Origin: Nocardiopsis endophytica
GTDB taxonomy: Bacteria; Actinomycetota; Actinomycetes; Streptosporangiales; Streptosporangiaceae
Assembly (NCBI RefSeq): GCF_027706725.1
Contig: NZ_JAQFWQ010000059.1
Coordinates: 1 to 43,320, forward strand
DNA: 43,320 bases
Direction of reading: 5' to 3'
Every line of letters begins with the position of its first letter. Position 1 is the first letter of the stretch. The notes below the pieces were generated by a model. The model saw nothing but the letters and a program-made list of their open reading frames with translations. It made no database searches and had not been told where the DNA came from. The position numbers were made by a program, and so were the translations under genes. Positions 1-43,320 of this stretch are shown in pieces.

Positions 1-422
1 GGGGCCCCGCCCCGACGCCCGGGGGCCGTTGACGCACGGGACCTGCCCGGAGCGCCCGCCGGCGGCCGGATGTGACTTCGGCTACCCCAGGCTCTGGCCC
101 CCGATCCCGCACGAAGGACGCGCACGGCGGCCGCAGGAGCGGTGCCCCTTCGGCGCACGCTCCACGGGCACCGGCCAAGGGACGGAAGCGCGCAGTGAGC
201 GGCTCAGGGGAGTGACGGTGCGGCCGACCTGGCCGGACGGTGCCCGTCGGGCGGTGCGACGTCCGCCGACCGTGACCGCCCCCGCGGATCGGGCATCCAG
301 AGTGGTGAAAGGGCCGTGTCAAGGCTGATCGTGTGGCGGAACCACCACCTTCGCCGCCTCAGGGCGCCGCCAAGCCCGGAACGAGGACCCGAAGACCGGC
401 ACGGGGACGGCCCGATCCGGAC
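1..422. other. Non-coding or unresolved left end
   Basis: GC-rich stretch downstream of the minus-strand GNAT gene. The open frames crossing it have arginine/proline-rich translations with no recognisable motif, typical of chance frames in high-GC DNA. I saw no convincing ribosome binding site, RNA gene or strong hairpin. A gene truncated by the window edge cannot be excluded. Confidence 0.4.
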
Positions 423-1373
423 TCAGGCGGTCGCGGGCTTGGTGAGGGGTGCGTCCCGCGAGAAGGCCCGGAAACCGACTCCGTAGTACAGCTCGCGCGC
501 CGAGGAGTGGCCGTCGGCGCCCAGGCAGGCGACCGTCATGTGCTCGGCCCCCGCCGCGCGCGCCAGGTGCATCCCGTGCAGGAGCATCGCCCGCGCCAGC
601 CCCCTGCGCCGGTGGGCCGGATGCGTCCCGACCGGCTCGAACTCGGCGGTGGCATTGGCCTCGTCGAGCCACATGATCGTCGAGGCCGCCATCGTCCCGT
701 CCGGGGCCTCCACGAGAACGTGCAGGTCGCCCCGGTAGGCCGCGGTGCTCCGGACGCGCTCGTAGGCCTCGAGCGTGTACGCCGAGGGGGCCCACGCATC
801 GACGTGCGCCCGGACGGCCGCCTCGGGGCCGGCCTCGTCGGCGGTGAGGAACCGGTGGCCGTCCGGCAGGCGCGGCCGTTCGACGCCGCCTGTGAGGTCC
901 CGCTCGTTGAGCTGCGTCCAGGAGCCGGTGTCGCCCAGCGCGTCCGGGTCGGTCCCGTAGCCGTGCGCGGCCCACCGCTCCAGGGCGGAAACGTCGGCGG
1001 CGCCGGCCACCACCGAGCGCTCCAGGCCCGCCGCGGTCTCGTCGAACCATGCGATGACCTCGTCGACCAGTGCGGGGTGGTCGGGGTGGACCTGGTGGGC
1101 GAGCGAGGCGCCGGTGACGTCCCGCACCGACCCGTCGCTCAACCGGACCCGCCGCGGGAGGCGGGCCCAGCCCCAGGCCACCGGCTCACCGCCGGAGGTC
1201 CAGATCCGGTGCCGGTGGCTGGTGCCGCCCGGGTTCGGCGAAGCCTGGTTCCAGGCCAGCTCGCCGTACGACGCGTCACCGTTGACCAGATCGGGCCGGA
1301 GGGCGGTGACCTGCTGCGCGAGCCGCTGCATGAGAGCCAGGTCCGCGGGGGGAATCGGAGTGGAGGGCGTCAT
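423..1373 (-). CDS. GNAT family N-acetyltransferase, two-domain type
   Basis: A 316-aa protein. Residues about 170-316 form a GNAT fold that would transfer an acetyl group from acetyl-CoA to an amine. The central strand EFEPVGTHP (244-252) leads into the pyrophosphate-binding loop RRRGLARAML (255-264), and the domain closes with YYGVGF (296-301), the usual GNAT ending. Residues 1-160 look like a degenerate first GNAT half without an acetyl-CoA loop, as in other actinobacterial tandem-GNAT proteins of about 300 aa. The ATG at 1373 opens the longest sensible frame; no strong ribosome binding site is visible. The substrate cannot be deduced. The gene diverges from the next one, with about 100 bp between the starts. 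Confidence 0.85.
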   Translation of the reverse strand: MTPSTPIPPADLALMQRLAQQVTALRPDLVNGDASYGELAWNQASPNPGGTSHRHRIWTSGGEPVAWGWARLPRRVRLSDGSVRDVTGASLAHQVHPDHPALVDEVIAWFDETAAGLERSVVAGAADVSALERWAAHGYGTDPDALGDTGSWTQLNERDLTGGVERPRLPDGHRFLTADEAGPEAAVRAHVDAWAPSAYTLEAYERVRSTAAYRGDLHVLVEAPDGTMAASTIMWLDEANATAEFEPVGTHPAHRRRGLARAMLLHGMHLARAAGAEHMTVACLGADGHSSARELYYGVGFRAFSRDAPLTKPATA

Positions 1374-1474
1374 GCAGCCCCACCCTTACAGGCCGGTGCC
1401 CGGCCGTCGATCCGTTTTCCCGTCCCCGGACGGTCGGGCGCCCGCTGTCACAGGTGCCTGGCACTGTTCGGTCC

Positions 1475-2002
1475 ATGAGCGGTGATGATCGGGATGACCG
1501 GTTCGGCAGCGCATACGTGCTGGAGAAGACCTACACGGGCCAGGTGGACTGGAGCCTGTTCTTCGTCTACTCCCGGCGCGAGCACATTCGCGCGCTGCTC
1601 CAGGACATGTACATCGACAACCCGGATCCGGACCTGATCGAGGGCATGTGGGAAAGCCACGACAGCGGGGAGAGCGCCGACCTGTGGCTGATCGAGCACG
1701 GCCGCTGCACGGGCCGCGTCGACCTGCGGCCGTTCATCCTGACGGCGGATGAGGGGGACTCCGCCATCGACTGGACCGGATTCGACGCCGCGGTACCGGC
1801 CGCACTGAACGGGCCGCCGCTCAAGCACGGCGAGGAGCTCCGTCTGCAGGATGCGGCCGCGTACTTCCAGGACACGGCGAGGGTGCCGGCCGACTTCTAT
1901 CCGGACGAGCCCGTCAGGTACGGAATGCAGGTGTGGGTGGACGGGAACATGCTCGACCAGCCCTACGACCACTTCACCGACCCCGACCCGGAACCCGCCT
2001 GA
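1475..2002 (+). CDS. Acidic hypothetical protein
   Basis: A 175-aa protein when started at the ATG at 1475 (MSGDDRDDRF). A GTG at 1454 would add seven residues; neither start has a clear ribosome binding site. It is acidic, rich in Asp/Glu and aromatic residues, and lacks a signal peptide or membrane segment, so it is probably cytoplasmic. I do not recognise the family. Coding bias is normal for the genome (GC-rich third positions), so it is very likely a real gene. It lies just left of the IS3 element and the accessory island and may be the last core-genome gene before the insertion. Confidence 0.7.
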   Translation: MSGDDRDDRFGSAYVLEKTYTGQVDWSLFFVYSRREHIRALLQDMYIDNPDPDLIEGMWESHDSGESADLWLIEHGRCTGRVDLRPFILTADEGDSAIDWTGFDAAVPAALNGPPLKHGEELRLQDAAAYFQDTARVPADFYPDEPVRYGMQVWVDGNMLDQPYDHFTDPDPEPA

Positions 2003-2127
2003 ACAGAGCGAACGGACCGCCCCGAAGCACGGCCCGTCCGATTACAAGAGTCCGGTGCGATGAACATCCAGCTTGACGTTTAGGCTGCTTGCCTCCAGTG
2101 CGGCTTGTGGTGCCTGCTTGGGGCTAA

Positions 2128-2165
2128 TTGGAGGCGCGGAAGCAATGGCCTGCCCTCGATTGAGG
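2128..2165 (+). repeat. IS3 left terminal inverted repeat
   Basis: It begins TTGGAGGCGCGGAAGCAA and matches the reverse complement of 3431-3468 at roughly four of every five positions. The outermost eight bases are perfect. The terminal repeats are the binding sites of the transposase N-terminus. Confidence 0.88.
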
Positions 2166-2236
2166 TGTATTCCCTCTGGTAGAATGTTTCGTTCCGGGTG
2201 TGATGGAGGCTCTCAACCCTGGGAAGGATGAGAGAC

Positions 2237-2557
2237 ATGCCAGCACCGAGGAAGTACCCCGATGAGCTGCGCGAACGCGCCACGAGGATGGCCGTGGAAG
2301 CCCGCCGGGACCCGGCCACCCGGCCCGGAGCGCTCGCCCGTATCGGCAACCAGCTGGGCATCAACCACGAGACGCTGCGCAACTGGGTCACCCAGGCCGA
2401 GATCGACGGCGGCCACAGGCCCGGCACCACCACCGACCAGGCCCAGCGCCTGGCCGAGCTGGAGCGCGAGAACCGGGAGCTGCGCCGGGCCAACGCCATC
2501 CTGAAGTCCGCCTCGGCTTTCTTCGCGGCGGAGCTCGACCGCCCACAGAGCAGGTAG
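2237..2557 (+). CDS. IS3-family transposase OrfA
   Basis: A 106-aa HTH protein starting MPAPRKYPDELRERA. An ATG nine bases upstream (2228) is also in frame, but the GGAAGG stretch at 2222-2227 is better spaced for 2237. The N-terminus is an HTH that recognises the terminal repeats (NHETLRNWVTQAE). The C-terminus is a leucine-zipper-like helix (LAELERENRELRRANAIL) followed by the signature SASAFFAAELDRP. Its stop overlaps the orfB start as TAGTG, and orfB lies in the -1 frame. OrfB could therefore be made by re-initiation, by -1 frameshifting into an OrfAB fusion, or both. Confidence 0.93.
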   Translation: MPAPRKYPDELRERATRMAVEARRDPATRPGALARIGNQLGINHETLRNWVTQAEIDGGHRPGTTTDQAQRLAELERENRELRRANAILKSASAFFAAELDRPQSR

Positions 2558-3471
2558 TGGCCTTCATCGACGCCCACAAGCAGGAATTCGGGGTCGAGCC
2601 GATCTGCGAGGTGCTGCAGGTCGCCCCGTCCACCTACTACGCCGCCCGGGACCGGCCGCCCTCGGCCCGCCAGGTCGCAGACGCGGCCGTGACCGAGGAG
2701 ATCCGCAGGGTCCATGAGGACAACTACGGGGTCTACGGGGTGCGCAAGGTCCACGCCGAACTGAACCGGCAGGGCCGGGCGGTGGCGCGCTGCACCGTGC
2801 ACCGGCTGATGAGGGCGGCCGGGCTGCGCGGGGCCGCCCGCGCCGGGACCCCGCGCACCACCCGGTGCGCACCGGGCCCGGATATGCGGCCGGACCTGGT
2901 CGGACGCGCCTTCGAGGCCTCAGCGCCCGACCGGCTCTGGGTCGCCGACATCACCTACATCCGCACCTCTTCGGGGTGGTGCTATGCGGCCTTCGTCATC
3001 GACGTGTTCTCCCGCCGGGTGGTGGGATGGCAGGTGAGCCGGTCGCTGCACACCGAGCTGGCGCTGGACGCGCTGGAGATGGCGGTATGGAACCGCGAGC
3101 ACGTGGGGCACCGCCTGGACGGGCTGGTCCACCACTCCGACCGCGGGGCGCAGTACCTGGCAGTGCGCTACACCCGCCGCCTGGCCGAGGCGGGGGCCGT
3201 GTGCTCGGTCGGCTCGAGGGGCGACTCCTACGACAACGCTCTGGCCGAGGCGTTCCACTCGCTGTTCAAGGCCGAGCTGGTGCGCAACAAGGGACCCTGG
3301 GCGGGCCTGGAGGAGCTGGAGGTCGCGGTGGCCGAGTACGTGGACTGGTTCAACCACCGCCGGCTGCACGGAGAGATCGGGCTGGTCCCGCCGGCCGAGT
3401 TCGAAGCAGACTTCTACCAGCGGCAAGAGGCCTCACCCGAGGGCGGGGCGTTGCTTCCGAGCCTCCAATAA
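2557..3471 (+). CDS. IS3-family transposase OrfB (DDE integrase core)
   Basis: A 304-aa catalytic subunit starting at the GTG that shares its first base with the orfA stop. An HTH_21-like region (EEIRRVHEDNYGVYGVRKVHAEL, 48-69) precedes an rve integrase core with Asp131 (WVADITYI), Asp195 (HHSDRGAQY) and Glu231 (NALAEAFHS). Thirty-five residues separate the last two, the DD(35)E spacing of IS3. The tail YVDWFNHRRLHGEIGLVPPAEF is family-typical. The frame is intact. Unusually, the stop codon TAA (3469-3471) lies outside the element, in the duplicated target sequence. A shorter diverged copy of this gene follows on the opposite strand. Confidence 0.95.
   Translation: MAFIDAHKQEFGVEPICEVLQVAPSTYYAARDRPPSARQVADAAVTEEIRRVHEDNYGVYGVRKVHAELNRQGRAVARCTVHRLMRAAGLRGAARAGTPRTTRCAPGPDMRPDLVGRAFEASAPDRLWVADITYIRTSSGWCYAAFVIDVFSRRVVGWQVSRSLHTELALDALEMAVWNREHVGHRLDGLVHHSDRGAQYLAVRYTRRLAEAGAVCSVGSRGDSYDNALAEAFHSLFKAELVRNKGPWAGLEELEVAVAEYVDWFNHRRLHGEIGLVPPAEFEADFYQRQEASPEGGALLPSLQ
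3431..3468 (-). repeat. IS3 right terminal inverted repeat
   Basis: Reverse-complement partner of 2128-2165. It lies entirely inside the 3' coding end of orfB, so the last dozen or so residues of the transposase are encoded by the terminal repeat itself. Confidence 0.88.
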
Positions 3472-4020
3472 ACCCGAAACGGAACAGAAGCCTGTTTTAA
3501 ACTCGGTCGGCGGGACCAGGCCGAGTTCTCCGCGCGGGCGGTGGGGTTGACCAGTCCATGTAGTCGGTCACCGTGACTTCCAGATCCTCGATGCCACGCC
3601 AGGTAGCATCTGGCGAAGGTGCGGATGGAGGGGCCCTCTCGCCCGAGGGTGGGCAAGGAGGACATGTCGGCGTCCCGGAGCCGGGCGGGCCTGTCGGCGC
3701 TGAAAGGAGTGAGTGATAAGGCCCGACGGCCTGTCTGGCTCCCGTGCGGCCCCGCCGGATGAGCTGGGCGCGGACGTTGCTCACTCCGTCGACCTGTAGT
3801 TCTCATCGTGTATCCGGGCGATCTCGCGGGTGGCGGCCATTTCCGTGGCCGAACGCGCCGCAGGCGGCCGGTTCTCGGCCGCGTACTTGGGTGGAGGGGG
3901 AGATGCGGCACCCAGCAGACCAGCTCCACCACGTGCTTCTGCTTGTGGGCGTCGATGAAAGCGACTATCCGGTCTGTGGACGATCGAACTCCACCGCGAA
4001 AAAGCCGACTCGGACCCAAG
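3472..4020 (-). pseudogene. Decayed remnant of an older IS3-family element
   Basis: Minus-strand pieces in several frames match the neighbouring IS3 element. From 5' to 3' they are the end of orfA with the orfA/orfB junction (about 4020-3960, followed by VAFIDAHKQ), an HTH piece (TREIARIHDENY, about 3840-3800), a VRAQLIRRGR piece near 3770, and the C-terminal piece GIEDLEVTVTDYMDW...GLVPP-like up to about 3472. The section that would encode the DDE catalytic core is missing, and frameshifts separate the rest, so it cannot encode a transposase. It fills the gap between the intact IS3 element and the stop of the pPIWI-RE gene, marking repeated insertion at the island edge. Confidence 0.8.
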
Positions 4021-4079
4021 GAACGTATTCGCTCTATCAGCATCGTTCGCCGGGGATTCCCCATGCTGGCGGCACTTGC

Positions 4080-6827
4080 TCATGGAGTGGACGGCGGTTT
4101 CCTGCCCTCCTTCGTTCTGGCGACCGGAAGCACGTACTGACCGGCGAGACGTGCCAGGTGCAGTGGGAGGGGGCGGGCGAGAGGCGGGTAGTCGTCGTGG
4201 TAGCGCAGCTGGTGCGCAAGCGTTGCCCACTCCGCCGGTCGGTCGGGCACGTCCCCTTCACGCCCCGAGTCCACCAGCGCCTTCTCCGACAGGCAGCAGA
4301 GCACGGTGATCTCCAACTGTCCAGGGTTCCAGGCCGTCTTTCCTGGAGCTGTCCGCCCCTGTGCCGTGGGAGCCAGCTTCATGAGCCCCTTCGGAAGTTT
4401 CGCCACCGTATGCGGCTTCGAGGCCGTGCTCGCGAAGACACGGCTCTCCACCTCCGGGGTTCCCCACACCCCCTCAGCGAAGCCGACCTTGCCCTTGGTG
4501 TCATGGGCGTACCATTCCGGCACTTCTCCTCGCGCATTGGAGTCCCGTACGAGTACCACCCGCAGGTCGTCGCCGTAGAGCGTGTGACGCTGGGCGGATT
4601 CGGTGCCGAAGCCAAGCATGTCGCGCTCCAGTTCACCATTGCGCAGGGCGGGCCAGCACTGGCGCAGGTTGCCCGCGTCCGCAAGCAGGAGTGTCGGGCG
4701 GTCACGGAGCTGGAAGAGGAGTGCACGGATCTGCCGCTCCGTATCCCGCTGCCAGTGGTGCTCCATGCCCGAGCGTGGAGTAGTCCGAGGCCCGTGCCGA
4801 TCAGCCGCAGCATCGTCGGAGCATCCCGCAGCAGACTTCTCCGCTGGTTCTTCTGCCTGGGAGAGCAGCAACAGCAGTTTCGGGTACGACACCCACTCGG
4901 TGCGCTCGGCGTCCCACCCCTCGATGTCGCCCGGCCCGTCTCCGGGGCGGATCCGCACTGCGACCAGCTGACGGACGGCGCGCCGCATGGGCCCTTTCCT
5001 GGTGCGCTGGATAAGCCAGAGTGCCACGTATTGAAGGTCACCGGGAATTCCGGCTCCTACCCGGTGGGCAGGCGGGGCGATCGCTCCGAGCTGCCGGAAG
5101 GCGTCTAACCAGGTCCACTTGGCCCGATGCTCCAGGCCGCCTTCGTCACCGTCGGGCAGGTTCATGAACTGGCTCAGCCGCCCCTGCCGCGCCCAGGCGA
5201 TGCGCAGCGCGTGCTTGGGGTCGGAGTCCGGCACGGCGGCGAAGCGGTCCTTGTCGGCGATCTCCGTGATCACGAGTCCGGTCTCCTCGGAGCACATGCC
5301 CTTTCGGTCAGCTACGAGTCGGCAGCGTTCCTCAACGGCTTCGGCCAACCGGTCGGCCTTGGGACGCTTGCGATCCCGGGAAATCGGCATGGCGTCGGCC
5401 AGGGGCCCCGCTGCCTGGAGTCGCACGCGGATGCCGATCCCCTCGCACCGCCACTCCCAGGTATCGCCGTCGGCCGCCCCCACTCTCTCTCCCGGAGGGA
5501 GCCCGATGAGTTTCGGTAGTTCCGTCAGCAATGCAGCACGGGTTTCGGGGGATTGCCAGTAGACGTCGACCTCCAGGAGACGGCCGTTCAGCGCGCGCGC
5601 CAGCGCCGCACGCCGTTGCAAGACCAGTTGGGTGTCCCTGACCTCCCGGTCACGACCGGCAGGCAGCAGCGAAGGGGTATTCCTCCGGGTCACCCTGGTG
5701 AGGTCGGGGACTCGCGTCAGCATGGGGCGCAAGCCTTCCTCGACCCAGGCGTCCAGCGCCGCTCGTTCCTGTGGCATCAGCCCGGGGCCGACCTCGTGCG
5801 GGCCGATCGACGGATGGTAGACGATGCCGGCGGCCACATCCCCGGACCCGTTGATCCAGTGTTCTGGACGGGCGAAGAGTTCCGCGGGCTGCGGGTAATT
5901 GCCGACGACGTCAAGTTCGGGCATAAGCGGGGCGGGGCTGTGGCGGCGCCAAGCAAGCTCCTTCAACCGCCGGTCATAGCCGAGAGTGTTCGCCATCAGA
6001 CGGTGGCCCCGGTCCGGGCCTCCCGGCCACGGCAGCGGAACATCGAGCAGGACGGTCGCGCCGCCGAGCTGGTAGGGGGGTACGTCCAGTCGGGTGGCCC
6101 ACCGACGTACCTGGGTGGACACATGGACGCGGAACCGTGGGGCGAAGGGCACGGTGTGGACGGTGATGTTGAGGCAGGCCGAGTAATACCACGTCTGCCC
6201 GCGACGCTCGTACCTCTGAGGCGGCCATGAGACGAGTCGTGCAGCATTCCCCGAGCTCTCGACGCGGAAGTGGAGCACCATGCTCCCGGTGTGGAAGGTC
6301 CGAGCGGCCAGCCGGAAGGCGACCCACTCGGGCAGCAGGCTGTAGAGCCGTGCGGCGGGTTCGGCGGTACCGCCCGCTGATGTCACGGTCTCGGTGAGGT
6401 CGATCGATTCTGCCTCCCACTGTGGCAGCTGAACGGCCTCGGCAGGATCGCCTGAGCGGATCCTCGTCTCCAGGTCGGCGCCTTCAGTGTCGTCCTCGTC
6501 TGGGGACAGGCCCGCAGACCAGGTACCGATCACCGGGCCCAATACCTCCCGCGGGACGGCTTCCCGCGCGTAGAGCCATGGCAGGCGGCCGTCTGTTCCG
6601 GCATTACGGCCGGTCGCCAAGACACCGGGAGCCATCGCCTGAAGCAGGGAGTTGAGCCTGCGTACAGGAAGCCGGTCCGGGCGGACGGCTCCTGTGTGGG
6701 CCTCGGCCTGCATCTTGGTGAGCTCGGTGTGCAGTTTCTCGCCGAGCCGCAGCACTTTCATCTCCTCCCGCCATGGTCCATGGAGAGGATCGGGTTCGTA
6801 GGCTGTGACGCGAATGGTGTGGTACAC
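4080..6827 (-). CDS. pPIWI-RE family protein (prokaryotic PIWI with RNase H fold)
   Basis: A 915-aa protein built like the pPIWI-RE family of Argonaute relatives: an N-terminal X-type module (about 1-330), a central MID-like part, and a C-terminal RNase H-fold PIWI domain (about 690-905). Family-like signatures are LRIAWARQGRLSQF (Arg547 and Arg550 are candidates for the conserved R), LLLADAGNLRQCW (Asp717, where the first RNase H acid should be), LRVVLVRDSN (Asp762), NPGQLEI (Glu839, candidate conserved E) and the ending HQLRYHDDY...RPLPLHLARLAGQYVLP. Members are predicted to bind guide/target nucleic acids in defence against plasmids and phages, working with a helicase and a nuclease encoded nearby. 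Here it is the last gene of the operon, 31 bp after the helicase stop. Which catalytic acids are functional needs an alignment. Confidence 0.85.
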   Translation of the reverse strand: MYHTIRVTAYEPDPLHGPWREEMKVLRLGEKLHTELTKMQAEAHTGAVRPDRLPVRRLNSLLQAMAPGVLATGRNAGTDGRLPWLYAREAVPREVLGPVIGTWSAGLSPDEDDTEGADLETRIRSGDPAEAVQLPQWEAESIDLTETVTSAGGTAEPAARLYSLLPEWVAFRLAARTFHTGSMVLHFRVESSGNAARLVSWPPQRYERRGQTWYYSACLNITVHTVPFAPRFRVHVSTQVRRWATRLDVPPYQLGGATVLLDVPLPWPGGPDRGHRLMANTLGYDRRLKELAWRRHSPAPLMPELDVVGNYPQPAELFARPEHWINGSGDVAAGIVYHPSIGPHEVGPGLMPQERAALDAWVEEGLRPMLTRVPDLTRVTRRNTPSLLPAGRDREVRDTQLVLQRRAALARALNGRLLEVDVYWQSPETRAALLTELPKLIGLPPGERVGAADGDTWEWRCEGIGIRVRLQAAGPLADAMPISRDRKRPKADRLAEAVEERCRLVADRKGMCSEETGLVITEIADKDRFAAVPDSDPKHALRIAWARQGRLSQFMNLPDGDEGGLEHRAKWTWLDAFRQLGAIAPPAHRVGAGIPGDLQYVALWLIQRTRKGPMRRAVRQLVAVRIRPGDGPGDIEGWDAERTEWVSYPKLLLLLSQAEEPAEKSAAGCSDDAAADRHGPRTTPRSGMEHHWQRDTERQIRALLFQLRDRPTLLLADAGNLRQCWPALRNGELERDMLGFGTESAQRHTLYGDDLRVVLVRDSNARGEVPEWYAHDTKGKVGFAEGVWGTPEVESRVFASTASKPHTVAKLPKGLMKLAPTAQGRTAPGKTAWNPGQLEITVLCCLSEKALVDSGREGDVPDRPAEWATLAHQLRYHDDYPPLARPLPLHLARLAGQYVLPVARTKEGRKPPSTP

Positions 6828-6858
6828 GGCATTGCCTCCTGGAACTCGGAGTTCGCGC

Positions 6859-9800
6859 TTATGAGTGGTCCGGAGCGGGGGCAGAGGAGAGCAAGCGGGT
6901 GATCATGCGCCAGAACGGTTCGTACAGGGCGCGGACGATGAACTGCTCCTCCGTGCTTTTCGTGTCACCGTCGAAGTAGGGGGCCAGCACGTCGAGCACG
7001 CTGTGCAGCAGGCTGGATGCGGGGGTGTCGGTCCGTGGCGGTACAGCCCCGCGGTTCGGAGCGAAGGCGGCATCGACGAAGACCACCCGGGCCGGTACGC
7101 CGCCACGCACCAGCCGCCCGATCACCTGCCACATCAGGACCAGCGTGTCCCAAGTGACCTGCTCCCGCGCCTCGTCGCCGAGGCGACTCCACGCCATCGA
7201 ACGGGCGAGCACCTGGTACCAGCGTGAACGGGCGAGGCGGTGGACCTCTTGGGCACCTTCCTCGAGAGTCGCCTGCCCCTGTACCCAGGTGTCGAAGTCA
7301 CCGCCGGTGACGGCACGGACGATCCAGTCGTTGACGCTGTGGACGGCAAGAGTCAGGTCTTCGGGGTGCGGATTCGGCCGTGCTAGAAAGTAGACCGTGC
7401 CGATGGCCGCCTCGTCGTCGTTGTTGAGGATGTTGTGGCCCCGCTCGACGGCCAGCAGAGGCGCCACGAGGATGTCCGCCTCGAGGTCCTTGAGGTGCTC
7501 CACGTCGCCTCGGCGAAGTGACCGGGCGCGGTAGGCGGACGGTGCTTCGTCCTCCGGTGCGATCTCCTCATCGTCCGAGACCAGGCACAGCACCTTGTCG
7601 CGCCAACGGGAGTTGAGGTTGTGCAGGGTGTCGGCCACGATGCGCGCTTCGGAGTAACTGCCGACCAGCAGAAGGATCTGATCGCGGTTCCCCGCAGGAA
7701 GGGAGAGTAGCTCGCGCTCCAGCGGGCCCCCTTCGAGAGCGTCGTATCCACCTTGTCCTAGGTGGATGGCAATGCGACGTAGTTTTTCGGGGCGGTCGTC
7801 CGGGCGCGAGCCTGACAGACGCATCTTCTCATCGCCGTCGTTGATGAACTCGAAGCGCATAAGGCTCTCGTCTGCGATGCGTTTGGTCACTTCGGCCGGC
7901 GGCTCGATGATCACACCGACCGGAACGCAGACGTGGTAGCGGGTCGACGCGCCCGCCCAACTGCTGCCGGACATGAGCAATAGGTGGGAGCCAGGCCTGT
8001 CGTCCACGGAGGCGAGGTGGGGGATGGCGCGCAGCAGCTCACGTCCGACGCCGCTGCAGCGGAAGAAGGTCAGCTCGCCGCTGCAGACTCCGCCCTCGTC
8101 TTCGCCCGGGACCCGGAACTGGAAGCCGAGCACATTGCCCATCGGAGCCTCCGGCACCATCGGACCGTAGTCGAGCGGCCGACGGTACATCTCGTTGTAG
8201 CCCAGACTGAGGGCAGCCTCGACACGGGGCCACATGGCGTTGATCATGGCGAGCCGGGGCTCGAGGGCACTTAGGAGCAGCGTGAACTCGAAGCGCTCGG
8301 CGAGCTTCTGCCTCCACTCCTCAGGGCTCTCAGGCGGCGGCTTGGGCTTCCGGCGTCGACCGCGCTTCTTCTGCCGTTCCTCCTCGCGCTCCCACTCGTC
8401 GTACTGTTCCTCGTACTTCTGCTTCCGCTCGGCCATGTACTGCGCATCGATATGGAAGACCTCGTCCATGACCTCGGTCAGGTGGCGCTGGGTGTTTTCC
8501 GGGTTGCCGGTGTGGAGAAGTTCGTTGAGGACGGCAGTCAGTCGACTGAAGTCCTCCTCAGATCTGCGGCTGCGGTCGCCGAAAGGGTTGTCACGGAAGG
8601 CGTCGAGGAGCTTTCCGAGGGCTTCCCGGGGGGCGTGGTTCCGGTGTTCCGGCCCACTGCCGTCGGGAAGGTCGTAGCGTTCGTCAAGCAAGCCGAGTTG
8701 GAGCGTCCATGCGCTGAAGTAGCCCGTCCGCACCCAGCTGCGTAGCTCGGGCCCGGCGACAAGCATCGCGTACAGCCGGTCGGTGGCCGATCCAGCGGTG
8801 TTGAGTGCGGCGGCGAAGGTCTCCACGTCCCGCTCGGAGAGCTGGGTGCGTCCGCTCGCCGCGAGCTCTCGGATCTTGTGGCGGCTGAGCTGGTCGATGA
8901 GCCCCTTGTCCTCGTTGCTGGCGAGGACGACGGCGGGGGCGAAGGTCCGGTCGAGCTGCATCTGCACGCGGTCGGCCTCATCTATGATCACAAGGTCGCT
9001 GCGGCGGCAAGCGAGTTCGAGGTAGCGGATACGCTCGCCGTTCTGAGGGCGGGGCGGCGAGGTGTCGATCAGGCTGGCAGGTGTGGCCACCCAGATCAGG
9101 GCGCCGACCAGGGCACGAGCTCCGTGGTGCCGGGGGCAGGCGGACCAGTACGGGCAGCTCGTCACACGCTTCTGCCATTCGGAGGCATGTCCGTCGCCCC
9201 TGCGGCGCTGCGGGTCCGACGGTGGCCGGAGCCGTGAGCAGGGGGCCTCGCCGAAGGCGAGCGGCCCAGTGGACGAAGTGGCGCCCTGCCTCTTGGTGTT
9301 GAGGACGCAGGAAGTCCCGAGGTAGGCGAAGTCGGGGTCGTCGTGGGCGAGCAGACGGTGCTCGCCCCGGCCCGCCAGCCGGCGGTGCAGTCGCTGGGCG
9401 TGCCGCTCCCGGCCGGAGGAGCCGAGTACGGGCGCGGCGACGTCGTCGATATAGCGGTTGTAGAGCCGTACGAGCTTCAGTACCTCTGCGACGTCTGTGA
9501 CCACGATGGTGGTGCGTTGGCCGAGCTTCGCGAGATGGACGGCGATGATGTCGCGCAGTGTGCTCTTGCCCACGCCGACGATGCCGAGCAGGTGCTGGAT
9601 CCCGTCCACTGTGAACGTGAAGTCGTCGTTCTTGCCAGCTTTGTGGAACCCACCGTTCTCCTTGGTGGAGAGGTCGAAGGCCCGCAGCCGATCAAGCCAG
9701 TTCTTCAGGTCTTCCTTGCCGACGCGTGCGTCCGTAGCGTCCATCTCCGACGCGGTGCGCTCGAGTTCCTTCCTGGTGAAAACGAGGGGCTCTCCGCCAC

Positions 9801-10368
9801 CGGCCGGTTCGAGGTCCAGGTCGTGGGCAACAAGGGCGGTGCGGGGAACGGACGGCAGGTCAACGACGGCCATGGTTCGGCTGACGGGGAAGGCATGTGG
9901 GCCCTCGCCCGCGACCGGCATGCGTGTGCCCGCCAGCGGTGGTGCGGCACGTAGCAGTTGCTCGTAGACGGAGAAGCGGTCGTTCGCGACAGAGAGTTCG
10001 CGGCGGACGGAGGGCGTCTCGGTGTCCGGTACGTCATAGCCGCGCACCAGGGGATCAAACTGTTGGTAGGTCTCCAGTGCCTCGCGCCAGGGGCGGCTCC
10101 TGCGGAGAGTCCACAGCGAGTATCTGGCCACACGCAGCGTCTCTGCGGTATCCGGTGGCAGTGGCGTTCCGGACGCTGTGGCGAACTCGTATCCGCTGAA
10201 CAACACCCAGGCGCTGCCCGCAGGGCTGCCCGGGAGCAGCTTCTCCTGGAGGTAGAGGCCGAGTTCCACCTGGCAGAAGGTCTCCAAGACAGGCTGGCGC
10301 ACAGACGACCCCAGGGTCGCCTGGAGGGCGTGGAGTACGTCGGTCAGCGGCGGAATGATGCTACGCAT
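6859..10368 (-). CDS. DinG/XPD-type Fe-S helicase of the pPIWI-RE island
   Basis: A 1169-aa superfamily 2 helicase. Residues 1-240 are an extra N-terminal region, probably the pPIWI-RE island-specific module. Walker A is GIVGVGKST (262-270) and the DEAD box lies in LVIIDEADRV (463-466). Between them are four cysteines, C354, C377, C405 and C411, placed as in the 4Fe-4S domain of XPD/DinG helicases. Motif VI is QVIGRLVRGG (from 1081). A lysine/arginine-rich charged insertion (about 680-710) splits the C-terminal half. The likely role is ATP-driven unwinding of DNA or RNA-DNA hybrids for the PIWI partner. The start overlaps the upstream stop by 8 bp, so translation is probably coupled. Confidence 0.87.
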   Translation of the reverse strand: MRSIIPPLTDVLHALQATLGSSVRQPVLETFCQVELGLYLQEKLLPGSPAGSAWVLFSGYEFATASGTPLPPDTAETLRVARYSLWTLRRSRPWREALETYQQFDPLVRGYDVPDTETPSVRRELSVANDRFSVYEQLLRAAPPLAGTRMPVAGEGPHAFPVSRTMAVVDLPSVPRTALVAHDLDLEPAGGGEPLVFTRKELERTASEMDATDARVGKEDLKNWLDRLRAFDLSTKENGGFHKAGKNDDFTFTVDGIQHLLGIVGVGKSTLRDIIAVHLAKLGQRTTIVVTDVAEVLKLVRLYNRYIDDVAAPVLGSSGRERHAQRLHRRLAGRGEHRLLAHDDPDFAYLGTSCVLNTKRQGATSSTGPLAFGEAPCSRLRPPSDPQRRRGDGHASEWQKRVTSCPYWSACPRHHGARALVGALIWVATPASLIDTSPPRPQNGERIRYLELACRRSDLVIIDEADRVQMQLDRTFAPAVVLASNEDKGLIDQLSRHKIRELAASGRTQLSERDVETFAAALNTAGSATDRLYAMLVAGPELRSWVRTGYFSAWTLQLGLLDERYDLPDGSGPEHRNHAPREALGKLLDAFRDNPFGDRSRRSEEDFSRLTAVLNELLHTGNPENTQRHLTEVMDEVFHIDAQYMAERKQKYEEQYDEWEREEERQKKRGRRRKPKPPPESPEEWRQKLAERFEFTLLLSALEPRLAMINAMWPRVEAALSLGYNEMYRRPLDYGPMVPEAPMGNVLGFQFRVPGEDEGGVCSGELTFFRCSGVGRELLRAIPHLASVDDRPGSHLLLMSGSSWAGASTRYHVCVPVGVIIEPPAEVTKRIADESLMRFEFINDGDEKMRLSGSRPDDRPEKLRRIAIHLGQGGYDALEGGPLERELLSLPAGNRDQILLLVGSYSEARIVADTLHNLNSRWRDKVLCLVSDDEEIAPEDEAPSAYRARSLRRGDVEHLKDLEADILVAPLLAVERGHNILNNDDEAAIGTVYFLARPNPHPEDLTLAVHSVNDWIVRAVTGGDFDTWVQGQATLEEGAQEVHRLARSRWYQVLARSMAWSRLGDEAREQVTWDTLVLMWQVIGRLVRGGVPARVVFVDAAFAPNRGAVPPRTDTPASSLLHSVLDVLAPYFDGDTKSTEEQFIVRALYEPFWRMITRLLSSAPAPDHS

Positions 10369-11506
10369 CGTCCATCTCCTCTCTCCGGGTCCGTTCTAAT
10401 CCGGGCACGAGGTCCACGGGTGTCGTGAGCACCAGGCGGTCCCGCAGGAGCGGAGGAAGGGCCTCGGTGAAGGCCTCCCGGTAACCGTTGCTCCCGGCGA
10501 GCTCTTCAGGGACCACGACGAAGGTGAGGTCCGGTAGGGGGGCACCGTCAGCGAGATATGCGGCGAGAAGGGCCGGCTGAAGGCGGTCGTGCACCTGGAT
10601 GTCCGCGACCCTGCTACCGGTGTCCGTCAACCGGCAGGCGGACAGAGTCTGCGGCAGGGCCTCGCGGATGATCCCGGCGCGATCCAGTACGTCCCCAACA
10701 GCCTGTTCGGTCCGGTGTGGGAGTGCGAGGAACGTCCGCAGCGATCGCCGCAGGATCCGGGCCTGGTTCGGCTCGCGGACCAGTTCTGGAGAGGCATCAC
10801 GGGGGCAGTTCTCCCCCTCGCACCAGATGACCTCGTTGGTGGAGGACGGCCCGGGTAAAGGCGTGGTCCCGTTCCGAGGCAGCGCGGGGAGTCCGCACGA
10901 AGGGCAGCGGAGGAAGTGGCCGTCGACGAGCAGGTGTTCAGGTAGTGGTCCGTAGAGATCCTTGACCCGCGTCCAGACATCCCTGTTCCAGCCGGGCTCG
11001 AAGCGGTCCTGCTGGTGGACCACCGGGCGGTGGGCCAGGAACCTGCGGCATTGTAGGAAACGCGCACGTATTCCACACCGCGCTTCCAATTCGCTCAGGA
11101 GCGCGCGGGCCTGCGCTGCTTCGCCACCATCCAATCCGTGCGAGGCGACTTCGAGGCACGTCCGGGTCGGCATCTGGCCGGCCGGATGGACCAGCGTCGC
11201 ATCCGAGGTGACTAGGGAGGCTGGAACTGCGAACAGCGGATCACCCGCCGGCCGGGTCCGGCACCACCCCCACAGCTCCGGGAGGCTCCTCGGCGGTGTC
11301 TCTCCGACGTCGAGGCAGTGGATCACCGTGCGGTCAAGTGCACGCTGGGCGAGGTCGGGATAGGGCAGGGAGAACGAGCGGAGGCCCTGAACCTCGGAGA
11401 GGGCCGCCACCATGCGGGCCAGCTCTTGGAACAGCTCGCTGCCAACGCCCTCTGAGGCCGCCCCAGTACCCGTACAACCGGCCCGCTGGGCCGCCTGAGT
11501 CTTCAT
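10361..11506 (-). CDS. pPIWI-RE island zinc-ribbon / REase-like protein
   Basis: A 381-aa protein starting at the ATG that overlaps the upstream stop (ATGA). Residues 1-190 are an all-helical region without a motif I can name, probably the island's Y-type module. A zinc ribbon follows: C201-x2-C204 (LRCPSCG) with C229 and C234 (WCEGENC). The C-terminus (285-370) has the layout of the island's restriction-endonuclease domain, including RVADIQVHD (299-307), FVVVPEEL and the closing LVLTTPVDLV. In that layout a D-x-K motif is expected; here it reads D302-I-Q304, so the lysine appears replaced. The upstream catalytic acid is also not evident. It may be an inactive, structural member of the family. 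Domain naming is from family knowledge and is less certain than for the PIWI and helicase genes. Confidence 0.68.
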   Translation of the reverse strand: MKTQAAQRAGCTGTGAASEGVGSELFQELARMVAALSEVQGLRSFSLPYPDLAQRALDRTVIHCLDVGETPPRSLPELWGWCRTRPAGDPLFAVPASLVTSDATLVHPAGQMPTRTCLEVASHGLDGGEAAQARALLSELEARCGIRARFLQCRRFLAHRPVVHQQDRFEPGWNRDVWTRVKDLYGPLPEHLLVDGHFLRCPSCGLPALPRNGTTPLPGPSSTNEVIWCEGENCPRDASPELVREPNQARILRRSLRTFLALPHRTEQAVGDVLDRAGIIREALPQTLSACRLTDTGSRVADIQVHDRLQPALLAAYLADGAPLPDLTFVVVPEELAGSNGYREAFTEALPPLLRDRLVLTTPVDLVPGLERTRREEMDDA

Positions 11507-13065
11507 GCCATAGCCCTTCCGGCGGGCGACGCGGAGCACCAGCGGGTCACCTCGCACCGTTTGCAGGCGCGTCCGGGTACAGCCGCGTAGTGGTCGTCCC
11601 TGTGCCAGTCGGCCACCATGGTCCGCAGAACCTCCTCCGCTGCTGTTCGGTTAGCGGAGGCGAAGGGGTCAATGGTCTCCAGATCGGCACCGCCAGGGCG
11701 CAGTATTTCCAGCTCGACCCGGGCACGGGACAGAGCGCCCGCCAAGTCGCCACGGGCGACCAGTACGACCGCCAGGGCCAGTTGGGGATAGAGCTCCAGT
11801 AAAGGGCGGTTGACGCGCCGGTCGGTGGCGGAGGTCTTGGTCTCGCGCCACACCCATGAGCCTGCGTCTCGGTAGAGCAGGTCGGGTGCGGCGATCACCA
11901 CCACGTTGGCGGCAGTGTCGTGCCGCACGACCCGGGGCTCGGTCCGCACGTCGGACCCATTCCCGACGCACCGCAGCGGGCAGACTGCGGCGTGCCGCCG
12001 CAATAGGAGTGCGCCGAGCGCGCGTTCGTGGTCGGGAAGGTCGAATCCGTCCGGCACCCAATTCTCGGGAACCTCGACCGTGCATGGTCGAGGCGTTCTA
12101 CGGCGGTGCCGGTCGGCGAGGTAGGCATGGAGGGCTCGGCCGCGCTCGGCCGCTCCTTCGCGCTCGACGGAGTCGGCCGTGGGCAGGTGGAGCCGGCGCA
12201 TGTGATCGCGGGCCGGACAAGTCTGGTAGTTGCGTCCGTTGGTCACCGACCAGGTGCGGCGGGGCCGATCCGGTGCCTCGATGCCCAGCAACCCGGACGC
12301 CTTCCGCAGAGCCGGGCAGACCGCCAGATAGGGGCATCCGCCGCAAGCGGAACCGGGCCGGTACTCCCGTCCGTCCAGAACGCCGCCCAGAGCGTCGGGG
12401 CCGTGCTCGCGATACCGGGCGAGTGCTTGTGCCCGGCTGCCGGCGAAGAGCTCTCGCGTGTGTCCGTCGAGCAGCGCGAACTCCACGATTCGCACGTGTT
12501 CCGGTGGCGGTCCGGGGGTGCCCTCGGCCAGCACCAGGCAAACAGCGGCGGTGAACCCGAGGGGCGGCAGGTCTCCGTTCAGTCGGTGCACGGGCAATCG
12601 AAGTTCACGGTAGGAGCCGTCGGCTGAAGCCAGGCAGCGGCCCCACGCGGTGAAGCGGTACTCCCTGGCGTTTCGCGAGTCGTGGCCGGGCAGCCGGTAG
12701 CGGTAGGTCCACGGCTCGGGGACCTCATGCAGGGGGCGGTCCGGGTCGGAGGGGAAGGCCGCCTCGTACATCTTCAGACCATGGTCCGACCAGGTCTTCA
12801 AGCCGTCGTGCAGGGGCGCGTTCCTCTTCCGGGAGGGGCTTGCGGTAGGGCTGGATCGGGTGTCGCAGGCGGTCATGAAAGGGCCGAGGGCGAAGTGCTC
12901 CAACTGCTCTGGGCTGCGCGGCGTCGGAGCGGCGGTGCGGTAGCCGCGGGCCTTGAGAGCGTCAGCGGCGGGGCAGCGGAATTCTCTTCCCTTGAACATT
13001 CCTGCGGATACCGTGATGATCTCAGAGGTGCGGGTCACCCCGTCGGGGGGCAGCCACTGTGACAT
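11503..13065 (-). CDS. RecB/Cas4/AddB-like PD-(D/E)XK nuclease with Fe-S cysteines
   Basis: A 520-aa protein from the ATG at 13065 (MSQWLPPDG), which has GGAG seven bases upstream; an in-frame ATG at 13077 adds four residues. The C-terminal half is a RecB-type nuclease: GRALHAYL (His313), PDLLYRD (Asp395), WRETKTS (Glu408, Lys410) and the YPQLALA helix (Gln428). Its Fe-S staple is C283 plus C501-x2-C504-x5-C510, the arrangement of AddB, Cas4 and Dna2. The N-terminal half repeats the cysteine pattern (C31, then C241-x2-C244-x5-C250) but has no clear catalytic triad, suggesting an inactive duplicate. It would cut or trim DNA ends. It is the first gene of the four-gene operon and is not part of the classic three-gene pPIWI-RE island. 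Confidence 0.8.
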   Translation of the reverse strand: MSQWLPPDGVTRTSEIITVSAGMFKGREFRCPAADALKARGYRTAAPTPRSPEQLEHFALGPFMTACDTRSSPTASPSRKRNAPLHDGLKTWSDHGLKMYEAAFPSDPDRPLHEVPEPWTYRYRLPGHDSRNAREYRFTAWGRCLASADGSYRELRLPVHRLNGDLPPLGFTAAVCLVLAEGTPGPPPEHVRIVEFALLDGHTRELFAGSRAQALARYREHGPDALGGVLDGREYRPGSACGGCPYLAVCPALRKASGLLGIEAPDRPRRTWSVTNGRNYQTCPARDHMRRLHLPTADSVEREGAAERGRALHAYLADRHRRRTPRPCTVEVPENWVPDGFDLPDHERALGALLLRRHAAVCPLRCVGNGSDVRTEPRVVRHDTAANVVVIAAPDLLYRDAGSWVWRETKTSATDRRVNRPLLELYPQLALAVVLVARGDLAGALSRARVELEILRPGGADLETIDPFASANRTAAEEVLRTMVADWHRDDHYAAVPGRACKRCEVTRWCSASPAGRAMA

Positions 13066-13098
13066 ATTCTGCTCCATTTCTATACGGAGGACAGAAGG
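13066..13098. promoter_or_regulatory. 33-bp divergent start region (nuclease operon / kinase)
   Basis: Only 33 bp separate the nuclease start (13065, minus) from the kinase start (13099, plus). The gap holds GGAGG at 13086-13090 for the kinase and GGAG for the nuclease, plus a TCTATA/TATAGA hexamer at 13079-13084 that could act as a minus-strand -10 box. The promoters must overlap each other or lie inside the opposite gene, so the two transcription units are likely co-regulated. No operator repeat is visible. Confidence 0.4.
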
Positions 13099-14007
13099 GT
13101 GAACGTGAAGGAGATCGAGGAGATCGGCGATGTGGAGGAGCGCTATGAACTGCTGGGCATGGTCGGTGACGGCGGCCAGGGCGACCTCTTCCTCGGTCGT
13201 GACGTCAGGAGTGGGGTGAAGAGGGCGCTGAAGCTTCAGAAGCCCCGGAATCTCGGTCCGGAGAGCGAATTTTTCTCAGCGGGAAGGGACCTGCTCGAAG
13301 AAGGCTCGCGCATGATGAGGCTGACCGGTATAAGGGCGATCCCTGAAATCATCGCGACTGGCACGTACCGGCGGCGCCGATGCCTGGTCATGGAATTCGT
13401 TGAAGGGCGTCAACTGCAGGATGTGCTGTTGGCGGCTCGGCCTGTCAGGTACCCCGGGACCGTTGCATCCGTCATCGGTCAGTTGTGTGAAATTCTGCGG
13501 GAAGTACACGACAGGAATCTGGTGCACTGTGACCTCAAACCCGAGAATGTCATTGTGCAACCGGATGGTTGCCTCCGTCTCATCGATATGGGCTTCGCGG
13601 TGATGGAGGGTGAGGCGACGGAGTTCGAACGCGGCACGCTCGGCTGGGCCTCCCCTGAGCAGTCCGACGCATGTCCCTCAGGTCTGACGCGGCGGGTGGA
13701 TATCTTCGGGCTCGGCTGCATCCTGCTCGAAATGACAGTCATGCGGCTGCCCTATGGCGGATTGGAGGAGCGGGCGGAACGGGGCTGCCCGGTTCTGCCG
13801 GCCGACCTCCTCGACAAACTCCCTCCGGAGTTCGCCTCCCTCGCGCTGCGGATGGTCCGGTGGGAACCGGATGAACGTCCGGCGGATGTCCACGAGGTGT
13901 TCGACCAGCTTCGCCCGTACCTTCCTCCGATAAGCTCGCGGCGTCCGTCGAAGCCCCTGCGCCCCGACCCGACCGAGTACTATCGCACGCGTCCGCCTCG
14001 GATGTGA
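13099..14007 (+). CDS. Hanks-type serine/threonine protein kinase
   Basis: A 302-aa cytosolic kinase with no membrane segment and no sensor domain. It shows a glycine loop GDGGQGD (24-30), the ATP-anchoring Lys45 (RALKLQ), the catalytic loop HCDLKPEN (143-150, Asp145), a metal-binding DMG (163-165) in place of DFG, and GTLGWASPEQ (179-188) for the APE segment. HCD instead of HRD makes it a non-RD kinase, a class usually not controlled by activation-loop phosphorylation. The last 35 residues are proline/arginine-rich and may form a tail. It starts at a GTG with GGAGG eight bases upstream. It diverges from the pPIWI-RE operon and converges on the STAND gene 30 bp away. Targets are unknown; a regulatory or toxic role in the island is an inference. 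Confidence 0.9.
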   Translation: MNVKEIEEIGDVEERYELLGMVGDGGQGDLFLGRDVRSGVKRALKLQKPRNLGPESEFFSAGRDLLEEGSRMMRLTGIRAIPEIIATGTYRRRRCLVMEFVEGRQLQDVLLAARPVRYPGTVASVIGQLCEILREVHDRNLVHCDLKPENVIVQPDGCLRLIDMGFAVMEGEATEFERGTLGWASPEQSDACPSGLTRRVDIFGLGCILLEMTVMRLPYGGLEERAERGCPVLPADLLDKLPPEFASLALRMVRWEPDERPADVHEVFDQLRPYLPPISSRRPSKPLRPDPTEYYRTRPPRM

Positions 14008-14037
14008 CGGGGGCGCGGCGGACGTCGGCTGGGCTGG

Positions 14038-16788
14038 TCACCTCAGTCCTTCCAGCAACTCCCGGACCTCGGATACGCCTTCGCCCCCCATCAACTCACG
14101 CAGCACGATGACTCTCTCCAGTTCCCGTATCGCCTCTTCGGTTCTGCCGGCGGACACCAGGACGTCGGCGAAGAGCCGCCGTGTCTTGTTCTCGCTGGGC
14201 CAGTTCTCCTGTTCGTGGTAGATGTCGCAGGCCTGTCGGTACAGGGATACGGCCTCGTCTCGCTCGGAGCGGGCCACATGCACCTTGGCCAAAGTAAACA
14301 GCACGTCGGCCAGACCGCTCCGCTCTGCCGTGCACCCAAGTACACCCAGGGCATCGGTGCACCGGAGAAGGGCCTGATCGTGATCACCCCTATCAAGGTG
14401 GATTGTGCCGAGGGCGTTCAGCGCTGCGGCCTCTCCAACCGGGTCGGCCACCGCCCTGCACAACTCCAGAGCCTGGCACAGTTCTTTCTCCGCGCCCGCC
14501 TGGTCCCCCTGCTTGCGCAGAGTGATACCGAGCCGGTGGAGCGACCGAGCCAGGCTCAATCGGCCTTTCGTGCTGCGGTCCTCCTTGCTGAGCCGCACGG
14601 CCTGGCGCAGGTGGCCCACGGTCAAGTTGTACTGCCCGTACCGCCATTGGGTTCCTGCCAGCATTCGTTGGACCATGGCGCAATCGACCGAGGTAGCGAT
14701 GGACTCTGCTGCATCGGCGGCGTCTTTGAGGTTATTCAGCGCGTCACGAAGACGGTGGCGGTGCCATTGATAGGTGACCAGTGCCATGGAGAGGAGCCAT
14801 ACGTACCTTTCGATGTGCTGATCTGTGGCTAATCGGATGCCTCGCTGGATGGCTTCGTACTCCTCGTCCAAGAACGCCATCGCCTGCCCCGGTTCCGCGG
14901 GCTCGGTGACCGTGACTCCGTCGGGCTCGCCGATGGGCAGGGTTCGCTCTCGGTCGAGCACGCGGTCGCAGGCGCGGACGTTGTGCAACTGGTGTTCCAG
15001 CACCTGCCGTACGGTCGCCCGCTTGATTTCGGCCGTCTCGTCCTCCGACCCAGGCTGCACGTGTTGGCGGACGAATGCCCGTACCAGGTCGTGGAGCCCA
15101 TAGCGATCGCCCTTGAGCTCCACCAGGTTCGCCGCCACGAGTTCCACCAGAGCACGGTCAGTGCGCGCCCCTTCGCACGCTGCCCTCCCGAGGTCCATCA
15201 CCGCCTCCCAGGAGGCGGTGGGGCCAGGGTGGATTGAAAGCTGCCAAAGCAGCAGCCTGGCCTCCTTACTGAGTACGCGCACGGAGCAGTTAAGCGCGGC
15301 ACGGACCGACAGTTCGTGCTCAGGAAGGTGCAGCGTATCCAGCTTTGCCCGTTCCCCCTTCATCTCCCGTACCAGGGCGGAGATGGTACGCAGCGGACGT
15401 GCACCACGCTTCAGAAGCTGGGCCACCACGGTGAGGGCCAGTGGCAGACGATCGCAAAGACCAACCAACTCTCTGAATGCCTGGGCGTAGTTCGCCCGGT
15501 CTTTGGCCGATACTTCTTCCTGTAGCAGCTTCAGGGCGTCCGACTCTGGCAGTGGCTCCATCCTGTGGAACAGCACCTTTCTCTCGGCCTGAAGGCGCAA
15601 GAGATCGTTGCGACTGGTGATGATCACGGCGCAGGTGCCGTCTCCAGGGAGAAGCGGCAAGACCTGCTGGGCGTGGAGCGCGTCGTCGAGGACGATGAGT
15701 ACCGAGCGGCGAGCAAGTGCAGACCGCAGGGCAGCGCTTTTGCTCTCCGGGCCGGTCACTGTGGAGTAGGGCGGTAGCGCGGCCAGGAACTTGTCCAGGG
15801 CCTCGCCCGGTTCGGTAGGCCCCTCAGCTCCGTCGGTGAATCCGTTCAGGTCGGAATAGAGTACTCCGTCTGGGAATCGTGTCCGGAGTCGACAGGCGAG
15901 ACGGTGGGCCACCGTGCTCTTCCCGACCCCTGCCATGCCGCTGATGAGGAGCAGCGCCAGGTTTCCGGCGTCCTGTTCCCCACACACGGCTTCGAAGAGG
16001 TCACGGATGAGCTGCTCCTGCCCGACCGGCCTTCGTATGCCGCCAGGCAACTGGTCAGGCACAGGAGGAGGGAACACCCCGCCCGGTCCGCAGGAGGATC
16101 CCCGGGCCACTTCGATGGCGCTCTGCACTTCGGCGTCCGGACTTCCGTTGCGCTGCCTCCACTCTTCGATGAGTCGTTCCCGCTCACGCTCAGGCAAGTC
16201 GCCGTGGGCGAGCAGGTAGAACCGGAAGACCGGGGGCAGATTCGGGTCGCGCTTGAACCATTTCTCCGTCTCCTCGCGGAGCCACTTCACCTCCCGGGAC
16301 CGCCAGGCGGCCTCGAGCCTGGCGTACACGGCGGCCATCAATTCGGTCCGCAGCTCCTCCCGGCGCAGCTGGAAGCCGCTCCCGCTCAGGTCGCGCAGCG
16401 GTTCGCCACCGTCCCACTCGTCCAGGGCCTCACCCAGTAGATCGAATCGCTCGTGATGGTTCATCAGCCTTGTGGCCCTCGTGACCCGGTCGCGGAAGCG
16501 GAGTAGATCGACGCGGTCCACCGGTACGCGGATCGTGCAGTATCCCGATCTGCCCTGGGGTACAACCTCCCGACCCAGTTGTTTCCGCAGGTCGGAGATG
16601 GTGCGGTCCACCAGGCGGCCTGCGTTCTCATTGCCTTCCCACAAGGCTTCGGCGATTTCCCCCCTGGTGCACCGGCAGTCCGGTGACGTCACCAGAAGCG
16701 CGAACAGTGCGGCCGCTTTCGCCCCCTCGGAGACCCTTCCGCCGCCGTCCCCTTCGGCTCTGACCGGGCCCAGCACGTGTCCCTCCAT
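14038..16788 (-). CDS. STAND ATPase: winged helix-BTAD-NB-ARC-TPR (AfsR/SARP-like)
   Basis: A 916-aa protein. Residues 1-95 form an OmpR/PhoB-like winged helix (CTRGEIAEALW...VDRTISDLRKQLG), 96-225 a BTAD-type helical domain, and about 250-560 an NB-ARC ATPase with Walker A GMAGVGKST (284-292), Walker B VLIVLDDA (363-370) and the sensor strand VIITSR (388-393). About 700-910 are TPR repeats (for example ALNALGTIHLDRGDHDQALL). AfsR-type proteins of this design are DNA-binding regulators switched by ATP and phosphorylation. The same NB-ARC/TPR core also occurs in STAND defence sensors. A GGGGAGGG stretch lies just upstream of the ATG. The convergent kinase makes a kinase-regulator pair like AfsK-AfsR plausible, but this is inferred from position only. 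Confidence 0.85.
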   Translation of the reverse strand: MEGHVLGPVRAEGDGGGRVSEGAKAAALFALLVTSPDCRCTRGEIAEALWEGNENAGRLVDRTISDLRKQLGREVVPQGRSGYCTIRVPVDRVDLLRFRDRVTRATRLMNHHERFDLLGEALDEWDGGEPLRDLSGSGFQLRREELRTELMAAVYARLEAAWRSREVKWLREETEKWFKRDPNLPPVFRFYLLAHGDLPERERERLIEEWRQRNGSPDAEVQSAIEVARGSSCGPGGVFPPPVPDQLPGGIRRPVGQEQLIRDLFEAVCGEQDAGNLALLLISGMAGVGKSTVAHRLACRLRTRFPDGVLYSDLNGFTDGAEGPTEPGEALDKFLAALPPYSTVTGPESKSAALRSALARRSVLIVLDDALHAQQVLPLLPGDGTCAVIITSRNDLLRLQAERKVLFHRMEPLPESDALKLLQEEVSAKDRANYAQAFRELVGLCDRLPLALTVVAQLLKRGARPLRTISALVREMKGERAKLDTLHLPEHELSVRAALNCSVRVLSKEARLLLWQLSIHPGPTASWEAVMDLGRAACEGARTDRALVELVAANLVELKGDRYGLHDLVRAFVRQHVQPGSEDETAEIKRATVRQVLEHQLHNVRACDRVLDRERTLPIGEPDGVTVTEPAEPGQAMAFLDEEYEAIQRGIRLATDQHIERYVWLLSMALVTYQWHRHRLRDALNNLKDAADAAESIATSVDCAMVQRMLAGTQWRYGQYNLTVGHLRQAVRLSKEDRSTKGRLSLARSLHRLGITLRKQGDQAGAEKELCQALELCRAVADPVGEAAALNALGTIHLDRGDHDQALLRCTDALGVLGCTAERSGLADVLFTLAKVHVARSERDEAVSLYRQACDIYHEQENWPSENKTRRLFADVLVSAGRTEEAIRELERVIVLRELMGGEGVSEVRELLEGLR

Positions 16789-17032
16789 CGCCCTCCCCTT
16801 CTCCGTGATGGAAGCAGCGGTCCGGCCCCGTGATGACAGCCCCTTCGAGCGTGCGCCGAGGAAGGCCGCTTCACGTGCGCGTACTCCTACACGCGTTCAA
16901 GGCTCAGTTTTCCCTCAGTTTTCGCCCTGCAGGCCGCTCTCGACTCGGGCACGATGGCACCACCCGCTCGCAGAAGCAGAATACTGCGGCGGAACCATTC
17001 AACGACCCATCTGGAAGGAACTACAGGTCCTG

Positions 17033-17190
17033 TGAACGATCGTCAACGAAACCGCCGGGTGAGCCGTATGCGCAAGTCCTCGGGCTTCCCGCCGAGCGTC
17101 CGCCGGCGGGCTGCCGCTCGGACCAGGGGTACCACGTCGGCGGCCCCGCGTACCAAGGGGGCGAACGCCCCGTCCTCCGAGGCCGGCTGA
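17033..17190 (+). CDS. Possible 52-aa basic protein (doubtful)
   Basis: GTG start at 17033, with a GGAAGG stretch somewhat far upstream, giving a 52-aa Arg/Lys-rich product (MNDRQRNRRVSRMRKSSG...). I do not recognise it. The only positional support is a perfect 10-bp terminator-like stem 13 bp after its stop. It could equally be a chance frame. In-frame extension to an ATG at 16954 would give 78 aa. Confidence 0.25.
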
Positions 17191-17202
17191 GCTCAACGGC
17201 TC

Positions 17203-17231
17203 GTGGGTGCCCGCCTGGGGTGGGCACCCAC
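17203..17231 (+). terminator. Terminator-like hairpin
   Basis: Perfect 10-bp stem GTGGGTGCCC/GGGCACCCAC around a 9-base loop, with no T-run. It lies just after the doubtful 52-aa frame and upstream of the 17487 operon, which it may insulate from readthrough. Confidence 0.5.
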
Positions 17232-17486
17232 CAACCTCGGCCTCACAGTGTGAACTCCTTCGAGCGGCGAGCTCGCAGCCTTTCCATACCTGTCACACAC
17301 TCGTGGGCAAAGACGGCAATTCCCGGTCGAAAAGACCAAAACTGCCTATGTATGTATGAAATGGGGGTGTGTGGGCTTCTGTACCCTCTACTCAAATGTG
17401 GGTTGATGGGATCACCTCCCGTATCCGTGGCCATCCGATAGCTCGGCACCTCCGGCACTATCAGCTCAAAGGGAGGAAGTTTCCTG

Positions 17487-18272
17487 ATGCAGCCACGATC
17501 TAGCAGCGTGTTCGCCTCGGTGAGGCGGCACTTCGACGATCCCCGGGTCGGCGGCGCGGTCGTCCTGACCGTTCCTGCGGCCAGCGAGGGGGCGGAGCCG
17601 CTCGGGCTAACCGCTGCCGAGGCGCACGCGGCGCTGTACGGGCAGGGCTCCGACCCGCAGTTCGCCGTCGCGGTCTGGAAGGAGGTTCTCCGCGCCGCTC
17701 TGGGGGACGACGCTTCAAACGCTTCAGATGAGACCGGGAAGCTCCTTGTGATCTGGCTGGCACTGCCTCGCTTGACCGGGACGGTCCACCGCGTCTGCAC
17801 GCGTCTGCACGCCGACCGGTCGGATGTGGAGGCTGAGATGGTCCTCACTCTCCTGGAGGAGTTGTCGGCCCCGGACGCCGGGAGCTGCCTCTCAGATCGC
17901 TCCCTGATCCGCGCGGCGTGTACTAGGGCGTGGAACTTCGCCCGTGACGGCCATCGGGAGCTCCCCTCCACTCAGGTCGAGCGCATCGCCCAAGATCACG
18001 CGCTCACCGCGTCCGATGGGGAGGTGGACGCTCCGGCCGAGAAGGGTTGGGACGTGCGGGTTGACCGTCCGGACGGCCCGGACGGGTTGCGCACCCCGCT
18101 GCGCTTCCGGGTGCGCCCGGAGTATCTGCGGAATGCTGCCTTCACCGACACCGACACCGACACCGACGACGAGACGAGGGAGCGCCTAACGCGCCACAAT
18201 CCCCCCAAGAAACGACCGCCCGGGCGCCGTGTGGGCCCCCGACCGGTCCGCCCCGCTGGGAGGCGAGCATGA
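17487..18272 (+). CDS. Hypothetical protein of the integrative-element type
   Basis: A 261-aa protein with GGGAGG ten bases before the ATG. The N-terminal 170 residues are helical and soluble (KLLVIWLALPRLTGTVHRVC, then DVEAEMVLTLLEELSA). The tail is low-complexity, with a (Thr-Asp)4 run encoded by four ACCGAC repeats and then a proline/arginine-rich basic end. I do not recognise a family. Proteins of this general look sit just before excisionase genes in actinobacterial integrative elements. Its stop overlaps the next start (ATGA), so it is translated with the excisionase-like gene. Function unknown. Confidence 0.7.
   Translation: MQPRSSSVFASVRRHFDDPRVGGAVVLTVPAASEGAEPLGLTAAEAHAALYGQGSDPQFAVAVWKEVLRAALGDDASNASDETGKLLVIWLALPRLTGTVHRVCTRLHADRSDVEAEMVLTLLEELSAPDAGSCLSDRSLIRAACTRAWNFARDGHRELPSTQVERIAQDHALTASDGEVDAPAEKGWDVRVDRPDGPDGLRTPLRFRVRPEYLRNAAFTDTDTDTDDETRERLTRHNPPKKRPPGRRVGPRPVRPAGRRA
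18144..18167 (+). repeat. In-frame ACCGAC x4 microsatellite
   Basis: Four perfect tandem hexamers encoding Thr-Asp repeats near the end of the 261-aa protein. The repeat is in frame, so copy-number slippage would change linker length without breaking the gene. Confidence 0.85.
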
Positions 18273-18544
18273 ATTACCCCGCGGAGGGTGGAATGACCTT
18301 CACCGAGATGTTCAAGCTGCCCGTCACAGTGGACCTGCGGACGGCGGCCCGAGTGCTCGGGATCAGCTCGACGGCCGCCTACCGGTTGATCCACAAGGGG
18401 GAGTTCCCCTGCCCTGTCCTCCGTGTCGGAGGCAGGTACAGGATTCCGACCAGCGGGCTGATGCACGCCCTCGGGATCGAGGATCGCCCAGTGTACAGCG
18501 TGGACCTGGAAACGGACGCATACACGTCGGAGGCTTGCTTCTGA
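18269..18544 (+). CDS. Excisionase-family helix-turn-helix protein
   Basis: A 91-aa DNA-binding protein of the HTH_17/MerR-like excisionase type: DLRTAARVLGISSTAAYRLIHKGEF is the helix-turn-helix and PVLRVGGRYRIPTSGLMHALGI the wing and following helix. The start overlaps the previous stop (ATGA) and has GGGAGG six bases upstream. A second ATG at 18293 also has a good GGAGG. Such proteins bend DNA at attachment sites to direct integrase toward excision and are normally followed by an integrase gene. None follows here, so this looks like the stranded end of an integrative element. A transcriptional regulator role is the alternative. Confidence 0.82.
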   Translation: MNYPAEGGMTFTEMFKLPVTVDLRTAARVLGISSTAAYRLIHKGEFPCPVLRVGGRYRIPTSGLMHALGIEDRPVYSVDLETDAYTSEACF

Positions 18545-18750
18545 CTAGAAAGATGCGGTGAGGGGCACGTGTGCCTACCGGCGTGCGGCTCTGTGGTATC
18601 GGCCACGGGGCCGCACGCCTCACGGAGTTCCAATGTACTCAGTGCCCCTGGACCGGAAACGAAGAGGCGGTCACGCCGTCGGCTTCCCTGGCCGGCGCGA
18701 CCGCTGCTCGGGCCGTTCGCCCTGTGTTTCCTCAGGTGAGCGGTGAGATC

Positions 18751-20037
18751 CTACTTCTTGCTCTTGCGGGTAAGTACCGCCATGCACTCCACGTGGTGGG
18801 TCATGGGGAAGGCGTCGAACGCGCGCAGGTCCTTCAGTTCGAAGCCGTTCTGCTCGAACGTCGCCAGGTCGCGTGCCAGGGTCGCCGGGTCGCAGGACAC
18901 GTACGCCACGCGCTTCAGGCGCATCGACGCCAGCGCCTCCACCACGTCGCGCCCGGCGCCCGCGCGGGGCGGGTCCAGGACCGCGATGTCGGCGCGCAGG
19001 TCGGCCCACTCGCGCAGGCGCCCCTCGACGTCGCCGCCCTCGATGCGCACGTGCGGCAGGTCCTGGAGGTTGTACTCGGCGTCCCGGACCGCCTCGCGGC
19101 CGCCCTCCACGCCGAGCACCCGGCCCTCCAGGCCGACCGCCTCGCCCAGCGCCCCGGCGAACAGCCCGGCGCCGCAGTACAGGTCGAGCGCGGTCTGCCC
19201 CTCCTGGGGCTCCAGCGCCCCCAGCACGGCCTCCACCAGCGCGTCGGCCGCCCCGGGGTGCACCTGCCAGAAGCCGCCCGCCGACACCCGCCACTGGCGC
19301 CCGGCCGCCTCCTCGCGCAGGCCCTTCTTGCCGCGCACCGCCTGGGTGCGGCCGCCCTTGAGGCGGCGCAGCACCGCCGCCGACGCCTCGGGCCGGGGCG
19401 GCTCGGGCAGGCGCGAGGCGCGCGGGGCCGCGATCACGGCGCGGTTGCCGCCGCTGGAGGCCACCGCCTCCACCTCCGACACCCCGGGCCAGGGCAGCCG
19501 GGTCACGCCCAGCGCCTCCACCTCCGGGTGGGCGATGAGGCAGGAGTCGATCGGCTCGATCTCGTGGGAGCGGTGGCGGCGCAGCCCCGCGCGGCCCTGC
19601 TCGTCGACCGCGTAGCGCACGCGGGTGCGCCAGCCCAGGCCGTCCGGCGCGCCGGGCAGCTCCTCCACGGTGACCTCGCGCTCGATCCCGGCGATGCGGC
19701 GCAGCTGGTCGGAGACCACCTGCCCCTTCAGCCGGCGCTGGGCCTCCAGCGAGGCGTGCTGCCAGTCGCACCCGCCGCACAGCCCCGGCCCGGCGTACGG
19801 GCAGGGCGCCTGCACCCGGTCCGGCGACGCCTCCAGCACCTCGACGGCCTCGGCGCGCAGGAACCGCTTGGTCTCCTCGGTGATCCGGGCCTCCACGAGC
19901 TCGCCCGGGAGCGCGTGCCGCACGAAGACCACCAGCTCGTCGTGGCGGCCCACGCACCACCCGCCGTGGGCGACGCCGCCGTCCAGGCGCACGCGGATGC
20001 GGGAGCCGACGCGGCTGCGGGTTTCGGAAACGGGCAC
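18751..20037 (-). CDS. TRAM-domain class I SAM-dependent RNA methyltransferase (TrmA/RlmD family)
   Basis: A 428-aa enzyme that methylates C5 of a uridine in RNA using SAM. An N-terminal TRAM RNA-binding domain (1-60) is followed by Fe-S cysteines C79-x7-C87-x2-C90 and a later Cys in IDSCLIAHPE, like the 4Fe-4S site of RlmD. The SAM loop is DLYCGAGLFAGALG, then DPPRAGAG, and the nucleophile Cys lies in YVSCDPATLARD. The GTG at 20037 was chosen because GGAGG stands ten bases upstream and TRAM starts right after. The frame runs further upstream, but that part has no motif and overlaps the divergent trkA gene. M. tuberculosis Rv2689c occupies the same position beside ceoB-ceoC. Which uridine is modified is not known. 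Confidence 0.92.
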   Translation of the reverse strand: MPVSETRSRVGSRIRVRLDGGVAHGGWCVGRHDELVVFVRHALPGELVEARITEETKRFLRAEAVEVLEASPDRVQAPCPYAGPGLCGGCDWQHASLEAQRRLKGQVVSDQLRRIAGIEREVTVEELPGAPDGLGWRTRVRYAVDEQGRAGLRRHRSHEIEPIDSCLIAHPEVEALGVTRLPWPGVSEVEAVASSGGNRAVIAAPRASRLPEPPRPEASAAVLRRLKGGRTQAVRGKKGLREEAAGRQWRVSAGGFWQVHPGAADALVEAVLGALEPQEGQTALDLYCGAGLFAGALGEAVGLEGRVLGVEGGREAVRDAEYNLQDLPHVRIEGGDVEGRLREWADLRADIAVLDPPRAGAGRDVVEALASMRLKRVAYVSCDPATLARDLATFEQNGFELKDLRAFDAFPMTHHVECMAVLTRKSKK

Positions 20038-20223
20038 GGTAAGGGCACCTCCGGGGAGCGGGGATCGTACGGGCATCGCGCGGGTGACCGGATCGGAGCC
20101 ACCGCCCATCTGCGGCAACTCTAGCCGACCGGGCACAGGGAGCGCGCCGCGCGAGACGGCGGGCCGCGCGGGTGTAGCGTCGCCTGAGTCCCGTCCGGAC
20201 CGAGGCCAGGAGAGGGCACGGGC

Positions 20224-20892
20224 ATGCACATCGTGATTCTGGGATGCGGGCGGGTGGGGTCCACCCTCGCCCACACGCTGGAGGACATGGGCCACACGGT
20301 CGCCGTGATCGACCGCGACCCCGAGGCCTTCCGGCGGCTGCGCCCCGGTACGGCGGGCGCGGCCGTGGAGGGCCTGGGCCACGACCGCGACGTGCTGGTG
20401 AAGGCCGGCATCGAGAACGCGTCGGCGTTCGCCGCGGTCAGCAGCGGGGACAACTCCAACATCATCGCCGCGCGCGTGGCCCTGGAGACCTTCGGCGTGC
20501 GGCACGTGGTGGCGCGCATCTACGACCCCCGGCGCGCGCAGGTGTACCAGCGGCTGGGCATCCCCACGGTGGGCACCGTGCACTGGACGGCCGAGACGGT
20601 GCTGCGGCGGCTGGTCCCCGGCTCCGACGGCCTGGACCTGGGGCCGCTGTGGCGCGACCCGTCGGGCACGCTGGCCATGACCGAGGCGCCGCTGCCGCAC
20701 TGCTGGTACGGCAAGCGGGTGGAGCAGCTGGAGTCGGCCCTGCCGCTGCGCGTGGCCTACCTGGTGCGGGGCGGTGAGCTGGTGCTGCCCCGGGGCGACG
20801 AGACGTTGGACGCCGGGGACGTGCTGCACGTGCTGGCGCGGGTGGGCGACCTTGAGTCGGTGCAGGAGCGCCTGTCGGGAGAGGAGTCCTGA
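20224..20892 (+). CDS. ceoB: TrkA-type potassium uptake regulator, first of pair
   Basis: A 222-aa cytosolic RCK protein. The N-terminal Rossmann fold has the NAD(H)-binding motif GCGRVGSTLAHTLEDMG followed by the acidic VIDRD, and a TrkA_C ligand-binding domain ends the protein (LPLRVAYLVRGGELVLPRGDETLDAGDVLHVLAR). Such proteins gate a membrane K+ transporter in response to nucleotides. The gene has GAGAGG before the ATG and is followed two bases after its stop by a second trkA gene, the actinobacterial ceoB-ceoC arrangement. No transporter gene lies beside the pair here. Confidence 0.92.
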   Translation: MHIVILGCGRVGSTLAHTLEDMGHTVAVIDRDPEAFRRLRPGTAGAAVEGLGHDRDVLVKAGIENASAFAAVSSGDNSNIIAARVALETFGVRHVVARIYDPRRAQVYQRLGIPTVGTVHWTAETVLRRLVPGSDGLDLGPLWRDPSGTLAMTEAPLPHCWYGKRVEQLESALPLRVAYLVRGGELVLPRGDETLDAGDVLHVLARVGDLESVQERLSGEES

Positions 20893-20894
20893 GG

Positions 20895-21587
20895 ATGCGG
20901 ATCGCGATCGCGGGCGCGGGCGCGGTGGGGCGCTCCATCGCCGCCGAGATGTGCGCGGGGGGCCACGAGGTGCTGCTCATCGACCGCAGCGCCCGGGCCA
21001 TCGACGTGGACGCCCTGCCGGGCGCCGAATGGCTGCTGGCCGACGCGTGCGAACTGGCGTCGCTGGACAGCGCGCGGCTGGACGAGTTCGACGCGGCGGT
21101 CGCCGCCAGCGGCGACGACAAGGTGAACCTGGTGTTCTCCCTGCTGGCCAAGACCGAGTTCGCGGTGCCGCGGGTGATCGCCCGGGTGAACGACCCGCGG
21201 GACGAGTGGCTGTTCACCGACGCCTGGGGCGTGGACGCCGCGGTGTCCACGCCGCGGCTGATGGTCTCGCTCCTCGAAGGCCCCGCGGACGGGGCGCCGG
21301 CGGGCGGCGACCCGGACGGGGCGGAGGCGTTCTCCCAGGCGTCGGGGGAGACGGACCTGCTGGAGCTCACCCTGGAGGAGGGGTCGGCGTTCGTCGGAGA
21401 GCAGGCGGGCGCCCTGATGCCGCGCCTTCCCGAGGGCATCGTCCTGGTGGCGGTCGTGCGCGCGGGCGCGGTGGTCGCGCCGTTCCCGACGACGGAGCTG
21501 CGCGCCGGTGACGAGCTGGTGTTCTTGAGCAGCGCACCGACGGTGGCGGAACTGGACGACCTCCTCGCCCCGGGAGGCGGGGCCTGA
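20895..21587 (+). CDS. ceoC: TrkA-type potassium uptake regulator, second of pair
   Basis: A 230-aa paralogue of the gene before it: Rossmann motif GAGAVGRSIAAEMCAGGHEVLLIDR, then FDAAVAASGDDKVNLVFSLLAKTEF, and a TrkA_C domain (AGALMPRLPEGIVLVAVVRAGAVVAPFPTTELRAGDELVFLSS). An acidic linker (about 125-160) separates the two domains. The TGA-GG-ATG junction shows translational coupling. The two proteins probably form a hetero-oligomeric gating ring. A palindromic repeat follows 57 bp after the stop. Confidence 0.92.
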   Translation: MRIAIAGAGAVGRSIAAEMCAGGHEVLLIDRSARAIDVDALPGAEWLLADACELASLDSARLDEFDAAVAASGDDKVNLVFSLLAKTEFAVPRVIARVNDPRDEWLFTDAWGVDAAVSTPRLMVSLLEGPADGAPAGGDPDGAEAFSQASGETDLLELTLEEGSAFVGEQAGALMPRLPEGIVLVAVVRAGAVVAPFPTTELRAGDELVFLSSAPTVAELDDLLAPGGGA

Positions 21588-21643
21588 CCCGCGAGTTCCG
21601 CGTACCCGCGCTGTCGGTCCCGGGGGCTTCGGACGGACCCATT

Positions 21644-21705
21644 GTTGATCTCGGGGGAGTCGGGCTTATGACGTCCGTTTTTACCCCGACTTCCCCGAGA
21701 TCAAC
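21644..21705. repeat. Intergenic palindrome, copy 1 (GTTGATCTCG family)
   Basis: A 62-bp near-perfect palindrome. The left arm GTTGATCTCGGGGGAGTCGG pairs with the right arm ending CCCCGAGATCAAC around a 19-base centre. It lies between convergent ceoC and the ABC permease gene, where it may terminate both. Related copies are at 30835, 37791 and 37884. Confidence 0.9.
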
Positions 21706-21741
21706 GACACAGGCCCCGGGAGCGGCGCGGCCCGTACGCGG

Positions 21742-23322
21742 TCATGTGCAGGGCGCGGGGAGCGGGACCTCGAACCCGTCGTCGTAGACGAGCCACTCCT
21801 CGGCGAGCTCGGCCTCCTCCTCTTCCGGGAACCACCCCTCGTCGATCATGTCCGCCGCCTCGGCCATGTGCGCCGGGTCCACCTCCACACCCAGCAGGCC
21901 GCGTGCCTCCCCCGCCGGGGTGTCCGGGGCGACGAGCTCCTCCCAGTGCGCGTCGAGCGCCTCGACGATGTCCTCCTCGGGGTGGTCCAGCATGGCCCGG
22001 ACGGTCGCCACCTCCGCCAGCCGAGGGCGGATGTCGTCCATGATGACGAGGTCCCCCAATGCCACGACGGGATCGTCGGCGGCCCGCAGGACCAGCCATG
22101 TCTTGACGGCGTAGCGCGCCTGCCCGTGCAGGGTGCACTGCGGCTCCATCCCGTCCGGGCTCTCGGGCGCCCCCACGGCGCCCAGGGCGATCTCCTCGGC
22201 GAGGAGGAGGCGGGACCAGTCGTCCTGCGTGCTCCACCCCGGGTCGGGGTAGGCGACCCCGTCGCGGAGCGTCCCTGCACTGTCGATGAGCCCGGGCTCG
22301 GCCGCGTACGTGCTCTGCTGGACGGTCGGCAGCCGGTCGCGCGCCCGCTCGGGCACGGCGGCGGCCACGGCCTCGCCCGCCCGCTGCCAGTGCGGGAACC
22401 ACGACTCGTAGGTCTCGTACCCGCAGTACTCCAGGATGAGCCGTTCGCACACCCGGTCGGGCACCGGCCCCACCGCGGCCGTCCAGGTGCCCTCCATGAG
22501 GGCCTCCTGGTTGCGCGCCTCCATCCCGTCGACCTGGCCGTAGACGGCCAGCGCCCCCGCGGCGAACACCGCGGTCGCCCCCGCGGCGGCGAGGCGCGGG
22601 CGGCCGCGGCGGCGCTCGGCGCGGACCAGCGCCAGGCCGCAGCACACGGCGGTCAGCAGGGCGAGGAAGCCCAGGTGGCCGGGGACCATCCCCCACATGC
22701 CCGGCGAGTAGGTGCCGCCGGGCAGCAGGACCTCCACGAGGACCGAGAACGCCCCCGCGACGAGCCCCCCGCCGGGGATGTCCGGGACGTCGAACGCGAG
22801 GACCCAGGTGAACTGGTAGGCCACGACGGCCGACACGGCCAGCGCCGGGAACACCCACGAGGCGCACCACAGGCCCAGCGCGACGCCGGCCGCGCCCGCC
22901 GCCGCGCCGATCACCAGGGGGATGAGCAGCGCCGCGGGGCTCAGCACCCCGGCGATCGCGATGGGCGACCACGGGTGCAGCCCCATCACCACGTTCGGCA
23001 CCAGGGCCACGGCGCCGGCGGTCGCGGCGGCCGTCAGCAGGGCGGCCATCCGGAGGCGGGGGGACACCGGCAGGGCGGAGGCGGCCGCGTAGCGCCGCTC
23101 GCGCGACCCGGGGAAGAAGGCGGCGAAGAACACGCCGAGCGCCGGGAACGGGGCCGTGTCGATGATGTCGTCGACGATCCAGCCCCAGTCGACGAGCATC
23201 CCCTCGGCCAGGTAGGTCCACTGCTCCCAGAGCCCGTAGGCCACGGCCGCCAGGAGCAGCGGGTTGCGCAGGATCCGCCACAGCTCCAGGCGCACCAGCG
23301 CGGCGAAGGCCCGGGCGCTCAT
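21742..23322 (-). CDS. ABC transporter permease with large C-terminal extension
   Basis: A 526-aa protein starting MSARAFAALVRLELWRIL at the ATG that overlaps the ATPase stop (ATGA). The first half has about six hydrophobic segments (for example FPALGVFFAAFF, SPAALLIPLVIGAAAGAAGVALGLW, GHLGFLALLTAVCCGLALV), typical of ABC-2 type permeases. After a last membrane segment near residue 240 comes a ~270-residue acidic, soluble domain of unknown function with Cys and Trp (for example LEYCGYETYESWFPHWQ). It partners the ATPase just upstream. The substrate is unknown; peptide or stress-related export is a guess from the sigma factor context. Confidence 0.8.
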   Translation of the reverse strand: MSARAFAALVRLELWRILRNPLLLAAVAYGLWEQWTYLAEGMLVDWGWIVDDIIDTAPFPALGVFFAAFFPGSRERRYAAASALPVSPRLRMAALLTAAATAGAVALVPNVVMGLHPWSPIAIAGVLSPAALLIPLVIGAAAGAAGVALGLWCASWVFPALAVSAVVAYQFTWVLAFDVPDIPGGGLVAGAFSVLVEVLLPGGTYSPGMWGMVPGHLGFLALLTAVCCGLALVRAERRRGRPRLAAAGATAVFAAGALAVYGQVDGMEARNQEALMEGTWTAAVGPVPDRVCERLILEYCGYETYESWFPHWQRAGEAVAAAVPERARDRLPTVQQSTYAAEPGLIDSAGTLRDGVAYPDPGWSTQDDWSRLLLAEEIALGAVGAPESPDGMEPQCTLHGQARYAVKTWLVLRAADDPVVALGDLVIMDDIRPRLAEVATVRAMLDHPEEDIVEALDAHWEELVAPDTPAGEARGLLGVEVDPAHMAEAADMIDEGWFPEEEEAELAEEWLVYDDGFEVPLPAPCT

Positions 23323-24233
23323 CCGCGCTCCGCGGTGAACAGCAGGTAGCCGTCCTCCAGGGTGGGCTCGACCGGGTGGGCCTCGCCCGCGTCCGCGGGC
23401 GGGTCGGCCGCCTCGGGGGTGAGCACCCGGTACCGCCCGTCCGGCCCGCGCCAGGCGGTGGCCGCGTCCCGGGGCCGCCTGGCCGCGGACCACACGCGCC
23501 CGCGGGCGTGCCCGGTCAGCTCGTCGGGCGAGCCGTCGAAGACCAGCCGCCCGGCGTCCAGCACCAGCACGCGGGAGCACAGCGCCCCCACGTCCTCGAT
23601 CTGGTGGGTGGACAGCACGGCGCCGCGGTCCCGGGTGAACTCCGAGACCAGGTCGCGGAAGCGGATGCGCTGCTCGGGGTCGAGCCCGATGGTGGGCTCG
23701 TCGAGCAGCAGCAGCCGGGGCTCGCCCAGCAGGGCGCAGGCCAGCGCCAGGCGCTGGCGCATGCCCCCGGACAGGCGCCGCACCCGGCTGTGCCGCCGGT
23801 CGTACAGGCCCACCGCGTCCAGCACCCGGCGCACCTCGTCGTGCCGGGCCCGGCGCCCGCCCAGCTCCTTGAGCACCGCGATGTAGTCGACCAGGGAGAA
23901 GGCGGTGAAGTGCGGGTACAGCACGGGGTTCTGCGGCAGGTGCCCGATGCCGCGCCGGATGCGGGTGCGCCCGGCGGAGGTCTCGGGCGACTCGCCGAGC
24001 ACGGTCAACCGGCCGCCGCCGGGGTCCAGGTCGGTGGCCAGGCAGCGCAGAAGGGTGGTCTTGCCCGCCCCGTTGCGGCCCAGCAGCCCGGTCACGCCGG
24101 GGCCGACGTCCAGGTCGATCCCGGCGAGCGCGTGGCGCACACCGTAGCGCTTGGTGAGCCCGCGGGCGGACGCCAGTGGCCCGGCCGCGGGTCCGGTCCC
24201 GGGAGAGGGCCGTCCCTCGGTCGCGGCGGTCAT
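23319..24233 (-). CDS. ABC transporter ATP-binding protein
   Basis: A 304-aa ATPase of the CcmA/ABC-2 export type: Walker A GRNGAGKTT (52-60), Q-loop HLPQNPVLYPHFTAF, signature LSGGMRQRLALA, Walker B LLLLDEPTIGLD and switch His in STHQIEDV. The C-terminal 70 residues are a variable tail. Both ends overlap neighbours by four bases (ATGA), so it is translated as part of the sigma/anti-sigma/transporter operon. It powers the permease encoded downstream. Confidence 0.93.
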   Translation of the reverse strand: MTAATEGRPSPGTGPAAGPLASARGLTKRYGVRHALAGIDLDVGPGVTGLLGRNGAGKTTLLRCLATDLDPGGGRLTVLGESPETSAGRTRIRRGIGHLPQNPVLYPHFTAFSLVDYIAVLKELGGRRARHDEVRRVLDAVGLYDRRHSRVRRLSGGMRQRLALACALLGEPRLLLLDEPTIGLDPEQRIRFRDLVSEFTRDRGAVLSTHQIEDVGALCSRVLVLDAGRLVFDGSPDELTGHARGRVWSAARRPRDAATAWRGPDGRYRVLTPEAADPPADAGEAHPVEPTLEDGYLLFTAERG

Positions 24234-25033
24234 GCGCGTCCCGCCCGTGCCAGGGGGTGGGCGGCGAGCAGGGCGGCCAGGGCCACGGCCCAGCACAGCT
24301 GCGCGGTGGGTCCGAACAGGTGGATGGTGTTCCAGGCCCGGACCGCCTCGGCGGCGCCGAGCGCGATCAGCCAGGTCCCGGCCAGCAGGGCGCTCGACAC
24401 CCCTAACGGCATCCACCGGGTGAACGCCAGCGAGGCCGCCACCAGGGTGAGCGAGGGCAGCAGCCAGGCGGCGGGCGCCCAGGCCGGGCCGAAGGAGGGC
24501 AGCAGCAGGGCGGCGCCCGCGCACAGGGCCACCGCCGGCACCAGCACCGCCAGGGAGCGCAGGAACAGCAGCCGCTGCCCGCCCATGGGCGTGGTGGAGG
24601 TGAAGGCGTGCGCCGGGTCGACGCGGCGCCCGTAGGCCAGGGCGACCCCGGCCAGCGGCAGCACCGGTGCCAGGTACAGGAACAGCAGGGCGCCGCCGTG
24701 CACGGTGTGCGCCGCGAACAGGGCGCAGGCCAGGACGGTGACGGTGGCGATGAGCCAGGCCCGGTACAGCCGCGGGGTGGCGGCCAGCAGGCGCGCCTTG
24801 TCCTCGGCCACGCCCACGGCCGACAGCAGCCGCTCCAGTGGGCCCCGGCGCGGCCGGTCGACGATGTCGCGCAGGTCGGCCCAGGACGCCTGGAGCCAGG
24901 ACTCGTCCGCGGGCAGGGCAGAGCGGCAGTGGGAACAGGACATGATGTGCGCCTCCGCCGACATCGCGGCGACCTCGTCGGCGCGCCCGCGCGCGTAGTC
25001 GTGCAGTTGCCTCGGGGTCAGGTGCCAGGTCAT
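24230..25033 (-). CDS. Membrane zf-HC2 anti-sigma-factor-like protein
   Basis: A 267-aa protein. The N-terminal 60 residues carry a zinc-binding anti-sigma motif H-x3-C-x2-C (AHIMSCSHC), which normally clamps an ECF sigma factor. Six hydrophobic segments follow (for example LIATVTVLACALFAAHTV, LLFLYLAPVLPLAGVALAYG, LRSLAVLVPAVALCAGAALLL, SALLAGTWLIALGAAEAV). Anti-sigmas usually have one membrane segment, so the six-pass body may itself sense a signal or cooperate with the transporter encoded downstream. ATGA overlaps on both sides place it in one operon with the sigma gene. Confidence 0.85.
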   Translation of the reverse strand: MTWHLTPRQLHDYARGRADEVAAMSAEAHIMSCSHCRSALPADESWLQASWADLRDIVDRPRRGPLERLLSAVGVAEDKARLLAATPRLYRAWLIATVTVLACALFAAHTVHGGALLFLYLAPVLPLAGVALAYGRRVDPAHAFTSTTPMGGQRLLFLRSLAVLVPAVALCAGAALLLPSFGPAWAPAAWLLPSLTLVAASLAFTRWMPLGVSSALLAGTWLIALGAAEAVRAWNTIHLFGPTAQLCWAVALAALLAAHPLARAGRA

Positions 25034-25614
25034 ACCAGCTGCTCCCGGAGTCGGGCCTTGGCCCGCATGACGCGGGTCTTGACGGTGCCCTCGGGCACGC
25101 CGAGGAGCTGGGCGGCCTCTCGGACGGTGAGCCCGTCCAGCACGGTGGCCTGTATGGCCGTGCGCAGCTCGGGGGACAGGGAGTCGAGCGCCTGGCCGAG
25201 GGGGCCGTGCTCGACCCGGGTGAGCACCAGGTCCTCGGCCGAGGCGTCGCCGATGGTCTCGTAGGGGGCGGGGTCGGTGTCGGCGATCCACTGGTTGGCG
25301 CGCCGCCGGAGCTGGGAGATGAGCTGGCGGATGGCGATGGTCCAGAACCAGGCGGCCGCGTCCCCGTCGGCGCTGCGCGGGGTGAAGGACCCGGCGTTCT
25401 TCCAGACGGCGAGGAAGGTCTCCTGCAGGGCGGCGTCGACCAGGTCCGGGTCGGAGGTCCGGTAGCGCAGCCGCGCCCGCAGCCAGGGGGCGTGCCTGCG
25501 GTGCAGGACCTCGAGCGCGCCGGTCGCCCCGCCGGCGACGGCCGCGAGGAGGGCGGCGTCGCTCCCGTCGGGGTCGAAGGAGGGCGGGTGTTTCGCGCGT
25601 CTGAACAGCTTCAC
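25030..25614 (-). CDS. ECF-type RNA polymerase sigma factor
   Basis: A 194-aa sigma-70 factor. Region 2 includes DPDLVDAALQETFLAVWKNAGSF (core binding and -10 recognition), and region 4 includes LSPELRTAIQATVLDGLTVREAAQLLGVPEGTVKTRVMRAKARLREQL (-35 recognition HTH). GTG start at 25614. It is the first gene of a four-gene operon and overlaps the anti-sigma by ATGA. It probably autoregulates this operon; the signal is unknown. Confidence 0.93.
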   Translation of the reverse strand: MKLFRRAKHPPSFDPDGSDAALLAAVAGGATGALEVLHRRHAPWLRARLRYRTSDPDLVDAALQETFLAVWKNAGSFTPRSADGDAAAWFWTIAIRQLISQLRRRANQWIADTDPAPYETIGDASAEDLVLTRVEHGPLGQALDSLSPELRTAIQATVLDGLTVREAAQLLGVPEGTVKTRVMRAKARLREQLV

Positions 25615-25705
25615 GGGGTCCCTATCGCGGCCGCGTCGCGGAACGGTTCCGCGGCGGCGCGGGTAGCGAGGGTACCGCGCCGCCGCGGGCCGGTCAGCGG
25701 GCCGG

Positions 25706-26443
25706 TCAGGCCGCCTTCTCGATGCCCTCGACGACCTTCAGCACCTCCTCGGGGTCCCCCTGGGGCTCCTCGTCGCCGCTGTCGGAGTAGCCCTCCGGCC
25801 ACAGGGTCACCACCACGGCGACGCCGGGCTCGGGCACGAACACGGCCTCGGAGCCGCTGTAGTAGCCCCCGCCGTCCGGCAGCTCCTCGGCGGGCTCCAT
25901 GAACCAGTCGTCCTTGGGCAGGTCCATGGCCGAGAAGTAGGCGTCGGCGTCGGTGAACTCCGCGCTGCGGTCGATCTGGACCTCCATGTCGGAGTCCCAG
26001 TCGGCGTATGTCTCCTCCCCGCCGTCGTACAGGTCGGTGACGACCTCCACCTCGTCGTGCAGCCACACCCGCATGGAGGAGGTGTAGTCCTCGGGCGCGC
26101 CGGCGTCCTCGGGCACCTCGTCGCCCTCGTCGTAGTACTCGGCGTCGAATCCGTCGTACCAGCCGGGGTCCATGTCGTGGGGGTGGTCGCCGACGCGGTC
26201 GGGCACGTGGCCGACCTCATAGCCGTCGATGGGCCCTTCCGCGGGGGTGAGGCCCTGCGTCTCGAGGGCGTCCCCGGCCTCGGCGACGGGCAGGGTCCGG
26301 GTGCGGCTCGTGCATTCGCCGGGGTCGCCGTCTCCGCCGTCGGCGAACGCGCCGCCGAGGGGGAGCAGGACCGCGCCCGTCGCGACGGCGGAGACGGCGG
26401 CCCCGCCCGCGGCGGCGAGCACGGTGGATCGGTGGATGGCCAT
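25706..26443 (-). CDS. Exported acidic hypothetical protein
   Basis: A 245-aa protein with an N-terminal signal peptide (MAIHRSTVLAAAGGAAVSAVATGAVLLPLGGAFA). The mature part is very acidic and Tyr/Trp-rich (WYDGFDAEYYDEGDEV, AVVVTLWPEGYSDSG). GGAAGGA stands upstream of the ATG at 26443. No known domain was recognised. The mature part has a single cysteine near its start (GECTSRT), so it is probably secreted rather than disulfide-stabilised. It lies 92 bp upstream of the sigma factor gene on the same strand and could be read through into that operon. Function unknown. Confidence 0.75.
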   Translation of the reverse strand: MAIHRSTVLAAAGGAAVSAVATGAVLLPLGGAFADGGDGDPGECTSRTRTLPVAEAGDALETQGLTPAEGPIDGYEVGHVPDRVGDHPHDMDPGWYDGFDAEYYDEGDEVPEDAGAPEDYTSSMRVWLHDEVEVVTDLYDGGEETYADWDSDMEVQIDRSAEFTDADAYFSAMDLPKDDWFMEPAEELPDGGGYYSGSEAVFVPEPGVAVVVTLWPEGYSDSGDEEPQGDPEEVLKVVEGIEKAA

Positions 26444-26611
26444 GGGGGTCCTTCCGAGGGGGTGGAGGCGGGTTTCCCGGCGGTCATCGCTCTCCGTGCA
26501 CCGGAGGGTTCGCCCGGAACGGGCGACTGGCCGGGTACGGCCAGGGGAACGGCCGGTGAGAACCGTGTGCGGCGCGCGGCGCGTTACCCGGGAGGCCGCA
26601 AGGGGGGAACA

Positions 26612-27553
26612 ATGGGGCGTATGCGCTTGAGGATTTTCACCGAGCCGCAGCAGGGCGCCTCCTACGACACCCTGCTGACGGTCGCCAAGGCGGCCGAGGA
26701 GCTCCGGTTCGACGCCTTCTTCCGTTCCGACCACTATCTGAAGATGGGCGACGTGGACGGCCTGCCGGGCCCCACGGACGCCTGGATCACCCTGGCGGGT
26801 CTGGCCCGGGAGACCTCCCGGATCCGCCTGGGCACGCTGATGACGGCGGCCACGTTCCGCCACCCCGGCCCGCTGGCGATCAGCGTGGCGCAGGTGGACC
26901 GGATGAGCGGCGGCCGGGTGGAGTTCGGTTTCGGCGCCGGGTGGTACGAGGCCGAGCACTCCGCCTACGGCATCCCCTTCCCGGCGTCGGCGCGCGAGCG
27001 CTTCGACCGGTACGAGGAGCAGCTGGACGTCATCACCGGGCTGTGGGCCACCCCGCCGGGGGAGACGTTCCGCTATGAGGGGCGCCACTACCGGCTCACC
27101 GAGGGCCCGGCGCTGCCCAAGCCGATGCAGGCGCCGCGCCCGCCGGTGCTGATCGGCGGCACCGGCCCCAAGCGCACGCCGCGCCTGGCGGCGGCGCACG
27201 CCGACGAGTACAACGTGCCGTTCAACTCGGTGGAGGACACGGCGGCGGCGTTCGGGCGCACCCGGGACGCGGTCGCGGCCGTCGGGCGGACCGCGCCGAT
27301 GGTCTACTCCGCGGCGCAGGTGCTGTGCTGCGGCCGGGACGACGCCGAGGTGGCGCGGCGCGCCGAGGCGATCGGGCGGGATGTGGAGGAGCTGAAGGCC
27401 AACGGGCTGGCCGGAACCCCGGAGGAGGTCGTCGAGAAGCTCGGCCGGTTCGCCGGGATCGGCGCCGAGCGGATGTACCTTCAGGTCTTGGACCTGTCCG
27501 ACCTGGACCACCTGGAGCTGGTGGCCGAGAAGGTCGCCCCGCAGGTGGCCTGA
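26612..27553 (+). CDS. LLM-class F420-dependent oxidoreductase
   Basis: A 313-aa TIM-barrel enzyme of the luciferase-like monooxygenase superfamily. It shows AEELRFDAFFRSDHYLKM (cofactor-binding His/Asp region), SRIRLGTLMTAATFRHPGPLAISVAQVDRMSGGRVEFGFGAGW (the classic LLM core) and PPVLIGGTGPKRTPRLAAAHADEYN. The DHY and GAGW patterns fit F420-dependent actinobacterial members, which reduce or oxidise small molecules with coenzyme F420. The ATG at 26612 has GGGGGG five bases upstream; a second ATG at 26621 is less well placed. It diverges from the exported protein gene. Substrate unknown. Confidence 0.9.
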   Translation: MGRMRLRIFTEPQQGASYDTLLTVAKAAEELRFDAFFRSDHYLKMGDVDGLPGPTDAWITLAGLARETSRIRLGTLMTAATFRHPGPLAISVAQVDRMSGGRVEFGFGAGWYEAEHSAYGIPFPASARERFDRYEEQLDVITGLWATPPGETFRYEGRHYRLTEGPALPKPMQAPRPPVLIGGTGPKRTPRLAAAHADEYNVPFNSVEDTAAAFGRTRDAVAAVGRTAPMVYSAAQVLCCGRDDAEVARRAEAIGRDVEELKANGLAGTPEEVVEKLGRFAGIGAERMYLQVLDLSDLDHLELVAEKVAPQVA

Positions 27554-27599
27554 GGGGCCGGGCGGGGGTGCGGCGCGCCCCGGCGCGCCCGGGGCCGTC

Positions 27600-27631
27600 G
27601 GCGGGGCGGTGCGGGAGGGCGGCGCCCCGCC
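27600..27631 (+). terminator. Terminator-like GC hairpin after the LLM gene
   Basis: An 8-bp stem GGCGGGGC/GCCCCGCC about 45 bp after the LLM stop, without a T-run. It ends just before the acnA operator region, so it could insulate the acnA promoter. Moderate support only. Confidence 0.4.
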
Positions 27632-27638
27632 CAGGTAA

Positions 27639-30664
<3,026 letters not shown>

Positions 30665-30678
30665 TAGTCCGCACCGCA

Positions 30679-30709
30679 CGTGCGGGCGGGCGCCGCGCCC
30701 GCCCGCACG
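30679..30709 (+). terminator. acnA terminator hairpin
   Basis: A perfect 14-bp GC stem CGTGCGGGCGGGCG/CGCCCGCCCGCACG with a 3-base loop, 14 bp after the acnA stop. There is no T-run, as is common for actinobacterial terminators. Confidence 0.8.
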
Positions 30710-30834
30710 GCACCCAGGCCTCCGGCCCTCTCGCCAGGGCCGGTCCCCCGGAACCGGCGACCCCGCCCGGGGACAGGAGGTGAGGGCCGCCGCCGTCCAG
30801 GAGACGGCGGCGGCCTCTTCGCGTCCGCCCCCTG

Positions 30835-30900
30835 TCGTTGATCTCGGGGGGTTGGACGCTAAGACCGTGCTGGTAGCGTCCATCCCCCCGAGATCAACGA
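30835..30900. repeat. Intergenic palindrome, copy 2 (GTTGATCTCG family)
   Basis: A 66-bp palindrome. The arms begin TCGTTGATCTCGGGGGG and continue to GGACGCT, with two central mismatches in 26 bp, around a ~14-base loop. The outer ends are identical to copy 1, but the inner stem has a different sequence that is still self-complementary. Located between acnA and the next plus-strand gene. Confidence 0.9.
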
Positions 30901-30961
30901 GGGGCATGCGGGGGCGGACCTCGCTATCCGGACGATTCGAAACACCGCTACCCTCATCCCC

Positions 30962-33148
30962 ATGCGTGACCTCCCCCGACGCCGGACCGGGCCGCTGCGG
31001 CTCCTGGCGGCGGCCCTCCTCGCCGTGACCGCCGCCCTCGCGGTGCCGGCGGCGGGCGCCTCGGCCGCGCCCGCCGAGCCGTCGAGCCCCGCGGCCTACC
31101 TGGCGGAGCAGTTGGCCCAGGAGCCCGCCGGGGAGGCGGTCTTCGTCAGCGACCTGCTCGCGGGCGCCTACGACACCGACGCGCTCGCCGAACAGGTGCG
31201 CGCGGAGTTCTCCCGCACCGAGACCCCCTTCTACGTCGTGGTCCTGCCGGGGACCGCCGGGAGTTCCGACAGTGCCGACCTCGTCGCCGCGCTCCGGGAC
31301 CGCGTCGGCGAGGAGGGGCTGTACCTCGCCCTGAGCGAGGGAAGCGTCCGTGCGACCGCGGCCACCCCCGGGGTGCGCCTGCCCGTCGACGACGCCCGGA
31401 CCGTCCTGCTCGGCGACGACGAGTTGGACTACGACACCTCGCCCGCCCAGGTGAGCGGGCGCTTCGTCGACGCATTGCTCGACCCGGAGGTCGGACGCAA
31501 GGCCGATGAGGCCCTGGAGGACTTCGGGGACTCGGGTGCGGAGGATGGATCGTCCGGCTCCGACGAGCGCGACTCCTACGACGACTCCGCCTTCGCGGAG
31601 TTCCTTGACGACATGCGGCCCGACGACGAGACCGGCCTGGGCAACCTGGGGTTCCTGGCCGCCACCGTCGCCGGGTCCCTCGTGGCGGCGGGCGCCACCG
31701 GCCACCTGAGGCGCAACGGGCTGCGGACGCCGCTCTGGAGGCCCGGCCTCGCCTGCGTCGCGGGGGCGGTGCTCGTGCTCGGGGCGGCGGTGGGATACGC
31801 CGCCTGGAACCCGGAGGACCCCGCGGACGCCCCCGAATCGGACGCGTCGGATGCACCGGGAGGAGGCGGGGGCGGCTCCGCCCGGGCCGACGTCACCCCT
31901 GAGGAGGCCCTGGCCGAGCCCCCGTACGTCGCCGCCACCGGGCGCGTGGACCGGGTCGCCGCGGAGATGGAGGACGGGCGCATCCCCGTCGACCCGCTCT
32001 GGTCCGGCGCGCGCGGGGACCTGGACGCCCTGCGGGAGCGGGCGGACGACGCACCCGTCCCCGTGTACATGGCGGGCGTCCTGTCCGTCCCCTCCGACGA
32101 GTCCGGGGGCGACCCGGACGTGCTCGTGCACGCCCTGGCCGAAACGATCGGCGAGGACGGCCTCTACGTCGTCACCGACCTGGGGTCGGGCAGCCTGGAG
32201 TTCGCCACGCGCGGAGTCGACCTGCCCTCCGAGGCGCAGTCCGAGCTGAGGGACCTCGCCTACCCCGACACCCCCGAGGACCTGGTCGTCGCCGACCGGC
32301 TGGAGCCTGTGTTGGAGGCGGCGGAGAATGCGGCCTCCGACCCGCAGGCCGGGGAGAGCATCCCCTACGCCGTCGATGCCCTGCAGTACGAAGAGGAGTA
32401 CGGCGACGACACCCCGGAGTCCCGCCCGGCCGCCTTCGTCGCCGAGGGCTTCTTCCCCGGGTTGCTGGTGATCGGGCCCATCGCCGGGATCATGCTGTAC
32501 TTCGCCGTCGCCTTCCTCGGCGGCGGGACGCGGTGGTGGGGGCGGCTGCTGGCCGCGGCGCCCGGGAGGCGCCTGCGGCCCATGGCCGACCGCGACGTCC
32601 GGCGCGCGGTGCGGGCACTCGAGACGTCGGACGCGGATGGCCCTCAGGTCGCCGAGGCCACGCGCGAGACCGACATCGCGCTGCGGGTGCTGCGCGACGA
32701 GCGCGCCGACGAGCTGGACCTGGTCGGCGCCGTCGTACTGGCCCGGCGCGCCGTCCGCAGGCTCGACCCGGACGGCGCCGACGAGGCGAAGCGGCCCGTG
32801 TGCATGGTCAACCCCCTCCATGGGCCGTCGGCCGGGCGGGGCCACACCGCGCTCGTGAAGAGGACCGGGAGCGGCGCCGGGGGCGGCACCGGGAAGAGCG
32901 GCGGAAAGGCCGGAAAGAAGGCCGGGAAGAAGAGCGGCCGGACGTCCAAGGGCGGCAAGGCCACGCTCGCCATGTGCCGCGACTGCCTGGACCGGGACGA
33001 CGCGAAGCGGTTCCCCCTGCGGGTGCGCGTCGGCGCGGGCGGAGCACGCGTCTCGCACCTGACACTGGACCGCGTCTGGGTCCGCCGCGAGTACGGCGCC
33101 CAGCCCATCCCCGACGAGCCCTTGGAGGGAGAAGCCCGTGCGCGTTGA
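30962..33148 (+). CDS. Large membrane protein, duplicated extracellular module plus Cys/NPLHG domain
   Basis: A 728-aa protein with a signal peptide (LRLLAAALLAVTAALAVPAAGASA). Two similar outside modules (about 45-165 and 310-430) share strands such as TPFYVVVLPG...GEEGLYLALSEG and VPVYMAGVLS...GEDGLYVVTDLG. Hydrophobic segments lie at about 225-250, 260-282 and 485-510. The cytoplasmic end holds VCMVNPLHG, a Lys/Gly-rich linker and MCRDCLDRDD, a possible zinc site. The module pattern is faintly like TPM domains, but I do not recognise the family. The stop overlaps the next start by 11 bp, and that protein is a smaller paralogue. Confidence 0.75.
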   Translation: MRDLPRRRTGPLRLLAAALLAVTAALAVPAAGASAAPAEPSSPAAYLAEQLAQEPAGEAVFVSDLLAGAYDTDALAEQVRAEFSRTETPFYVVVLPGTAGSSDSADLVAALRDRVGEEGLYLALSEGSVRATAATPGVRLPVDDARTVLLGDDELDYDTSPAQVSGRFVDALLDPEVGRKADEALEDFGDSGAEDGSSGSDERDSYDDSAFAEFLDDMRPDDETGLGNLGFLAATVAGSLVAAGATGHLRRNGLRTPLWRPGLACVAGAVLVLGAAVGYAAWNPEDPADAPESDASDAPGGGGGGSARADVTPEEALAEPPYVAATGRVDRVAAEMEDGRIPVDPLWSGARGDLDALRERADDAPVPVYMAGVLSVPSDESGGDPDVLVHALAETIGEDGLYVVTDLGSGSLEFATRGVDLPSEAQSELRDLAYPDTPEDLVVADRLEPVLEAAENAASDPQAGESIPYAVDALQYEEEYGDDTPESRPAAFVAEGFFPGLLVIGPIAGIMLYFAVAFLGGGTRWWGRLLAAAPGRRLRPMADRDVRRAVRALETSDADGPQVAEATRETDIALRVLRDERADELDLVGAVVLARRAVRRLDPDGADEAKRPVCMVNPLHGPSAGRGHTALVKRTGSGAGGGTGKSGGKAGKKAGKKSGRTSKGGKATLAMCRDCLDRDDAKRFPLRVRVGAGGARVSHLTLDRVWVRREYGAQPIPDEPLEGEARAR

Positions 33149-34481
33149 GACCGGGGCCGCCCCGCTCGCCCTGTTCGCCGCCTGCGCGGTCGCGCTGGGG
33201 CCGGCATCCGCCGCGACCGCCGCCACCGCCACCGGCGGGCAGGAGGCCAGCCCGGCCCAGACCATCGCCGCCGCGCTCGAGGAGTCCCCCGTCTACGTGG
33301 ACCCCTCCTTCGAGAGCGCGCTCCCGCAGGAGGTCCGCAGCGGGATGGCCGCGGACATCGAGGAGAGCGGCGTCCCGCTGCGGGTCGTCGTGGTGCCGCT
33401 CGTGGAGGGGGACCAGTGGGGCGGCGACTCCGAGGCCCTGGCCGCCGCCGTCCACGACCGCATGGGGGAGCCGGGGCACTTCCTCGTCATCAGCGGCAAC
33501 GGGGCGGACGGCGCCGACTACCCGCCGCCCGGAACCCCGGAGGCCGAGAAGCAGCGGGCGTTCTACGGCGCTCTTGCCGCGTCCTACGCCACCGACTACT
33601 CGGCGCCCATGGCCGAGGAGGCGGAGAAGGCGGTGGAGTTCGCCCTGGCGGACGACCCCGAGGCCGCCTACACCGAGCAGCAGGAGGCCTTCGAGGCCGA
33701 GGACACGGAGGGCTCGGACGGCTCGGAGGGGGCGTCCGAGGACGCCACCGGCGAGGGCTCCTCAGAGGCGGGGGAGTCGGCGCCTGCGGAGGGGGCGGGG
33801 GTGTGGCCGTGGACGGCCGGGGCGGCGGTGCTGCTCCTGGCCGCGGGCGGCGGCGCCTATCTGCTGTGGTACCGCCCCCGCCGCCTGCCCGAACCCCCGC
33901 GGCACACCGCCTTCGACAACGTCGACCGGGCCCGTCGCGACGAACTCCAGGAGCGCGCCGAACGGGAGCTCGTCGAGGTCGGGGAGCGGATCAGCGCACA
34001 GGACGCGGTTTCGGGCGAGGCCGCGGCGGCGGCGATGGCGGAGGCCTTGGACGCCCATGCTGCGGCCCGCTCGGTGCTGGACTCGGCGCCCGAAGGGGAT
34101 GCGGGGCTCGCCGACCTGGCGGGGGTCCTCGTCCTGTTGGACAAGGCCGAGCACGCGCTGGCGCGGGCCAAGGCGGGCGGCAGGGGGCGCGAGCGCCGCC
34201 ACTGCTACGCCAACCCGCTGCACGGCACGGCGACCGCCGACACCGACTGGCGGGAGCTGGGGAGCGACCGGACGGTGCGCGTGCCGATGTGCAAGGCGTG
34301 CGCCAAGTCGGTCCGCACACGGATGCGGCCCGAGCCCCTGCTGGTGGAGCACGAGGGCCGGACGGTGCCGTACTACGACGTGCCCGCCGAGGAGAGCGTG
34401 TGGTCGGCGACGGGGTTCGGGACGCTGACCGACGACCTTGTCGCGAGGATCCAGCGGGGCGAGCACACGAGGGGCGCCTGA
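33138..34481 (+). CDS. Membrane protein with single extracellular module plus Cys/NPLHG domain
   Basis: A 447-aa paralogue of the upstream protein, starting at a GTG. It has a signal peptide (residues 1-30), one extracellular module (VPLRVVVVPLVEG...MGEPGHFLVISGNG), a Ser/Glu/Asp-rich stalk, one membrane helix (WTAGAAVLLLAAGGGAYLLWY, about 228-248), and a cytoplasmic helical region (DELQERAERELVEVGERI). It ends with HCYANPLHG and MCKACAKS, the same Cys...NPLHG...C-x2-C arrangement as its neighbour. Overlapping genes suggest the two products work together in the envelope. Function unknown. Confidence 0.75.
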   Translation: MRVETGAAPLALFAACAVALGPASAATAATATGGQEASPAQTIAAALEESPVYVDPSFESALPQEVRSGMAADIEESGVPLRVVVVPLVEGDQWGGDSEALAAAVHDRMGEPGHFLVISGNGADGADYPPPGTPEAEKQRAFYGALAASYATDYSAPMAEEAEKAVEFALADDPEAAYTEQQEAFEAEDTEGSDGSEGASEDATGEGSSEAGESAPAEGAGVWPWTAGAAVLLLAAGGGAYLLWYRPRRLPEPPRHTAFDNVDRARRDELQERAERELVEVGERISAQDAVSGEAAAAAMAEALDAHAAARSVLDSAPEGDAGLADLAGVLVLLDKAEHALARAKAGGRGRERRHCYANPLHGTATADTDWRELGSDRTVRVPMCKACAKSVRTRMRPEPLLVEHEGRTVPYYDVPAEESVWSATGFGTLTDDLVARIQRGEHTRGA

Positions 34482-34495
34482 GTAGCGTCGCAGGC

Positions 34496-34540
34496 CTCGG
34501 ACGGCGGCGTCTCGGACGGCGGCGCCTCGGACGGCGGGGG
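34496..34540 (+). repeat. Three tandem 15-bp repeats
   Basis: CTCGGACGGCGGCGT, CTCGGACGGCGGCGC and CTCGGACGGCGGGGG stand head to tail, directly after the stop of the preceding gene. They are 15-bp units differing only in the last few bases. Confidence 0.85.
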
Positions 34541-34544
34541 CAGA

Positions 34545-34815
34545 GGCGGAGCCGTTCTCCGGCCCCGCCTGCCGCCGGGCGTGTTCCTCGGGGTCCGGTC
34601 GGGAGACGGGTTCAGGGGGACCCCGCTCAGGATCCGGTCGGGCGGTGGGCGACCGGAACGCCAAGGGGGACGCGGCGGTGAAGGTGGGCGGCCCTTGCCA
34701 CAGCGTCGTCCGCCGTCGGGCGTGTGCGTGGTCACCGGAGGGGCTGCGACGGCGGGAGCCGGGGCGGATCACCGGCCCTGCCTGCCGTCCGGCAGGCCAT
34801 TCGTGGACCGGGCGG
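34545..34815. repeat. Intergenic mosaic repeat, copy A (~270 bp)
   Basis: This stretch resembles 37425-37720 block by block and in the same order. The blocks are a CCGTTCTCCGGCCCCGCCTGCC-like start, ACCCCGCTC...CGGTCGGGCGG (about 34628), CAGCGTCGTCCGCCG...GGCGTGTGCGTGGTC (about 34700-34733), and a second GGCCCTGCC-type block (about 34770). Identity is patchy, but the block order is shared. No coding frame or hairpin explains it. It fills most of the 470-bp gap before the VOC gene. Confidence 0.6.
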
Positions 34816-34953
34816 GCTCCGCGGAGATGGTGGAGGGCGGCCGCGAGAAGGGCGGCCACCGACGGCGACGGCGGTGTCACTCGATCGTGTCGTACCCGTG
34901 CGGCATCATCGGCGCCACATGCCCCATGAGGAGATTCCCGTGAGGAGGAGACC

Positions 34954-35346
34954 ATGGGCAACCGCCTGCAGACCGTCGTGCTGGAGGCCCGCGACCCGCA
35001 CGCGCTGGCGCGCTTCTACTCCGAACTGCTGGGACTGGAGGTGACGAGGACCGACGGCGACTGGGTCGACATCGGCGACGCCTCGACGACCCGCCTGAGC
35101 TTCCAGCACGCCCCCGGGCACCGGCCGCCCGAGTGGCCCGACGGCGCCTCCCCGATGCAGATGCACCTGGACATCGAGGTGGACGACATCGACGCCTCCG
35201 AAGAGCTGGCCCTGTCCCTGGGCGCGACCCGGTTGGACTGGGACTCGGCACAAGAGGAGGCGATGGGCCTGCGCCCGGTGGGACGCGGCGGCTTCCGGGT
35301 CTTCACCGACCCCGCGGGCCACCCGTTCTGCCTGTGCTGGAACTAG
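34954..35346 (+). CDS. VOC-family (glyoxalase-like) protein
   Basis: A 130-aa protein with the two beta-alpha-beta-beta-beta units of the vicinal oxygen chelate fold: VLEARDPHALARFYSELLGLEVTRTDGDWVDIG and MHLDIEVDDIDASEELALSLGATRL...GFRVFTDPAGHPFCLCWN. HLD and the closing FTDPAGHPFCL are typical of the actinobacterial subgroup annotated as glyoxalase/bleomycin-resistance-like. AGGAGG stands six bases before the ATG. The substrate cannot be inferred; single-domain members usually dimerise. Confidence 0.92.
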   Translation: MGNRLQTVVLEARDPHALARFYSELLGLEVTRTDGDWVDIGDASTTRLSFQHAPGHRPPEWPDGASPMQMHLDIEVDDIDASEELALSLGATRLDWDSAQEEAMGLRPVGRGGFRVFTDPAGHPFCLCWN

Positions 35347-35438
35347 CTCCGAGCACGTCCCCGGCGGCCGGTTCCGGTCCCGGGGCGGGGGCGGGAATTC
35401 CGTGGTGCGGGGCACATGCGCGGCGCTAGGGTCACCGG

Positions 35439-37343
35439 ATGAGTTCTGTCGACCTTGAGCGCTTCCACACCCTCGGAGCACCCGCGCTGTCCCCCGACGG
35501 CCGCACGGCCGTGGTGGCCACCAGCCGCCCCCGCCTCGACACCGACTCCTACCGGAGCGAGCTTTGGGCCGTCCCCACCGACGGGTCGGCTCCCGAAAGG
35601 CGCCTCACGCGCGGCGGGCGCGACAGCGCCCCCGCCTACTCCCCGGACGGACGCCTCATCGCGTTCCTGCGCGCCGCCGACGGCGGGCGGCCGCAGCTGC
35701 ACCTCATGCCCGCCGACGGCGGAGAGCCCTGGCGGCTCACCGACCTCCCGCAGGGGGCGGGGGCACCGGTCTGGAGCCCCGACTCGCGGTGGCTGGCCTT
35801 CGTCTCCCGCGTCCCCGACGAAGGGCGCTACGAGGGCGAACCCGCCAAGGAGGCGCCGCGCCGCATCACCACATTCGAGTACCGCTTCGACGGTGACGGG
35901 TTCACCTCGGACCGGCCCGCCCATGTGTTCACCGTCGAGGCCGCCGAACCCGGCGACGACGGGTCGCTGCCCGAACCGGTGCAGGTGACCGAGGGCCGGT
36001 TCGACCACCATGGCCTGGACTGGAGCCCGCGCGGCGACCTGCTGTGCTTCATCGCCGCGCGGCACGCCCACCGCGACCGCGTGCTCGCCGACGACGTGTG
36101 GGTGTGCGCCCCCGACGGGTCGGACCTGAGGAAGCTGACCGGTACGAGCGAGGGCGTATACGCCGCCCGCTTCTCGCCCGACGGGGCGACCGTGGTCTAC
36201 GCGGGCTCCGACGCCGGCCCGGACGGGCGCTGGTGCACGACAGAGAACGCCGGCGTGTGGGCGGTTCCGGCCGACGGCTCGGCCGACCCGGTGCGCCTCA
36301 CGGACGTGGAGCGGTTCACCGTGGCGCGCGGCACCGGGATCACCCCCGTGGAGGAGGGGGTCCTGTTCTGCAACGAGAACCGGGGCGCCGTGGACCTGCT
36401 CCTCGTGCCCTACGGCGGGGGCGAGTCCCGCGTGCTCATGGACGGCCCACGCCAGGCGGGGACCGCGGCGTGCGCGGGCGGGGTGACCGTCCTGCCGGTC
36501 GGCGACGGGTCGAGCCCGGGGGAGCTGGTGGCGCTCGGCGCGGAGGGGGAGCGGCGGCTCACCTCGTTCGCCACGACGCGCGAGTGGATCCCGATGGAGG
36601 AGGTCGACGGCACGGCCCCGGACGGGTACCCGGTGCACGGCTGGCTGCTGCGCCCGGAAGGGCCCGGCCCGCACCCCGTGCTGCTGATGATCCACGGCGG
36701 GCCGTTCGCCCAGTACGGGTGGCGGGTCTTCGACGAGGCGCAGGTGTACGCCGAGGCGGGGTACGCGGTCGTCATGGGCAACCCGCGCGGGTCGTCGGGG
36801 GACGGGGAGGCGCACGGCAGGGCGGTGCGCGGGGACGTGGGCCGGGTGAGCGCCGCCGACCTGCTGGCCCTGCTCGACGAGGCGCTCAAGCGCGACGGGC
36901 TGGACCCCGAGCGGGTGGGGGTGCTGGGCGGCTCCCACGGCGGCTTCATGACCACCTGGATGGCGGCCGAGCACGGCGACCGCTTCCGCGCGGCGATCAG
37001 CGAGCGGGCGGTCAACGCCATCGACAGCCACTACGGCAGCAGCGACATCGGGTGGGTGTTCGCCGAGCAGCTGTACGGCGACCCGTCCACCTGGGCCGAC
37101 CAGAGCCCCCTGGAGCGGGCGCACAAGATCGGCATCCCGATGCTGATCATCCACTCCGAGGAGGACTGGAGGTGCCCCGTCGAGCAGGCCCAGCGCCTGT
37201 TCGTGGCCCTGCGGTCGCGCCGGGCGGAGGTGGAGATGCTGCTGTTCCCGGGCGAGGGCCACGAGATGTCGAGAAGCGGACTGCCCAGCCACCGGGTGGC
37301 GAGGTTCGAGGCGATCCTGGACTGGTGGAAGCGGTACCTGTGA
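35439..37343 (+). CDS. S9-family peptidase (acylaminoacyl/prolyl oligopeptidase type)
   Basis: A 634-aa serine peptidase. Residues 1-350 are a TolB/WD40-like propeller (repeated ALSPDGRTAV, AYSPDGRLIAF, VWSPDSRWLAFVS, RFSPDGATVVYAG). Residues about 380-634 are the alpha/beta-hydrolase domain. The triad is Ser499 (GGSHGGF), Asp576 (SEEDWRCPVEQ) and His608 (GEGHEM). The oxyanion segment is MIHGGPFAQYGW. It removes short or modified peptides from N-termini in the cytoplasm; there is no signal peptide. The gene stands alone, followed by an 850-bp repeat-rich gap. Confidence 0.94.
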   Translation: MSSVDLERFHTLGAPALSPDGRTAVVATSRPRLDTDSYRSELWAVPTDGSAPERRLTRGGRDSAPAYSPDGRLIAFLRAADGGRPQLHLMPADGGEPWRLTDLPQGAGAPVWSPDSRWLAFVSRVPDEGRYEGEPAKEAPRRITTFEYRFDGDGFTSDRPAHVFTVEAAEPGDDGSLPEPVQVTEGRFDHHGLDWSPRGDLLCFIAARHAHRDRVLADDVWVCAPDGSDLRKLTGTSEGVYAARFSPDGATVVYAGSDAGPDGRWCTTENAGVWAVPADGSADPVRLTDVERFTVARGTGITPVEEGVLFCNENRGAVDLLLVPYGGGESRVLMDGPRQAGTAACAGGVTVLPVGDGSSPGELVALGAEGERRLTSFATTREWIPMEEVDGTAPDGYPVHGWLLRPEGPGPHPVLLMIHGGPFAQYGWRVFDEAQVYAEAGYAVVMGNPRGSSGDGEAHGRAVRGDVGRVSAADLLALLDEALKRDGLDPERVGVLGGSHGGFMTTWMAAEHGDRFRAAISERAVNAIDSHYGSSDIGWVFAEQLYGDPSTWADQSPLERAHKIGIPMLIIHSEEDWRCPVEQAQRLFVALRSRRAEVEMLLFPGEGHEMSRSGLPSHRVARFEAILDWWKRYL

Positions 37344-37424
37344 CTGGGCCCCACCCCCGGCGGCGCGGGGCACACCGGTGTGACTTCAAGCGGGTCGGCG
37401 GGGCGGTCGGGCGGCGGGGCGGCG

Positions 37425-37720
37425 ACGGAGTGAGCTGGGCGGGTTCCCGGGCCCTGCCTGCTGGGCGGCGGGGTCCCTGTGGTCCGGGTGGGGAGGGCGG
37501 CTGGGCAGGTACCCCGCTCGAGCCCCTCGGCCGGGCGGCGGGCCGCCGGAGTGTGGCGTGGTCGGCGGCGACGAGGAGAGGTCGGCGGTCCGTGCCGCAG
37601 CGTCGTCGGCCGACCGGCGTGTGCGTGGTCGCCGTTAAGGGCGGCGACGGAGAGAGCAGGACGGTTCCCGGGCCCTGCCGGCCGGGCGCGAGGCTCCTCG
37701 CGGTCCGGGTGGCGGCGCGG
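37425..37720. repeat. Intergenic mosaic repeat, copy B (~295 bp)
   Basis: Counterpart of 34545-34815: GGTTCCCGGGCCCTGCCTGC (about 37443), ACCCCGCTCGAG...CGGCCGGGCGGCGGGC (about 37511), CAGCGTCGTCGGCCG...GGCGTGTGCGTGGTC (about 37598-37631), then a second GGTTCCCGGGCCCTGCCGG block (about 37664). The first and last blocks are themselves direct repeats about 221 bp apart, so the unit may have grown by tandem duplication. Confidence 0.65.
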
Positions 37721-37790
37721 CCGGGGACCGGAGTGGGCGCGTGGCTGAGCGCGTTCGTGGCGGGCGTCGGCCCGGTGTCCCCCTGGCTGA

Positions 37791-37854
37791 CGATGATCTC
37801 GACAAGAGTGCTGTCATTCCGGCGGTTTTGACAGCACTTCCGTCGAGATCATCG
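37791..37854. repeat. Intergenic palindrome, copy 3 (GATCTCG family)
   Basis: 64-bp palindrome. The arms CGATGATCTCGAC and GTCGAGATCATCG continue inward to GTGCTGTCA/TGACAGCAC with a short mismatched bulge, around a ~12-base loop. The outer GATGATCTCG resembles the GTTGATCTCG of the other copies; the inner stem is unrelated in sequence but again pairs. Confidence 0.9.
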
Positions 37855-37883
37855 CGGGGGCGGCGGTGCGGGGGCGCGCTGGT

Positions 37884-37946
37884 GTTGATCTCGGGGAAGT
37901 CGGGGTTATCGTGTCCGGTTTGACCCCGGGTTCCCCGAGATCATCG
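37884..37946. repeat. Intergenic palindrome, copy 4 (GTTGATCTCG family)
   Basis: Begins GTTGATCTCGGGGAAGTCGG and ends CCCCGAGATCATCG. It is the closest relative of copy 1: arms and even parts of the loop (TTAT, GTCCG) agree. It stands 29 bp after copy 3, so two family members sit side by side. Confidence 0.9.
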
Positions 37947-38071
37947 CGGAGGGGGCCGCCTGGGTGGCGCATATCGGGTATATCGGGCGGTGGGAGAGGG
38001 GTTCGGGCATCTGGTGTCGTGGAATCGACGCTTTTAGGTGGATCAGGTGTCGATATCACCACCCAAGATGC

Positions 38072-38112
38072 GCCCGCACCCCCGCCCGCCCCCTTCGGCG
38101 GGGGGTGCGGGC
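38072..38112. terminator. Strong GC hairpin, possible terminator
   Basis: GCCCGCACCCCCGCC pairs with GGCGGGGGGTGCGGGC (one bulged G) around a ~10-base loop. It lies 84 bp before the small membrane protein gene and after the paired palindromes. It may end readthrough transcription from the S9 peptidase gene. Confidence 0.5.
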
Positions 38113-38195
38113 GCCCTCAGGGAGGACCCTGAACGTTCCCCCAACGGGCCCTGGGACGGGTTACCGGTGGGCGTCCCGGCGCATACGGTGAAGGC

Positions 38196-38357
38196 ATGGG
38201 ACGGATCTTTGTCATCGCGCTCGTGATCTTCTTGGCCTTCTTCGCGGCGAGCTGGCTCTTCGGGATGCTGCTCGGCCTGTTCAAGTGGGTGCTCATCGTC
38301 GGCCTGGTGGTCCTGGGCGCGATGGCGGTGAAGAAGGCGTTCAGCGGCCAGAGGTGA
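38196..38357 (+). CDS. 53-aa membrane protein
   Basis: A short frame giving MGRIFVIALVIFFLAFFAA...: two hydrophobic helices (residues 4-26 and 31-47, the second VLIVGLVVLGAMAVKKAF) and a basic end (KKAFSGQR). AAGG lies a few bases before the ATG. Composition and the hairpin 19 bp after the stop support a real gene. Small two-helix actinobacterial proteins of this type are common but uncharacterised. Confidence 0.7.
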   Translation: MGRIFVIALVIFLAFFAASWLFGMLLGLFKWVLIVGLVVLGAMAVKKAFSGQR

Positions 38358-38375
38358 TGGGCCCGCGCCGAGCGC

Positions 38376-38408
38376 CGTCGGCGGGGGCGGCGGACGCCCC
38401 CGCCGACG
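38376..38408. terminator. Bidirectional terminator hairpin
   Basis: Perfect 14-bp stem CGTCGGCGGGGGCG/CGCCCCCGCCGACG with a 5-base loop, between two convergent genes. Its right arm ends two bases before the anti-sigma stop codon, so it can serve both transcripts. Confidence 0.85.
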
Positions 38409-38409
38409 C

Positions 38410-39240
38410 TCAGACGTCGACCTTCATCGGCTCCTTGCTGGGCTCGGGCATGCCCGTGTCCGGCTCCATGGTGATGCCGAGCTGGGTCGCGCCGGACATC
38501 CCCTTCACCATCCCGGTCAGCATCCCGTCGCCGTCCTCCTCCAGCATCCCGGCCGAGCGCATGCCGTCGTCGTCGACGTACCAGAGCTGGTAGGCCTTGC
38601 CGTCGGGCGCGGGCGGCAACCCCTTGACCATGATCATCATCGTGTCGTGGTCCCCCGAGGCGAAGACGGTGGCGTTGGCGTCGCTCTCGGAGACGGGCCG
38701 GTCCATCTTCTCGGTGCCCGGCGCGGCCAGCAGCGCCTCCACCTCGGCCGTGTGCGCCTGAAGGTCGTCCATGCGCCGCGCCTGGTCGACCGTGACCGCG
38801 CCCAGCACGAGGGCGACCGCCACCGCTGCCGCCGCCACGGCCCACGGCAACCGCCGTACCACTCGGGACCGGAGCGGGATCACCTTCGCGCCGGATCCGT
38901 CGCCGTCCCTGTCGGTTGGGCCGTCGCCGCCCGCGGACTCAGAAGCGTCGCCGGAACCGGAGACCGCATCGGCGTGGGCCTGTGCCTCCCCGGCGGCAGT
39001 CGGCGGAAGCTGGCGGGTGCGCGCGGCCTCCGCCTTCACCCTCTCCCACAGGCCGTCCGGCGGGCCGACCGCCTCCGCGGCGCCCAGCCGCGCCGCCGTC
39101 TCCCGGAAGTCCCGGAGGTCGCGGCGGCAGTCCTCGCACTCCTCCAGGTGCGCCTCGACCTCGGCCCGCTCGGCCTCCTCCAGCGCGTCCAGCGCGTACG
39201 CGGCCGTCAGGCCGTGCACGTCGTACCCCCGCGGGCTCAC
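38410..39240 (-). CDS. RskA-type transmembrane anti-sigma factor
   Basis: A 276-aa protein. The N-terminal zinc-type anti-sigma domain (AYALDALEEAERAEVEAHLEECEDCRRDLRDF, with the H-x3-C-x2-C motif HLEECEDC) binds the sigma factor encoded just upstream. A Gly/Asp-rich linker, one membrane helix (PWAVAAAAVAVALVLGAVTV, about 135-155) and an extracellular RskA domain (DHDTMMIMVKGLPPAPDGKAYQLWYVDDDGMRSAGML) follow. RskA domains are cleaved stepwise to release SigK-like factors under redox or envelope stress. The GTG start overlaps the sigma stop (GTGA). Confidence 0.92.
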   Translation of the reverse strand: MSPRGYDVHGLTAAYALDALEEAERAEVEAHLEECEDCRRDLRDFRETAARLGAAEAVGPPDGLWERVKAEAARTRQLPPTAAGEAQAHADAVSGSGDASESAGGDGPTDRDGDGSGAKVIPLRSRVVRRLPWAVAAAAVAVALVLGAVTVDQARRMDDLQAHTAEVEALLAAPGTEKMDRPVSESDANATVFASGDHDTMMIMVKGLPPAPDGKAYQLWYVDDDGMRSAGMLEEDGDGMLTGMVKGMSGATQLGITMEPDTGMPEPSKEPMKVDV

Positions 39241-39827
39241 GCCTCCACCCCCAAGCAGTCGCGCAGCCGGATCAACCCGTCCCGGAGCCTCCCCTTCACC
39301 GTGGTCAGCGGGACCTTCAGCGCGGCGGCCGCCTGGCGCTGGGTGTACCCGGCGTAGTAGGTCAGCCGCACCGCCTCGCGCTGCAGGCCGGTCAGTCGCC
39401 CCAGGCACCGGCGGACCCGCTCGCGCTCCAGGCGGTGCTCCACCGCCTCGGGCACCTCGTCGGCCGGCGTCTGCTGCGGCTCGGTCCGGCCCACGCGCGC
39501 GGTCCGGTCCGCCGAGGCCTGCTCGGAGCGCACCCGGTCCACCGCCCGCCGGTGGGCGATGGTCAGCACCCACGACCGCACGCCCCCGGCCGCCGGGTCG
39601 TACCGCGCCGCCTGGCGCCACACCTCCACGAACACCTCCTGCGCGACCTCCTCGGCCTGGGCGTGGTCGAGCAGCACCCGCGCCGCGGTCCCGAACACGG
39701 GGCCGGCCAGCTCCCGGTACACCCCCTCGAACGCCTCCATGTCGCCCAGCGAGGCCCTGGCCAGCAGTTCGCCGAGCCCGTCGGCGCCCGTGCGGCCCGA
39801 TGGCCGCGACGGCAGCGCTTCGTCCAC
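39237..39827 (-). CDS. SigK-like ECF RNA polymerase sigma factor
   Basis: A 196-aa sigma factor from the GTG at 39827, which has GGGAGAGG seven bases upstream. The frame stays open to 39905, but that extra part is not sigma-like. Region 2 is in LLDHAQAEEVAQEVFVEVWRQAARYDPAAGGVRSWVLTIAHRRAVDRVR, and region 4 in LTGLQREAVRLTYYAGYTQRQAAAALKVPLTTVKGRLRDGLIRLRD. It is co-translated with the RskA-type anti-sigma. By analogy with SigK, the divergent molybdoenzyme and lipoprotein genes are likely targets. Confidence 0.92.
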   Translation of the reverse strand: MDEALPSRPSGRTGADGLGELLARASLGDMEAFEGVYRELAGPVFGTAARVLLDHAQAEEVAQEVFVEVWRQAARYDPAAGGVRSWVLTIAHRRAVDRVRSEQASADRTARVGRTEPQQTPADEVPEAVEHRLERERVRRCLGRLTGLQREAVRLTYYAGYTQRQAAAALKVPLTTVKGRLRDGLIRLRDCLGVEA

Positions 39828-40012
39828 CCGACCTCTCCCGTCCCTCGTGTCTTCGGCTCCGTCATCCTGCCATTCGGAGCGGGGGAGGGGGAGGCGACGC
39901 CGCACCTGGGGAAAACCCCCGTCGGCAGGGGCCGGGAAAAAACTTCGGGGAATTCCGGGCGGGGCGGTCGCCCCCCTCGCACCCGCTCCGAAGGAGGGGT
40001 GTGTCGGAACAG

Positions 40013-41662
40013 ATGAAACGGACGCCCCGGTGGGCGGCGGCGGTGTGCGGCCTGGTGGCCGGCGGTGCGGGACTGGCGGCCGCGGAGGCCGCCGCGGTCC
40101 CCTTCGGCCCGGCGGCCTCGCCCGTGCAGGCGGTGGGGGCCGCGACGATCGACCTGGCCCCGCGGCCGTTGAAGGAGTTCGCGGTGGCGACCTTCGGCAC
40201 CGCCGACAAGCTCGTGCTGCTGGTGGGCATCGGCGTCGTGTTGGCCGTGTTCGCCGCGGCGCTGGGCATCGCGGCGCGCGGCCGCCGGTGGGTGGCGGGC
40301 GCGGGGGCGGGGGTGCTGGCGCTGGTCGGGGCGGTGGCCGCCTTCACCCGGCCCGACGCCGGCCCCTTGGACATCCTGCCCGCGCTCGTCGGCGGCACGG
40401 TGGCGTACGTGGCGCTGGTGATGCTGATGAACGCCGCCGGTGCAGGTGCCCGTGCCGCCGACGCCCCGGGCGTCCCAGAGGGGCCGGCCGCCGAGGACCG
40501 GGATCCCGAGGAGTCCACTTCCGAGGGGGCGGGGGCGACCACCGAGGAGCCCGCGGAGGGCCGGGGCTTCGACCGGCGGCGCTTCGTCCTCATCGCGGGC
40601 GCCGCCGCGGCCGCGGCGGCGGCGGTCGGCACGGGGGCCGGGCTCTACAGCAGGACGAGCGCGGGCAGCGCGGCGGAGAGCAGGAACTTCGCGCTGCCGA
40701 AGCCCGCCTCCCCGGCACCGCCCGTCCCCGACGGGGCCGACCTGGAGATCGAGGGCCTGGAGTCCTTCTTCACCCCGCCCGGGGAGTTCTACCGGATCGA
40801 CACCGCCCTGTCGGTCCCGCGCATCGACGCCGCCTCGTGGCGCCTGCGGGTGCACGGCGCGGGGGTGGAGGAGCGCGAGTACACCTTCGCTCAGCTGCTG
40901 GAACGGGACGACATCATCGAGCGGGACGTCACCCTGGCGTGTGTGTCCAACCAGGTCGGCGGCGGCTACATCGGCAACGCGCGCTGGATCGGGGTCCCGC
41001 TGGCCGAGATCCTGCGCGAGGCCGGGGTGCGGCCGCCCTCCGAGGGCGGCCCGGCCGACCAGCTCGTGTCCCGGTCCGACGACGGCATGACCATCGGCAC
41101 CCCGGTCGAGACGGTGATGGACGGGCGCGACGCCATGCTCGCCCTGGGCATGAACGGCCGCCCGCTATCGCCCGAGCACGGCTTCCCGGTGCGGATGGTG
41201 GTGCCGGGCCTCTACGGATACGTGTCGGCGTGCAAGTGGATCACCGAGATCGAGCTGACCACGTTCGACGCGTTCGACGCCTACTGGGTGCCGCGCGGGT
41301 GGTCCGCCGAGGGGCCGATCAAGCTCCAGTCGCGCATCGACACCCCGCGCGACGGCGCGTCCGTCGGCGGGGACGGTGCGGGGGTGACCGTCGCCGGGGT
41401 GGCCTGGGCGCAGCACGTGGGCGTCGACGGGGTGCAGGTGCGCATCGACGGCGGCGAGTGGCGCGACGCGCGCTTGGCGGAGGAGGCGACCGAGGACACC
41501 TGGCGCCAGTGGGTCTTCGACTGGGAGGACGCCGAGCCCGGCGAGCACACGGTGAGCGTGCGCGCGGTGGGCCGCGACGGCGAGGTGCAGACCGCCGACG
41601 AGGCGCCCCCGGCGCCCGACGGCGCGACCGGCCACCACATGATCACGGTCTCCGTGGGCTAG
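40013..41662 (+). CDS. Membrane-anchored molybdopterin-dependent oxidoreductase (sulfite oxidase family)
   Basis: A 549-aa protein. Four N-terminal membrane helices (1-140) lead to an acidic loop, then a Tat-like segment RRRFVLIAGAAAAAAAAVG (about 185-205), so the C-terminal enzyme faces outside. The Mo-cofactor domain has the Cys ligand C310 in DVTLACVSNQVGGGYIGNARWIGVPL, and GFPVRMVVPGLYGYVSACKWI. A Mo-co dimerisation-like domain ends it (VAWAQHVGVDGVQVRIDGGEW...HTVSVRAVGRDG). Members oxidise sulfite or reduce sulfoxides such as Met-SO; the substrate here is unknown. A GTG at 40001 is an alternative start (adds VSEQ); AAGGAGG at 39991-39997 is not ideally spaced for either. Confidence 0.9.
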   Translation: MKRTPRWAAAVCGLVAGGAGLAAAEAAAVPFGPAASPVQAVGAATIDLAPRPLKEFAVATFGTADKLVLLVGIGVVLAVFAAALGIAARGRRWVAGAGAGVLALVGAVAAFTRPDAGPLDILPALVGGTVAYVALVMLMNAAGAGARAADAPGVPEGPAAEDRDPEESTSEGAGATTEEPAEGRGFDRRRFVLIAGAAAAAAAAVGTGAGLYSRTSAGSAAESRNFALPKPASPAPPVPDGADLEIEGLESFFTPPGEFYRIDTALSVPRIDAASWRLRVHGAGVEEREYTFAQLLERDDIIERDVTLACVSNQVGGGYIGNARWIGVPLAEILREAGVRPPSEGGPADQLVSRSDDGMTIGTPVETVMDGRDAMLALGMNGRPLSPEHGFPVRMVVPGLYGYVSACKWITEIELTTFDAFDAYWVPRGWSAEGPIKLQSRIDTPRDGASVGGDGAGVTVAGVAWAQHVGVDGVQVRIDGGEWRDARLAEEATEDTWRQWVFDWEDAEPGEHTVSVRAVGRDGEVQTADEAPPAPDGATGHHMITVSVG

Positions 41663-41693
41663 CGGGGGAACCCGACCGGCCCGCGCGGGACCG

Positions 41694-41716
41694 GGCGCCC
41701 CGGGGTCCGGGGCGCC
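41694..41716 (+). terminator. Terminator-like hairpin after the molybdoenzyme gene
   Basis: Perfect 10-bp stem GGCGCCCCGG/CCGGGGCGCC with a GGT loop, 32 bp after the stop. It separates the oxidoreductase gene from the lipoprotein gene, which may therefore have its own promoter. Confidence 0.65.
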
Positions 41717-41771
41717 GTGCGATGGAGCGATCAGACCGATCGGCTTCGGAATACCGATTGAGGAGAGAACG

Positions 41772-42110
41772 ATGAGCGAACGTCCCCTGAGCCTTCTGCG
41801 CCGCCTTGTCGTCGCCGGTGGGATCGCGTCCGTGGTTGTGCTGGCGGGCGCCGCCGCCTGCGACAACTCGGGCGATGGAGCGGAGACCTCCGGCCAGGAG
41901 GAGTCGCAGGAAGGCGACGAGATGTCCGAGGAGTCCGAGGGAGGCGACTCCATGCAGGACGAGGGCATGGAAGACGAGAGCATGGAGGACGGCGAGGAGA
42001 GCGGCGGCTCCATGGAAGAGGACATGGAGGGCGAAGAGGGCGACATGAAGGACGAGGAGATGGGCGACGACGAGATGAAGGAGGGCGACGACATGGAGGG
42101 CGAGGGCTGA
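41772..42110 (+). CDS. Met/Asp/Glu-rich putative lipoprotein
   Basis: A 112-aa protein with GAGGAGAG before the ATG. The signal sequence ends in a lipobox-like AAAC (Cys30). The remaining 80 residues are almost only Asp, Glu, Gly, Ser and Met, with Met spaced every three to seven residues (GMEDESMEDGEE, DMKDEEMGDDEMKEGDDM). No family is recognised. Spaced Met in an acidic chain could bind copper or other metals, or act as an oxidisable Met reservoir for a Met-SO-type enzyme. It lies next to a molybdoenzyme and a SigK-like pair, where other actinobacteria often encode a fasciclin lipoprotein. Confidence 0.75.
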   Translation: MSERPLSLLRRLVVAGGIASVVVLAGAAACDNSGDGAETSGQEESQEGDEMSEESEGGDSMQDEGMEDESMEDGEESGGSMEEDMEGEEGDMKDEEMGDDEMKEGDDMEGEG

Positions 42111-42158
42111 CGGCCTCGCTTCTTCATCCCGCCTTTCGACGGCGCGTGACTCCCGGCG

Positions 42159-42192
42159 GCTCCTGAGTGCTGCGGAAGCGGCTCTCAGGAGC
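42159..42192 (+). terminator. Terminator-like hairpin after the lipoprotein gene
   Basis: 9-bp perfect stem GCTCCTGAG/CTCAGGAGC around a 16-base loop, 49 bp after the lipoprotein stop. No T-run. Confidence 0.6.
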
Positions 42193-42327
42193 GCTGCCGT
42201 GTCCAGGCATGGACCGGCCCGGGTTTGGGGCGGCCAGAGGCCGGCGATTGCGGACGGATCAGGACAGTCGGGAGTGCGGATTCGGTCGCTTTTCGATAAC
42301 GTCCAGCATCGGCCCAGGTCGGAAAGT

Positions 42328-42477
42328 GTGAGCTCCGCGCGAGCGGAGATGGACCGGCATCAGGTCACCTCCTCGATCAGCAGGTCGGGTGAGCTCCGCG
42401 CGAGCGGAGATGGACCGCGCCAGCCCTTGGTGCGGCGGCGCTGGATACGTGAGCTCCGCACATGCGGAGATGCTTTG
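42328..42477 (+). CRISPR. Minimal type I-E-like CRISPR array (3 repeats, 2 spacers)
   Basis: Two identical 29-bp repeats, GTGAGCTCCGCGCGAGCGGA followed by GATGGACCG (42328-42356, 42389-42417), and a degenerate third (42449-42477). The spacers are 32 bp (42357-42388) and 31 bp (42418-42448). Repeat length, GTG start, palindrome CTCCGC-N4-GCGGAG and spacer size fit actinobacterial type I-E arrays. In the third repeat the palindrome is kept, but the loop (ACAT) and 3' end differ, the usual sign of the leader-distal end, so the leader should lie left of 42328. No cas gene is in the window. Confidence 0.88.
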
Positions 42478-42493
42478 GCGTCGCGTCCGCCGC

Positions 42494-43105
42494 CTAAGCG
42501 GTCGTCTCATCCGAGTTGTCCAGGACCAGGTCCGCGTGCTTCCTCGGGTCGTGTCTGGCGGCGAACGACTCCTCCTGGGCCGCCCACATCTCCCTGAACG
42601 GCGCGTACAGGTCTGCGTCCCACCGCGCGTTCAACCTCTGGTGGCGCACATCTTCAGGTGCTTCGACCCATACGAGGAGTGACAGGAACTCGCGCAGTTC
42701 CTCGGCGCCGCAGCCGCAGCCCTCTATGACCAAGGTGTCGGCCACCTCGGCGCTGTCCCAGCCGCCCGCGTCGTCGGGTGCCCAGTCGCCGTTCTCCCAA
42801 TCCCATCGGCGCCATCGCGGGTCGCGGCCCTCGGCCAGCGGCTCCAGCACCCACTTGCGCACCAGCGGAGCGACCGCCTCCAGCCCCTCCCACCCGGGGT
42901 ACAGGTCGTCCATGTGCACGACCGGGCACCGCAGCCGCGCCGCCAGTGCCTCCGCCAGCGCCGTCTTGCCCGCTCCCGAGCGCCCCTCCAGTGCCAGGAC
43001 CCTGCACCGCCCCGCCCGTGCGGGCGCGTGACGCAACAGGTCGGCCGTCCGGTCGCGCCAGTCGGCGGATCGTGTGGAGATGGAGCGTGTGGGGTTGTCA
43101 GGCAC
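42494..43105 (-). CDS. Uridine-kinase-like P-loop protein
   Basis: A 203-aa protein from the GTG at 43105; the frame is open further upstream but without recognisable sequence. Walker A is GRSGAGKTALAEALAARL; then PVVHMDDLYPGWEGL (the DDLYPGW motif of uridine kinase-like actinobacterial proteins), WDWENGDWAPDD, and ADTLVIEGCGCGAEELREF followed by a lid-like AWVEAPEDVRHQRLNARWD-type segment. These proteins probably phosphorylate a nucleoside or another small molecule with ATP; the exact substrate is unproven. The stop codon lies 17 bp from the end of the CRISPR array. Confidence 0.85.
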   Translation of the reverse strand: MPDNPTRSISTRSADWRDRTADLLRHAPARAGRCRVLALEGRSGAGKTALAEALAARLRCPVVHMDDLYPGWEGLEAVAPLVRKWVLEPLAEGRDPRWRRWDWENGDWAPDDAGGWDSAEVADTLVIEGCGCGAEELREFLSLLVWVEAPEDVRHQRLNARWDADLYAPFREMWAAQEESFAARHDPRKHADLVLDNSDETTA

Positions 43106-43320
43106 GCGCGGCAGCCTACCGCTGATCTGGGTGATCGGCCGGGAACGGGGCGCGATGGGCGCTATGGCGAGCACCTCGCCACCGCCACGCTGAACACCAC
43201 GTCGGCACCACGCTCGCAGGGCGGGTGGCCGCTTTCGGACCCCTCCTGTGCCGGTGCCGGGCGCCGATGCTGCGTTCACGGCTTGTAAGCTGCCTGACCA
43301 CCGGCTTCAACGCCGGCGGA
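43106..43320. other. Right-end region without recognised gene
   Basis: GC-rich stretch upstream of the P-loop gene with no motif-bearing frame. A short stem (CCGGC...GCCGG) lies near the window end. A feature cut by the edge cannot be ruled out. Confidence 0.35.

Follow-up and report, generated by a model that had tools for sequence, protein, structure and literature searches.

We asked what kind of system is encoded in Nocardiopsis endophytica by four neighbouring minus-strand genes for a nuclease (NUC), an RE protein, a DinG-type helicase and a pPIWI-RE protein (PIWI), and by the genes that adjoin them. Few PIWI families have received as little study as pPIWI-RE: the literature searched yielded the 2013 description, one enzyme study and one passing mention. 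For the window (the whole stretch of DNA that was analysed, 43,320 nucleotides) we give about an even chance to a variant of the actinobacterial pPIWI-RE (Ppr) system that has six genes, is regulated and is restriction-dead, with immunity against mobile DNA as the most likely role. This reading is drawn from the four-gene core, the adjoining kinase and regulator, the dead REase site, the intact NUC and the lack of a nearby methyltransferase of the type found in relatives. The anatomy of the variant is solid; its mechanism is what we infer from the sequences. A restriction-dead variant that is inherited together with a kinase and an AfsR-like regulator seems to be undescribed: our searches yielded no description of one, no literature joining PIWI-RE or Ppr with PADLOC, and none joining SARP, STAND, kinase and phage defense under those exact words.

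The operon and its core proteins

The NUC, RE, DinG and PIWI genes form an operon-like row (Table 1). The original prediction had described four consecutive minus-strand genes joined by overlaps of 4 and 8 bp and by one 31-bp gap, and this is what we found: the RE start codon (ATG at 11506) shares 4 bp (ATGA) with the NUC stop, the DinG and RE genes share 8 bp, and 31 bp separate DinG from PIWI. The 520 aa given there for the nuclease fit an inner ATG; NUC as given here has 524 aa. With PADLOC-DB 2.0.0 the proteins scored 1258 (PprPIWI), 1017 (PprDinG), 368 (PprRE) and 682 bits (PprPDDEXK). As this database holds one model per gene, the four-gene core was already catalogued; no paper behind the Ppr model names was found in the literature searched. 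Judged at the level of sequence, the domain scores and the recurring gene order exclude a chance origin of the four-gene operon. An Rfam scan of the window gave the ALIL pseudoknot of an IS element as its sole match, a promoter and terminator scan gave no excess over shuffled sequences, and no motif common to the kinase and NUC starts was evident by eye. The 261-aa/HTH_17 gene pair is accessory and occurs in the nearest relatives only.

Table 1. Features of the locus, with their positions in the window
Feature	Description	Positions	Strand	Basis or context
PIWI	pPIWI-RE protein, 915 aa: X, MID, RNaseH (PprPIWI)	4080..6827	-	
DinG	DinG-type helicase, 1169 aa: Z domain, Walker A GVGKST, DEAD box, four Cys (PprDinG)	6859..10368	-	
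RE	381 aa: helical Y domain, zinc ribbon, REase-fold domain without catalytic residues (PprRE)	10361..11506	-	
RE codons Q304, H306	At the positions of the relatives' D and K (DxK)	10589..10597	-	
NUC	Tandem PD-(D/E)XK protein, 524 aa (PADLOC PprPDDEXK)	11503..13077	-	Pfam, PADLOC, alignment
Kinase	Ser/Thr protein kinase, 302 aa, co-inherited	13099..14007	+	Divergent from NUC
Regulator	AfsR-like, 916 aa: SARP-type DNA-binding/BTAD, NB-ARC, TPR	14038..16788	-	
Direct repeat	AACTGAG-N4-AACTGAG, 11-bp period, afs-box-like	16903..16920	-	Upstream of regulator
Gene pair	Two overlapping genes: 261 aa without Pfam match and 91 aa HTH_17	17487..18544	+	Divergent from regulator

Among the pPIWI-RE domains expected by the original prediction, pPIWI_RE_X, RNaseH_pPIWI_RE and MID_pPIWI_RE matched PIWI in Pfam (353, 259 and 88 bits), pPIWI_RE_Z matched DinG (159 bits) and pPIWI_RE_Y matched RE (135 bits), but pPIWI_RE_REase reached 20.2 bits on RE, below its cut-off of 26.1. 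The helicase motifs of DinG are intact in the window protein, and its C354, C377, C405 and C411 are invariant in the 11 rows of alignment A1; likewise C201, C204 and C229 of the RE zinc ribbon are invariant in 49 alignment rows. Solved structures searched by sequence with NUC, RE and PIWI gave no match of note.

The relatives were collected by searching 84,980 species genomes with DinG; the best 80 of 268 relatives (L089-L168), together with the window, gave 81 loci: 33 in the window's clade and 48 others. As they were ranked by likeness to the window, this survey is biased towards its kin. According to the part of PMC3702460 available, just a subset of pPIWI-RE proteins keep the catalytic residues. 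PIWI of the window keeps R761 and E839 and, in our own mapping of the strands onto the protein, the strand-4 D717, and its strand-1 position is non-acidic (Q607). Of the 33 clade members, 19 have the strand-4 aspartate and every one has R or Q at the strand-1 position, so that cleavage by PIWI is unlikely if the mapping is right; its probable role is to bind a guide without cutting. The PIWI-RE protein of P. stutzeri cleaves, with two Asp required, and acts on ssDNA with RNA guides (PMC10991935, accessible portion).

RE, NUC and the adjoining genes in related loci

The original prediction counted RE as an active part of the operon, but its catalytic site is gone in the window's clade. In relatives the REase site reads WPxxDAYDLR...DVKD and in the window IQVHD (DxK to QxH). 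DxK was present in 0/33 clade loci versus 47/48 other loci of the DinG survey, and all four REase-site residues inspected were present in 46 of these 48 (L136 and L161 deviate); the RE proteins of NUC-less triads kept DxK as well (7/7). Misalignment as the source of the change was rejected, as the flanking residues align and six relatives have no REase domain at all. In these six (L278, L279, L282, L284, L285 and L286) RE ends just past the zinc ribbon, and only 65-133 bp remain before the DinG match begins. The reading frames of the dead RE genes remain open, and the median dN/dS among eleven near relatives was 0.42 for the dead REase domain compared to 0.24 for the RE Y domain (0.21 for NUC), indicating that the RE protein is retained while its nuclease part is less constrained.

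NUC matches Pfam PDDEXK_1 with 84.6 bits; its C-half site is intact (D399, E412, K414) and its N-half is degenerate. The halves are similar locally (hhalign 83.5%, E 8e-6, one comparison; just 11.8% in global alignment), which suggests that the N-half is a degenerate duplicate. Each half has its own set of Cys (C35/C245/C248/C254 and C287/C505/C508/C514), invariant in the 55-row alignment A2. The cysteines that the original prediction had assigned to Fe-S clusters are thus present, four in DinG and two sets of four in NUC, and may bind such clusters in both proteins. The D, the ExK and the eight Cys were preserved in 61/61 NUC proteins of the pPIWI-RE loci compared, and E and K in 13/21 family members outside such loci. 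This conservation makes NUC, the operon's sole PD-(D/E)XK protein with a full site, the likely effector.

The original prediction was right in that the locus is a pPIWI-RE island which, compared to the three-gene neighbourhood in the available text of PMC3702460, has one more nuclease, of the RecB/Cas4 type. Its view of the nuclease as an added part of an expanded variant was not borne out: PADLOC models the protein, and NUC was found in 80/81 loci of the DinG survey (it is missing from L168, and the contig of L111 has only the NUC end). Thus, in this survey NUC is part of the core and no addition, and its novelty to pPIWI-RE loci was rejected, the PprPDDEXK model being in existence. A scan of 394 genomes from the class gave NUC-family matches in 31 at E<=0.001 (strong in 27) and RNaseH_pPIWI_RE matches in 17 (16 over cut-off), the two being co-located in 7. 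The RE, DinG and PIWI profiles matched nothing in the fetched stretch around 20 of the 27 strong NUC-family loci, and the genomes of these 20 had no RNaseH_pPIWI_RE match over cut-off. The NUC family is therefore wider than the pPIWI-RE island, and its confinement to pPIWI-RE loci was rejected as well. The original prediction stood on pPIWI-RE domain hits and on an association of the nuclease with such loci; the domains were found, yet these 20 loci lie off the island. One genome that has the NUC family without the island (G215) carries, on a separate contig, a sub-cut-off RNaseH_pPIWI_RE match with stops. Next to two plasmid relatives of NUC lie a hypothetical gene and, in divergent orientation, an ImmA/IrrE gene, and no NUC match was found among 50,697 phage records.

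Beside the operon lie a kinase and an AfsR-like regulator that the original prediction had missed. The start codons of kinase and NUC are 21 bp apart, and the kinase matches the PADLOC mad6-like model (138 bits). A divergent kinase was present upstream in 32/33 clade loci (the L111 contig ends before it) versus 24/48 others. In a FastTree tree, the 32 clade kinases made up one side of the starred branch, opposite 29 other kinases of the window genome and 24 of other loci, and 52 of the 56 nearest divergent kinases of the loci fell on one side of the tree. This tree and the mostly unshared flanks led us to reject the kinase as a chance neighbour. Any flanking gene was shared in just 19/105 pairs of 15 representative loci, indicating that conserved synteny alone does not account for the block.

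In the regulator, Pfam BTAD (29.3 bits), NB-ARC (51.7 bits) and TPR_12 (66.3 bits) were over cut-off and Trans_reg_C (24.5 bits) just below its cut-off of 26.2; the NCBIfam AfsR equivalog gave 225.8 bits, below its cut-off of 1430. A profile search of both flanks found an AfsR-like regulator in 32/33 clade loci versus 0/48 others, and kinase and regulator were both present in 32/32 testable clade loci, spanning 11 named genera. The two genes are convergent and -116 to +50 bp apart in 31/31 loci (30 bp in the window), so close that hardly any room is left for a terminator between them. The exact 11-bp-period repeat upstream of the regulator occurs in the window and in 15/31 clade relatives, a count in which L096 is missed through its called start and L089 lies at a contig end; three-mismatch matches to the pattern are expected by chance with a mean of 1.04. 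AfsR itself recognises direct repeats of 11 bp and is a phosphorylation target of AfsK, the gene for which lies in the AfsR cluster (PMC10936776, the part available).

A type-I-like N6 methyltransferase with a specificity-like end was present in 0/33 clade loci versus 25/48 others, together with the kinase in 21/48. Neither gene was found in the fetched flank of 20/48 RE-competent loci (L133 and L168 are cut or disrupted) and several methyltransferases of relatives have an odd motif IV, indicating that the tie between an active RE and the methyltransferase is loose. Five loci with an intact RE carry an AfsR-like gene without the kinase (L283, L290, L293 and L294, which are more distant from the window and have NUC, and L297, a NUC-less triad), and thus the regulator alone is not tied to RE loss.

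A second sample, unranked by likeness to the window, consisted of 53 stretches (L250-L302) with pPIWI_RE_Y matches, for which 341 genomes from the family (52 with a match) and 396 from the phylum (6 with a match) were searched; about 10 of its contigs were already in the first set. Regulator and kinase occurred together in 9 of these loci, of which 3 have a dead RE and 6 an RE ending after the zinc ribbon; L266 and L277 repeat L089 and L113, and RE of L269 is dead through substitution. In the remaining loci DxK was seen by eye in 43/44, the exception being L276 (contig of L111), which is dead. The PIWI gene of L279 is in three pieces. L052 and L269 belong to a second DinG lineage. In both, RE is dead, a kinase is present and the AfsR-like gene lies on the downstream side of PIWI, and a related methyltransferase was not found in the stretches examined; the front part of the L269 AfsR-like gene lies beyond the fetched stretch. 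A single clade for all dead-RE rows was rejected in a DinG topology test with a quick tree and a simple model (p-AU 9.5e-5, at a cost of 109.65 log-likelihood units). Altogether, regulator and kinase are found in 40 distinct loci (32 + 6 + 2), with RE lost in 40/40 and a related methyltransferase in 0/40. The combination of regulator, kinase and lost RE has perhaps arisen only twice, so that the 40 loci would amount to about two events.

Possible function and alternative explanations

How could such a set of genes work? An infection or DNA-stress signal may be received by the NB-ARC/TPR regulator, the kinase or both. The kinase would phosphorylate the regulator, as in AfsK-AfsR, although its target could be PIWI, DinG or NUC instead. 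The regulator would bind the 11-bp repeats and stimulate transcription of its own gene; perhaps transcripts that continue beyond the opposed kinase gene would raise the same-strand nuclease operon too. PIWI, probably non-cutting, would hold a guide or DNA:RNA hybrid, DinG would unwind it, and NUC would degrade the strand that DinG exposes. RE would persist as a non-catalytic helical and zinc-ribbon adaptor, and as such would need no self-marking methyltransferase. Tentatively, and with somewhat less than even confidence, we regard these loci as a distinct class of PIWI immunity that evolved at least twice, in which restriction-modification logic, with its active REase and methyltransferase, is swapped for signalling: a dedicated kinase and a STAND-type AfsR-like sensor would activate a guide-binding PIWI, an Fe-S helicase and a tandem Fe-S nuclease, and RE would be a dead or domain-deleted adaptor. 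If the variant works as we infer, it couples kinase/STAND signalling of a eukaryote-like kind to a PIWI effector in bacteria, and it reveals a role of RE beyond cutting, since catalysis and even the domain can be lost; NUC would then be the first protein to test.

One alternative is the classical RNA-dependent restriction of 2013, in which a DNA-RNA hybrid is recognised by PIWI and opened by DinG and the REase cuts the DNA of the invader, with NUC as an accessory. The core genes and their order are identical to those for which it was proposed (PMC3702460, in the part available), and it may hold in the RE-intact relatives with their DxK in 47/48 loci. For the window we consider it highly improbable, with DxK in none of the 33 clade RE proteins and six relatives devoid of the REase domain. 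The original prediction, by analogy with Cas4 and AddAB, had NUC as a maker or trimmer of guides for PIWI and not as the effector. Such a role would suit the Fe-S-type PD-(D/E)XK fold and the weak Cas4 similarity (the PADLOC Cas4 model matched 10/55 NUC members at E<=0.001), as well as the requirement of PIWI for guides, RNA guides being used on ssDNA by P. stutzeri PIWI-RE in the accessible portion of PMC10991935. However, the clade operon would then be left without another plausible intact nuclease site and the NUC-less triads would require another source of guides; we judge a guide-making NUC unlikely, if far from negligible.

The operon could also be a module of DNA repair or replication rather than of immunity. 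Deletion of PIWI-RE in P. stutzeri leads to greater ciprofloxacin sensitivity (PMC10991935, same portion), DinG- and RecB-type parts are present, and the phage records were devoid of NUC matches. The patchy presence (52/341 family genomes), the differing flanks and the methyltransferase partners in relatives argue against it, and we hold it to be improbable. The slimmest of chances is left to a kinase and regulator that neighbour the operon without any relation to it, for example as parts of a biosynthetic gene cluster: actinomycetes are rich in both, with 40 kinase and 12 regulator-like matches in the window genome, but the pair recurs in every testable clade locus across the 11 genera, on co-inherited branches and among flanks that are mostly unshared. 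The preferred reading remains the six-gene, restriction-dead variant.

Comparison with known systems

The C-half of NUC is what we take to be Cas4/AddB-like, with D, ExK, one upstream and three downstream Cys. Unlike Cas4/AddB, NUC has an extra degenerate N-half with four Cys of its own, and neither an AddA partner nor Cas1/Cas2 was found among the window proteins scanned. The mad6-like kinase recalls MADS and BREX/Pgl, as does the N6 methyltransferase with a specificity-like end in related loci, but the other parts of these systems are absent among the window proteins scanned, bar weak mad1/mad2-level matches. With respect to the Ppr system of PADLOC, all four operon proteins match their own model, and none is matched by the kinase, the regulator or the methyltransferases of relatives.

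The three-gene island, as described in the available text of PMC3702460, has the REase gene first and no associated methylase gene. The window shares with it the RE, DinG-like helicase and PIWI domains, the gene order and the close or overlapping genes; it differs in that NUC precedes RE with a 4-bp overlap, that the REase site is dead and that a kinase and an AfsR-like regulator adjoin. As in AfsK-AfsR of Streptomyces (PMC10936776, the part available), a Ser/Thr kinase lies by a SARP-NOD-TPR regulator with 11-bp direct repeats upstream. Unlike AfsK-AfsR, the pair in the window has a regulator that scores far below the AfsR equivalog cut-off and is tied to a nuclease operon.

Neighbours of the operon in the window

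The gene pair divergent from the AfsR-like regulator, whose 261-aa product had no match in Pfam, is kept in 19 of the 80 surveyed loci (the best 80 of 268 DinG relatives; L090-L107 and L120). It is accompanied by a conserved intergenic stretch of ∼700 bp that contains a GC-rich hairpin. The other flank of the operon carries an IS element (see table).

Location of the features
Feature	Locus	Position	Strand	Remark
IS3-type transposase pair	window	2228-3471	+	downstream of PIWI
ALIL frameshift pseudoknot (RF01497)	window	2515-2628		88.9 bits; inside the transposase pair
261-aa gene and 91-aa HTH_17 gene	window	17487-18544	+	divergent from regulator
Divergent trio	L124-L130, L135, L138-L140, L146	about 3300-6950
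Plasmid region with NUC relative	L169	6689-10260
Plasmid region with NUC relative	L170	6434-10136
Region with Wadjet JetA-like gene	L155	3700-6542		adjoins four-gene locus
Region with phage-type integrase	L134	5380-6876		adjoins four-gene locus

The tandem nuclease (NUC) in other arrangements

A more distant NUC-RE-DinG arrangement, in which DinG and PIWI are divergent, was seen in L280, L281, L283, L287 and L289-L295; in four of these loci an AfsR-like gene lies upstream, at a distance of some 4 kb or more, with no kinase on that side. Outside pPIWI-RE, in L067-L069 and L071-L074, a single-domain RecB-like nuclease gene precedes the NUC relative in the same direction, and the two possibly form a two-nuclease unit. 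On both plasmids the NUC relative is followed by a hypothetical gene and then by a divergent ImmA/IrrE metallopeptidase gene; an EcoRI-like methyltransferase also adjoins the L169 region, as does a DUF262 gene.

Surroundings of other four-gene loci

A set of four-gene loci with an intact RE (L124-L130, L135, L138-L140 and L146) has a conserved divergent trio of about 297, 374 and 503 aa. The L138 copies had no match in Pfam; the Cys-rich tail of the 374-aa protein looks nuclease-like by eye. A JetA-like gene adjoins L155 and a phage-type integrase adjoins L134; these two settings resemble defence islands.
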